Of a stretch of 64,000 bases of DNA, positions 1 through 64,000 are shown in pieces. The notes below the pieces were generated by a model that saw nothing but the letters and a program-made list of their open reading frames with translations, did not search any database and was not told the DNA's origin. The stretch covers positions 1-64,000 of the forward strand of contig WHVA01000051.1 of the NCBI GenBank assembly GCA_015179125.1. The letters are read 5' to 3'. The DNA is from Gautieria morchelliformis. Taxonomy: Eukaryota; Basidiomycota; Agaricomycetes; Gomphales; Gomphaceae. Each line of letters starts with the position of its first letter. Positions within the stretch are counted from its first letter, which is position 1. The position numbers and the translations under genes were made by a program.

Positions 1-102
1 AGGCGGAGATGGAATCGGAACCGGAAGCGGAGTCGGAAATGGAGTCGGAACTGGGTGCAGTGTCGGAACTGGAAATGGAAAATAGGGTGTCCCCTGACAT
101 CA
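1..102 (-). repeat. Partial LTR of Ty3/gypsy family A
   Basis: Reverse complement of the first part of the LTRs seen at 47.76 and 53.43 kb. It starts with TGATGTCAGGGGACAC at its inner edge and is rich in TTCCG/CGGAA words. It is cut by the window edge. As it follows the chromodomain end of pol on the minus strand, it is the 3' LTR of an element lying to the right of it. Confidence 0.85.
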
Positions 103-437
103 CCCCCCCTTTAGCATGCTGCGTCCTCGAAGCACGGACACGAGGGATTGAAATGCCAGCGAGCGGATTCGGCGAGGGCACCGGGGTGTGTCCTATAGAA
201 CTCACGGAGTTGTCTGGAGCGGAAACATCTTGCTCCAGGACCCACGAATTCTCCTCGTATCCATACCCTTCCCATTTCACAAGGAATTGGAGTCGTCCTC
301 GCACAAACCAGCTGTCCAGGATCCGTTCCACCACGTAGCGCTCTTCCCCATCTACAATTTCTGGTGGAGGTGGCGGACGAGCCTTCCGACCTGGGATTGG
401 ATCCTCAAGCACAGGGAGTAACTTCACCACGTTCCGG
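103..437 (-). pseudogene. Ty3/gypsy family A pol tail (chromodomain) fragment
   Basis: The minus strand reads the last about 110 codons of a gypsy polyprotein, matching the chromodomain end of the full copy at 53.1-53.4 kb. A chromodomain core ([16 protein letters not shown]) is readable, followed by the same tail and a G-rich polypurine tract at the LTR edge. A frame break follows the chromodomain, since the tail is in another frame than in the full copy. Homology stops at about 437, so the rest of the element is deleted. In intact elements the chromodomain guides integration to modified chromatin; this copy is inert. Confidence 0.85.
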
Positions 438-442
438 GGCAT

Positions 443-512
443 AGTAATTAGAAAAAGACATCGGCAAGCCATTGTTCAACAAAGTAATTAGAAAAAGACA
501 TCGGCAAGCCAT
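443..512. repeat. Two-copy 40-base tandem duplication
   Basis: A 30-base word beginning AGTAATTAGAAAAAGACATC occurs at 443-472 and again at 483-512. The duplication sits exactly at the junction between the truncated gypsy-A fragment and the next LTR piece. It could be a repair scar from insertion or deletion. Confidence 0.85.
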
Positions 513-625
513 ATCTACTTAGTATCATGACTGTGCACCCCTATCCAACCCTGACTCATGACGCCTCTTTCCTATTCGCTGATACCTTACGAGCATTCAA
601 TACAAGTAGTTTGCGTGTATGTGCC
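513..625 (+). repeat. Fragment of Ty3/gypsy family B LTR
   Basis: The stretch beginning TATCTACTTAGTATCATG matches the middle of the full family-B LTR (43.49-43.61 kb), including the typical TATTCGCT and CATTC words. Both ends are lost. Confidence 0.7.
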
Positions 626-644
626 AGCAGTAGCGCCTGTCAGC

Positions 645-850
645 GCTGTGTTTTTGGCTCGGCTAACAGGTTTTCGGTGTTTACCGATGCATGCCGTATA
701 CATACGTACATACCATACACAGCCGTATTTGTATGGTATATAGGTGTCAAACCTACGTCGGCACAGCACACTGAGCCTTGATGGTACGGGTGCCGTGGCC
801 ATAATACGGCACCGTACAGCCGTGGATGTACGGCACGGTGTGCATCCTAC
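645..850. other. Palindrome-rich segment of unknown origin
   Basis: Contains TACCATAC (711-718) facing GTATGGTA (731-738) with a 12-base spacer. It also has a near-perfect inverted pair around 785-796 and 806-817 (GTACGG..GCCGT against ACGGCACCGTAC), with a third related word after 828. No coding potential is seen. It could be a small foldback element. Confidence 0.4.
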
Positions 851-1228
851 TCCCCATCGCTGTTCTCACCATCGTCAGCAGCGCTGGGCCCTGGTGACAA
901 GTAGTGTTTCAGTGAGTAGACTCATGCTCTTGTCAGGTTATTATCAGGAGTTCCTTTTAGCAGACGAGAGTGCAATGCAGTCCCTTTCGAGTATAAGAAT
1001 GACACACACTTGATGATGGTATACAGAGCCTGGTTGGATTGTTGAGTGCATACCCTGCCAGTGAGCCAAAGATTCCAAGTTGCCATATCGCGTCAAACCA
1101 CATTCTTAGTCACCCAATTGTACATCATGCTATAAATGGTGATTTTTGTCTTCCACGATCACAGGATCGACGTGAGCGCTCACACTCTGGCAGAAGCTGT
1201 CGTCCTGACACAGCCAGGGGGTCTAAAT

Positions 1229-1738
1229 ATAGTTGCGAAGAAGATCGGCCAAGGGCGCTAACTCCGGATGTGGTCGAGTCGCCAATGCCATTCCATTCTC
1301 GTCCCCATCTTCACATCGCAAACTGTGGCAACCTGGGCTGATGTGCCTTCAGGCATTCTCTTGCATGGTGGCCACTCTGCATGCATATTAGGCAGAGTTG
1401 GTTATCCATGTGAAGTTGGCATTCCACTGGTGTGAGTTTGTCATCCTTACTGAGCTTATCTGGTTTGGTTTTTTTCTGACCCTCAGAATTCTGTTCCCTT
1501 TCAGCTTTTCCTTGCCTTTGCCTTGGTTGTTATGGCCAGCATTGGCATTGGAGTTGACGGAACTTTGACCCTGATGTTGGTCATTGTTCTGGGAGTCTGG
1601 GTTTTGGTTGGAGGACTTATTGTTCTTGGCCTCAGGTTTGGGAGCGGAATGGGTCTCATGAGAGACTTCACTCTAGTGTTCCCAATATCTTTGATTGATT
1701 TTCTGAATGAGGTCTCAGAGGTCATCAAGGGTTCGAGG
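1229..1738 (-). pseudogene. Ty3-type Gag fragment with zinc knuckle
   Basis: On the minus strand a basic Ser/Thr/Pro-rich stretch (about 1728-1501) is followed by a CCHC zinc knuckle at 1394-1353 (CLICMQSGHHAREC). Together these are the C-terminal nucleocapsid part of a Gag protein. The reading frame is broken, and the family-B LTR is inserted at 1739. A related knuckle relic lies at 42998-43037, again abutting a family-B LTR. Confidence 0.65.
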
Positions 1739-2189
1739 TGTCATGACCCATCTATTTCCCTTACCTTGCTGTCCTATGTTCCTCCTGCAGCTTCACCTGG
1801 TTCTCCCTGCCCTTCGACCACTCCTCCATGTTCGCTCCATTCGCTCTTTGCCCCATTCGCCAAAGGCCATTCGCTGCTCACATCATTTGCCACCAGGTAC
1901 GCCATCAAACACGATCTACATCCTCTACCCGGTGTGATGGTTCATCACTGGCCACATCATCTTCCTGATCCAACCCCTTTAGGTGTTTGTATGGCCGGAA
2001 TGCATTCGCAGGACATCCTACCCGTAGGTCGTGTGGGATTAACCCAGCAGACGAAGAGTCTATGCAGGGTGGTGTATATGCAGGGCCCAAGGCGTGTTTT
2101 CATACATAAATACCTTCGTCCCCTTTCCTCCCTGTCATTTCATATTCGCACTCCTCTTTCATTCTATTGTATCTGTGTTTCATTACATG
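1739..2189 (+). repeat. Partial Ty3/gypsy family B LTR
   Basis: Begins TGTCATGACC, as does the full family-B LTR at 43039, and follows it for about 450 bases with many CATTCGC words. It is interrupted at about 2190 by a family-A LTR fragment in the other orientation. Confidence 0.75.
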
Positions 2190-2400
2190 AGTCGCTTGAC
2201 TTCCGACACTGTTCCGAGAGGGGAAGTCAGAAAGTGGAGTGGAATTGGCAAAGTGAACAGAACTGGTTGAAGTTCTCCCAGATGTGGAATCATTTCTGAA
2301 AGCGGAGTCGGATGGAAGTGGAACCGGAACTGGAGTTGGAAATGGAGTTGGAACTTGGTGCAGTGTCGGAAGTGTAAAACAGGGTGTCCCCTGACATACT
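2190..2400 (-). repeat. Fragment of Ty3/gypsy family A LTR
   Basis: Reverse complement of the first half of the family-A LTR, ending at 2400 with the rc of TGTCAGGGGACACC. The second half of the LTR is missing. It lies inside or next to a family-B LTR, so family A moved after family B here. Confidence 0.75.
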
Positions 2401-2528
2401 CCACATACCGATCTGAGTGTATGTAACACTGATCCGCATCAATGCCTGAGATGCATCAAGCCATCCCTGCAAGGCCTTGCCCGCATTTACATCATATAGT
2501 CCCTGCACCCTCCCCTCTTACTGACGGA
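2401..2528. other. Unassigned 0.13 kb between LTR fragments
   Basis: The minus strand is open through this stretch and joins the reading frame of the LTR fragment, but no family is recognised. It may be residual internal sequence of a deleted element. Confidence 0.3.
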
Positions 2529-3475
2529 CTTGTATCCAGTACGTATAGCCTGTCAAGATTTGTTTTTAGGCATTAATATAGTGTATTAGTGAACACCGAA
2601 TGCCCAATAATTGTGCGATAAGGATGCCGTTTGGCAAGAGGGTGAACCAATAAATGTTCACAAGATAAGAGCGCGGCCCAAACGGAGCTCGCCCTATTTA
2701 CAGTCAGAGCAAAATAGCCCGTGGCACTTGACGATGTAATGTGCAAGGTGTCATGGAAGGGTTGTCTAAGTAGCAACAATCCCTTCGCCGACAGCACAGA
2801 AAATAGTTTGAAGGCTAAGGTAACAAAGATGAAGTATGAGAACTCACCAGTGATGCCTAAGTCCTCTTCTGGTTGAAGATAGAAATCTACAGCAGAAGGC
2901 TCAAGACGATAGTCACAGGGAGGCCAATTTTGCACAAGATGGACATATGATAATTGAACTGGGGAATATACATGTGAATGTAAACTACTTATATCGAATG
3001 CTTGTATGGTATCAGCGAATAGGAAAGAGGCCGTCATGAGTCAGGGTTGGATAGGGGTGCGCAGTCATGATACAAAATAGATGGAATAAACATACAATAG
3101 AGTGAGGGAGGAGGGCAAATATGAAACGATGGAGAGTAAAGGTGGCGAAGGCACCTATGTACGAAACCATGTCTTGGGACCCGCATATATGCTACCCTGC
3201 ACGGACTCTTCGTCTACTGGGTTGGTCCCACACGACCTATGGGTAGGACGTCCCACGAACGCATACTGGCCATATGAACACCTAAAGGGGTTGGATCGAG
3301 AAGCTGATGGAGCCAGTGACGAGCCATCATGCTGGGTAGGGGATGTCGATCATGTTTGATGGTGTGCCTGCTGGAGAATGATGCGAGCAGTGAATGCTTG
3401 TTTGGCAAAATGCGGCAAAGGCCAAAATAGAATGATCATCGAAGAGCCGTGGCCCAAGGGGAGGGCGTGTTACGA
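2529..3475 (-). repeat. Ty3/gypsy family B LTR, diverged copy
   Basis: Reverse complement of the family-B LTR at 43.04-44.06 kb. The LTR 3' end (rc of the TGTTTTTAGGC region) lies near 2560, and the LTR 5' end lies near 3475, where the terminal bases are altered. No internal coding region is attached. It is therefore a solo or truncated LTR. Confidence 0.7.
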
Positions 3476-3991
3476 CTGTTCTGATCAACCATCTCCGCCA
3501 CCTCCGCATATCCCCCGCACCACCTCCGCACCACCTCCGACTCTATTCCGACATCCGCAACTTCTGCAACCCATTACCTCAACCCCTTGTTCTTTCAGTA
3601 CCCCTGGCCACCTCCAGATACCGGCCCCCGTACTTGACCCTGAACACAGCAAGATACCATTTCCATAGTTCCGTTTCTTCCAATGCCTATTGTACTTACT
3701 CGCCTTGTTCTTTGCCATTGTACTTACCCTACCCTGCACCCCCTTGTCATCCCATTGTTCTGCATTAGTTACTTGCCCCCTATGTCTATCCAATTCCCGC
3801 ACTCTCTGGAATTTGCTTAGTATCATACCATTACCTGTTGCTTCTTCTCTTTGTATAAAACTCCCTCATGTATGTCTCCGTTCTGCAATCAGATAATCGA
3901 CTTCGATACGTGATTCCCTTTGCACTGTCTCCTGTTCTTAGCACAGCGAGTTTTGCTAGTCTTGTCTGTTAGCAACTCAGGGTTATGGCAG
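3469..3991 (+). repeat. Probable copia-type LTR end with primer-binding site
   Basis: A pyrimidine-rich, CTCCG-rich segment with a TATA-like TGTATAAAAC at about 3851 ends in TTAGCAACTCA. It is followed by GGGTTATGG (3983-3991). That word matches the complement of the initiator-tRNA anticodon stem-loop used by copia elements, and it is also seen after the copia LTR at 34164. No coding sequence remains downstream, because another LTR begins at about 4003. The left boundary is uncertain. Confidence 0.45.
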
Positions 3992-4002
3992 GGAAGGTTC
4001 GG

Positions 4003-4445
4003 TAGAGTTCTAGAATCAAATGCACTCTCTCAGTGAATTTATTGTCACTGTTATATTAATACAATACCTAGAATCAAATGCACTACATGATTTTCAGTCA
4101 ACATGCTATGAAAATATAAAGAACACTACTCGCCTCTCTCAGTGAATTTATTGTCACTGAGAGAGGAGCACTATCCTGTCTCAGAAGGCATATACGTGCA
4201 CCCGGCCATTTAGCGCTCAAGAGCTCGCACGTCGAAGTCATTTCAAACTCCGCTGGGTGCAGCCGCTTGTGAGCATAGAGATAACAAAATGAAATGGAGA
4301 GGTAGGGAGTGACTGGAAAATTTCGAAAATAATCAGAGAAGTGAGTGCATGGTACAAGAACAATGTGAGAAGAGATTGAAACACCATACAATAAATTGAA
4401 TATATTATGCTTGATTTTGGTGCAGGAGCATAAATTCACCCAACA
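4003..4445 (-). repeat. Solo/truncated copia LTR
   Basis: Reverse complement of the copia LTR at 33667-34164, starting TGTTGGGTG at 4445 on the minus strand. It shares the CTCTCTCAGTGA...TCACTGAGAGAG inverted repeat (near 4136-4165) and the AGCATAAATTC start region. The LTR 3' end is degraded. Confidence 0.8.
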
Positions 4446-4988
4446 TTGTCTCCCTCCGCTCTCGAGCCTCTGTCCTCCGCCTCTTCCGCCTCCTCCGACC
4501 TTTGTTCTCTGACCCTCGACCCTTGACCTTCAGTACTCTGTTCCCAACTTCCGCCTTCTCCGATATCTGCAAGTCAATTCCGAAATACTTAGGACAGTAG
4601 TTCATCAGGGGCGCAACACATAAGTTGAAGCTGTTGTCCTTTCCAGTTCCGACCTCCGGGAATTCCGATAGGTAACAGGGCGAAGCCACGCAAATATAGA
4701 GGAGGACTGGGGAAATGGGTAATAGGACCAACTGGGTACAGGAAATAAATGAGTTGCGCCATCCGATCAGAGGAGCACCCGACGGGGTTTGAGCCAGGGA
4801 GGTGAGGGGACCGGTGATGGACCATCGAGCCAGGTAGAAGGCATTGATCGGGTACAGGTAGTGCTGCTACGTGCGAATGATGTGAAAGTGAATAATCGTT
4901 CGGCACATTCGGAGAGGAGTGAACAGGGAGAACGTAAAAGTGGGGTGTCGAGGTTACTGGGTATACAAAATAGACAGGTCATGACTTA
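4446..4988 (-). repeat. Diverged Ty3/gypsy family-B-like LTR
   Basis: On the minus strand it begins near 4988 with TCATGACCTGTC, resembling the family-B LTR start. It contains CATTCGC-type words and then drifts away from family B. The copia LTR at 4003-4445 appears to have inserted into it. Confidence 0.5.
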
Positions 4989-5351
4989 TCCCTGTCTAGC
5001 TAATTCCACATTCATCTAGTGTACATTCACTCTCCCATTTTATTACCATCTCACTCCTATCCTTATCCATCACTCCACCTCAGTATTGCGACATCGCCCA
5101 GTGATTCCTATAGGAGTTAAATACTTCCCCATGTACATCCAAGACCAGTAGTAAATATACTCACTGTGTTCCAATATCCTGCAGCTGCCAATCGCAGCCG
5201 CTATTGTCTCTGGGCGCATACATTACTTGTACCCATGTATACTTTCTCACTCGAACTCTTCTTGATTCGACTTCACCTCGAAGCCTGAATCATATCACTA
5301 CTAGTAGCTACTACATCCTGGCTATGACAACTCTCTTCAGCTGTAAATATC

Positions 5352-5875
5352 TGTTGACCTGGCAGCACCATGGCAAGAATCTTATATATAGACCTTCATG
5401 ATCTGTGACTCCAACCCCACATTGCTATGCAAAATAGTCCCTCATCTCCATCCCAGCTTTCTTTCTTATATCATGTCTTAGGTGGACGCCTCGGCTGAAA
5501 TACAGGGACTATCAGACAGGTCCGTACTTACTACATTGAGTGCAATGCAAAACAACTTGCCTGAACTAGCTTTGTGACTAACTCTGCCCTCTTTGCGGGG
5601 CTGGGTATGTGTACATGTCCCGTATATTTCCATGAGTTCCATACCTTGTTGCACAGCACTGCTCTTCTTCAACATGCTTCTCACAATGCCATCTGAGATC
5701 AGCCACATTTGGTGCAAGACCGTCAGGCTTGGCACCATTCTCTATTTACTTGCTCATTACATGCCCTTGATTCATTACTTGTTGAGATATATATTGACTT
5801 ATCTAACACTTGCGCTGAGGTGCATCACTTCTATGGTTCTCATGTGTAACACCGACCTCAAGAAGGAGGTCTAAG
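5352..5875 (+). pseudogene. DUF6533 membrane-protein gene fragment (inverted-repeat arm 1)
   Basis: Mirror image of 7686-8193. The arm holds promoter-like sequence, a start region, an intron (GTATGT...ACAG, about 5608-5660) and the DUF6533 core: a loop LPSEISHIW-like (here MPSEISHIW) followed by a membrane segment ending GTILYLLAHYMPL. DUF6533 is the N-terminal two-helix region of basidiomycete seven-helix-like membrane proteins. Codon 3 is TAG here and CAG in the other arm. Only the first two membrane helices remain, so the product would be non-functional. Confidence 0.7.
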
Positions 5876-7654
5876 TCCTAGCACGCGTGGTCAAAGACCA
5901 CGACGTCGTGTTTGACACTGAGCACATCAAAATAAAAGAGCTGAAGGAGCGGCTCAAGGCCCTCCAGCATGCACACAGCCTCCAAAAGGCACGGACTCCC
6001 AGCATCAATGTACAAGTGAGCAGTAAACCCATTAAGAAAAGTAATAACAAATTATGAGCAAAGGCAAATTCGAAGTGTCACAGCATACATATATATGTAT
6101 CTATCTACTATTGTTCCACCTTCTATGGGTACCAATTGTCAATTGCTGCAATAGATTGGAAAGGTGAGAACAGGATGGTTAATGTAAGTCATTGCATCTT
6201 GATTGCTGTGGGGTTTGCATTGGAATTGCAGCCATGATGCATTAGCTTGCATGCTATCCTTAAGCCTCTGCTGTTCATCCAGGGACTACCAAGCTATTAA
6301 TCAGCGTCTGATGGAGACTCAAATCACTCACTGGGCACAACAGTACATATCAGTTCTACATCTCCAGAATATCCAGTTGCCCAAGGGAACTCCTCTAACT
6401 CTATCCCAGCTGACCTAGCCTGTTCTGACTGCTGGCTTTCCTGACCAGCCACATCATTTTGCAAGGTCTCGGCACTAAAAGCTTGTGGGTTCCCAAATTC
6501 AGCCACTATGGCATTGTGAACACTTTGCCTGGCTGCTTGCATGGTGGAGAATAAAAGAGTGGATGATGAAGGGGTGTTAAGTTGAGAGTGTCTCTCTCTG
6601 AGAGCTAGGTGAAAGCGGCAGATGATAATTACTGACAAGCTGTATGTGCACTGTTAGTAGAACACAGGTCTTCTCAATGAAAATATACCTGTTCTGAAGA
6701 GGGGTTAAGATGCCACCCAGGCTTGGCTTTATACAACAAAGGAGCTGAAATTAGCCATTTTTATTATCAAGATCAATGTCTTACATACCCTCAATACCTG
6801 AAAGGTAAAATAAGACAGAGTAAGCTCTCAAAGCTTAACCGGTTTATAAGTAATAAGACCTTAGAAGTGATAGCATTAGCTACAGTAATGTTAAGCACGA
6901 ATCTGAATATGAATCAGACACATGAAATCCAATAAGAATAATATTCTATACCCATATCTGACAAAGCCTTATCTGAGATTGGTGATATGATCATATATGT
7001 ATGCAATACGTTGTATACTCACCTTGGTAAATCACTAGACTATTGAGAGATTTCTTATCCCAAATCTCACCTATCCGCGAAAGCCTCAGGGTTTGAATTG
7101 AACTTAGAATGGTTACTATCACAACTCCAGTGTCAAAAAGGATTACAGTAACATTACTGATGGTGACCACTGTCAAAGGTATTCAGAGACAAATCAGGCA
7201 AATACAGACCCCTAGATCTTACCCCTGAAGAAATTGTTAGTATAAATCTGAGCAGAAAGTCTTAGCCAGTACTGACAAAGTGAATCTAGCTTGTGAACCA
7301 TTGAAATGGCACTTGTCCCAAACAGAGAGGCACTATATCCATGAAATGAATTTATGCTATTTATACAAAATCTACACAGGGACATACCACTTGAGTGATA
7401 ATAGCACCAAGCATAAGCAGCCCAAGAACACACAGAACTCTTGGACTCTGAAGGGAAGTAGCATAGGTGCGAGCTAACAGTAGGCCTAGACAAGGAAATT
7501 GTGATCTTTCTCCTTGAGAAATATATGGGTATGATCCCTCACCCTCTATTCCAATGAGAGAAAGAACAGTGCAAGTATTAATGAGGTGAAGAACAGCATT
7601 ACATTTCCTCCAAATATATGAGTCTCTAGGTTGCTTTTGCGTGAGGAATGAAAG
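5876..7654. other. Spacer between DUF6533 inverted repeats; no assigned gene
   Basis: Just inside arm 1 (about 5880-6055) the plus strand can be read as a charged, coiled-coil-like stretch (KIKELKERLKALQHAHSLQ), which looks like a captured coding fragment. The remainder is AT-rich with no recognisable coding family, RNA or terminal repeat. Confidence 0.4.
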
Positions 7655-8193
7655 TCATACTAGATGCTCATTCAAATCAGTAGGGGTGTTACACATGAGA
7701 ACCATAGACGTAATGCACCTCAGCGGAAATGTCAGATAATGTAAAATATATATCAACAAGAAACAAAACCAAGGGTATGTAACGCGAAAGTAAATAGAGA
7801 ATGGTGCCGAGCCTGACGGTCTTGCACCAAATGTGGCTGATCTCAGATGGCAGTGTGAGAAGCGTGTCGAAGAAGAGGAGTGCTGTGTAACAAGGTATGG
7901 AACTCGTGGAATTAGACGGCACATGTACACATACCAAGTGCTGCGAAGAAGGCATAGTTGATCGCAAAGCTAGTTCGGGTAAGTTGTTTTGTATCGCACT
8001 CAATGTAGTAAGCACGGACCTATCTGATAGTCCCTGGATTTCAGCCGAGGGGTCCGCCTGAGACATGATATAAGAAAGAAAAGCTGGGATGCAGACGAGG
8101 GACTAAGTTTTGGGTAGCGATGTGGGGTTGGAGTAGCAGATCGCGAAGGTGTATATATAACATTCTGGCCATGGGTGTTGCCAGGTATGACAG
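7655..8193 (-). pseudogene. DUF6533 membrane-protein gene fragment (inverted-repeat arm 2)
   Basis: Reads from an ATG at 8066 on the minus strand: a hydrophilic start (MSQADPSAEIQGLSDRSV), then, in another frame, AINYAFFAAL. An intron (GTATGT..ACAG) and then LLFFDTLLTLPSEISHIWCK and GTILYLLSRYIPL follow. This is the better conserved of the two arms and clearly DUF6533-like. The frame changes once between the first residues and the INYAFFAAL segment, which could be a small intron or a frameshift. The gene stops after two helices; the family normally has several more. Confidence 0.7.
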
Positions 8194-9116
8194 GATCCTA
8201 TATCAGTGCCGAAGCATGACACAATTTACAAGGGGGTAGTCTGATGAACGAACATTGTATGTAAAAGAATTAACGTTACCAATATAACGTCGAGGCATGA
8301 TGGCATCAGATGGGCACGGGCGAGTAATTGACGCCTGGGTTCTTGCCAGGAATTGGTAATTACATCTGATTTGCCTGGGCGGAATGGAACCCAAGGTGCA
8401 TATAAACTTGTCATGTAGGCACACTGGGCCCTGATTGACGACTCACAGTGCATTGTCAGCGTAACACCACATGAAAACCAACTGCGACACAGCTCACTGA
8501 TGCGTATCAAGATGTCGCATCTCCCGTGTGTTACTTGTGATGATGAGAACACGAGGAAGCGAGAGATCTAGGCTGGCCAACTCAGTGCCCAGAGTTGGCA
8601 CGTGGTTGTAATTCTACAGCGTGCTGGCTAATCTCAGCAGAGATATCAGCTCGTGTCGATGTAGCTGGATACTTATAGAGACACGAGACATTTCTCATTT
8701 TGGCTGCATCTCCTGTAGGACGTTAGAAGTGGTCGTATGAAATTTAAACATGCCGCACAACGACATGGTAACCGCGATATAGTGCATTCGATGTATCGGA
8801 TGCGACGGTGATGTGGAGCTGTGACCGGTGGCGGTGGAAAGCCCAGGAAGCGACTGAGGTGATCTGCGACGTGGTTGCAGTTTTGTTTAGGATGATATTA
8901 TTAGAATGGCGATAGTGCGAGAATAAACGGTATTGGAAGCCTGGGAAATTTTTGCAGTCATTTGATAATTCAGGTAGGAAAAAGTTGTAGCTGTCGGCGT
9001 GAATCATGTCAGCTCCCTTGGAACACCGGTAACAGGCTAACCTGGTTGGATCCAGAGTCAAACATAAACGATAAAACACATTCCCATTTCGTATATAAAC
9101 AGCCCGTCCATCCTGC
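8194..9116. other. No gene recognised
   Basis: No coding family, terminal repeat or RNA gene is seen. A 332-codon minus-strand frame covering 8744-9742 is low-complexity in its GC-rich part and is not supported by any motif. Confidence 0.4.
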
Positions 9117-9648
9117 ATGACGCGGTTGCTGCCCTCTCCACCACGTCTCGCCATCCATCCATCCGCCAGCATGGGCCAGACACACACACAAGCACAGACC
9201 CCGGAGAAACAACCCCACCAAGCCGATGCTACGTCCCGTTGCTCAGTCCCTCGTGTCTCACTCGTACCGAACCCCACTCGCTGCTCCCTAGACTCGACCC
9301 TCCCGCCCCTCACGTCCCGCACCGCCGCCATCTCACCCCGCGGCCGGCCGTTCCCTCCCCCGCCCACCGGCCACGAGCTCATGATGGCCTTCCCAACCTG
9401 TCCCCCGAGCGACGAATCCTTCCCCGATGACCCACACGCCCACCACGACGCCGGGGCCCGGGGGGTTCCCCGCGGAGGACGGGCGCTGCCCGTGGGAGAC
9501 ATGTGCCTGGGGCGAGCTCGAGAAGAATAGGCAGCTGGAGCGCGACCGTGGCCGCGGCGCGTGGCGCGGGACGTCCGCGTGGTTGGGTGGCCAGGAGCGC
9601 GCGATTTTCTGTCTTTCGAGGGCGGAGGGGGGGGGGGCGTCTTGTTAG
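9117..9648. other. GC-rich block, possible captured coding fragment
   Basis: A sharply bounded, very GC-rich block in AT-richer surroundings, open in several frames on both strands. One plus-strand frame reads a proline-rich stretch with GHELMMAFPTCPP, which looks protein-like, and other frames resume after it. The pattern suggests an exon fragment with frame breaks. I do not recognise the family. Confidence 0.3.
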
Positions 9649-9796
9649 TATTAGAAATGTTATCGAAGATAATGTGATTTAATCTCTCAATTGTGAGATA
9701 AATCAAGTGGAATTTGAAGTTAGCAAGAATATCTGCGCACACAATATATGTGTGTGTCTTATGATTTATGCCGACTGGAAGTTTAACTACTACAAG

Positions 9797-9823
9797 CCTG
9801 GCCTGCGCTTCGCTCCGGCCAGG
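9797..9823 (-). other. Helitron-type 3' terminal hairpin
   Basis: CCTGGCC and GGCCAGG enclose a 13-base loop (TGCGCTTCGCTCC). On the minus strand the hairpin is followed by GCTTGT. It is homologous to the hairpin at 15250-15274 next to the Helitron helicase stop codon, with a paired C-G to G-C change in the stem. It most likely marks the 3' end of a Helitron lying to its right on the minus strand. Confidence 0.6.
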
Positions 9824-11040
9824 ATTTCAGGCAAGGACGAAGTGTATATCATAAAATAAGTTTATCATATACAATGTTTTCAGTTAGGTGATTTCTAATG
9901 GAAAGCATGTTGATATCTATTTCTTGAGAGCAGCCCTTAGGCATGTGGCATCATCAGCTGGCAGAAACACAGTCTCCCCCACCATCCTCCACAGCCACAT
10001 ATGCATCTTTCCCACCACCCCCAACGACACACCTTTCCAGTCCTGTCCACCCCCGCCCCTGCTGGCCCGGGTCATCCACATGCGTCACAGGCCTCCCGCA
10101 TGTCTCGACAGGGAGGAAGCCACACGACTTGGTGTCAAAACAGGATTACATTGTCTAAATTTTACCCCATAGTAACCCCCTGGCTGTATGCTGCGAGAAG
10201 TGTGAGAAGTGTCGCGCAGTGAGTAGAGCACGTATTTACAGAAGATTAGCACTATTTAGCTCCATAGGTCATGACTGTTGACTTATGACCGTCTGTTTTG
10301 GCATTGTCTCCGCTGAGACATGTCGTGATTCCATCCACCCATCTATCGTCAAAGTCCCTCAATGCCTGTTTCAACCTAGTCTTATTAGGTCTTCGGAATT
10401 CACGCTTGTGCTTGGAGTCGTTATTGAATTTTGATAACCTGCCACCGGAGCTGACCATCCACCAGTCGGTATCCTGTGCACAACAGACTGGATCACCACC
10501 CTCCCCATTCTCTCATCACGGCCATCATCTGTTCCATCAGAGGGTTGCCACACCAGCAGCTCACGGGACCAGAGCTTGAGATCACTATTAAGAGAAGATT
10601 CGCATCCTACGCCAACCCCAAGCATGCGGAGATATTCTCGGTGAGTGGTGGTGTTGTCCTCTTCAGGAACTTTGCCTGTTCTTTAGTGATTCTATGATAC
10701 ACGATTCATTGTTTTTGTCCTTTTCATATGTGTGCTCCACATGCGGTGTTGGAAACTAGCACCATTCTCACGTAGGCAGTCTGGGTCTGAGTCGGTCCCT
10801 AGCAAGTTGAGATCCAAGTCCACGAGGTCTTTATAGATCGGGCTTGTTGGTGTGTCAAAGTCAGCCATGGATGGCTGCTCAACACTTCTCTGAGGAGAAT
10901 GACCATAAGGGATGGCCATGGAAGCCGGTAAACACACCAGAGTATAAACAGTCTCCTGAGACGCCAACTTCAATGTATCAATGTTGCAAGCACATCATCA
11001 TAATACTCAGGCCGTCCCCTTCCGCGCTCTCTATCCCAGC
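9824..11040. other. Unassigned segment inside the Helitron-linked region
   Basis: Minus-strand open stretches at 10252-10458 and 10692-10973 have a protein-like composition (for example RPNKTRLKQALRDFDDRWVDG). They are short, lie in different frames and belong to no family I know. They may be further captured exon pieces. Confidence 0.3.
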
Positions 11041-11560
11041 CCTGTGCTGAAACAATAGCCAAAGAGTCATCCCTTACACGCAGAGGGAAAACCTTGGTAA
11101 GCAAATGGTGTAAAACACTTGCAAAGCAGAGGAAGAGCCAATAGCCAATGACAGGAGGGCATACGAAGGACTCTGTCAGTTGGCAGCCAATACCATTTGA
11201 TAGACAACATCACATGCCACCAAAACAGATGAAAACATATGCAAACCCTGCTACACCCAATCACAGGAATGCTGAGTAATGCTTGTCTGACACAATAGCC
11301 AATGAAAGGGCAGCAATCCAAAGTCTCACAATGTCACATGGGTGGAAAACACGGTAAACCACTGACAAAGCAATGCAAAGCCACCAAAAGAGAGGAAAAT
11401 GTATGCAAACCCCTGCTACACCCAATCACAGGAATGCTGAGTAATGCTTGTCTGACATGAGAGCCAATCAAAGGGCAACAATTCAATCACATGGGTGGAA
11501 AACACAGTAACACACTGGCAAACAGCAACCCACCTCATTTGTACCCAAAGAATCTTTGAG
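11041..11560. repeat. CCAAT-rich direct repeats, block 1
   Basis: About 180-base units recur here and at 14680-15215. They share words such as GAGGGAAAACCTTGG, CACCCAATCACAGGAATGCTG, AGCCAATGAAAGGGC and CACATGGGTGGAAAACAC. Each unit carries several CCAAT boxes. The two blocks bracket the captured-exon tract and may be Helitron subterminal repeats. Confidence 0.8.
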
Positions 11561-11621
11561 AGAACAATGGATGCCTCTGGATTGCACGAGCGGCCCCCGT
11601 GCGCACCCTTACTCTTCCCCT

Positions 11622-12825
11622 TTACCCACTCAAACCTGACATCCCACCCACCAGCCCCCTGCCTATGGAGATGGAGGGCACGGCACTGGCGGGGCTGGTC
11701 TCCTTCTTGCGGAAGAGCTTGCCGAAGAGTTTCTTTGGGCCGGCGGGCGTGGGCGTGGGTTGGGCGGTGGCGGTAGGGGTGCGTGCGGGTATGGCGGGGG
11801 CGGGATGGGGGGTGCAGGAGTGGTCAGAGGTGAAGGACAGCCGGGAGGAGCCCGGGGACTGCGAGGGGTCTGGCGTGCACGTGTGGTACCCGTCAGGCAC
11901 GTGCGGCGTGAGTGACGTGCGCGAGCCACTCCGGTGGTGCCTGCTGCATCCAGCGCCCCCACACCACCCGCCGCCGTGCGCGCGCCCGGCGTGCTATCCT
12001 TGTCGAACCACACCTGCATGGGCTCAAGCAGCGCGAGGTGCATGCCCTCGAGTGCGCGCTTATGAAAGCAGGCGACGTGCGCATCGGTGCCAGCGTCGAC
12101 GACGGCGTTGGGGCGCACGTTGTGCCTGTTGAGATTGTAGAGCGGGATGATCATGCGGCGGCGGGATGCGGCGGAGGCGGTGGACGCGAAGGACATGACG
12201 GAGCCAGACGCGCCCGCGGAGGACGGGTAGAAGGTGGAGGAGTCGGAGCGGGTTGAGGACGTGCGGCGGAGGGCGTGGTCGGAGTCTGAGGTGGGGGACG
12301 ACGGTGGGTGGGGCGCAGCGTCATGGCCTTGGGTTAGATCTACAGAGAAGCGTGGACCAAAGGTGGCTGTCAATGAGGACGCCGTGCCCGGGCGGTCGCG
12401 CGACGGGTGGGCGGGGACGAGCTGGAGCTGGACGTGGAGCAGGTGGTTCGACTTTGCGGGGGGTGGGCGGACGACGATAAAGGTCTAATCTGATATGTGA
12501 GATCATTGAGTGAAGGCACACAGAAATAAACTTGCCTCCTTGGAAGAGAGCTGTTTTTCTTGTGCTTCTTGTTCGAGTCTTCGGACGGTTTGGGGGCGTC
12601 GTTGAGCACCTGCTGGCCAGGCAAGTCGTCTGCGAGCTTGTCGAGTTTCTCGGCGAGTGCAGATGGCAGGAAGGATGAGAGTGTGGAGAGCATGTGGGTA
12701 TAGTGAGGACCGCCATCGGGGAAGAGGAAAGAGGAGTCAGCCAATGACGCAGGCTCGTGACTGGAAAGGTATACATAAGTGCTGTGACGTCCACCTGAGT
12801 ATAAGGAGCTACGGGGATATACCAA
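11622..12825 (-). pseudogene. Captured fragment of an unnamed basidiomycete protein gene
   Basis: Exon 1 (to about 12538) includes SSFLPSALAEKLDKLADDLPGQQ and a basic linker. An intron with donor GTTTAT and acceptor CAGATTAG follows. Exon 2 reads FIVVRPPPAKSNHLLHVQLQ, then a Ser-rich stretch, then IIPLYNLNRHNV..AVVDAGTDA..FHKRALEG..LALLEPMQVW. A frame change follows, and the C-terminal part (AGPKKLFGKLFRKKE) ends at a stop at 11622. The pattern is that of a conserved fungal protein of unknown function. The 5' end is missing and the frameshift indicates decay. It lies on the same strand as, and just downstream of, the RRP45 fragment. Confidence 0.6.
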
Positions 12826-13090
12826 TGTAATCCCAGAAAAAAACTTGTTGGGTTGGGGATCCGATTAAATGGAGAGAAATATGAATGGATGTGCAATCCC
12901 CGAAAAAAAAAAAGACAGGAAAAAATGAGGGCCGCACCCTATCGTTGCAGGGATCTGTCATACAGGATTACATGGACAGACAGGATTACTCACAATGGTG
13001 TGCGTGGACGAGGATGACAGGACAATACAACGGTGGGCGCAAGTAACCCGATTTATCGGTAGAGGCTATGAATGCATGAGTAATCCCTGA

Positions 13091-13420
13091 AACGGTGACT
13101 TTGTCCCCTACGACCTTAACCTCAGGGCGGCGGAAGTGCTTGAATGCCGTAATACCCACAAAGCACGCACAGTCCAGGATATTCCCTGCATCTGCGAGGA
13201 AGTGGAAAGTCAGCGGGAGATGCCACACCTGTCCGAGCACACACATTCTTTCAGCAATCACTACGTCAAATTAACATGAACAAACGGCGAGGCAGATGTA
13301 CGCACTGTCCGGCAAGGATGCACAGGGACTCCTCGTCCACGGCGTCGCATTGGCTGAGCAATTTATCCAGCAGTTGTGTGGAGAGGACCTCCTCTGAAAG
13401 CCTTTCAGCTTGCTTCAGGG
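13091..13420 (-). pseudogene. RRP45: Captured RRP45 (exosome PH-ring subunit) fragment
   Basis: RRP45/EXOSC9 is a non-catalytic RNase PH-like ring subunit of the RNA exosome. The minus strand reads ERLSEEVL...DKLLSQCDAVDEESLCILAG, then an intron (GTACAT...GACAG), then VWHLPLTFHFLADAGNILD and CACFVGITAFKHFRRPEV, ending at VVGDKVTV. These are hallmark RRP45 segments, in order and with an intron retained, so capture was at DNA level. Both the N-terminal half and the C-terminal part are missing. Immediately upstream the frame continues into CHL1-derived sequence. Confidence 0.8.
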
Positions 13421-13529
13421 AAACAGTATTAGACTTGCATAGTCGTTTTGATGCCGGATCGCGCGACCTAGATATATCAGGAAAAAAAAGGTCAGGAAGA
13501 GAATACGTCGAGGATGGAGTGACTGTACT

Positions 13530-13912
13530 GATGGACTGATTCACACTCTTCATGCAGAGGTTCCCATACAGCTTGGCACCCGCATCCTTTGCACCCGGCA
13601 GACGGGGAAGCTTGAGTTTTTTCTCGAGCTTGGTGATGTAACGCATACGTTCCCTGAGTTCTATCGAGGTGAGGGAGGGAAGGGGAGGCCCACGACGACA
13701 ATGGCCCGCACGAGGGTGTCAGAGAAGTTAATACCTTCAGAGAGTTTAGCGCCAATGACGGCGAGCAAGAGAGCACCACCCTTTCTCGTGGAGGCTGAGG
13801 GCTGGGGTGACTAGGTGAGGAAGGAGATTGTAATATATGAAGGGAGAAGGGGACCTACCACTGATGAGATGGCAAGAGCGTATTGGCAGAGGACATTTTC
13901 GACATCGCTTGG
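13530..13912 (-). pseudogene. CHL1: Captured CHL1/DDX11 helicase fragment
   Basis: CHL1 is an iron-sulfur superfamily 2 DNA helicase for sister-chromatid cohesion. The fragment covers the region before motif V to motif VI: SDVENVLCQYALAIS, an intron (GTAGGTCC...CCCCAG), then [33 protein letters not shown] and ELRERMRYITKLEKKL. It ends at AKLYGNLCMKSVNQSI, where native CHL1 would continue with the Arg-finger motif GRAIRH. That Arg motif is absent. A one-base frameshift lies near 13673. Its 5' side is fused in frame to a HAMP-domain exon. Confidence 0.8.
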
Positions 13913-14278
13913 CCCACCCACGTTGGGAACAGAGGCCTGAGTGCCCAACCGACCTTCCGTCGCAACCTGGCGTGCCACCCTTTAAGACATTCCAAACATT
14001 AGTGACTCCCTTAGACACACCGCTGCAAACCGTACCCACCTAGTAACCTCGTCCACAAATACACTCAAACATTCCGTCATGCCGTTCACAGTTTCCTAGG
14101 CGGTTATAATTCAGCTTGGACCCGACGAAAACTCAGCATTTTCATCAAGTAAAGAGCTTCGCACCTTGAGATCCAGTATGTGGCCCTTCACATCGACCTC
14201 AATCTTCTTGCTCAAGTCACCTTGCGCAACAGATTTGGTCACCTCTGCAATGGAGCGCACTTGATTGGTTAGGTTCAT
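13913..14278 (-). pseudogene. Captured HAMP-repeat (Nik1-type) histidine kinase fragment
   Basis: Group III hybrid histidine kinases sense osmotic stress through tandem HAMP repeats. Three exon pieces are readable: AMNLTNQVRSIAEVTKSVAQ and GDLSKKIEVDVKGHILDLK; then, after an intron (GTGCGAAG...CCTAG), ETVNGMTECLSVFVDEVTR; then, after a second intron (GTGGGTAC...TTAAAG), VARQVATEGRLGTQASVPNVGG. The piece equals a bit more than one HAMP repeat; kinase and receiver domains are absent. The last exon runs without a break into CHL1 sequence at about 13912. The middle exon and second intron recur at 23.57-23.72 kb. Confidence 0.8.
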
Positions 14279-14640
14279 GGCCTACATATAATGTGGGAAT
14301 CCAAGTGATCAACGAAGTGCTACAAAGTGAGATGCACTGGCACGATATCAGAGAGATCCGCTTAGAAGAAACTTACCTTATCTCGAACTCAGCGTGCGGC
14401 GGTAAACACCTGCTGATACTGGCAGACGGTGGCCCTGTCATCGTAGTCGCTCACGCGATGCAGGAGACCCAGGGAGCAAGGAGAAATACCCAGCCAGACG
14501 TTCGTCGCATCTAAGAACGGAGCGCAATGGAAGACGTGAAATAGGAGCGGACATAAAGGGCGGGCTTAGAGAAGCAAAACAGACGCACCAAACGTAATCA
14601 CGGGAGAGAGGAAACCACGGATATCGATAAGTAAATCGTA
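14279..14640 (-). other. Possible further captured exon, unidentified
   Basis: Upstream of the HAMP piece on the minus strand a donor (AAG|GTAAGTTTC near 14380) closes an open stretch containing SDYDDRATVCQYQQVFTAA. The family is not recognised. If real, it is the first exon fragment of the captured series. Confidence 0.3.
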
Positions 14641-14679
14641 GCACACGTCACTGACTGCTGATCGATGATGGTAGTGAGC

Positions 14680-15215
14680 CCGTGCACGCAGAGGGAAAAC
14701 CTTGGCAAGCAAATGGTGCAACACACACGCAAGTGGTGATTGATGATGGTAGTGAGCCCATGCACACAGAGGGAAAACCTTGGCAAGCAAATGCAACACA
14801 CACGCAAAGCAGAGGAAGAGCCAATAGCCAATCACAGGAGGGCACACAAAGGACAGTGTCAGTTCTCAGCCAATAACATTAGACAGGCAACATCACATGC
14901 CACCAAAACAGATGAAAACATATGCAAACCCCTGCTACACCCAATCACAGGAAGGCTGAGTAACACTTGTCTGACACGATAGCCAATGAAAGGCCAACAA
15001 TCCAACGTCTCACAATGTCACATGGGTGGAAAACACGGTAAACCACTGGCAAAGCAATCCAATGCCATCAAAACATAGGAAAACATATGCAAACCTCTGC
15101 GACACCCAATCACACGAATGCTGGGTAATGCTTGTCTGACATGATAGCCAATGAAAGGGCTACAATCCAATGTCTCACAATGTCACATGGGAAAACACTG
15201 GCAAAGCAATGCAAA
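14680..15215. repeat. CCAAT-rich direct repeats, block 2
   Basis: Same repeat family as 11041-11560, with the local direct repeat GAGGGAAAACCTTGGCAAGC at 14690 and 14769. CCAAT occurs singly or as AGCCAATAGCCAATC pairs several times. The block lies between the captured exons and the Helitron 3' hairpin. Confidence 0.8.
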
Positions 15216-15249
15216 CGAAATGGTGTCGTATGCTTAATAGAAGACAAGC

Positions 15250-15274
15250 CTCGCCTACGCTTCGCTTCGGCGAG
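15250..15274 (-). other. Helitron 3' terminal hairpin
   Basis: CTCGCC and GGCGAG flank a 13-base loop (TACGCTTCGCTTC), only about 20 bases beyond the helicase stop codon on the minus strand, then GGCTTGT. A hairpin close to the 3' end is typical of Helitrons. The terminal CTRR motif is not clear here (CTTG is read instead), so the exact end is uncertain. Confidence 0.65.
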
Positions 15275-15295
15275 TCTTTAGCGGATGTGGGAGAG

Positions 15296-18200
15296 TTAGA
15301 GGACAATTTCATTGTAGACGATGTTTTGTGTCTGTAGTTCATGTAAAGGAAAACGTACTCGAATGTCCAGTCTATGTCGAACCCGTGATAAAGCAGTGTA
15401 AAGTTGCCCATGGCTAAATACGGGGGTTGTCAGGTCTATGGCAACACGATCCAGGGTAAGACCTTGACAGCTGTTGAAAGTGGTTGCATATGCGGGACAT
15501 AAAGGAAATTGCTTGCGAAGAAGAGTGTGGCCAGTGGAGGGCAATAAAGAAGAGAAGGTGATACGGGAAGGAGGATGTTCTCTTTATCAGCACAATTAAG
15601 TCCAGCGTGGACACGGAGGGAGTTAACAGTGATGAGCTTTGTTCCCAATTGAGTGATGACTAATCTGCAGTTTTTGACCAAGCCATGGCCAATTGACAAA
15701 TTACACATCAAGCGGTAAATTCCTCCAAGTCTGATAGATAGCATATGAGAAGGCAGTCCAGGTGGTATTTGGTGGGCTACATAGTCAAGGATGCCTTGAG
15801 GTGAGAGGAGGTTAACATCATCAGTCTCCTTGATAGAGTCTGCTGCAGTGTAGATTTTTTCCAAAGTGTTCAGCCTGTGAAGGCATATGGAGTTATACAT
15901 GTCACATTGAGAGTTCGTTGGTGCAAGAATTGAACGGGTCAGGCATTGAGTGGGGTCTGACAAAACCTCAGGTGGAAATACAAAGTCAACAGCATCTGTA
16001 GTAGATATGATACGTTGAATCATGTCCAAATAAACATTGCCAGAAGGGCCGTTGCCAATGTCATCAATAGCAGAGGCAAATCCAGGGTCCATTGCGTGAC
16101 GCACTGGAGTAGTCAAGGAACGGACTTGGAACTCATTCCAGAGGGGAGAGCTGTGAATGGATGCATCAATGACATCCATTTTGGAACCTTTTCGCACAAC
16201 AGGACATGTTTGATGGAAGTCACCTAAGAGGATGATAATCTTTCCTCCAAATGGCATGTCATTCTGCATGATGCGTTGTAGAGTTTCATTGACACACGCG
16301 AGAACTGCACGATTAGCCATAGGAGCTTCATCCCAGATAATGATAGAGGCTTCTTTGAGTAGTTGTCCTCGTGGGTCATCAGGGTCAATAGGCGATAGTA
16401 AGAACTCAGATGCATCATTGACAGGTACCTGCAACCAAATGTGTAAGTCCTCAAAGCAGTGTAATGGAATCAAAATTATATACTCTAAAAGCAGCGTGCG
16501 TGGTTCTACCTCCAGGGTAAACTTGTGCAGCAAATGCAGAAGTTGCAGTGGGCAGAACAATCTCACGTAGGTGACGACGTGAGTCGCAGATGGTGTTTGT
16601 AAGAAATGTTTTGCCACGGCCAGCTGGTCCATCAACACATAATTGCAGTGGAGATTTAGAGTTAGCCGCTTGTTCAATTTCAGAAAAGATTGCTTCTTGT
16701 TCATCCGTGAAAGATGCATGACATATTTGACTCCGATGATGCAGCAAAGGGATGTTTGCTGACCATTGCCGTAACTCATGTTCAATTTCTGTTCCACGTA
16801 GATGTGGTTCAGGTAATCCAAAGTCCGACAATTGACGTCCATGTTCATCCAAGCTTTTTGATATTTCTGTCAGAGCAGCTGTCTGTGCTAAGTCAACATT
16901 ACCACCTTGTTGGTGGAGGAAGTCTTGTGATAATTCATGTCCGAATGAGTGCCATGTGTTAATTGGTAGAGGGCAACAGTCATTAGTAAGGAGATGGACA
17001 AATAATTGGCGAATTTGCCGTGGAGTGTTTAGAGTTTGAATGGCCTCAGAGATGCATGAGTCTCCTTCTGATTTATCAGCAAATAAACCGTGATTTAGAG
17101 CTGATTCTTGAAATGTAGGCAGTAAGTGGCCCTGGATGGTACGCAAGTCATCAAAGGATATAGCTGGGAGGTGTAATAAAAGGGAGCGGATATAGAAACG
17201 TTCTCCTTCAGATGGCCAGATGGGTTGTAGTCTTGTGATATGGGGCTTGTTTGGTTTACGAAGAATGACATGCATCATAGGTTGGCCGAGGACGTTGGGT
17301 TTTTCCATGTAGTACCGGGAGTTGTTTTGATTATCCCAGTTGAATTTTTGAAGACGAAAAAGGCGATAGTAGTCTGTGTAAGTGAGGTTGGCAAAACTTT
17401 GTTCAACATTGTTGTCGTCATGAAAAGACACATAGGGACGTGAAAAATAATGGTCAAGCTTGGACATGGAGCTGGAAGGTTGTGAGGATCGATCGTATTG
17501 ATGATAACATGTTGAATCAGGGGTGTGTATGGGAAGAGCTGTAACAGCAGGTTCTTTGCTTGTTATGTGAAATCCCAAAATTCTCCATGCAGCTTCCCCT
17601 GCTGACAAATAACGCGCATCCCAAAACTCAGCAATTTCATCAACTGATGAATCAGAGGAGTCTCTCAAATGTACCCATGTGCGATCAGGACCTACATCTG
17701 TTTAGAAAAGCTTGAAAGAATACACTAGGAACTTACCTTTGTGTATGTATTTAAAAATATATTGAAATAAATGACCTGTACTTGCAGCTTCAAAGTTGAT
17801 GTGGCATCGATATTTCCGGATTAATGGAAGGCAATGAGGAACCACCATCTCATCTCCAGGCATATGACGTCGATACAATACCCAGCCTTCATCATCAAAG
17901 GTTGTATTTTCCTGAAGTTGGCATGGATAGTTGAACCTGCAAGTGCGAAGTCCATTATTTTCACGCTGACAGTAACGTGATGCAGGCCGGTTGCGAGGAG
18001 GATGATGGTGGAGCATATGAGTTCTAATGAGAGCAGCATCTTCATCATTAGAGGGAATTTCTGCGGAAATGACTTTGTTGATGTCATCAGGTGTGATGCA
18101 CTCGGATTGAAATTTGATGAGAATGTGACAATGGGGTAACCCGCGTTTTTGAAACTCAATGCAGTATATCAAATATAATTGCCGACCTGCATTTGGAAAC

Positions 18201-19470
18201 ATTGATGATAATGTTGACAGAAAATGACCCAATTTCCGCTTGAATACTCGACAAACTATTAAAGGTGCATCTTCAAATCCTTGCCCAGGACGCAACTGCT
18301 GGGATATTTCAGGCCATTGAGGATTGCATGTCATAGTGATAAAGAATGTAGGCGGTCCATATGTCGCAGCTAGGGCAAGAGCATCTGCAATCTGTTCGGA
18401 GGCCCATTTTCTTGAACCAAGAAAAGATGCAGGTAAGTAGATGTTATTAGTAGATGAACCCCGATCTTGAGAGGCTTTTTGTTGATTGTGACGGATGTAG
18501 TTCAGTCTACATTCTAGGTCGCGAGTGAACATATCGACAATATATTCATTGCATAGACGGCCAAAGAGTTGAAACCGAGGTTCACGAAGGAGTGTGCCAC
18601 GGTAGTACCACATCTGTGTAGAGACACTCTCTGTGTCAGCATCAGATGCAGAAACACCCAAGCCTTCATTTACACCCCAGCCTAGAGTGCCATGTGGGAA
18701 AAACAGGGGATATACCAATGGTTCCCAGAGATGGCTAATGGTGGGGATAGATTGATTATGTCCATCGGTCTTGGCAACTGTGAGAGACCGTGAATGGACA
18801 TCAGATTGGGTAGTGTTGCGAAAAGACATAATAGCAGCAATCTAAACGGCTGTAAGTATAAGTATGACGTGTGTCTTAGAAGCTATCACCTCATTTGAAG
18901 GCGATGATTCTTTGAGGATGATGGATGCTTCAGGATAAATAGATGGTTGAATGGACGACAGTTGGCGCAATGCATGAACAAACGGATTAACCCGTAGCAA
19001 TGCATCATGCATTGCAATCGTCCAGACGCATGGTAACGAATGAAACCAATTTTGATGAGGGGCTTGAGAGGCTAGAAAGCCATCGTATAATAACCATTGT
19101 ATAGCAGAGTTCTGATGTTTTGGTCGTAGGCGGTGATAAAGTCGACCTTGAACAGAGAAAAAACCAGGAGGTCCATGTAGTCCAGGGAAGTCTGATGTAG
19201 ATTCCAAAGAAGCAAAAGAGTAGATCAAGTTTAAAACACGCGATGAAGATGAAATGTTGGGGTCATGGGTGAATACATTGAACTCTTCAGGCAACGGAGG
19301 AAGTGGCTTAATGTCATGCAGTCGTTTTCCTCGATCCCCACAACAAAATCCTGCTCGTTCACCTGTCAAAAGGACTAAGTGACAATAAGGGCATTCATGT
19401 ATCCGTCCTCCACGGTTTTGCCCCCATACACAACTGGGTTGATGACATATTGCCGATAGCCCATGTGATT
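15296..19470 (-). CDS. Helitron Rep/helicase transposase (one frameshift)
   Basis: Rolling-circle transposase with a cysteine-rich N-terminus ([19 protein letters not shown], about 19390-19340), a HUH Rep domain ([13 protein letters not shown] near 18130), two catalytic tyrosines (YIFKYIHK near 17750) and a Pif1-like helicase. The helicase shows Walker A GPAGRGKT near 16620, Walker B WDEAPM near 16330 and [11 protein letters not shown] near 15385. Three introns fit the reading frame: 18842-18889, 17698-17736 and 16429-16483. About 1,350 residues result. The only clear damage is a one-base loss near 15570 before the last 80 codons. The start is uncertain; the cysteine region opens near 19470 and could extend further. 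Confidence 0.88.
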
Positions 19471-19499
19471 GTAGAAGAGAAAGCCATGTTATTGTAGAT

Positions 19500-21100
19500 A
19501 GGAGTTGGATGTGACCAGATTAAAAGATTGTTTGTTGTAGTTATGGACAATCACCCCGTGTTCATCGGGATCTGTGAAGAATAGATGTAAACGTGTAATG
19601 AATCTCCCCTTGTCGAATAAGAACACGTGAAGCTGTATGAAAAGGTCAGGTAAACCTCATTGGCTGAAAGAAGACGTACATGAATGGGTCCTCTCCGTTG
19701 GAATTCCGCGTATATTTCAAAGGTCATGAAGATGTTAAGATTGCGAACTGCTAATGGGAACACGATCATTATATAAAATCTCGACACGGCCCATGTCGAT
19801 TACTCATCTAAGAATGCCGTACAGGCGAATGGCTCAGCGGACCATCTGAATGATAAGGTTCATCAACTAAAACTTGCCAGAGATCGCGCTCCTATCTTGG
19901 GATGAGACAACGTCGTCACTCCGATAAAGTCTGAGGGTAAGGATGTGATGTCTTAAAGAAAGGGTTGCAGTTTATACGGTGTTGTCTCAGAATTAGTAAC
20001 CGGACATGGCCCCATGTAATCTTCGCGTCCTATGGGAGAAGTTATTGGTTTTACGCGTCATCGCCCTCTTTCTAACCCAAGCCGGTCCATCCGGCGCAGC
20101 AAATTAGAAAACCCCTGCATACCTATGTGAGGTCTAGCAGAGGCTTGGATTTAAACCTGCTCTGTCTTGGGAAGAAAGAACCGAAATGTATAGAACGGTG
20201 TCAGGTCTGAACGTTTTGTGATTTTCGATTTCATGTCAAGCAACCTGTCTGTAAGGCACACAGATGACGACGCCAGCTTACCTGCTACTGTGAGACCTGG
20301 CAGAGCTTCAGCCATTGCGCCGAGTCAATGTTTAGGGTGAAATGTTACAGTCCGGCGCAGCTACCTCATGCTGTGGGAAGGCCCATGTCCTGTTTTGGGG
20401 CCTGCCTAAAAAGAAGCTGTGACAGTCGAGCCCATGCAGTGGTTCACGCGCGAGGCAAGGTGGTTCACACAGACGATATTGGAGGCATCCAGAGCAACTT
20501 TAACATACAGTTTGTACTTGGACCTCGAAGCCTGGGCTACATATCCACCAGGAAGGAATTGTCGTCTCCATCACAGCTATGTAACAGAAGAGACGGACGC
20601 TCTGAGACAGCTTCTTGCCGTGCCTAGGTATCAGCCACGGTGACCAGATGCAGTATATTTTCCTGGTTAGCTGGCCATTAATTTCCTAGGCGCGCAGTGT
20701 TCGAATAGTAATTCATCCGTAGGCAAGGGATCTGCATGGCTGTTTGTTCTGTGCTCGCATCCAAGACATACCCACAACTGATACCTGCACGGGATGCCCG
20801 GTAGGGTGAGAGCCAGACGACACATGGTTTCTGCGTCGATGTGTTCTTGAAATGAGTGATGCTTCCTGATTTCCTTATGGTATTTACTAATGGTTTTCCT
20901 AGTCTGATGTCACCTGTAACCATCAGTCAATGCACTGAGGTGTAGGTGTCATCCAGGCTATCACATCCTCCTGGTCAGTTCTTTCCACATAAATCTGCTG
21001 AGAATACACACGCATGCCATCCTCAAGAAGTATCACAGACAATAATAAATTTACAAATCTGCAGAGAATACACATGGATGTCAAAAATACATGTAAACAC
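19500..21100. other. Helitron 5' flank and unassigned sequence
   Basis: No recognised gene. The 5' end of the Helitron (TC after A on the minus strand) must lie here or further right, but cannot be fixed without another copy. Overlapping plus-strand open stretches around 20.33-20.64 kb have no recognised motif. Confidence 0.4.
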
Positions 21101-21123
21101 TAAGACAAAATATGTTAAGGCGT

Positions 21124-21834
21124 CTACATCGCACGACGCTTACCACTCCTAGTCATCAAATTGGAGGAATCATCAGCCACAGATGCCATAGTTTCCTTTG
21201 AGGGGCTGTACGTGGCAGGCACGCTGGTGTCATCCCTCTGATTGACATCATCTGCCCTATATTCATCAACAGGTGCAGCTGCGAATTTCCTGCGACGGCG
21301 ACTGCCTTTATCACCCCTGTCTGGACCACCTCCCCCCCTCCCAGCAATTGTTCCAGACCCAAGGCTCAAAGCAACATGATCCACAACAATGGACAGGTTC
21401 CCCTGCTCATTAACATCCTTCAGCAACCCATACACATAAATCACAGTGTTTATGTTAGGAGCTGGGGTGCGACTCCAACAAACAGAGTTGCCATGATAAA
21501 TACAACTGGTCACCCAAAAGTGAACACTGACACCACAAAAAAAAAACAGATAAGACACGAACCCCAACATGAACGACTTTGTGCCATCTCGAACATAGTC
21601 AGAGACAGCCAAGTTAAAAAAGCGCGTCTTAGAATTTGCTCCATACTCCGCATTATTGATCACAGCCCCCACCCCCCAAATGGCCACAGACGTGTCATCT
21701 AGAATGTTATCTTCATAATTGTCGGCCTTTTGATCTCCAGGATATGGTACAATAGATAACACATCCATCAAAACCTTGGAAGATGGGGGGGCGAAGATGC
21801 GGCCGACAACACGGGCAACAGTGTTATCTGGCAA
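21124..21834 (-). CDS. Repeat-associated OB-fold-like hypothetical protein
   Basis: Open for 236 codons. Segments such as LSIVPYPGD, EDNILDDTSVAIWGVGAV, RFFNLAVSDYVRDGTKS and INTVIYVYGLLKDVN alternate beta-strand-like and loop regions. A glycine-rich linker and a basic tail (GSRRRRKFAAAP) follow. The layout resembles a family of hypothetical proteins common in repeat-rich basidiomycete genomes and recalls OB-fold single-strand DNA-binding proteins. A 36-base intron (GTTCGTGT...GTCAG, about 21530) would remove a hydrophobic stretch and is multiple-of-three, so the frame is open either way. Near a Helitron, an accessory single-strand binding role is possible but unproven. Confidence 0.45.
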   Translation of the reverse strand: MPDNTVARVVGRIFAPPSSKVLMDVLSIVPYPGDQKADNYEDNILDDTSVAIWGVGAVINNAEYGANSKTRFFNLAVSDYVRDGTKSFMLGFVSYLFFFCGVSVHFWVTSCIYHGNSVCWSRTPAPNINTVIYVYGLLKDVNEQGNLSIVVDHVALSLGSGTIAGRGGGGPDRGDKGSRRRRKFAAAPVDEYRADDVNQRDDTSVPATYSPSKETMASVADDSSNLMTRSGKRRAM

Positions 21835-22448
21835 CAGACATTCCCAGGAGGACTATAGACACGGAGGTCGATGGGGATTACCACATCCTCATGGCAGGTC
21901 TGCAAGACAGTATTATAATGACAGTAGTAAGTAAGGAGACACCGTCTTACGACGGCCCCCAGTAAGACATAAGTTGGCAGGTAGATTGATGGTAGACATA
22001 TGTATAGTACAAAAACTATGGCCTGGACTGTGAACTTATACTCCAGAAATCACGTGATCATGTCCCATATCATGCACCAACCCAGAACACCCAAAACACG
22101 GATCACATTTGTAAGTATGTTTCAGATAGGCACATCCATTCTACAACCATGAACCTTGGTTGGATTTGTAATGACTTAAATTCTAATGACATGTCTCATC
22201 TGTAAACATTTCCAATGACGACACAACATGAGACAACCGAAAGACAGCGACTTTGCGTCAACTAAACAATATAAATACTTATCCAGAACCCCTACTACCA
22301 CTCAATCAGTTTCACATCAACCACTCACATACCCGGGCGCACAACTAAAGCAACAGAGAAAAGGGGCAGGAGTAGAAATGTACGACAACTTAACTCCACA
22401 CGTGAGAACGGCTAACGTCTATTTCAGACCAGTCGCCCTGAAGTCTCA

Positions 22449-22679
22449 ATGGAGACCGCAGTGGACCAACTGATCGAAGTCTTCGAGACTACGAACCCTC
22501 CTTACCATCTTCGCGGCCTCTCTGCTAGAGACCGCACGTTGCCGTTGCTGAGAGACATTGAAATCCTGGAGTACGAAGTGACGACGCTTCCTGTGCCTGT
22601 GGAAGCTTTAACGCATATCGCCAATCATATCCAATGCATGAGAGGCCACTTACTGGAAATAGTCAACAATGATGGATGA
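22449..22679 (+). CDS. Small unrecognised ORF divergent from the OB-fold-like gene
   Basis: 76 codons with a regular amphipathic, Leu-rich composition (ALTHIANHIQCMRGHLLEIV at the end). A TATAAATA word lies at about 22270 and a possible short intron (GTGAGAAC...TTTCAG) lies just upstream of the ATG. It starts about 600 bases from the divergent gene at 21834. No family recognised. Confidence 0.35.
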   Translation: METAVDQLIEVFETTNPPYHLRGLSARDRTLPLLRDIEILEYEVTTLPVPVEALTHIANHIQCMRGHLLEIVNNDG

Positions 22680-22799
22680 AGGTAACGGTGATGGGTACAC
22701 AATAGTGAAAGCGAATTGAAGCAGGAGACGAAGCAGTTCACCATTCACCCAACTACGTGTATTAATAGCAGACTACATTGTTTTTTGCCTCCCTACTCG

Positions 22800-23240
22800 T
22801 CGAACGATGCATAACCAAGACGATCACCTCTGCAGCGTAGGGTAAGTATAGGACGGTGTGTGAGAGAGAGAACACACCCCACGCATATGGGTGCCAGCGC
22901 TGGAAAACCTGCCTGGCGATAATACGGAGGCAAGTGTGGACGTGCTCACGGGGGACTGTAGGGGCAGACATGCGTGAGCGGGTGCGCTGGGTGTGTACCT
23001 CTCCGGATATGCGGTGTGCAGCCTCGACGTTCCCCTCGACCATCCAGTCCACGACGAGCGGCCCCAGGGTGAGGGCCAAATCGAGGACGGACGTACATGC
23101 GGTGGAGGTCGGCGAGGGTGTGGGGGATGCGCAGCTGGGCAGAGATGGGAGCGCGCGGCTTGGTGCGGCGAGGAGGAGACGGGGCACGTTTGACGGGGGC
23201 GGAGGGTGACGTGGAGCGGGTGCGTGCATTGGAGGACATA
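22800..23240 (-). pseudogene. Unrecognised captured coding fragment
   Basis: GC-rich minus-strand segment starting at an ATG at 23239 (MSSNARTRSTSPSAPVKRAP). A frame change near 23100 leads into LDLALTLGPLVVDWMVEGNVE. The composition and broken frame resemble the other captured fragments. It lies 3' of the HAMP-TPR chimera on the same strand. Family unknown. Confidence 0.35.
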
Positions 23241-23457
23241 ATAGAATGTCAAAGGATGAAAGGAGCGGAGATAAAAGCCCGGGTACTGCATCCAGGGATG
23301 GATGCATAGAGAAGAGAAGCGATGGGGACTGTATTGGCTGCATCACGCGGCCACGTTGCGAAACAGAGTAGCTGCGTTGCAGTAGCGAGTGTGCTGCCGA
23401 GGAATATCATGATCACAGCCCCCACGCAACTGATGAACATGACATGCGCAATTGCGA

Positions 23458-23720
23458 TGTGGTTGAGGGAGGAGGATCGTTCAGGATGCAGTGCAGGTCG
23501 CAGCTGGAGAGCTTCTCGATCCAATGAAATCGCCTCCTCCAGGTCTTCGCGTGGACCGTACTTCATGCCACCCTTTAAGACATTCCAAACATTAGGGTCT
23601 CCCTTAGACACACCGCAGCAAACCGTACGCACCTAGTAACCTCGTCCACAAATACACCCCAACTTTCGGTGATGCTGTTCACAGTTTCGTAGGTGTTATA
23701 ATTCAGCTTTCATGCACATG
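23458..23720 (-). pseudogene. HAMP-kinase exon joined to a TPR-protein fragment
   Basis: On the minus strand an exon ETVNSITESWGVFVDEVTR and the following intron (GTGCGTAC...TTAAAG) match the HAMP fragment at 13.97-14.12 kb closely. The next exon begins GG, as there, but then reads GPREDLEEAISLDREALQLR and PALHPERSSSLNHIA, which is one unit of the TPR repeats found in large basidiomycete TPR proteins. The switch point is at about 23575. Both a HAMP part and a TPR part are far from complete, so this is a captured chimera rather than a gene. Confidence 0.7.
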
Positions 23721-23950
23721 TCGTGTGTTGACGGATAGTCTAGAATCTGTTAGATAGTCGTGTTCTTCGTGTTCACCGTTCTTCAAGTCGTGCTGTGCGT
23801 GTTGACATGTCCCGTTGTATGCGGTCATTGCCGTTTATTGGTAACGTTCGTGCTCTGCCCAGTCCCCGTCAGCTACCCTCGCCCTCGCCCTGGCCAGACT
23901 CACCTGGCTGGTCGTGGAAGCCTCACAGGTCAAGGAGTGCTTAGCAGCAG

Positions 23951-24508
23951 CTAAAACTGTAAGAAAACAGGTTGTTCGATATATTCAGGTGAGCGTTTTC
24001 CCCAGCATATTGTCGTGCTGAGATTTATCGCATTCCTTACCTTGTAGAAGATGAAGAGCTTATTGGAACTCTTCTCAAGTCCAATGAGCGCATCATTCAA
24101 GCGTTGAGTAGTGTACTCTTGGGAAAGAGGAGGGGCACAGGAGGCTGATGAAAGAGGAGGGCGGGTAGGCGCAGACAGGGGAAGGGCACCAGAAGCAAAA
24201 ATTATGTCATCCCAAAGGATGAAAAAGGTGGTCGACCTCCCGCCGTCCTCCCACGATTTGCACCAAGCCTTTTTCACTACCTCTGAACCGTCCCGATGCA
24301 GCCAAGTCAAATAGTCGCGGTCTGCTACATGGCGGCTGTGTATCATGCGCAGCCTCTCTGTAGCACACCGTGTCTGTTCGACTTGGCTGTGTTGGGCCGG
24401 TTCTGAGACGGAGGCTCTAAAATGGGAGGAGCCGTTATGTTCGTACAGAAGATACCCATGTTCACTCTGATGGGTCGACTTGCAGGTAGTTGTTACACGA
24501 CGATACAA
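23951..24508 (-). CDS. Unrecognised ORF, 185 codons
   Basis: Open minus-strand frame with a protein-like middle (WLHRDGSEVVKKAWCKSW, then FFILWDDIIFASG, then LNDALIGLEKSSNKLFIFYK). A good intron (GTAAGG...TTACAG, about 24040-23961) follows FIFYK, so the last 30 codons of the open frame are probably intronic. It may be another captured piece. Family unknown. Confidence 0.35.
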   Translation of the reverse strand: MYRRVTTTCKSTHQSEHGYLLYEHNGSSHFRASVSEPAQHSQVEQTRCATERLRMIHSRHVADRDYLTWLHRDGSEVVKKAWCKSWEDGGRSTTFFILWDDIIFASGALPLSAPTRPPLSSASCAPPLSQEYTTQRLNDALIGLEKSSNKLFIFYKVRNAINLSTTICWGKRSPEYIEQPVFLQF

Positions 24509-24753
24509 TAGTGGCGCTGAAAAAAAAAAATATAAACTTGATCATGACAGCGGATGTCTATGCTTCTATGCTTGCCCTCCGCCCTCGCTTTCTGTTTTTG
24601 TCTTGTGGATTTTATGTCTGACCTGGACCGAGGACTCATATAAACCGTTCTCCTAATGATTATTTATTCTCTCTTATTTTTCGTATACTGGGCGACACAT
24701 ATGTCTAGATCCAGTGCACCAGTTCGTAAGGACAACCCCTGCACATTCTGACA

Positions 24754-24987
24754 TTGGTCTTCAAAGATCTCCACTGTTGTATTATTCGGTGGCTTCCACT
24801 CACAAAGCTCACATTTGAAGCTGTCGATTCAAAAGTCTTCCAATGGTACATCCAGAATCACGGGGTCGACGTGAACCGATTTATCGACCACTCCCAAGCG
24901 ATGCAGCTTGCGTGTCTTGGAGCTGAAATTTGTGCAAATGAACGAAACATTTTAACTTCCTGGACTGAAAGGGTAAATGAGCGTTGA
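24754..24987 (+). other. Short unrecognised ORF
   Basis: 78 codons, protein-like (LTFEAVDSKVFQWYIQNHG). A CATATAAACC box and an alternative ATG with a stop after 16 codons lie just upstream near 24640-24745. Likely a gene relic. No family recognised. Confidence 0.3.
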
Positions 24988-26463
24988 GCAGCATGAATTA
25001 TGGCGAGGTATACCACGCTAGCAGCAGCGTTAAGTGGTCGCTGAAAGCAAAAATATAAACACTACTCACTACGTCTGACCTGAAATAAATCGACACAATT
25101 TAGAGTTAGCTACCTCTTCCTGCTCGCGCTGCACGGATTTGGGTCTACGTGAACGAGACCCTCTTGTGAACTGACCGCAATTAAAGTCCCTGACTGAGAA
25201 TAAATCTGTACTAAAGAAGGGAGTGCATTAAACGGGGGGAGATAACTGGGGAATGGTTATGAACCCACTCGCACAAATGCAACCGCCCCCTTACCATAGA
25301 CACTGACTGGCGATGTCATCTGTACGTGAAAGCTGCGAGAGGCGAAAGGAGAAACACAAAGAAGATACCACAATGAGTAGCCACTCAGAGCAGTCAACAT
25401 CCTTGCTATATTGGAAAATAGAGTGATCTAAAGAGCTTGACATGGTTAGTCGACCGCTTACCTCCCTCTTCCTGGGTCACGTGAGAGAGAGACAAACGGT
25501 GAAGGCTGGTCATGAGTCAACGTTGGCAATAACGATGAACCAAGAGCTCGGCTAAAATGAAGAAGCTACAGTGAGACAAATGGTGACGATGCACGGAAAG
25601 GTTTCACAGCAAAAATGATGAAGCGACAGCGAGACAAATGGACCTGTAGCTCAAAAAGGTTTAATGACAAAAAAGAAGAACAAAGAGTGAGCCGATGCTC
25701 CCAAAAAAACAGAGAAAGCCGAGACAAACAGGGGCAAAGGAGCACAAACTTTCACATGTTGTATGCTTAATAGAAGAGTAATAGATACTGTGGAGTGAAC
25801 TGGGTTGTGATTTCACTACTGGTTTATGGTACAAGAAGCTAGGTATTTATCAGTTGCTGGTAGCACTTGGCGGTCAAGAAGATTGTGGGATAGTACTAAG
25901 AGAAAGGTGGAATGGGGGGAGCGGCGCATAGTCGTCGATAGGGGTGTCAACGTGCGTTGTACAAGTATGGAGTGTAAAATAGGATAAGGGAACGGTCTTT
26001 TGGAGGTGGATAGGGGACGTGGTCTGGCTATGGGCAGGGTCGGCTCGATGTGTCGCGTCCCTTGATTGGGTCACGTGATTATGGGGTGCGCGCCATCTGG
26101 GTTGGGCTCAGCGCTCTTGGAAAGGGTTTCTGGGGTGTTCTAGACTACGGTAACATGCATTGTGTGTTCCTGTGATGTCGGAACAGTCGGGGACTGGAAT
26201 TGGGTTGGGTTGAGTGGGCATGTGATGGTCCGGCGATCTCGGGCACGAGTCGTCATAGTGTATATGCGTTAGGGGGGATATCGACGTGTTGGTTCTGATG
26301 TGGGTTTGTGTTGTTATGATTAATGTGTCGATGTCATATTTCCTCGATACTTCAACAGGGCGGGGGGCAGAGACGGGGCTTGGCGCATGCTCAAAGGTGG
26401 GCACGCCTGCGACGACACCGATATGTTGGCAGTAAGGCAGAAGACACCAGGAACAGCACCCCT
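24988..26463. other. No gene recognised
   Basis: A 16-base word GTATGCTTAATAGAAG at 25761-25776 also occurs at 15228-15243 beside the Helitron 3' hairpin. Otherwise no coding family, RNA gene or repeat is identified. Confidence 0.4.
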
Positions 26464-27395
26464 GACACTGCAGGCATATAAAAGTTTTCTTGTCTGAAAA
26501 ACTGTTGAAAAAACTGTAAAAATTTTCCAAAATTTTTTAGTGTTTTTTATGTAAAAAAAACTATAATAAAATTTTTGGTTTTTATTAGAATTTGTTGAGC
26601 AAGAAAATTGTAAAAAAATTCAAAGTTTTTTTCAGGGTTTTTTATGTGTTTCTTTGTGTTTTCACAAAGGAACTTATAAAAAGACATAGGAGGGTGATCA
26701 TATCTTTCTAGGATGTGTATGTATTTTCATTCTACTTTTAACTCATAATATAAAGAAAAGCTCATAATTGGGATATGAATAGAAAGTATATTTTACATTT
26801 TATAAAACAGAAATAAATAATTCTTCTTTTGTCCCTCCCCGAACGGTGGCTCCGCCGACAAGAAATCCATATATTTGGGTTTCTACCAACTTTTAATATA
26901 ATCCATATTGGTGTTACTATATAATTAGTACTATACCCTGCCATGCATATCATATTATATATACATATATTCTATGTTGTATATCCTCCTTTTATCTATT
27001 CTAAGTGTCTATCAATCTTCAGTCTCTTACTATAATATTCTAATGTATCTTTTCAACTGAGATGAACATACTCATACAGAAGTTTTATATGCATTAGTGT
27101 TGCTCTATAAATCTGATATAATAATATTATTATATATTAGAAATAGTAGTTTTGAAATATATACTATGTAGGTTCTTATCTCGTAGTACATAGACTTTAT
27201 GAATAACCTCCATACAAAACCCTGCAAAAAACTTTAAACTTTTTTACAATTTTCTTGCTCACCAAATTCTTACAAAAACACAAAATTTTGTTAAAGTTTT
27301 TCTACATTAAAAACACTAAAAAAATTTGGAATATCTTTACAGTTTTTTTGAACAGTTTTTCAGACCAGAAAATTTTTATATGCCTCCAGTGTTGG
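26464..27395. mobile_element. AT-rich non-autonomous element with ~180-base terminal inverted repeats
   Basis: The left end (26464-26643) and the reverse complement of the right end (27395-27216) align along almost their whole length. Both begin with ACACTG(C/G)AGGCATATAAAA, and they share GTCTGAAAAACTGTT and GAGCAAGAAAATTGTAAAAAA. The interior is very AT-rich with no transposase. CCCCT flanks both ends (26459-26463 and 27396-27400) and could be a target duplication, but the outermost two or three bases of the repeats differ, so the exact termini are unsure. The superfamily is not assigned. Confidence 0.75.
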
Positions 27396-27904
27396 CCCCT
27401 TGTTTGACCAATGCTGTGTCATGTGTCATGGGACCCCCTGGACTGGACATGCATCATCAGAACCGAGGTCCAAGCGCTGAGAAAGCTGACAAATCATGTC
27501 ACGTGATACGCCAAATGTCGAGTTTTCAAAATACTAAGTGTCCAAAATGGTTCCAAAGGATGAAAGGACGAAATAAAGCATTTGGTAAAAGACTTTTTTT
27601 TTCTCAGCATGTACTTCAAGGGAATATAACTCAGCTATCATGCATTATTTGGCTAAATCCTTTCCTACAGGTTCAAGCTAGATATATTTAGAAAACCTCT
27701 TAGGACTTATATATGCCAAAATATGATGTGGGTGGGTGGAATTGAGAATGTCAAGAGGCAGCTGGTAGCTTACATAAGGGGTGCTGGTTCCTGGTGTCTT
27801 CTACCTTAGATGATAGTAAAGGATAAAGAGGATGATAGGCCTCAGACAAATATACAGCATCTAGCTACTGTAACTAAGTGGATTCGGTGGGGCTTCAAAT
27901 AGGG
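27396..27904. other. No gene recognised
   Basis: Segment between the inverted-repeat element and the LINE 3' end. No coding or RNA feature seen. Confidence 0.4.
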
Positions 27905-28401
27905 AACCTTTTTTTTCATTTTTTTTTTTTTTTCCATCATTTTATTCGACCTCAGGCCAGGCCCATGGTGGTCGCTACACAAATTGTACTTAAAACAGGT
28001 GGGCCTTTCCCCTCTCTCCCTGGGACTCCCATACCCTCTGCATCCCCGAGCGAGCAGATGCACCGACGACGAGCCCTTCGCCCCCCGCCGGCTCGGCTCC
28101 TGGAGCCATTTACTGCTCCACTCTTGGCGGGGTAAGTACTCTCTCTCTCCGTTTGGGTGTTCACCAGCGTGGTGGGTCAGGCTGCATAAGTGCTCGGCCA
28201 CCAGAGCAGTCTAGCACAATGAGAGTGAGTGCCGCAGTCGAAGATATAAAGGTCCAGTGGTCTTCATGGTCTTGCTGCATCGAGTCGATACTCACCGTTG
28301 CACGAGCTGGAGGGGGATTGGCATGATGTAGTAAATTAAGATATTGTGGGGCATGTTGTGTTTGTGTACTTGGTGGGGCGAGTGAAGTGGCCTCGTGCAC
28401 C

Positions 28402-31400
28402 TCAGCCACGTGTCCTTCGCATATGTCCATCACACGTCCCTGTCTGGCAGAGTGAACTGTTGTTTGAGCTAAGAGGGAGGGGGGACACATCACCGAAGGT
28501 GCCTTTCAGGTGTTCTGTAACGGCCACGAACCTCAGCAGTGCTAGCATGGAGTCTGGCTTCCCCAGCAGTTCTCTAATGGATGCAGCTTTTCGCCCCAGT
28601 TTCCTCCTTAAACCGTGTCTCGCATGCTTATGCGCCTGGCACTCGAAGAGGTAGTGGTGGGTGGACTCGTCGGCCCTGGAGCAGGCCGGGCACAGCGGGG
28701 AGGGTGCGCGCTTGATCCTATAAAGGTGCCTGTTGAGTGGTGCATGTCCCATCCTCAGCTGCACTCTGCGCCCTCGTGAGGATCACTGTGTCACTGATGT
28801 AGGTCCGTGATGGCAGCCTGTTGTCAATTTTGCGGAGCCGTGCGTATCGAGGGGACTGCTGCCATTGCGTCCTCCAGCTCCTTCTCATCTCCACCCTGAA
28901 TACTTGCCGTGCAGCAGACAGGCTGTGCGGTAGCTGGTCAGCTTCTAGAAGGGGCGGGAGGTCACTCATCTGGCTGCTATCTCCCGCTGCTGCCTTTGTA
29001 GCCTCGCCATCTGCTTCTTCATTGCCCCTGACCTCGTCATGGCCCGAGATCCAGGATATCATCAGGTTTACCTGCCGCCTCCGGGACGGCACCGCTACCC
29101 TGCAGGCAAGGTCGTGGATGTCTCCTACAATGTACTGCACTGGCCTCGGCCTGAGGTGTGTGATGGCCTGTATGACCCCCTGGTTGTTGAGGAGGACAGC
29201 CGCCCTCTTGATTTGTTTCTCACACTGCAATAGTTCCAGCCCCAGGACGACTCCGATCGCTTCTGCTTCATACGTGGTATGCTCGTCCAGTGTCCCCTGA
29301 TGGTATCTCAGGCCCGCTACCTTTCTCTCGCCCCTGTATAGCACCGCCGCCGCGCCAGCTCCACCTTCCATTCTGGAGCCGCCTGTGAACACCTTGGCGT
29401 CTGCTGTGTCGGCAGCCTCGTCTTCCTTGGACTCCTCCCTCGAGTCCGCTATGTTGGTTGAGTATGGCTGCAGCGTGTCGGGCGCATGTGTGTAAGGCAC
29501 GATTTCTTCATACCTGTCCGGCTCGAGGTTGAAGGTGTGGGCCAGCACGTGAAGAGGGGATGGATGCCTCTTTACCAGCCGGCGGGCACACGTGCATAAC
29601 GGTCGGTGGAGGGGGTGAGTTTTGGGGAGAGCCGCCATGGGGCTGATCACCTTGAAGCAGACTCCAAGGAGAAGCAGCTCTATGGGGAGCACGGTGGCAT
29701 GGACCTCGAGGACGTCACTGGCTGTCCTCCACATTGCCCCAGTGATGGCTAGGGTGGCCAGCCGCTGTACTGACGTCAGTCTATGTACCACTCCCACTGA
29801 CCCCAATGCCCTCTTCTTCCCCTCCTTCCTCTGGACCGGTGTGTACCATACATCTGCTGCATAGGTAAACTTAGGGATAGCGACCATGCAATATAGCTGC
29901 CTCGTGTATGTCGCTCGGACTCCTGTTGAGGGCTTAGTGAGTCTGCGAGCCAAAAGAGTCCACTTTACCGCCTTCGCTACAGCCTTCTCCCCTTGCACAT
30001 TCCATCTCAGCTCCTCGTCCAAGAACACCCCCAGGAATTTATGTTCCATTGAGGGCGGGATGGCCACACCCTCATACATGAAGTCCGGCCTCGGTTCGTG
30101 CATGGTTTTGCCTGGCCTAGTGGGGTCCGGGACTCTGTGGCGCGAGAAGCCTATCATCGCGAACTTTGATTTTTCGAACCTGGACTGGTGAGTTTGGGTC
30201 CACTCCTTTGCCCCCCCATCTTTGAGCAGCATTTCCCTGATGCTCTCGTGCGCCTCCTCATATGTGTCTCCCTCTACGTACAAGTTAGCATCGTCCACAT
30301 ATGCCACTGCAGCTTGTCCCTTCCCCATGGCTACCTCCACCAAGTCTGCGTTGTAGAAGAGGTAGAGAATCATGGACAGGGGGTCACCCTGTCCTATACC
30401 ATTGTCTATAGCCACCCAACCTGAAAGGAAGTCGTCGAACTTTAGTCTGGTGCACCTGCCGGCCAGCATTTGGTCGACGAATTGCACGTACTCCTCTGGA
30501 ATCCTCCGCTTCCTCATGTTGTGCAGCAGGCGGTCAGTGACGGCATTCGGGAATGCACCCTCAATGTCTAAAAAGAGCATTACGGCCACCTTCTTTCTTC
30601 TCCATGCCCCTTTTATCTTGTTGACTATCAGGTGCAGGGAGTCAGTTGTAGTCCTGCCGGGCCTCCCCCCAAGTGAGCAGCTGGCAGGAGATGGTACCGT
30701 TCTGCCAAGAACATCATGTCTTCTGCCACTATCGCAGTGAGGAGCTTCCCGATCGTGTTGAGGAGAGCTATGGGGTGGTATGATTTCGGTACGTCATAGG
30801 TTCCTTGCCTGGCTTCCGCAGCACAACGGTGATCCAGGATTTCCAACTGTCGTTGAACGTTTTTAGTGCGAACGTGGCCTGGAAGATGCAGAGGAGATAC
30901 TCAGCGAGTAGGTCATCCGTCTCCTTCAAGACCACATTGGGTATTCCGTCGTCGCCCGGGGCCTTCTGAGGCTTCAGCTTGCCCAGCTGGCGCCTGAGTT
31001 GTCCCTCGTGCAGCTGGAAACGGTGGTTGACTCGCTTTGGGTATTTCAAGGCTGGCGGCACCTGGGAATCAGATGGTTTGGGCGGGAAGAAAGCTGCGGC
31101 GAGGGCCTCACTCTTGGCCTCGTGGGTTTCAGCTGCGCGGGCGGTGCCGTCAGGGCCAGTCGTGTGCAGTGTGGGGATCCTCGATCTGCCGCCATCTGTG
31201 GCTGGGTTGGCCAGATATTTGTTCGCCGTCCAGAGCAGCCCGTCGTTGAGATCCTCTAGGTAATCTGCCCAGTGCTGTGCTTTGGCCCTACTGATAGCCC
31301 AGCTGTAGTTTTCGGTGATTTCCCTGTGCTCCTCGTGTGAGGGGTGGTCAGCAACTGCACGGTGGATGTAGGACAAGTGGTTCAGCCTGTTTTTTGCTTT

Positions 31401-32408
31401 TTTCAACTCCATGAGCTCCCTACTCCACCACCTGCGAGAGTGCGGCACTGGCCTCGATAGCGGGACCACTTCGTCGATAGTATCCTGCATGGCAACTGTC
31501 AGTGCACTGACCATCTCGTTGTACTCATCTAAGGTCCTTAGCTCCCTTGCCTCCGGCACATCCTCCAGTTTTTCCGCCAGCTGGTCTCTGAATTGGTCCC
31601 AGTCCACCATTCTGAAGTTGCGGAACGGCTCCGGCCTCTTGACCTCCACATCAATATCTAGAGTGGTGAGTATGGGGACGTGGTCTGTACCCGGCCCCCT
31701 CCTGTCTGGGACTGTGTCGCATGTAACTATGGACTCAGCGATGTTGTCCATGCAGAAGACGTTATCAACCCTCATCCAGTTCTTGGTGGACATTGGCTGC
31801 AGGTTAAGAAGACGCTTGGGCAAGGTCATTACCATGTTGTAGTCTGCCAGGAGTGAGATCAGCTCCTCTGCAGCCCTGGTCGCCTCCGCCGTGAACAGAT
31901 GGTGGTTGCGCTCCTCATCCCACATAGGGTGGTGCCGGTTGAAGTCGCCGCACCACATCATCGAGTCCGTTTCATGCTGAATGATGTTGTGCCGTTCGGA
32001 GCCAATGTATTCATCCAGGGCTCGCAGAGTTGCAGAGTGTTCACAATCGTTGTAGACATTGAATACCGTGATCTTGCCCCTTGGGTGCCTCAGCTGTACC
32101 ACAGTCACATCATTCGTTCCTCGTATTGATATCTGTGACCAGGTGTTAGTGTCTAGTGCGGCGTTTACCAAGATTACAGAGCGCTTCATAGCTGTGTCAG
32201 TTAAATGGGAAGTAGGATATAGCACGTGCCAATGGTGATTTGCTTTGGTGTTGCCTAGCGCGTCGATGTATGGTTCCTGCAGAAGTATGAGATCCCAGTC
32301 CTTGTGGGCTGTCGAATTGATGAGATCATATTGAGCTTTGTCGGATTTGTTTAGGTTTTGTTGGTATACTCTCAGTCTCGCTGGTGTCGGTTCTATTGTA
32401 TAAGGCAT
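28402..32408 (-). pseudogene. LINE ORF2: endonuclease, reverse transcriptase, RNase H
   Basis: An APE-type endonuclease starts at 32408 (VYQQNLNKSD, LLQEPYID, WCGDFNRHH, GTDHVPI). The reverse transcriptase core follows with APGDDGIPN, FLDIEGAFPNAV and the catalytic AYVDDAN near 30300. RNase H is readable, but its first catalytic motif is FTGGSR rather than the usual TDGS, and LLNNQ stands where DNQ is expected. The C-terminal zinc-finger CPACSRADESTHHYLFEC comes last. Frame breaks near 30810, 30660 and 28740 separate the pieces, so no full protein can be made. Confidence 0.9.
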
Positions 32409-32653
32409 CAGTCACTACCTATAGGGGGTGGCCCTCGGTCTCCGTCTGTGTCGCCCCACCGGGCTATGGGACCCAGGCTCAGCCTGTTAGAGGAGGTGGC
32501 CGGGCTCTCGCGTGGCTGCAGGGCTGTGTGTCGCGGCTGTCTGTCTGCTATTTGGTCTGGTGTCCGCCATTCGTAGGGCAGCCTCGTCTGCCGGTGCCTT
32601 CCCTTATGGTGGGTGACCTTCTCCCAGCCTCCATTGTATTGTGGTGCAGGTGG

Positions 32654-33666
32654 CTATGTGGCCAGCGGCAGCAGGGCCAGCGTCTTGGGGGGCTGTGATA
32701 CGTGTGTCCACATCTCTTCTGTTGGGAAGTAGGGCATCAGGTTCTCAAGCAACCTGGTATCTAGTTCCGCGCACTTGCGCAGGAATGTGGGACACGACCT
32801 AGCCCAGCTGGGATGATCGTTGGACCTGCAGGAGATGCAACGCTGCTTGGTCTGATCGCAGGCAGAGGTCTTGTGCCGCTCGCCGCACGTTCCACAGGTA
32901 TCATGTCCCTGCATGCAGGTGTACGACATGTGATCCCACCCCTGGCATTTAAGGCATCGAGTCGGTTCTTTCTTGCATTTCTCCGCATATACCCTCTTTT
33001 GACACACGATGAGGGCGCCAGTGAGGACCTTGTTGGCGATCCCTGGCATGGTGAATGTGATGAGCGTGTGCCCGCAGGTCTGAGTGGCCGCTCTGTGCTG
33101 CTTAGGCTTGATCCATCTAGCCTTGTCAATGGCCCCCCGCGGGAGCCCATTGACTTCCTCTATGCCTCGTAGCTCGCCTTCCCTCTCTGGCTCAAAGTGA
33201 AGGGGAACGAACTGGAGAACGAGTGGGAATAACCTCACCTTCATTCTTGCATCCGGCGCCAGGGTCTCTGTGAACTGAATCCTGTGCTTGGCCTCGTTGA
33301 GCCACCTCGCCGCCTCCTCCATGTTGAGCTCGAAGATGACTCCCCCATTGGTGAGCCGCCTCACGTGACTATGGTCTTTCCCTCCCCTTCATCCATGTCC
33401 TCGACGATCTCATTTGCTCTGGAAGCCAGGCCAGCGTTATCCAGGTCTGCGAGCACGCGTTCTCCCGCATTTGCGGCATCCACTAACACCTGCCTCTGCT
33501 TGACACCCTCCCTCGCGCGGACTCTAGGATAGAGGGTGGGGGTGTTGACCTGTGTCTGCTGTGCCGCCATCGAGACTTTCATTATGGCATCCCTGTACGT
33601 GGTTGAGGTTTCGCTGAGTTGGGATGCTGAGCTGGCAACTGTGCTCGACACGGCCTGTATGGTTTG
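32654..33666 (-). pseudogene. LINE ORF1 (Gag-like) with three zinc knuckles
   Basis: The C-terminal part has three CCHC-like knuckles (CLKCQGWDHMSYTC, CGTCGERHKTSAC, CISCRSNDHPSWARSC) preceded by an RRM-like region (RRLTNGGVIFELN). The N-terminal part is in another frame; one base change near 33362 separates them. The start is lost where the copia LTR begins. ORF1 proteins of this type bind the element RNA. Confidence 0.85.
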
Positions 33667-34164
33667 TGTTGGGTGCATTTATGCTCCTGCACCAAAATCA
33701 AGCATAATATATTCAATTTGTTGTATGGTTTTTCAATCTCTTCTCACATTGTTCTTGTACCATGCATCCATTTCTCTGATTATTTTCGAAGTTTTCCAGT
33801 CACTCCCTACCTCTCCATTTCATTTTGTTATTTCTACTTTCACAAGCGGCTGCACCCAGCAGAGTCTGAAATGACTTCGACGCGCGAGCTCTTGGGCGCT
33901 AAAGGGCCAGGTAGTAGTACATGCACAGTGAGACAGATTTCCCCCTCTCTCAGTGACAACTAAATTCACTGAGAGAGGCAAGTAAATTAGTCTAGTGTTC
34001 TTTCGATTTATTGACCTAGAAATCCTCTGTAGTGAATTAATTTCTAGGTAGTGTATAATATATTTATAGTGATAACTAAATTCACTGAGAGAGTGAATTA
34101 ATTTCTAGTCTATTCCTTTGAGCAACAAGTCCATACCTACTGCCTATAATTCCTGTCTACTACA
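33667..34164 (+). repeat. 5' LTR of a Ty1/copia element
   Basis: Begins TGTTGGGTG and ends CTACTACA, directly followed by the primer-binding site. It contains the inverted repeat CTCTCTCAGTGA/TCACTGAGAGAG (33945-33977). A reverse-oriented copy lies at 4003-4445. It inserted into the LINE 5' region. Confidence 0.85.
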
Positions 34165-34176
34165 GGGTTATGGGCC
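34165..34176 (+). other. Copia primer-binding site (initiator tRNA half)
   Basis: GGGTTATGGGCC follows the LTR immediately. It matches the complement of the anticodon stem-loop of initiator tRNA-Met (expected GGGTTATGAGCC), the half-tRNA primer type known for copia and Ty5. The ATG in it (34170) is also the first codon of the open gag frame. Confidence 0.7.
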
Positions 34177-35645
34177 CCGGAGACACTTCTGAGAAGCTAT
34201 TGGGTGTTGAGAAGCTTGCTACTGATGGAAGTAATTGGCCATTGTGGCGAGCTACTCTCATCAGCTATTTCGAGTCCAAAGATCTACTCAAGCATGTAGA
34301 AGGGAGAGTCACTCGACCTCCTGATCCTCCAGTTATGCCCCCAGGCGATATTCTTACAGAAGCTGAGGAAACTCAGATGGATAAGGCTGAGGAGAAGCTG
34401 GAGAGATACCTTTCTAGAGAAGGACAAGCCAAGACCCAAATTATCGTCTCAGTGTCAGAGTCATTAGCTCTGATGCTACAGAAGCAAAAGACAGCAAAAG
34501 AGACTTGGGATGCACTGGTCAATGAAATGACCAAAAAGCCCAAGATGGTCTTCACCAGCTTGCAGAGACAACTCCGCAGTATGAGATGTCCTGAGGATGG
34601 AGACTTGAGAGATCATTTGGACAAGGCCCAAGACCTATATGCTCATCTTAATGAGATGGGAGCCAGAGTTTCTGAAGAAGAATTCATGGACATTATCCTT
34701 GCGTCACTTCCACCATCCTATGAGGCAGTCATGAACGCCCTTACCACTTCGCTTGAAGAATGCGGGATGCCATTAGTCCCTGATAATATTATTAGGGTAC
34801 TAAAGGCTCAGTATGACAGGAAGAAAACACTCCCGCAAGAAGAGCAGGTGTTTATTGGTTCATCTACTAAGAAGGACCAGAAGGCGCAGAAGGCGCATAT
34901 ATGCACCAACTGCAAAAAGCCTGGACATTCCATCGAAAATTGCTGGGCTAAAGGAGGTGGTAAAGAAGGTCAAGGACCACGTCAGAAGAAAAAAGCCAAA
35001 GGCAAGAAGAAGAAGAAGAAGGGTAAAGCAAAAGCGAATGTTGCCAAAGAAGAGTCCTCTTCTGAGGAAAGTGATGATGGGCATATTGCCTTCACCAATT
35101 TCGACGAGTGCTCGAATTTCAATCTGAGCACATCCTCAGGAGTTATAGTCATACTCGACACCGGAACAACATCGCATATGACTCCTCACAAAGATTTACT
35201 GAGGAACTACTGTCAATTCTCACAGCCAAGGACTATCTGAGCAACCAACAAAGGCACCTTTGATGCCTTCGGTTCAGGACTGCTCGTATTATCCAATAAG
35301 GTTGGAGATAAAACAGTAGAAGTCACTTTGCAGGATACATACTATGCACCAAAAATTGCTGCTACCCTCGTCTCTATTGGTCGGTGCGATGATGCTGGCT
35401 ACGATATTTGACTCGGTGGCCAGAAATGCACAATATCTAACGCTGCTGGAAAGGTATTGATGCAAGCACCGAAGGTCAATGGCTTATAGCGACTAGACCT
35501 CCAGTCACCAAGTGCTCAAGCCCATATGTGTTTGTCTGCCATGGAAATTCATCAAAAAATGGGGCACATCTCACAGAAGTCCCTACAACATCTATTAAAT
35601 CGTGGCATGATATTGGGCATTGAACTGAGCTCCACAGGCGATAAT
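34170..35645 (+). pseudogene. Ty1/copia Gag-protease-integrase fragment
   Basis: A 356-codon frame gives a copia Gag (LATDGSNWPLWRATLISYFE, ETWDALVNEM), a CCHC knuckle (CTNCKKPGHSIENCW), a lysine-rich linker and the protease motif DTGTTSHMTP. A TGA at 35238 ends it. The same frame continues as ATNKGTFDAFG...TLQDTYYAPKI and GAG-pre-integrase MGHISQKSLQHLLNRGM, with further stops. Homology ends near 35645, so integrase, reverse transcriptase and the 3' LTR are missing. Confidence 0.88.
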
Positions 35646-35705
35646 ATGAGATTATCGTACAATAATATTGCCGCCCAGGGAAATAATCTTTCCCACAGTT
35701 ATTAG

Positions 35706-37006
35706 ATGCACGTGACTGACGCGTGTTTAGGACCATATATTCTGCACACGCTGCTCCATCCTCGCTGCTCTCCTTATGCCTACTGTCAACCTCCACCAGC
35801 GAAAAACACTTCTTGCCACTGTTGTGCCCCTACTCCTGGCTCTGGAATTCACCCCTCTGGCACCACACCCACTGAACTGACTGATGACCTGACCCCTGAC
35901 GACACACTTTCCATCTCAGTCATCTGCAGTTCTTTGCCCAAGGTCGTCCCACACCCAGAACAGGGGGGCGAGCGGATAACGCCGGAGTACCTCCGGCAGA
36001 TGAGTGAGGCCGAGTGCATCTGGAGGTTCAGGTGAGTATACACTACACGTGAACGCTTGAACAAACTCACAAAAACCACATTAGGTTTACAGCAGGGGAA
36101 CTTCAGCTCCTTGCGGATCTTTTGCAGCTCCCGAAACCTCTCATCACAGCCGCCGGGAGCCACGCAAGTGCCCTCGAGGTGATCTCACTTCTTTGTGCAC
36201 GCCTGCGGAGCCCAGAGGACCAGTGGTCCTTATCCACGAAGTACCACCGTCCTCAGTCCACTATCTCCCAAATCACCAACGAGATGGCCTCTTTCATCAA
36301 TGCCTGGTGGGGCTTTCTCCTTGACTGGGACCGGCATGGGCTTTTGTCCCCGGAGAAGCTTGGCGAGTACACCGATGCCCTTTACGATTTTGGAGCACCC
36401 TGTCGCAGCGTCTTTGGCTTCATCGATTGCATGATCCAGCAGACGTGCCGGCCAGGGATGTCTCAGGAGCTTGCCTACACCGGTTACAAGAAATGTCATG
36501 GCATGAAGTTTCAGGGGGTTGTCGTCCCCAACGGGTTGATTGCGCATCTAGCTGGCCCATACAGGGCCCCACAGAACGACGCTGGAGTCCTGAAGGAAAG
36601 CTCACTGCTCCAGCATCTCGAGCAGTATGCGATTCAGCCTGGGTCATGGGAAGGGGATGCACCCGGGGATCGTTATTTCCAGTTTTACCGTGATTCAGCT
36701 TATGGGGTGAGCCCCTTTATCGTGAGTCCCTATTCCACCGTGAATGCGCTTACCCCAGAACAACGCGCATGGAACACAGCAATGGGTGGAGTACGGATAT
36801 CCGTGGAGCACGGCTTCGGCCTTGTGTTGCAAGATTGGCCGTTCCTCCATGCCTTTTGGAAGCACAAGATATGGGGGAATGCGTGTGGCACCATGTACCG
36901 CGTTGGTGTTCTCCTCACAAATGCGCATTCGTGCTTGGAGCTGAATCAGACTTCCCTTCGTTATTCATGTCCTCCCCCTTTCCTCCAAGAATACTTCCAT
37001 GAATAG
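35706..37006 (+). CDS. PIF/Harbinger-type DDE transposase
   Basis: Exon 1 ends at 36031 (EAECIWRFR) and a 53-base intron (36032-36084) joins it to exon 2 (FTAGELQLLADLLQLPKPL). Exon 2 carries the DDE_Tnp_4 domain: first Asp in VFGFIDC, the block YTGYKKCHGMKFQGVVVPNG, LAGPYRAPQNDAGVL, second Asp in YRDSAYGVSPF, and Glu in RISVEHGFG. All three catalytic residues are present. The first exon is doubtful: a protein-like start in another frame (MPTVNLHQRKTLLATVVPLL, ATG at 35776) suggests one frameshift near 35875. It is convergent with the SANT/Myb-like gene. Confidence 0.85.
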
Positions 37007-37285
37007 TCATGTTCTCTAGCAGTTTATGCATGTATGCCACCCCTGTCCCTGTTTGTAGAGCCAACAAACAATTTTTAGGTCTTTTTTTTTTTTTTTTAAG
37101 AAAACCTTTTTTTTTGTCAAGAAAAAATTATTTTGTCAAATTTGTCAAGAAAACAAATTTTTGGGCCAAGAAAACAATACTTTGCAAGTGAGACATCTCA
37201 AACTAATTATTTTTTTTTGCCAAGAAACAAATAATTTGTCAATTTTGTCCAAGAAAACAATACTTTGCAAGTGAGACATCTCAAA
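37007..37285. repeat. Intergenic tandem duplication between convergent transposon genes
   Basis: A 44-base word (starting CCAAGAAAACAATACTTTGC) occurs exactly at 37166-37209 and 37249-37292, period 83. Around it are A/T runs with CAAGAAAAC and TTTGTC words. The second copy overlaps the last codons of the minus-strand gene. Confidence 0.85.
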
Positions 37286-38491
37286 CTAATTAAGGAGCCC
37301 CTGCCGCAAGATATCCAGGAGCGCTGTGCTTGTCCTCTCCTGCTGGTCATTTGCACGACATGTCTCCTCAAGGAGCGCCTGGCATGCCTTCCTCTCCTCC
37401 TCACGTTCCGCCTCACGCAACTTGCGGTCCTCTTCGCGCATCTTGCGTGTCTCTGCACATGTTTCCTCCAGGAGCTTGACCAGTCGTGTAGTTTCAGTCC
37501 TCCGCCTCCCTCCCACACAGGAACATTTCCATCCGAAGCTCTCACGCGTATCTGTCCCAGATATGCTCGCCAATTGACTGCCATCATTCTCCTTCTCAGA
37601 AATCCCAACCGATGGAGATGGGGAGCGTCCTCGCTTCTGCCTAGGTCGCCGGCATATCACCATGGCATCTCGCATAGTCTCTCCCGCATCCTTCGCCGCG
37701 TTCTGAACCTATTGATTAGATAGTTAGTAGCCAATAAATATCATGAACAAAGTCCTTCACTCACCTGTTTTTCACGCTCCTTCTGCTCCTCCCTGGTCCC
37801 TTTCGCCTCCAACTTGAGATGCTGCACGGCATCCAGCTTCCCTGAGAGCGAGGCCAACAGGGCTGGATCGCGCTCCCACTCTTTACCAAGAGCAGACCGG
37901 GGAGTCTTCTTTTTTCCCCCCTACTCTCTTCTAGTCAGCGTGCAATTTATATAAAATAATTATGCTAGGACGCACCTCCACCCAAGTGAGCAGGGATGCC
38001 ACTTTGTTCTTGAGTGTGTCCGGCTCACGGTTCAGGTAAGACCCACTCTCTTGCACGCGCCTGGCCACTTCTTTCCAGTGTTCACCCAGCTTTGCCTGTG
38101 GTGCCATGTACGGGTTGACCTCGATCACAGCGCGGAGGAGTTGGTCGAGGTCAGGCAAAGAAAAGGCTTCACGCGCCTTGCGTGAAGATATGGGTTGTGA
38201 CCCTAGCACACCTGACGCGTCCAACCCGGTGTTCGATGACTCGTCAGGTGTGCTAGGGGGTGCAGCGACCGAGGTAACGAGGGAGAGGGTGACAGCCGGT
38301 GGATGGGGTGCGTTAGTAGAGTTAGAGAAAAGGGTGGGACTGAGCCTTTCCTCAATCCCACCTGCTTGTGACGCGATCGGAGTGCTAGGGGTGTTATAAA
38401 AGACAGCGGGCGGGATTGGCTGCATACTCACATGCGACGCGGTGGTGGGCTGGAATGGACGCGTGGGTGTGGGCTGGAGTGGACGCGACAT
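37286..38491 (-). CDS. SANT/Myb-like DNA-binding protein of a PIF/Harbinger-type element
   Basis: Three exons in phase 0: 38491-37976, 37920-37765 and 37708-37286, about 364 residues. After a Pro/Ser-rich start comes the SANT/Myb-like region (FSLPDLDQLLRAVIEVNPYM, KLGEHWKEVARRV). A charged coiled-coil-like C-terminus follows, rich in Glu and Arg (LVKLLEETCAETRKMREEDR). PIF/Harbinger elements encode such a partner that brings the transposase to the element ends. All splice sites are GT..AG and the frame is open throughout. A good splice acceptor at 38513 would also join it in frame to the last hAT exon. Confidence 0.75.
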
Positions 38492-38511
38492 TGCTAATAT
38501 TTTCTCATGCG

Positions 38512-41500
38512 CCTGTAGGATAGGATTAGCAGTTCGGCGTACTCCGCAACTAATATATATTACAAACTAATATTGTCTATTACCTGCAGGGCCTCCACTA
38601 CATCACCTTTCAAGCGGTTATGCCGCTTGCTGATCGTGATACCCGAGCTGGAGAATGCACGTTCACTCAACACCGAGGAGGCCATGATTGGAAGGTAATC
38701 ATATGGCAGCGAGGCCCAAATAGGGAAAAGGCATTCGTGGCACTAGGTTTGCATCAGCGATCTCATCTAATCAATGAATATATATAAGGCTTACCCCCCA
38801 CCACTCAATTAGCCCCATCCCATCGGGTATCGGCTCCACTGGTCCAATGTACCCTCGGTATGCCTGGAGCCAGGGGCTTTCGCTGTCTGACATGTCGCTG
38901 GAGAAGCTGGATGCAAGCACCAAGTGAGCTGGCACGTCTTCTTCTTCATCGCCACTCAGTGCGCCCAATAGATCCTGGAACCGATGTTTCTTCGGGTTTG
39001 GAACTGCATCGGATGGTTTGGGTGCAGCCCTTGATGCATCCCAACGCTCCTTGAACTGCAGGACCAGTGAGTGGAATAATAGACCAAACAATAGGTGACT
39101 CACAATAGCTTTGACCGTTTGTATCACCCTGTCCACCAGTTCATTTCCCCAGTGTTTTTCGAAATGTGTCATTTTTTGTTCAGGGTGAAGCACTGCCATC
39201 CAATGTGTTAGCATGCAGGGACTACTTGTATATATGCTACTGACCCATAGCCATTATATACGCTTGTGATTCGTCTGTTCTGTTATAGTATTGGGTGAGT
39301 TTATTAATGCCGGCAGTAAGTGGTCCGTGGAATTCGTCGTATCCAGACCGTGCAATGAGGCGGCTTGACCACGCCGTATGGAGACCTTCTAACCCTGGGA
39401 TTGCAAGGTACAGCGTAGGATACTGTTCAGCTGAGAACTCATGCTGCGTGGCGTCAGCAAACTGATACAGGGGAGATGCTTAGAAATGACTTAGTTGCAT
39501 AGCCAGGACAAACTTACCCGAAGGAGCTGTATAAAGGCCTTCACCGAGTCCCATTCTCCTGGGGTAAGTGACAGCTTCATGAGTTTCAGGGACTTCGTGC
39601 AATCCTTCTCAAGGTGTGCGATTTCGAGTACAAACCGGTTGACATGCTACAGGGTCACGTTTATACATATGGATATATACTTGTAGTGAGTACACACCTC
39701 TTTATTGCGATTGCTCTGTTGAGCATGATATACGTGGATGGCCAGCGTACAACCATGTCGAGTAAGAGGGTGGTCGGCTGCTCGACCTGGTTTTGGACCT
39801 GGAGCATACGGTATACTTCCTTGCATTTGGCTGAAGACCGTTCCTGCTTACAGGAATGGTTGTTAGAATGTACCCATGGACAGTCTGCAATGGGTGTACA
39901 TACCTTGACACAAATCGCACGGATAAGTCCAACAGCATCTCGTTTCAATGCCTCGGTGTCTGGGATGTGATTGTCGGGCTTATCCGCATTGTAATGCGGG
40001 GAGTGTGAGTGCGCGGCAAGAAGGGCTTGCGTTGCAAGATTGATGGAGTGCGCGAGACAGCTATAACCAATAGTTAAATGTAAATAACTTGTTGAAAAGA
40101 AAAGCACATACCGGATGCGTTGTTCTACTGGACAGAACGATTGTCCTGTGCGCTCCTTGATGCGTCGGGCCAACTCCTCCATCATTGTGGTATTATTAGA
40201 GGCATTATCACAGGTCACCCACCCGATCTAAAGGAATAGGCTGTCAGTTAGAGAGTGTGTACATACCTTATGGACAGCCCCAACACGGTCTAAGACTTTG
40301 AACAGGACTTGACCAAGCCACTTACCGGAATGGCCGCCGTTGACATGTACAAAACCAACAAGAGAATTCTGGAGACTCATTATACCTCCCAAATCCTTTT
40401 CAACCCAGTGACAGGTGACGGCAAAATACCCATCGACATTCGAGGCCTGCCATGCATCACATGTGCAGGAGATCAAACCTCAAATATCGGTGCCCTGGTC
40501 CGCGAGTTGTAGTCACGTTGGTTACAGAATAATTGCGTGTACTCACCTTAAATCTTCTCTTGAGATCACGCAAATGACCCTGCAATAGCTCTAAGACTTT
40601 GCTGTGGGCAAGCTTGTGGCCAGGAAGCTTGAGTTTCTCCTTGGCACGAGATGCCATTTCGAGCATTTCTTTGAATTGTGGGTTATCAAACACCGATATA
40701 GGCTATGCACATAATATAAGTCAATGAATACAAGTGATAATATGACGAACATACCTGATCGGTCGCAATCATCCACTCTACTGCGAGCTGGACAAACGTC
40801 TCATCGGTATATGGAGCTACAGCCGCTTCCGTCGCTCAGGAGGGAGCTGGTCCAAAGTGTGTCGTCAGTACACTGTTCTGCGCAAGCCTGGCTTGCCTAA
40901 CCACATTTGGCAGTTTGTTGGTAAACCCAGTCTTAGAACACCACTCTTGGTATTTTCCCTAAATGGGTAGTTAAATATCTAATGGGAATTTTGGATGGAC
41001 TAAAAAATCACCTCATGCATCGACTGGAGGTGGCGTCGCAGGGTGCTGACATCGTTCACAAACTGACCTTAGACCGATCATGTTTTCTGGGTTCGGACAA
41101 AGTCAGCGATGATGAAATTCTGGGAGGCTGCCACGACTGCCCACATGCACGGTGACGCACCGACACAGCTTGCAGTCCATGATAAGTAGTTGACTTGACG
41201 AGGATCGAGCTAACATGTACCGCCAGTGCAACTTGAAGCTTGAAGCCTTGTACGCAATTAGGGAATTGTAACTCTGATGCTTACTGAGGTGAGGTGACTC
41301 GCTCTGTCTTCAAGTTGATGAAGACATGATCATTAATTAATTGCTCAGGCAACAAATAGCAAAGTCTTGACTAGCTGCTTCAATACCGTCTAGATCTTTC
41401 AGCCACCCTTCCGGGTGGGTGTCGTCATGATTGATAGTTGCCGGGGGTAAGGCTGGATCAGCTGAAACTGAATTAGATGTACTTATTAATAAACCCAATA

Positions 41501-41786
41501 TAATAATAATATCAAATCACACACCCAGGGCGGGGACAGGCACTGGAACCTCCTTGTCCTTTTGCTTACCGGTAGGTTTGGAAACGGTAGGTTTGGGTTT
41601 CTTTCTTTTAGGTTCCTCTGCTTGCCCCAGCCTCCTAGTGCCGTGAGGCTGGCCTGGGACTTTCACCGCATTACTCAGATCCAGAAGCGCCGCGCTTGGC
41701 TTCACCACGCGGCCCAAACTGCTTTTAGATGGCAGAGGGCCCATTTCCTGGATTTCCTCGTCGGAGCTGTCGATGACACGCGGCAT
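38512..41786 (-). pseudogene. hAT-family transposase gene, decayed
   Basis: Many short exons on the minus strand from an ATG at 41786 (MPRVIDSSDEEIQEMG). A BED-finger-like region ends FVNDVSTLRRHLQSMHE (about 41050); then come CTCDAWQASNVDGYFAVT (about 40450), WVTCDNASNNTTMMEEL, CLAHSINLATQALL and MVVRWPSTYIMLNRAI (about 39760). The C-terminal hAT dimerisation segment is SSVLSERAFSSSGITISKR (about 38650). In-frame stops are seen near 41080, 40837 and 40480, several as TGA. No active protein is expected. Confidence 0.85.
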
Positions 41787-41860
41787 GGGCAACTTATGAA
41801 GAGTAGTAGATTCAATAGTATGCAGCGACGCAAGTCGCTGCATTAAATACTAATACCCAC

Positions 41861-42016
41861 CCAAAAGCCCGGGCTTAAGGGCCAGGCTCAGGGCTTATGA
41901 AAACGAAGCCCGGCCCTGCTCCTCGGGCTTTTGGAGGCCTGGGCTGGGCCGGGCTTGGGCTTTTTAGGGCTGGGCTCGGGCTCAGCCCAGGCCTAGGCCC
42001 AAGCCCGGAGAACACT
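41861..42016. repeat. GGGCT/AGCCC-rich segment, possible hAT subterminal end
   Basis: Dense runs of GGGCT, GGCCTGGGCTGGGC and the complementary AGCCCAGGCCTAGGCCC make a self-complementary, very GC-rich stretch just upstream of the hAT start. Such sequences are common near hAT element ends. No matching other end was found. Confidence 0.45.
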
Positions 42017-42019
42017 ATT

Positions 42020-42880
42020 CGAGTCAAACGGGTGACCTTAGCTAAGCATGACCCAACGGTCCTGTCTGCATTAATTCACAACTTCTCTACTCTCCAAGAA
42101 TTACACATTTCATCCATCACCTTCAACGGATTCAGAGACTTTGCAGCACTCATAGTTGCGCATCCCTTCCTAGAATGCCTGGATCTCGAGTTCATCTTCT
42201 GGAAGTCGGTGACCATGGAAAGGCACTGGGAGAATGTGTTTAAGGAGTATCCTGACTTGCACTCACGGTTACGGTGCATAAAATTGCATCCCATATCTCA
42301 GCGTGATTGATTGGCTGTCATCTTACTATCACATTCTGCCTGTTCATACGCTCACTCAATCATCCTATCCCATCCATCAGGCTCCCCAGATGGCGAGGCT
42401 TCTCCAACTTATCGGATTTTCCCTCGAACACCTCACCTTCTCCATTTATCAATTCATTTCAGAGTCTCCTGGTATGAATTTCCCTTTGTGGAAGCTTTCA
42501 TCTCCCGTTGACACCATGTTAGAGAAAACAAATATGGACCTCTTATCATCTACCACAGGGTTACGAACTCTAACTTTCGACAGCCTTTTACTAACTCTAC
42601 AAGATGCACAAACTTATGCATGGCTTCCTGTCTTGCTCTCCCAGGTTACATCCTGCTATATCGAGGAAATATCATTTGTTTTGATCTGGAGCCAACTCCA
42701 CCTAATTGAGACAGTGGATCTAAAGCTGGTACAGGATATTATCACCAAGCCTGTTTTCAGTGGATTGAAGAGAGTTACTTTTCGATGGAGTGGCGCTGTG
42801 GATCTTGTGGAGGGCAGCCAAGCAATTAGGGTGCGAATGGACCAACTGGATGAAATGGGACTACTTGTGTTCCACTGAGG
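42020..42880 (+). pseudogene. F-box/LRR-like protein fragment
   Basis: Two open pieces in different frames. The first (to 42309) reads leucine-rich strands such as LIHNFSTLQELHISSITFNG and LIVAHPFLECLDLEF. The second (about 42387-42878) reads ARLLQLIGFSLEHLTFSIY, GLRTLTFDSLLLTL and FSGLKRVTFRWSGAV. This is the pattern of basidiomycete F-box-type proteins with degenerate LRRs. The N-terminus, with any F-box, is missing, and an intron or frame break joins the pieces near 42310-42380. Confidence 0.55.
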
Positions 42881-42997
42881 AAAACCATCTTAAAACTCAA
42901 ATAAAGGCTATGATTTGTAGCTCATGTAGATATACCCCAAGACAGTTAGTTGATTTTGCTTTATCCTCAAACATCTTCACATCAGAAACCATGCCAA

Positions 42998-43038
42998 CCT
43001 GGGCCGATGTGCCCTTCAGGCATTCTCTTGCATGGTGG
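42998..43038 (-). pseudogene. Relic of Ty3 Gag zinc-knuckle sequence
   Basis: The 40 bases before the family-B LTR (CAGGCATTCTCTTGCATGG core) match 1330-1370, where they encode part of a CCHC knuckle (HHAREC) on the minus strand. The family-B LTR starts at 43039. Confidence 0.5.
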
Positions 43039-44059
43039 TGTCATGACCGGTTTATTTCTCCTACGGTGCTACATCTATGTTCCCCTTCGTCACTCCCTAG
43101 CATCTTCGCCAGAGTTCGCCGCACCCACCGACCACTCCCCTCCACGTCCACTCTACTCACTGTTCGCCCCATTCTCCGAACCGCTATTCGCTCCTCGCAC
43201 ATTTCGCCAGCAGGCACGCCATCAAATATGATCGATACCAGTCATCTGGCATGATGGTTCATCATTAACCCCATCATCTTCTTAATCCAACCCCATTGGG
43301 CGTTCGTATGGCCAAAGTGTGTTCGCAGAACGTCTCTTCCATAGGTCGTGCGGGATCAACCCAGTAAACGAAGAGTCCGTGCAGGGTAGCATGTATGTGG
43401 GTCCCAAGACATGGTTTTGCCCATAAGTGCCTTCGCCCCCTTACTCTCCGTCGTTTCATGTTCGCATTCTCCCTCACTCTATTGTAGGTTTATTCCATCT
43501 ACTTAGTATCATGAGTGCGCACCCCTATCCGACCCTAACTCACGACGGCCTCTTTCCTATTCGCTAATACGTTGCGAACATTCGATATAAGTAGTTTACA
43601 TTCGCATGTATATTCCCCAGTTCAATTATCATACGTCGTTCATCTTGTGCAAATTTGATCTCGCTGTGGTCATCGTCTTAAGCCTTCTCTTGGAGATTTC
43701 TATCTTCGACTAGCAGAGGACTTAGGCGCCACTGGTGAGTTATCATACTTCATCTTCGTTACCTTAGCCTTTGAACCATTTTCTGTGCTGTTGGCGAAGG
43801 GATTGTCGCTACTTAGACAGCCCTTCCGTGACACCTTGCACATTGCATCGTCAAGTGTCACGGGCCATTTCGCTACGACTGTAGATAGGGTGAGCCCCGT
43901 CCGGGCAACCCTCTTACCTTGTGAACATTCATTGGTTCACCTATTCGCTGAATGGCATACTTATTTGCACAGGTTATTCGGCCATTTGCTGTGTTCACTA
44001 ATACACGATATTAACGCCTAAAAACCAATCTTGACAGTATAATTGAACTAACAGCTACA
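43039..44059 (+). repeat. Ty3/gypsy family B LTR, most complete copy
   Basis: 1,021 bases from TGTCATGACC to CAGCTACA, directly upstream of gypsy internal sequence. It is dense in TATTCGC, CATTCGC and TTTGC words. Diverged copies or fragments lie at 513, 1739, 2529 and perhaps 4446. Confidence 0.8.
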
Positions 44060-46196
44060 GTCAAAGCATTCACTCTATCCATTCATCACCTTTTTTTCAC
44101 GTGCACTCTACGCCACATCTATTCGAGGGACAACCTCTCCTCCATCACCCCTCTATACAGATTCCTGCCTCGCATGGCGGGCCTGAGCCTCATTTATTCG
44201 TGGGATAGCCTTACCCGTTCATGGATCGCCCTTCCCCGTACCAATCCTTCGCACAGCTTTCTCCCTACTTGGTGGACCTGGATCATCTCTTCTATTAGAC
44301 TCTGACTTATTCTCTGCAACTCTTGCCGATGACCATCCTACACCTCCGCATGCCAGCCCTATCGACTCTGTACCACCAGCGTGTTTATTCGCCTCTATTA
44401 GCTCCCATTCCGATTCATCCTTCATCATCCATGTACACCTTCCCGGTCTCTCTAACTCAATCCCTACTCTCATTGACTCTGGTGCCACTTCCAATTTCAT
44501 TGATAGCTCCTTTTCCTCTCGTCCTGGTTCGTATGTACATCACTCCGTTCGCCGATCGCTCTCTCCCTTTTCAACGGAAAGCCAGCCACTGCTGGTTTCA
44601 TTCACGAATACCTAGATACTAGTCTCACTTTCAGCGACTCCTCTTCGCAGGACATTTCGCTACTTGTCACAAAGTTACACCCTTCAGCCGCCATCGTTCT
44701 TGGGCTTCCGTGGCTTCGCTCTACGAAACCCACGATCGATTGGGGCTCCCTCTCAATTACCTTTCCTTCCGGCACCGGTTTCATGCTCCCACATATGACG
44801 GTCGCTATGGCCTGTATGATGATTTCCCCGCCGGCTATCTTCGACAGTATCCCTGAACTCCACACTGCATCGATGACATCGCCACCGCCAGTTCCTGGTT
44901 CGTATCCGTCCCCGCCATCCTTGGGTTACATCCCGAAAACGGCGATTGGACCACTCTCCTACGTCCCGGTCCTTCCACTGGACATCACTTCTTCGCCCGC
45001 TCCTATTCCGAATCTTTCTGGTTACGAACAGACGTTCGACGTGGACGGCAAACCCTTGCTTCTCTCAACCAAGCCAATCAAAAATCACTCCTCTGAGTCC
45101 TCTATATCACTTCCTAACAATATCATTTGTCCATTTTCAGTCACAAAAGAACCCATAATAGAAACCGAACCTATTCGACCAAAAACAGAGCCCATTCTGA
45201 GTCATTCTCATCCCTGTACACCATGTACAGAATTACTGATCGATGACCACCTCCCATTCCATTCTTCACCTCCTGATCCACCTCCGACGAGGAGGGTAAC
45301 GCCGCATATAAGCCTAATCAGCGCAGCTGCCTTTGAGCTAATCATGAAACTTGGCGAAGAAGAAACCTTCATGTTAAACATGCACCCTTCCATCCCTGAG
45401 CCAACTTCGCTTCGTGCTGTAGGCAACGCACCAGCCCCAACCACACTCCTCCACGAAAACCCTCTACCGAAGGACGAGTTAGAAATGTTCAGGGCTGTGG
45501 TACCAGAGGAGTACCACGACTTCTTTGATATCTTTTCGCATGCTAAAGCCAAAGACCTGCCCCCCCATCGCCCTTATGACCACACCATCGAAATCGAGAA
45601 CAATGGCACACCACCTCACGGCCCCATATACCCACTCTCGAACAGCGAATTAGAGGCTCTCCGCGAATATCTCGAAGACCTTCTTGGCAAGGGATTTATC
45701 CGCTCCTCCCAATCACCCGGTGGCGCCCCTGTTGTCTTCGCGAAAAAGAAGGATGGTACACTGCGAATGTGTGTGGACTATCGAGGGCTGAATCGTATCA
45801 CGCGAAAGAACAAGTACCTTATCCCACTGATTCCGAGCCTTATTGACCAACTCAAAAGTGCGAACGTCTATACCAAATTCAACCTTCGCGCCAGGTTCAA
45901 TAATGTTCGGATCGCCTCGGGCCAAGAGTGGAAGACAGCCTTCCGAACTCGATATGGGTCCTTCGAATATCTCGTCATGCCGTTCGGATTAACAAACGCT
46001 CCGGCGACGTTCCAACACTTCATGAATGACATCTTCCAAGACATGGCTGACGTCTTCGTTGTAGTCTACCTCGATGACATCCTTATCTTCTCCAAAAACA
46101 GGGAAGACCACTTAGAGCATGTCCGAATGGTCCTTGCCCGTCTTCGGAAACACAACCTCTTCATAAAGCCCGAGAAGTTGTATGGGATCCTGCTTT
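44060..46196 (+). pseudogene. Ty3/gypsy family B pol: protease and reverse transcriptase, truncated
   Basis: Gag is missing. The protease motif LIDSGATSNFIDSS is near 44480 in one frame and IVLGLPWLRSTKPTIDWG follows near 44700. From 44783 a 489-codon frame holds the reverse transcriptase: RPYDHTIEI, GFIRSSQSPGGAPVVFAKKK, MCVDYRGLNRIT, FGLTNAPATFQHFMND, VVYLDDILIFS. Motif A reads KFNLRARFNN where KFDLRAGYN is usual, so the first catalytic Asp is Asn. Homology stops abruptly after KPEKLYG at about 46190; RNase H, integrase and the 3' LTR are gone. Confidence 0.85.
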
Positions 46197-46599
46197 GCCG
46201 GTCAATTAGGAAAAATTCCATGTATTTTCGATATAGTGACCTTAAAATATAGCATACAGGTATTGCTATCATTGGGGATGAACTATTTAAACTTCCTCTA
46301 ATTTCCTACCATTTCTTCGCCATTTTTAACGAAGTCTTTGGCTCAAAACACTTCTATTCTGTTGCAGCAGAGTTATGAATCCACATGTATCCACAACTCT
46401 GCTTATTCAAACTCCGACGCGCGCGAACCCGAACTCGTGGACACTTACGCACCCACAAACTCTGGCCAACCTACCGGTTCAGACTCAGCACTCTGGAAAT
46501 AGCAATTTATTCCCAAGCCTCCACAACACAGTTTGTGCAATACAAACTCAGCCCAACCTATGCTACCATAGCAACAAGGCTATGCTAGGCTGTGCTGTG

Positions 46600-47170
46600 C
46601 CATGACTACACTCCTAAAATAGAATTAGGGTCATGACTCACTGCCAAGCTGGAGTATTATTGGTCCAAAGTCTTGTGACTTGGGAAATGACTCCTGCATG
46701 ACTCAGAGCCTGGCTCGGCACATGACTCATGCTTGAACTCTGGTGTATCATTGGCTGAGAGGCCGCTTACCAATGAAAGGCTGTGTTGAGCTAATCCTCT
46801 TTAAGAATAAGGGTGTATCTTATTCTTAGACGTGACTCATGCCTGACTCACTACCCCATTTCTGCATGACTCACCCCCTAATCGTGGGATGCGATTGGTC
46901 AACACGAGTTCTGACTCATTACCCTTTTTCACTCTGACTCACTACCCCATTTCTGCGTGACTCAGTGCATGACTCACTCCCTAATCGTGAACCGCGATTG
47001 GCCAACACATGCTCTGACTCACTACCCTATTTCTCTCTGACTCACTACCCCATTTCTTTGTGACTCAGTGCATGACTCACACCCAAATCGTGAACTGCGA
47101 TTGGCCAACACATGCTCTGACTCACTACCCTTTTTCTCAATGACTCACTACCCTATTTTTTCGTGACTCA
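46600..47170 (+). promoter_or_regulatory. Array of 17 TGACTCA (Gcn4/AP-1-type) sites with CCAAT boxes
   Basis: TGACTCA occurs at 46634, 46699, 46723, 46833, 46844, 46867, 46912, 46935, 46958, 46970, 47015, 47038, 47061, 47073, 47118, 47141 and 47164. From 46912 the spacing repeats as 23, 23, 12, 45, that is, a 103-base tandem unit. Each unit also has one inverted CCAAT box (CGATTGGCC or similar). TGACTCA is the consensus for fungal bZIP activators of the Gcn4 class. A TATAAAAGG box follows at 47201. The region looks like the U3 promoter of an LTR or a strong inducible promoter. Confidence 0.8.
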
Positions 47171-47200
47171 TTCTAGTCTATTAATAGATGGTAGATACAA

Positions 47201-47209
47201 TATAAAAGG
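47201..47209 (+). promoter_or_regulatory. TATA box downstream of the TGACTCA array
   Basis: TATAAAAGG lies 37 bases after the last TGACTCA. Transcription would start near 47230 and run rightwards. Confidence 0.55.
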
Positions 47210-47267
47210 AGGCCTTACTGCCCACCTTTCATCAGCCAATACATCATCATCTACTATCCACAGTAAG

Positions 47268-47753
47268 TGTAATAACCCTAGCTGGGGTTAGCAGCTTAGT
47301 AAGCTGTGCAAGCTTGGCAAGTCACACGAGGTAGTATTAATTCTCAGTTAAGTAGTTGCGTTTCTACTTAGCCACCCGGACTAACACTCCAGGTGAAATT
47401 CTGCAGAGTGAGTCTGACAATCGATTTCCTTGTCAATTAGCTCTCCAATACCCGAGACGAACTGATCAGTGACTTTCCTGTTCAGTGACTTTCACAAGTC
47501 ACTTCTTAAACCCTAGTCGCTCGTTTATTGCAGTGCATTGACGTTAATCGGGTCAGTCCACTTACAAACTCTCCTGTGAAGCCATTCCTATCTTTTTGGA
47601 ATACTTGGACCCCGATAGTCGTCCTCGAACCTACAGACTTTTAGTTTATTGTTCAGTGCTGCTAAGAAACATATTGCCTTCCATCCATATTAACTTGGAC
47701 TAGTTTTTACGCGGATTGCAACCAAGGTACAAATATTAAATTATTTCCGGAGT
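47268..47753 (+). repeat. LTR-like segment interrupted by gypsy family A
   Basis: Begins TGTAATAACCC, a start common among fungal Ty3 LTRs, and has no coding potential. Together with the promoter array upstream it could be one LTR of over 1 kb. It stops at GGAGT (47749-47753), which is repeated right after the gypsy element at 53889-53893. No second copy is in the window to fix its ends. Confidence 0.4.
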
Positions 47754-47761
47754 TGTGCTGC

Positions 47762-48161
47762 TGTCAGGGGACACCCTGTTTTCCATTTCCAGTTCCGACT
47801 CCAGTTCCGACTCCGCTTCCGATTCCGATTCCATCTCCGCCTCCGCTCTCGGAAATGATTCCGCTTCTGGGAGAACTTCCACCAGTTCTGTTCGCCTTCC
47901 CAGTTCCACTCCAATTTCCGAGTTCCACCCTCGGAACAGTGTCGGAAATCAAGCGACTCGCGTAATAGGTGACATCAAGGGTCGATCAAGGGTCAGGGAG
48001 GTGCAGGGTTGATGGCGGGTGCCAAGTGTTGTCCCTGGCTGCGCAGCGTAGTATAATACGGGCTCGCTGACATTGGGGGTCCTTAGACTTTTCTCTTTGG
48101 ATTTCCCCTTGTCAGTTGTGTGGTAGTGTGATCTCCACAACTAGCCAGGGTTGCCCTTACA
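47762..48161 (+). repeat. 5' LTR of gypsy family A
   Basis: TGTCAGGGGACACC to GCCCTTACA. It includes a 60-base run of TTCCGA-type repeats (47790-47860). It differs from the 3' LTR by substitutions and lacks the 63-base duplication, so the copy is not very recent. Confidence 0.85.
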
Positions 48162-48348
48162 GCAGAAAAGTCTCTCCCATAGAGGACCGGCGGTCGTACT
48201 GCGTGTCGCAGCCGCCATAGGTGCGTTCGGAATCGGAGACAGCGACTCGGAGATCGCAACCTCTTCCGCACACACAGCGTACGACAGCCCTTCTTCTTAC
48301 GTCGAGCTCCCAACCCCGGAAATCCCGTCCCACATTTCTCCTTCCGAC

Positions 48349-49374
48349 ATGGATCCGGACGATCGTCTTCGGAATATGGAGGAGGAATTGACGCGGAACC
48401 GGATGAAGACCGACGCGATTGAAACAGCCTTACAAGCGATTTTGGCTAAGTTAGATATTCCACAAGGTGGTGGAAATGAAATGTTGGATGATCCGGATTT
48501 CGGAAAAGCGGAACTAGCGGAGGAGAGAAAGTCCGCGAAGTTAGCAAAGGTCAAACCCACAACTCTGGCGGACTTTGACGGAGATCGGGAGAAGGGACGC
48601 GCATTCTTCAACACATGCAGCATCTACTTCGCAATTGTCGGAGATCTCTTTCCGAACGACCAGGCTCGGATTCACTGGGCATTGTCCTTTTTCAAGTCGG
48701 ACCGCGCATCCCGTTTTGCAAACAAGGTGATCCGACATGAAGCAAAGGGCAAGGGGAACTACTTCCGAGACTGGGACGCCTTCGAGAAAACATTTTCCGA
48801 CCAGTTCTGCCCAAAAAATGAGCAGCTCACAGCCCTTACGAAGCTCGAGGGGACCAGCTGGTACCAGGCCAAGGATCCGGTCGATGACTATATCGATCGC
48901 TTCCAGGAGCTCATCGACCTTGCGGAGTATGATGACGACAAGACGATCGTCATCAAATTCCGACGAGGACTCGATCCGACACTCCAGAACCAAGTTGCGC
49001 TGCTTGGAGATGGAGCTCCGGACTTTGATGACCCGGAAGGGTGGTACCAAGCTGCACAGAGGGTGTCCCGGAACAGGGAAGCAAATGAGGCCTTCGTGGA
49101 GACGAGCCGGAATATGACGCGCAGTTCCACTCGTCCTACTCCACCTGTGCCAAAATCCGGAAGCGCATTCATTCCCATGCGGAAAGTATTTCCGACACTT
49201 TCTCCGCCCGCTCCTATTAGGAACCATAGCCCTCCTCCCTCGAAGAGTGGCCCTGCCCGATGGATGTTGACCGCATGCGCGGAAAAGGCCGCGGAACTAT
49301 CACCTGCTTCCGATGTCAACAACCAGGCCACTATGCCCGCGAGTGCCCCCAAGCATTTGACATCCGGCTTATGA
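48349..49374 (+). CDS. Gypsy family A Gag (capsid)
   Basis: The open frame starts in the LTR, but MDPDDRLRNMEEELTRNR at 48349 is the natural start. A coiled coil is followed by the retrotransposon Gag capsid domain: FDGDREKGRAFFNTCSIYF, ALSFFKSDRASRFANKV, WYQAKDPVDDYIDRFQELI. The zinc knuckle lies in the next frame (CFRCQQPGHYAREC, about 49300), so a frameshift near 49250 splits the protein. It could be mutation or, less likely, a programmed shift. Confidence 0.85.
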   Translation: MDPDDRLRNMEEELTRNRMKTDAIETALQAILAKLDIPQGGGNEMLDDPDFGKAELAEERKSAKLAKVKPTTLADFDGDREKGRAFFNTCSIYFAIVGDLFPNDQARIHWALSFFKSDRASRFANKVIRHEAKGKGNYFRDWDAFEKTFSDQFCPKNEQLTALTKLEGTSWYQAKDPVDDYIDRFQELIDLAEYDDDKTIVIKFRRGLDPTLQNQVALLGDGAPDFDDPEGWYQAAQRVSRNREANEAFVETSRNMTRSSTRPTPPVPKSGSAFIPMRKVFPTLSPPAPIRNHSPPPSKSGPARWMLTACAEKAAELSPASDVNNQATMPASAPKHLTSGL

Positions 49375-52300
49375 CCACAGAGGAGAAACTCGAGCTCCTT
49401 CCAGAGTTCCTCGCACTTGCGGACATAAGCGGAGTGCCTACTGCGGAAGGAGTTTCCGAAAATGCGGAACATGGCGCATCGGAAGCGGAAGATGCGTCGG
49501 ATTTTGTGACGCGCAGCGGGTGAGATGTGTGCCCCTGCTGCCTGTACATAACCGGTTTGCCTGTCTTGAAGTAGAGAATGAAAAGCCCCGACTCCCCTCA
49601 CTTCATACAGACCCACCGGATAAAGTCACACAAAAGCCAAATCCGACACCCCGTCTATCCCGCATCCGCCCTTGGGAGAGACGCCTTCCGAAGCGCTATG
49701 TCGTTGCTGCCACCCCTGGCCCCAAGTCACTAGTCATTAAGGTAGAGATCCAGACGACAGATACGGCGGAAGTCAAATCCGGACCCGCCCTTGTCGATTG
49801 CGGGGCCACTGGTCAGTTTATGGACCGGGACTATGTGGAACGGAACCGACTGACACGCGGAAGTTGCAACGTGCAATCCCGGTGTTCAATGTGGATGGAA
49901 GCCCCAATGAGGCAGGGTCCATCACGGAGATAGTGGACACAATTCTCCGCTACGATGGACACTCGGAACGCACTTCCTTCGCTGTCACCAGCCTGGGGAA
50001 GCAAGACATCATCCTTGGGTTTACCTGGCTTCAAGAGCACAACCCGGAGATCAATTGGCAGACTCGGAAGGTACTGATGAGTCGATGTCCAGCCAAGTGT
50101 CACATGTGCCGGTCGGAAGTGCGGAAGGAGCACCAGGAGCAGCGGAAGACCGAACGGCTCATACAGACATGTCGTTCCGGCCCCCATCCACTGCTTGCAG
50201 AAGAAGACTCGGAAGCGGAATTTGACCCGGATCCCCCTTCCAATTCCGATTCCGACGTCATCCGACTCGGCCTGGAAGACGCTCTGACGGAAGGGGAGCG
50301 CTTGCTGTACGTAAACCTTCCGCCGGAGGCGGAACACATCCGCGCCACCGAAATATTTCGCACGCCTTGCTGAAGCCTCTAAGAGGTATGATAGAGTGGA
50401 GGCGGAAATTCCGGAGTACCTGCGGGAGTTTGAGGACGTCTTCTCCAAGGAGTCGTTTGATGCCCTGCCTCCGCGGAAACTGTGGGACCATGCCATCGAG
50501 TTGGAGCCTGGGTCGAAGCCCACCAACTGCAAGGTCTACCCGCTGTCACCCAAGGAGCAGGTAGAGCTCGATGCATTCCTTGCGGAAAATCTCCATACAG
50601 GGAGGATCCGCCCCTCCAAGTCACCCATGGCATCTCCGGTGTTCTTCATCAAGAAGAAGGACGGCTCGCTCAGACTTGTGCAGGATTACCGGGCCTTGAA
50701 TGCGATCACGATCAAGAACCGGTACCCCATTCCGCTCATTTCCGAATTGATCACACAACTCCGCGGGGCGAAGTACTTCACCAAGCTGGATGTCCGCTGG
50801 GGCTTCAATAATGTCCGGATCCGGGAGGGAGATGAGTGGAAGGCCGCATTCCGCACCAACCGAGGACTCTTGAGCCACAGGTCATGTTCTTTGGCCTCAC
50901 CAACAGTCCTGCCACGTTCCAGACAATGATGAATGACATTTTCCGTGACATGATAGCAGAAGGGGTTGTCTGCGTCTACCTCGATGACATCCTCATCTTC
51001 ACAAAAACAATGTCCGAACATCGGGAAGTCGTGCGGAGAGTGCTGGAACGACTCCGGGAGTACAACCTGTGTCTCAAGCCGGAAAAGTGCGAATTTGAGC
51101 GGACGCGGATAGAGTATCTTGGGGTGATCGTGTCGGAAGGAAAGGTGGAAATGGACCCCGTCAAGGTTTCCGGTGTGTCGGATTGGCCGGTGCCGCGGAA
51201 CAAGAAGGAAGTCCAGTCCTTCATTGGGTTTGTCAATTTCTACCGGCGGTTCATCAAGGACTTCTCCTGCCACGCCCGTGCCCTCTTCGACCTCACCAAG
51301 AAGGAGGTTGGATGGCGGTGGGGAGAGCCGGAACGGGCCTCCTTTGACAAACTCAAAGAGCTGATCACTTCCGCCCCGGTCCTGATCTTTCCCGACGACT
51401 CTCGCCCTTACCGAGTGGAGGCGGATTCTTCCGACGCAGCTACCGGAGCGGTCTTGTCGCAACAGTCATCGGAAGAAGGTGGGGGGTGGCATCCGATTGC
51501 CTTCTTCTCTAAGAGTCTCAGTCCGGTCGAGCGGAACTACGAGATCCATGACAAGGAGATGCTGGCAATCATCCGAGCGCTGGAGGAGTGGCGACACTTC
51601 CTTGAGGGTGCTCTATGCCCATTTGAGATCTGGACAGACCACAAGAACCTTGAGTATTTCCGCACGTCTAAGAAGTTGAACCGACGACAAGCACGGTGGT
51701 CCCTACACCTGTCCCGGTTTGACTTCATGCTCCACCACCGCCCCGGCCGCACAATGGGCAAGCCCGATGCCCTATCCCGCCGTGCGGATCATGGAAGCGG
51801 AAGCGGAGACAATGCGGATATGACACTGCTCCGCCCAAGTCTCTTTGCAATCCGCGCCCTAGAAGGAGTGACTGCAGTTGGAGCGGAAGCGGAAATGCTC
51901 CGGGACATCCGGAGACAGTATCGGAATGGAGAGAAGGAGGAGTCGGTGGTGAAGGCAGTGGAGGAACTTCGGAAAGGGCACTCACGGTCTGTACGGGCAG
52001 CGGAATGGTCGGAACGGGATGGGCTGCTCCACTTCAGAGGCAAGGTCTACGTTCCAGATGGGGCGGACCTCCGCCGCCGCATCGTGTCCCAGCACCATGA
52101 CACACGGGTCGCTGGGCATGCTGGCAGGTGGAAGACGCTGGAGTTAGTGGCTCGGAATTACTGGTGGCCTCAGATGTCCCGCTACATTGGACAGTACGTG
52201 AAGACATGTGACCTTTGTCTCCGAACCAAAGCGCAACGACATCCACCCGTCGGAGAACTTGTTCCGCTCCCGATTCCCGAATCCCGCTGGGACACCATCA

Positions 52301-53676
52301 GTGTCGACTTCATTGTTGAACTCCCAGAGTCTCATGGCTACGACGCGATCATGAACGTCGTGGATTCGGTAAGCAAGGTGTCCCACTTCATTCCGACGCA
52401 CACGACGATCACAGCCCTCGGAGCGGCCCGCCTGTTCCTTGCCCATGTCTGGAAGTTGCATGGGCTCCCGAAGCAAGTGGTTTCCGACCGAGGTCCACAG
52501 TTTGTCGCGGAACTGACTCGGGAGCTCTACCGCCTGCTCGGCATAAAGCTAGCTACCACCACGGCGTACCATCCGCAGGGTGACGGACAGACGGAACGGG
52601 TCAATCAGGAGTTGGAGCAATATCTCCGCCTCTTTGTCAATGAGAGGCAGGACGACTGGGATGAATTACTTCCGCTGGCGGAATTCCAATACAACAACCA
52701 TGTCCATTCCGCCACACAACAGACTCCCTTCATGCTCGACTCCGGACGACACCCGCGGATGGGCTTCGAACCACGCCAGGCTGAGTCCCGACTCGAGACG
52801 GTCAATGAGTTCCGAGACCGCATGGACTCCACCCTTTCGGAAGCCAAGTCGGCCCTTGCAAAGGCCAAGGATGACATGGCGAGGTACTACAACCAACGCC
52901 GGGTTCCTGCCCCAGAGTACCAAGTTGGAGACAAGGTGTATCTAGATGCAAGTGACATCCGCACCACACGCCCTTCACAGAAGCTTGCCCACCGCTACCT
53001 TGGGCCCTTCACAGTGACGCGGAGGGTTGGACGGAATGCATACCGCCTGCGACTTCCGATGTCCATGTCCCGCCTCCACCCCGTCTTCAACGTGGTGAAG
53101 TTACTCCCTATGCTTGAGGACCCAATTCCAGGTCGGAAGGCTCATCCGCCACCTCTGCCAGAGATTGTAGATGGGGAGGAGCACTATGTGGTGGAACGGA
53201 TCCTGGACAGCCGGTTTGTGCGAGGACGACTCCAATTCCTCGTGAAATGGGAAGGGTATGGGTACGAAGAGAATTCGTGGGTCCCGGAGCAAGATGTTTC
53301 CGCCCCGGACAAGCTCGGGGAGTTCTATAGGACACATCCCGGTGCCCCTCGCCGGATCCGCTCGTTGGCATTTCAATCCCTCGTGTCCCGTGCTTCGAGG
53401 ACGCAGCACGCTAGAGAGGGGGTGATGTCAGGGGACACCCTGTTTTCCATTTCCAGTTCCGACTCCATTTCCGAAGACGCTTCCGATTCCGATTCCATCT
53501 CCGCCTCCGCTCTCGGAAATGATTCCGCTTCTGGGAGAACTTCCACCAGTTCTGTTCGCCTTCCCAGTTCCACTCCAATTTCCGAGTTCCACCCTCGGAA
53601 CAGTGTCGGAAATCAAGCGACTCGCGTAATAGGTGACATCAAGGGTCGATCAAGGGTCAGGGAGGTGCAGGGTTGA
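49260..53676 (+). pseudogene. Gypsy family A Pol: protease, RT, RNase H, integrase, chromodomain
   Basis: Domains in order: zinc knuckle (49300), protease with LVDCGATGQF (about 49790, Cys in place of Ser), reverse transcriptase (SPMASPVFFIKKKDG, LVQDYRALN, TKLDVRWGFNN; then VCVYLDDILIF near 50985), RNase H (VEADSSDAATGAV, HDKEMLAII), an HHCC zinc-binding integrase start (CDLCLRTKAQ), the integrase core (VSDRGPQF, TTAYHPQGDGQTERVN) and the chromodomain ([18 protein letters not shown] near 53240). Frame changes near 49521, 49880, 50350 and 50880 break it. From 50836 on, 946 codons are open and run 83 codons into the 3' LTR. Confidence 0.9.
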
Positions 53677-53888
53677 TGGCAGGTGCCAAGTGTTGTCCCT
53701 GGCTGCGCAGCGTAGTATAATACGGGCTCGCTGACATTGGGGGTCCTTAGACTTTTCTCTTTGGATTTCCCCTTGTCAGGTGAGAATCCCCTCTCTTGTA
53801 TGCTCTGTTCATTTATACAGACTTTGGATTTCCCCTTGTCAGTTGTGTGGTAGTGTGATCTCCACAACTAGCCAGGGTTGCCCTTACA
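53426..53888 (+). repeat. 3' LTR of gypsy family A
   Basis: Starts TGTCAGGGG after a G-rich polypurine tract (GAGAGGGGGTGA) and ends CCCTTACA. It contains an internal direct repeat of CTTTGGATTTCCCCTTGTCA, at 53758 and 53822, that the 5' LTR has only once. Confidence 0.85.
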
Positions 53889-54495
53889 GGAGTCTCCTAT
53901 TATTGTTTCTCTTCTCTCCTTCTTGCCCGAAGGTTTGAAACCGTGCCTGTCAATGACTCAATTTATTCGTACCACTACTATCATAGCGATCGAGCTGTCC
54001 CATTTGCTGCTAAAATTATTTAGGATATCTGGCCTACATTCCCAACTATAGATGTCCTTAAAAATCAGCGAACGGCCGTCTGTAACGCGTTGACAAGTGA
54101 GATAGCACAATTGTGCCCACCCCCACTATTCCCAATGGGATATAAGACAGCTTGGTGATTAAGCATTTCTAACTAGCTAGGGAGCTCAAGAGACATATGG
54201 TCTAGTAGATTGTTATAATGAGTGAAGCCGTAGAGAGTGTGTGGCTGGTGGTAGAGACGGCGTGAGACGGCCCCCTAGCGCGGCATCTTGGTACAAGCCC
54301 CTTCTCCGGAAGGTGCTCGCGGAGCATGAACTTTGAGTCGGAGATGGGGCTTGTGCCGAACCTAACCCCGGGTTGCTGGTGCACCGGCATCGCATCGGCA
54401 CAGCAGCTCGAAGAGATTAGTAATACAATGGACTTCATATTTTGTATATAAAGGCAGAACGATCTACTTGAGATCGTAGTATAACAGTCTATTAT
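53889..54495. other. No gene recognised
   Basis: Flank of the gypsy element. Short open stretches on the minus strand (54202-54438) show no motif. TATA-like boxes near 54450 cannot be tied to a gene. Confidence 0.4.
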
Positions 54496-54684
54496 TTACT
54501 CCTTCGTTCCACAATTCAGGGCTTTTTTACGTCCAGCGAAGCTCTCGCGAGCTATGTCATCAAGTGCAACAAGGCAATACGAGCCCTGTAAGTAGACACC
54601 GTTCTGAGGGCCGATCCATTTGCTGCAGTGTGTCTCCCGTGCAGGCTGACCGTCTTCACCCGGCGGCCTTAATACACGAAACAT
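54496..54684 (-). other. Short unrecognised ORF
   Basis: 62 codons on the minus strand with a protein-like run (HCSKWIGPQNGVYLQGSYC, then LVALDDIARESFAGRKK). Possibly an exon of a small gene or a relic. Family not recognised. Confidence 0.35.
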
Positions 54685-54940
54685 CCTTATTTCTTATTTC
54701 ATAGATTCGACCGTGTTGCAAATATAGACGAGTGCCTGACCGTCCGATCAAGGGAATACTGTTTGTTCAGGCACGGGTCTCAGAGACTGTCTCGCGCAGC
54801 GGACGCGATGTCCTTCTCATTACTCTTCTCGATGTCGGCAAGTGCACTGGTATCGTCCCCTTCATTACTTCCATAAGACTCTCCCACTTCATCCTCCAAG
54901 GCCGTCTCGGTTCTGGTCCATGGCTCGGGTTCGCGGGAAA

Positions 54941-55141
54941 TTAGTTCATGTCGCAACATACATTTGAGGCATTGAAGAGCTTCAACAATGGGGCCTTTAC
55001 AGTAAGGTGAAGGTGACTTCGGCGCTTGCTGATGGTAATTCCTGCAGATGATAAGGCACGTTCACTTGACAGTGCACAGAAGACACCACAATTGGAAGAT
55101 AACCGGCAGCTAATATAAGTAATGCGTAGACATTTTGACAA
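54941..55141 (-). pseudogene. Relic of a hAT C-terminal dimerisation domain
   Basis: The minus strand reads LSSERALSSAGITISKRRSHL, the diagnostic end of hAT transposases, with nothing else of the gene nearby. It is diverged from the hAT copy at 38.6 kb. Confidence 0.75.
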
Positions 55142-55318
55142 GGTGAAGCTTCACAATACCTATTACACTGGAACACTCGGTACGGTTGAGGACTAGTGGC
55201 GAGCCAGGGGCTGCATGCAGAGCTCGCTTGTAAGTTACTTCCCAGAGCTCGCTTACTTCTGAATCACACGACGCTGCTTTCGTGATATATCCTTAGGGAT
55301 CTCTTACTCCGTACCACC

Positions 55319-57813
55319 ATGACTGCTCCCAGTCTTGCGTCTGAAGTTTCCCTTCCTACGTTAGCCCGGTTGAATGCCCAACGCCCAGACAACATAAACA
55401 CATATGAAGTGGCCGCTGGGTGGCTTGAAGCTTTCTCGAAAGCCGTTGCCTCGGGCGATATCGATGCCGTGCTCGTTTTGTTTCTCGAAGATGGCCTGTG
55501 GAGGGACATGCTAGCACTTACTTGGACCATGAGGACTATCCATGGGACCTCCCGTATTCGCAAGTTGCTAGAAGCTCGCCTGGCAGAAGCAAAGGTCGAT
55601 CACATCCATTTACCCACCCATAGGGACAAGCAGCCCTCCCTGTTCGAGGTTCCTGGTCTTATATGGGTGCAGGCATTTTTCGACTTCGAGACGGCGGTTG
55701 GCGTATGTTCTGGTATATTTCGGGTCGTACCTACAGCCAATGGCCAGTGGAAAGCGCACGTTATGTACACGAACATGGAATCGTTGCGGGGGATGCCATA
55801 CAAAGTCGGCCCTCTCCGCAGTTTTGAGCCAAATCACGGGCAGTGGCTGGACCGGAGAGCCAAAGAGGCAGCCTTTGAGGATGCAGATCCAAATGTCTTG
55901 ATTGTTGGTGGCGGTCATGGTGGGTTGGACACTGCTGCGAGGCTGAAGTACCAGGACGTCCCTGCGCTTGTTATCGAAAAGAACCCCCGCATAGGCGACA
56001 ACTGGAGAGACAGGTATCAGGCTCTCTGCCTTCATGGTCAAGTCTGTACGTCTCACGTATTCTTCATTATTGAGCAACTCTTTACAGTCTGTATTTGGCA
56101 GGGTATGATCATCTACCATACTTGAGGTATGTCCCTAGTTATATCGGGATGTTTCCAGCTCACACGACCCAACACAGTTTCCCATCGACTTGGCCCGTAT
56201 ACACGCCGGCTCACAAGGTAACTCTAGAGGTCACATCAAGACACATCCTTACCGCTCTGTTTTCGGTGCTAGCTAGCAGATTGGTTGGAATCCTACGCAC
56301 ATTCCATGGAGTTGAACGTCTGGACCTCGACTACTGTTCAAAAGATTGACCGCGATGAGTCTAAAGACGTGTTTGTCGTCACCCTGATCAAGGCAGATGG
56401 CTCAAAGAGAGTCATGAGACCCAAACACATCGTAATGGCCATTGGCTTTGCTGGAAACGAGCCGAAGATACCGGATATACCGGGAATGGTGAGATGCGTT
56501 GTATTGCGATTAAATCGCCCGTTTTATGATATTACAATAAACAAAACGCCATTCAGTATGAATTTCAAGGGAGGATCGTGCATTCCTCGAACCACAAGCA
56601 AGCCACAGATTGTGCAGGGAAGAGAGTAGTCGTCGTGGGTGCATGCACCGCTGGTGAATGACCTCCAGGATTATTATCTTGGGTACAACTAAAGAAAGTA
56701 TAGCGCACGACATCGCACAGGATTTCCAGCGGCATGGTGTAGATGTCACAATGGTACTCGCTCCTTGACTCACGTATAAGGCTATGACAGATAGATACAT
56801 TATTTTCAGGTCCAGCGATCGTCAACGTGCGTCATATCGGTCAAGAAGGGTGCTCCCGTCTTCTATGAGGGTAATGGCACCGATGGTCTTCGTCCATGGC
56901 TTAGATATTGACCAACTCATACACACAGGCCTGTACGAAGAGGGAGGACCCCCGACTGAAATCGCAGACCTTATCAACGCATCATTCCCCAACCATCTCT
57001 TAAAACTTATTCACCAAATGTTAATGAAGCGAGTGATCGAATATGACAAGTTAGTTCACTCCTCTGTCGCGCTCTCCCTTGTAACGCCTCCTTGGCATGC
57101 AGGGAAACAGTCGAGGGTTTGAACCGAGTAGGATTCAAGACAAATAACGGAGACGATGACTCGGGTTTCTTGATGATGGCATGGCAACGCGGCGGAGGAT
57201 ACTATCTTGGTGCGCATCATTTCCATGACGCTGACGTGAGCGATCTAATCACCACGTCTACACGTAGACGTTGGAGCCAGCCAGCTAATCATCGATGGCA
57301 AGATTAAACTCAAGAGTGGTAGTGTAAAGAGCTTCACGACAGATAGCCTCGTCTTCGAGGATGGATCGGCGCTGAAGGCGGATCTTGTGGTATTTGCCAC
57401 CGGGTCAGTTCTCCCCATACTCCATCAAATGATGCAATCCTCTACTGATTGTCCGTCAGATTGGGGGACGTTCGTGTACCCCTCGAGAAACTGATGGGTG
57501 AGACCCTTGTTTCGAGGCTCTCGCCCATCTGGGGCTTGACGAATGAGGGAGAGATCCGCGGGGTGTGGACAGTCTGTGGTGTGCCAAACTTCTACTATAT
57601 GATGGGTACGTTTTCTTTCCACCCAAGAAGCATCCCACTCAATAACACTCACCGTGAAGGCAATCTGGCTCTTTGCCGATTCCATTCGACGCACACTGCA
57701 CTTCGTGAGTGCCTTCATCGTAGCTTTGATGCGAATGCAAATTTCTGACACGTCATTTTGCAGAGATCAAAGCCGTTGAGGCAGGCCTATCCACGACACC
57801 TTACTATGACTGA
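55319..57813 (+). CDS. Class B flavin-containing monooxygenase with N-terminal NTF2-like domain
   Basis: FAD- and NADPH-dependent enzyme of the FMO/YUCCA-like group. Residues 1-170 form an NTF2-like domain (AAGWLEAFSKAVASGDIDAV). The FAD motif VGGGHGGLDTAARL is near residue 197, followed by LVIEKNPRIGDNWRDRY. The NADPH-binding strand reads VVVVGACTAES (GxGxxG is changed to GACTAE), then AHDIAQDFQRHG. FATG precedes the last exons, ending at a TGA at 57811. About 13 exons with GT..AG introns restore one open frame, including the conserved joins VWYDHLPYL, HKLADWLESYAH and YYLDVGASQLI. The substrate is unknown. Confidence 0.88.
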
Positions 57814-57948
57814 TGGAGACATGCAGTGGGCCGTTTGACTTGTGAACTCTCAGTGAACTCAAAGACATTGACAGTACCTCCTTAGGTACAAGGACTTTAC
57901 TTACGTTAGGTCGGCGCAACCACTTACCTCGATTCCTATCCTAAACCA

Positions 57949-58236
57949 ATGAACGTGGATTTAAAAAGGGTTGAAAATGAGCCTTACATCGCGAGTATAT
58001 ACATTCCCTCCATGGGATACCATCTCGGTCGACCAATTATATTTCACGGAACACTGGACCCGTCGCATCTGAGGGAAAGCTTTCGAAAGAGCCGCAGCGA
58101 ATTTACCTCGTCAATCCCCGAGTTAAATTACCAGCTTCATCCAGAACTAGCAGCAGGCATGGCAAGACATTTGATCAACTGGCCAAGGGTAAGTAAACAG
58201 GGGTTCTCTAAGGCACGGATCACGGCCACCTGGTGA
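57949..58236 (+). other. Unrecognised short ORF between FMO and secreted-protein gene
   Basis: 95 codons with a protein-like body (YIASIYIPSMGYHLGRPIIF, then HLRESFRKSRSEF, then LNYQLHPELAAGMARHLINW). A donor (GTAAGTAAAC at 58190) and an acceptor (CTGTCTAG near 58285) suggest a second exon. Family not recognised. Confidence 0.35.
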
Positions 58237-58400
58237 CCTGACTTGACGAGGGGTAGAGATATCCTCGTACTATGTGCCTGTCTAGTTGGGGAAACCGGCC
58301 CCAGACTTGGCTCTGCTATCCTTCCCCGTGTTTCGGGGTATAAGAGGCCTATACTTTGCAGGTATAATGGGAAACCAACTCCCAATCACTGATGGCTGCC

Positions 58401-59069
58401 ATGCTCTTCGCTGTTACCTATCTATGCGTAGTTCTAGTCACTCCCGCCCTTGCACAAGTACCATCTTTGATGGGTCCTTTCGGGCTATATACCGTAAGCT
58501 CAAATTCCACGTACGTACTCAGACTTGTCGCGCCTCAGGCTTGTGTCTGGATTGACATCGTCTTGTTTTAGTTGGAACAATCGACCTCTGTCTACAAACG
58601 GAGCGCAGCCATGGTTCATACTCGAGAATCAAGTCTCTGACCCTTCTGAGATTATTCAGAACAATTTCTTTATTAATACAACGTGCTGGCATTTTCTCAA
58701 TCACCGTTGGAAATCACTGCTAAGGAACCTCCTCGCAGGAACGGCCCAGATTTGCCAAGAGGGTTTCTCACCTGGGGCGCACAATCGCCTATTCCTGATC
58801 TTTATGGCACAATTAATGTCATCGATCCGTCTTCGACCCTGCAGCCTATGGCCTTTAGGCTCCTGAACAGCGGCCTACCTTCGTACGCAGGATCGTTTAC
58901 TTTTGGGCGCAACGGGCAGCTTGTCTTGACGGGTGTATCGCGGTTCTTCGTGAAATTACTTCACCCACCATTCTTCAACGATGCCCCCGTTGTGTGGTGG
59001 CAGTTTGGAGACGGACCTGTCGCAGACCCCAACGCAGTGGAGGTCACGATTTTGATGCATACTCCCTGA
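58401..59069 (+). CDS. Small secreted protein (predicted signal peptide), function unknown
   Basis: ATG at 58401 opens a typical signal peptide (MLFAVTYLCVVLVTPALAQ). Splicing of 58511-58571 (GTACGT..TTTTAG) leads to WNNRPLSTNGAQPWFILENQ. A second intron, 58633-58724, would join to EPPRRNGPDLPRGFLTWGAQ and the tail PVVWWQFGDGPVADPNAVEV, ending at 59069. The result is about 171 residues with a beta-rich look and one potential N-glycosylation site (NST). The second intron is inferred from frame only. No family recognised. Confidence 0.55.
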
Positions 59070-59395
59070 CAGAGTACACGAGTATTTTACTTGCCAGTGG
59101 GTAGTGGGTGTAATTTTTTATCACCACGGACATATATATGACCCCTTCGTTGTTAAACGTTCTGAAAGCTAGAAGTTCTGTGTTGAGACGTAGAGTCATT
59201 GTCGCCGTCACGGGTAAACGGCATGTGCATGTAGTTGTCTGATTTTTCCGACGTCGCGACTTTGTCAAATATTCAAGCTGCACAATTTTCCCTTTTCTTT
59301 CTTTTCTTTTTCTTTTTTTTCCTTTTTGAAAAAACATTCTTTTGGCTCACGTGACTGCTAAGCGTGTCGAGGAACTTTCGTGAGCGACTATACAG

Positions 59396-60903
59396 ATGCC
59401 CGAGCAGCAGGCTAGCCCCTCCTCATCTCGACCACCATCCACGCAAGAAAAGGAGCATGAAGGATCGCCAGAACAAGGTATGGCCTCCGTCTGTCCATAG
59501 CTTCTTCTTGTTCACTGCTATTCACAGATCATGCTGCTGCAACGCAGTCTTCTAAGCGCACTTACCTCTCCCTTTTACCACCACCGCAGCTGATCGACCT
59601 CATTCTTGCTATCGATTCCAATCGTCAAGCACTCATCTTTCCCCATGATCTTGCCAGTGCTATCAAAGCGCTCCAACGACCGCAGAGGCAATCTCAGTCT
59701 CCTTCCTCCGAAAACTCGACTGGTGTGGCAGTCGTTGTGAAGGCTGAACCTGCTTCATCTTCTGTTCCCCCTCCTGTGCCGCCACCGCCTCAAAACCACC
59801 CGCCTCTAGCACAATCTCCAGTAGTCCAGCCGCCCCAATACAAGCCGCCCGCGTACAAACAACCTTCACATGGGTATCCATACACACATACACCGTACTA
59901 TTCTCCCACTCAGCCTCCGCAACCCCCATCCCAGGGATCTGCGCCACTACCACCACCTTCCGCTCCGCCAGCGCGACATCCATTGTTCACATCCGCCCCT
60001 TTGACGCGGGATCCAAACAAGCCCCAGCTAGCGCGTCCGACTCCGGCTCCCGTAGTCAGTTCACGAGATGATCCGAATGCTATGCCAAGCTACGAGGAAA
60101 TGATAGTTGAAGCAATTGTGGATGTTGGAGATGGGGAGGGCACACCGCCTAAGATACTATTTGCATGGATGGCCTCGTGAGCATTGTCTCCCTATTTTGA
60201 ATCGAAAATATAGCGTATATCGGCATGGGTAGTTAGCTGACAATCTCCACTATAGACACTATCCGTTACAGCAAAACTTTCGCCCATCTGCATCGCAAGC
60301 TCTTCATAAAGCCCTTAAGCGTGGTCGTTTGGAGAAAATCGGCGGCAAGTATAGACTTAATCCGAGTTGGGGTGGGGGACCTACTGTACGTGTTCAGCTT
60401 CTTTGAATGCATACCGAATTCTCTTTTGTTGCATCTTTTTTGAGGTCTTGGTCTCACAAATGCCCTGGTGATTGTAGACCTCAAAGCGTGCAACGCGACG
60501 TCCGACAGCGAACCGCGCCATTACCCCACCTGTGTCGCGTCCACAATCTGCATCGGCGCCTGCGCTCCCAGCTGGGTACGCACATGTGCATCCTCCATAC
60601 GGTTATCCGGCGTATCCCCATCATCCTGACATACCGCCTCATCCGTACAACGCTGTATATCCGCCTAATGGTGCGGCGTGGGCACCTGAGCCATATCCAC
60701 AGCCTGTGTCACACAAGGGAGATGAGATGGAAACAGATGATGGAATGGAGAGTGAGGATGCGGAAGCTCGGGCGCAAAGCATGTCGAATGAAGTGGTAGC
60801 TGATGATAGAATGAAGGAAAAGATCAGACAGAGCTTGATGAGACTAGCAAGGGTATTAAAACGGTTTGCCAAGAAGGGAGAGGGAACAGAAGGAAACGCG
60901 TAG
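59396..60903 (+). CDS. Linker-histone (H15) winged-helix domain protein
   Basis: Four exons (59396-59477, 59528-60176, 60256-60385, 60478-60903) give 428 residues with all phases matching. After a Ser/Pro start and a stretch LPPPQLIDLILAIDSNRQ comes a long proline-rich segment. The H1/H5-type winged helix follows, split by an intron: MPSYEEMIVEAIVDVGDGEG, then KILFAWMAS|HYPLQQNFRPSAS, then ALHKALKRGRLEKIGGKYRL. The C-terminus is Pro/Tyr-rich, then acidic, then basic (RLARVLKRFAKKGEG). The protein probably binds DNA or nucleosomes. It is longer and less Lys-rich than a canonical H1, so a regulator is as likely as a linker histone. Confidence 0.8.
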
Positions 60904-61667
60904 GTGTAAGATTTTTCGGTGATCTTGGTGTTTGCTTCTTTGTAGTATAGTACTATAGACTTAAACCTGCATTTCAGACTCTAGATGTAGAAAAGGAGGA
61001 TTGAAAAAACTAAGACGTCTCAGGAGAGTCTCCTCGTTTACCGTAAGACCGTGTGGTACCAGACATCTGCAGACTCGAAATCTTGACTAAATAATATTCC
61101 ATACCTGAGATCCCTCATTTGGAATAAATTGATTTGTTTGGATCTGCGAACTAGAGCCAGCCGCCAGAATTTAAATTCCGCCGCGGTCTCCACAACATGC
61201 ATCTCATGTACACCTTAGACGAGGGCGGGAACAGGATATATACTCTCAAAGTGTGCCCCCAATGACAGAAATTGATCTTTCTGCATATTGACCGTGTGTT
61301 TTCAGAAAGTTCTCGAGTCGGGCAAAGTCACCAAGTCTGCACATCCAGGTTAGCTCGAGTTTTTGTAGCTGCGTCCTTTCACCTGGGCTCACTTGGCGTG
61401 GCCAGCACGGTTCTCCCCCGATGACAAGTTCTCGCGGCATCGTGTCACCGTGAAGAAGCGGTTTGGTGTGTTACTCACGCAGACACCAGCGAAACCATTA
61501 TAAGCGTGGAGGTCTAAGGTGTGTACTTGCGTCAGGACTCACACACATCACGCCCCGCTGATGCAGCATTATAGGTGACTAGCGATAAAATTGACATGTG
61601 CCATGTATGCATTATTTGTAACGCCATGGTAGTATTGATAAACCTCTGGTATCGCTCTCGCATTCGT
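60904..61667. other. Intergenic, no gene recognised
   Basis: Lies between the two convergent genes. A minus-strand open stretch at 61246-61440 shows no motif. Confidence 0.5.
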
Positions 61668-62515
61668 CTATGGTGAGAGTCTTTCTATTCTCCATTCAGG
61701 TGCGTCTTCGGAGGAACCCTCCACGCGTAAATATCGCACGCGATCATGAAGCCTGGACGGCTTTCCAGCCCAGAACTCGACCTCGCTGAGCGACGGGCAC
61801 AATTACATCAGCCTAGTCTGAAGACCAGAACAATCACGCACTTTGGAATAACTCTCCATCCACCCCAAAAATCAGGCAGGGGTATGTCCACCTCGCTTCC
61901 TTCATCCAGGACATGAAACCGTTTCTTCATATCTTGTACCCTCTGTGCTACTTCTCCCTCCCCGACGACGCTGCTCTGTCTACTTGCCCATGCCCCGAGC
62001 TTGCTACCTAGCGGCCTACTTCTGAAATAGGCTTCGCTGTCTGATCTTGAAACTCTTTCGGCGGTCCCAACCACTCTGACCTGCCGGGAGACCTCTTTCC
62101 AATAGAATGCCAATGCCGCATGAGGATTATCTGTTAGCTCGCGAGACTTACGCGAGGTGTAGTTGGTAAAGAACACGAATCCCCGTGCATCTACCTGCTT
62201 GAGTAACACAATGCGTGACGAGGGGATACCGGCACGCGTACAGGTTGAGAGGGACATGACCTCGGGTTCCTTGACGCCGGAGTCATTTGCGGCTGTGAAC
62301 CACTCATCAAACTGCACTAACGGTGAGGGCATGACCGATGACGGAGTGAGAACAGTGGCGGAGTGGTACTGTTCGTGAGTCGTGATACGGAGCGTAGAAG
62401 AGTCAGGGTGAACCACGGCATCCATTGCGTGCGATGGGTTGCCGCACGTCCTTGTTATGTTGACAAGTTGTATCGCACGGCGACGGGGGCGAATTTCGAA
62501 GATCGATCGATTCAT
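61668..62515 (-). CDS. PDX3: Pyridoxamine 5'-phosphate oxidase
   Basis: FMN enzyme making pyridoxal phosphate (vitamin B6) from pyridoxamine or pyridoxine phosphate. The family core is complete: [90 protein letters not shown] and [13 protein letters not shown] 56-base intron (61841-61786) leads to the last exon, [20 protein letters not shown], which carries the conserved substrate-binding C-terminus and ends at 61668. Start at 62515 gives an Arg-rich leader that might target mitochondria; ATG at 62425 ([10 protein letters not shown]) is the alternative cytosolic start. Confidence 0.93.
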
Positions 62516-64000
62516 TCTTAGCAGCCCAGCAGCATGGCGCCGTCAGCTCATGGCTCAACGTATACTAACTCCCATATGCAGCGTTATTAAAATGAACGGG
62601 CACTCTAAGGACGCCAGTCTACGCTCGGCTGGCAGCGCTCAGCGGGAATGCTGGAGAAGGAAAAGCTAAATTGGCGCTTGGCGTCTAAAAGGCTTCTAGG
62701 CGACTCCGTCGCTCGAAGGTCAAAGTAAAACGAGGCAGAAAACTTCCCCCAGAACTGTTCAGTGTTTATATGGCCTGGCTGTTCGTGCCCGTGGGCACCT
62801 GATGTCGGTGGTGGTTGCTGGTATACCACCTATACACGAGGTGTTCCGCTTTTCCTGATGTAATTGAAATGACAGCACGCCCCTGGCTTCCACCATATGT
62901 AATTTGCATTTTTTTGGACCTAGGTCTAGTATTAGCATTTGCCTTGCGCAGTCGTCGTCACGCCGCTACTCGGAATAACGATTATTACAAGGTGGCCAGA
63001 CCTAGGTTGCTGTATTCGTTAAATCGGGGGGCACGATCTTTTCTAATATTAGCGTCCGAAGGGTTGTTTTTCCTCGTCAAGCGCAAGCTTGTCGGGTCGG
63101 GAGGACGGGACGCCTGTTCACGCCGCACGAGGAGGCGTATCTGTCCCGTTGTGGCGCAAACGGCCTGAATGACCGACCACACGTGTCGGTCCTGTGGCTG
63201 AAAGGGCCGGGATCAAGATCACGAAGAGAAATTTGAATCCAAAGTCAAGTTGTAGAAGCCGTGAGCATTAATGGCTATGGAACGCCAGGAAGTAATGTGA
63301 AAGAGTCTAGAAACTGAAGAACTCGTCAGTGTTTTTCTCTCCTACCAGTGATCGATGTGTCCAAGGACACTTACCTGATCCCCGAAACAAGAAATAAGTC
63401 TGTAATCGAGTTACTGTAATCGAGGGTTCAGGCCCAGGGTTTTCACGAAACTTCTCATTGTGCAACTCAATTGAAAAATCGACAGAGCGAGTAAGACATC
63501 TCGGGCATTACGACTCAGACATTTGGTGGTCCGCGGCCAGGGCAGTGGGCGAATGGCTATAGGCATCCTTGTCTCCCCCGAGTGACCCTGTGTCGTGTGC
63601 CGTCTAAAATATGTCAATGTCACTGGATGCCAGTGTAATAGATAGTATATCGGATGTCGCCTATAAGTACGCATCAGTCCTTCATCAAGATAGGACTAAC
63701 CTACGGCTGCTCCCGAACCGATGGTAAATCGCATCAGGAAGCTCAAGCCGACACACGGCCGAAACAGGCCGAAACCAGGAAATTTCAGTGATGACGGCAA
63801 GTGCATGAGAAACCGGCGGGATCATTTGAGACATCGGTCATTGCGGTATAATTCAGACTAAGTATACTGTAGTCGTCGATGAGTTGTCAGGTGGGCGAGC
63901 GCTGCTGTTGGCTGTTAGAAACGTTCACGTCAGCTTCAGGCTGGTATTGGATACTGGCCTGGGCCTTTGCTTACCAGACTTGGCTAGGGCCTATACTTAC
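62516..64000. other. No gene recognised to the window end
   Basis: Upstream region of PDX3 and beyond. A 117-codon plus-strand frame at 62815-63168 has a hydrophobic start but no recognised family. No repeat or RNA gene identified. Confidence 0.4.

Follow-up and report, generated by a model that had tools for sequence, protein, structure and literature searches.

Fragments of four host genes as probable cargo of a non-autonomous Helitron in the basidiomycete Gautieria morchelliformis

The locus and its setting

The window, that is, the whole stretch of DNA that was analysed, comprises bases 1-64000 of contig C571 in a Gautieria morchelliformis assembly of 122 Mb and 1113 contigs. It is dense in mobile elements. 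Frames of a copia-type gag, a DDE_Tnp_4 transposase and a chromodomain retroelement polyprotein are found at 34122-37006 and 50836-53676, and LINE-like frames (endonuclease and reverse transcriptase) at 28718-32411. On the minus strand, from 14289 to 11583, fragments of four host genes follow one another in the order kinase, helicase, RRP45 and unnamed protein, with sharp borders between the blocks:

13914-14289, minus: fragment of a HAMP-repeat (group III type) histidine kinase; two inferred introns; PDB match; likely parent C561 (L075)
13424-13911, minus: fragment of a Rad3-family helicase, possibly CHL1-like; introns kept; 1-base deletion relative to the likely parent C489 (L005)
13092-13424, minus: fragment of the exosome subunit RRP45; one inferred intron; likely parent C555 (L072)
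12822-13091, minus: Y, a multi-copy non-coding repeat between the RRP45 and unnamed-gene pieces, also present in other elements of the B family (see below), e.g. C501, C226 and C651
11583-12821, minus: fragment of an unnamed conserved basidiomycete protein; relative to the likely parent C182 (L002), about 318 bp are lacking at 11663

An earlier note, made from the sequence of this DNA, had described these four pieces on one strand and in this order. PDB searches for the first three and parental DNA matches for all four bear this out. The span of 11600-14640 that it gave to the tract needs correction: the pieces are there, but at 14289-13914, 13911-13424, 13424-13092 and 12821-11583, while 13091-12822 is the repeat Y and 14640-14290 is Helitron backbone. 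In what follows, DNA searches of the genome mostly scored the best 40 candidates (the best 40 of 149 in the first search with the tract), and the copy counts are lower bounds; for the RRP45 piece, all 39 of 39 candidates were scored.

The four fragments and their likely parents

The first piece, proposed earlier as part of a HAMP-repeat kinase, is well supported as such. Its spliced peptide matches a HAMP histidine kinase with E=8.3e-43 in a search of solved structures (PDB), and its DNA is 93.35% identical to C561 over 376 bp, ungapped, where the parent continues into further HAMP repeats, HisKA and HATPase_c. The second piece matches C489 at 94.07% over 489 bp. Its spliced peptide falls among Rad3-family helicases in the PDB, with FANCJ best (9.1e-8) and CHL1 at 8.8e-4, and the parental frame gives the same order (FANCJ 2.5e-9, CHL1 7.2e-4). 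In C489, the frames on either side cover consecutive stretches of the rad3 profile between positions 416 and 704, and Helicase_C_2 is matched as well; NCBIfam places these frames in the rad3 family only, under the cut-off, and the helicase frame of the window alone is also under the cut-off in Pfam (E=0.005). The piece is thus of the Rad3 family, but the CHL1 name of the earlier note does not follow from score, since FANCJ is ahead. The label goes back to motifs of DDX11/CHL1; the piece may be called CHL1-like, and score separates CHL1 from FANCJ for neither the piece nor its parent.

The RRP45 assignment held. The spliced peptide gives E=1.4e-14 in the PDB, where the top seven matches are all RRP45 or its human-named equivalent. 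At the DNA level, the piece is 79.6% identical over 343 bp to C555, whose N-terminal frame matches Rrp45 (5e-6) and is followed by RNase_PH and RNase_PH_C. An origin of this piece in another species was weighed against an old capture; the differences by codon position (12/6/17, plus 14 in the intron) do not tell the two apart.

The fourth piece, described at first only as an unnamed conserved protein, is indeed conserved, with 13 homologs, the named ones being in Lanmaoa, Tulasnella, Ceratobasidium and Grifola, and it has no Pfam match. It is 87.4% identical to C182 over 1193 bp and 88.9% over a further 81 bp. Its part at 11976-12703 has partial copies in at least about 31 places (73-87% identity, among the best 40 of 149 candidates), so C182 may not be the exact parent. 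Two of these partial copies, in C484 and C799, agree to 98.9% over 1.7 kb, flanks included, and the C799 copy lies near a copia-like gag frame, as judged by eye. The unnamed-gene piece may have been spread by another mobile element.

The search for parental genes in the same genome, which the earlier note had suggested, therefore gave a likely parent for each piece, at C561, C489, C555 and C182. The first three continue into further exons of the right family, and C182 is a likely parent by DNA identity. Among 100 dinucleotide shuffles of 11583-14289, none matched the four parental loci at E<=1e-3. The aligned non-exon bases that have been kept number 139 in the kinase, 150 in the helicase and 80 in the RRP45 piece. 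Judging from the frames, introns are thus retained in three of the four pieces, and not in all four as first proposed, which argues that the pieces were captured from DNA.

Helitron B as the probable carrier of the fragments

The fragments lie within a larger unit, which is referred to here as Helitron B and very probably is a non-autonomous member of a Helitron family that has autonomous relatives. Its parts in the window are the following:

9793-15244, minus: probable non-autonomous Helitron B, 5452 of its 5456 bp; 5′ end at 15244, 3′ CTTG end at 9793
14734-15244, minus: X, the 5′ region common to the B family, recurring in many places
14290-14733, minus: stretch of B backbone following X; a donor-like GTAAGT lies at 14376; in common with C1 and C348 as far as 14405, and with further loci
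11065-11532, minus: X′, the 5′ region a second time but 5′-truncated, most similar to the copy in C793 (93.7%)
10488-10771, minus: 280-bp part of the backbone that runs the other way in siblings (in 7 of the 7 listed with it)
9793-10487, minus: 3′ region of the B family, from the downstream-flank search
9793-9823, minus: 3′ hairpin and CTTG end of B, the hairpin directly before the end

The complete unit is 5.46 kb long and consists of 9793-15244 plus four bases at 25782-25785. An upstream-flank search found X beginning exactly at the 15244 border in many genomic places. Two further copies, at C1 and C348, have both ends in common with B and the same limits to the base; in the blocks that they share, identity between the two is about 94%. 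Both flanks of the C1 copy are a relative (65-75% identity) of the LINE-like element at 28718-32411 of the window. Copies with shared ends, which the earlier note had proposed looking for, do therefore exist, but the full set of four pieces was found only once in the genome searches, mostly among the best 40 candidates; movement of the unit after all captures can thus at most be inferred.

The ends recur throughout the genome. Allowing 3 mismatches at most, the patterns for the 5′ end (28 bases) and the 3′ end (25 bases) have 38 and 95 matches, respectively, the 95 including the related A type; the reversed patterns have 0. At least 17 of the 38 5′ ends pair with a 3′ end on the same strand, giving elements of 1.3-18.6 kb, of which five enclose a Rep match; the pairing used 43 of the 95 3′ ends (most A-type ends being left out) and 19 entries from 112 Rep rows, so that 17 is a lower bound and 21 5′ ends were left unpaired with the 3′ ends entered. 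The Rep inside elements with B ends at C637, C239, C659, C293 and C171 is 74-82% identical to that of the neighbouring Helitron A, and no Rep match was listed within 9793-15244. Since its ends are shared with Rep-bearing elements and it has no Rep of its own, B is assigned to the non-autonomous members of the family; presumably it would be mobilised in trans by the RepHel of its autonomous relatives.

The five bases before the 25 listed 5′ ends are ATCTA in 16, ATTAG in seven, TTTAG in one and GCTTG in one, the last being that of the window itself. B-type elements thus start with TC (TCTA) in 16/25 or TT (TTAG) in 8/25, and in the window the TCTA has been split off by A. An A precedes 23 of the 24 B-type 5′ ends other than that of the window, and a T follows CTTG in all nine listed B ends; an empty site of B's own was looked for and none was found. 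The family has TC or TT at the 5′ end and CTTG at the 3′ end, a departure from strict TC...CTRR, CTTG being a variant reported for HELPO2. The hairpin before the 3′ end folds as DNA at -9.9 kcal/mol (z -2.1), modestly better than shuffled sequences, 8 of 200 of which were as good. A second Helitron-like hairpin had been noted downstream of the tract; it is present, but it is the 3′ end of B itself.

X is closest to the C1 copy (95.5%), while X′ is closest to the C793 copy. Because their nearest copies differ, B was probably put together from two or more B elements, as a composite. A reading of the two regions (11065-11532 and 14734-15244) as LTR-like direct repeats flanking the tract was rejected, since each is a copy of the 5′ region of B, X′ a truncated one.

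Helitron A, nested within B

Directly upstream of the tract lies a second element:

15245-25781, minus: Helitron A, autonomous type, 10,537 bp, inserted between A and T inside the 5′ end of B
15436-19519, minus: RepHel reading frames of A (Helitron_like_N and PIF1; Pfam E=4.4e-38 and 2.3e-27)
15245-15275, minus: 3′ hairpin and CTTG end of A
23566-23709, minus: kinase fragment inside A, followed by a repeat seen in autonomous B copies
25782-25785, minus: first four bases (TCTA) of B, severed by the insertion of A; host A at 25786

A carries both parts of a canonical Helitron RepHel, Helitron_like_N and PIF1, and relatives with B ends were checked for the Rep part. Since A adjoins the tract on the same strand with an exact joint, and end bypass has been shown for Helraiser (PMC4778049), A might have taken up the pieces by 3′ read-through into downstream genes, so that A and the tract would be one 16-kb element. 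Nevertheless, this is highly improbable. Among six listed copies of the 3′ part of A, four stop exactly at 15244 and two extend by just 3 and 16 bases. Moreover, the sequence after A is B's own 5′ end, and A is absent upstream of it in 24/24 other B-type ends seen. A matches begin near 25783, and the A 5′ ends seen read A followed by TTACTCTTCTATTAAG in 7/7, which corresponds to a TT start. When 25781-15245 is removed, CCACAGTATCTA is joined to TCTTCTATTAAGCATACGACACC, giving the commonest B 5′ end: the joined flanks read A followed by TCTATCTTCTATTAAG, the form that precedes 16/25 listed 5′ ends. This empty-site match largely refutes read-through from A. It shows that A entered B at an A-T step, four bases in from the 5′ end, and that A is the younger of the two insertions; the nesting also explains the exceptional GCTTG before the B end of the window. 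The Helitron helicase reported upstream is therefore real and adjoining, but the copy boundaries and the empty site assign it to another Helitron than the capturing unit.

The same evidence bears on an artefact of assembly, in which unrelated contig ends would have been joined. In its favour, the assembly consists of 1113 contigs, and the inner joints turned up a single time in the genome searches. However, both B ends occur as a unit in siblings, the insertion of A follows the A-T rule to the base, and the pieces differ from their parents by 6-20%, so they are not misplaced parental reads. Such an artefact is extremely unlikely. With considerable confidence, the tract can thus be regarded as cargo of a non-autonomous rolling-circle transposon, Helitron B, and the multi-gene capture at the DNA level by a Helitron that had been proposed is sustained by likely parents in the same genome, retained introns, the ends shared with siblings and the empty site of the nested A.

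History of capture

The kinase piece is common to five other copies: it lies beside X in C326, C239 and C293; it also occurs in C401 and in C180, the latter with a B-like Rep (79-80%). In an alignment of seven kinase sequences, the six captured copies agree on a base other than that of the parent at five sites, and at three more all of them except C401 do so. These shared bases support a single capture of the kinase piece; several other sites fit no simple tree. The kinase fragment inside A is 87% identical to the parent, 91% to the B piece and 92-94% to C326 and C239. Since the Rep of A and B types differ by about 20%, exchange of cargo between the two types appears more likely than a capture of the kinase before they split. 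In C326 (L003, 2138-3283) and C239 (L004, 2138-3261), a tandem array with a spacing of about 134 bp follows the kinase piece, and beyond it the sequence resumes with a later portion of that kinase gene, as if the array had replaced the middle of a longer capture.

The helicase piece was found in this element only, among the best 40 of 149 candidates, and so was the RRP45 piece among the 39 of 39 scored. Their divergence from the parents, about 6% and 20%, respectively, suggests different capture ages. Instead of the cargo of B, siblings C1 and C348 carry a piece of an aspartyl protease, plus a short part of the unnamed gene. The protease fragment was recognized in 1 of 10 frames by Pfam (E=5.6e-4, bits equal to the cut-off) and matches C583 at 89%, with no PDB match; nothing else in this cargo was named by Pfam in the 10 frames. 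The protease region is also present in C180 and C130.

Capture thus looks stepwise. The kinase piece, common to several copies, would have been taken up first by B or its ancestors, and the helicase, RRP45 and unnamed gene would have been added later, over several rounds, the order among these three following from divergence only. X′ would be a sign that at least two B elements went into the composite, and later a complete autonomous-type A was inserted at an A-T step, four bases inside the B 5′ end, as the empty site shows.

The joints offer some indication of how the pieces were put together. Comparison with both parents covers two joints: that of kinase and helicase contains a two-base filler matching neither parent, and at that of helicase and RRP45 no more than one base is shared. 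One base is likewise shared at the deletion within the unnamed gene. No inner hairpin was found in B at up to 6 mismatches. Under end bypass, as shown for Helraiser (PMC4778049), old 3′ ends would remain inside the element unless lost. Because the pieces are internal, B shows no inner relic of a 3′ hairpin, and the two joints compared have a two-base filler and one shared base, we infer that template switching or filler repair is to be favoured over 3′-end bypass.

Coding state of the tract

The HAMP and helicase pieces join in frame, and a frame of 136 amino acids with GT-AG introns is possible, which ends after the 1-base deletion. A chimeric pre-mRNA across this HAMP-helicase frame is possible. 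This join, together with the GTAAGT donor upstream in the backbone, speaks for the tract as an expressed and selected new gene, a HAMP-helicase fusion, instead of passive cargo. Yet the helicase part is broken after the deletion, and the changes relative to the parents at codon positions 1/2/3 (9/2/5 in the helicase, 5/2/10 in the kinase) do not make constraint clearly visible; a selected gene is thus very unlikely. A wider proposal is that the family acts as a maize-like serial gene collector in a basidiomycete, in which A and B, with Rep about 80% alike, would swap cargo such as the kinase piece, and the backbone splice donor and in-frame HAMP-helicase joint would yield chimeric transcripts able to become new genes. 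This is unlikely. The passive cargo of Helitron B remains the preferred reading of the tract.

Comparison with known Helitrons

HELPO2 of Pleurotus ostreatus, as described in PMC4289320, resembles the present family by features: it is from a basidiomycete, inserts between A and T, and has a subterminal hairpin, a CTTG 3′ end and Rep and PIF1 helicase domains. It differs in that it is reported there to hold RepHel only, whereas the present element carries fragments of host genes whose likely parents lie in its own genome. HELPO1 of the same species is like B in holding one to four gene-like sequences per element, but these are described in that text as cap genes without copies outside Helitrons, of unknown or viral-like origin (PMC4289320). 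Castanera et al. report no P. ostreatus gene fragments in intact P. ostreatus Helitrons (PMC4289320). Helitron-N1_AN of Aspergillus nidulans is a non-autonomous fungal Helitron with a host gene fragment, but of one gene and in an ascomycete (as cited in PMC4289320).

Maize Helitrons, according to PMC3288121, share with B several gene fragments per element, stepwise gain, nesting and multiple termini; they end in CTAG, in contrast to the CTTG end and fungal host here. In Fusarium, the FoHeli elements described in PMC5148889 include composites with several 5′ termini and a nested case, also in a fungus, although their termini are Helitron2-like and the 27 putative captures are not thought important there. 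A search of the open-licence literature by title and start of the abstract turned up no Helitron of a basidiomycete that carries pieces of several host genes whose parents have been identified, and a report elsewhere is possible; the Helitron passages of two fungal papers (PMC10799480 and PMC4905642) name no such element. The collecting of multiple fragments by Helitrons seems to be well known in maize and little described in fungi. Here, one element with four host-gene pieces is found together with likely parents and siblings at different stages of capture within a single assembly, and the mode and rate of capture thereby become measurable in a fungus.
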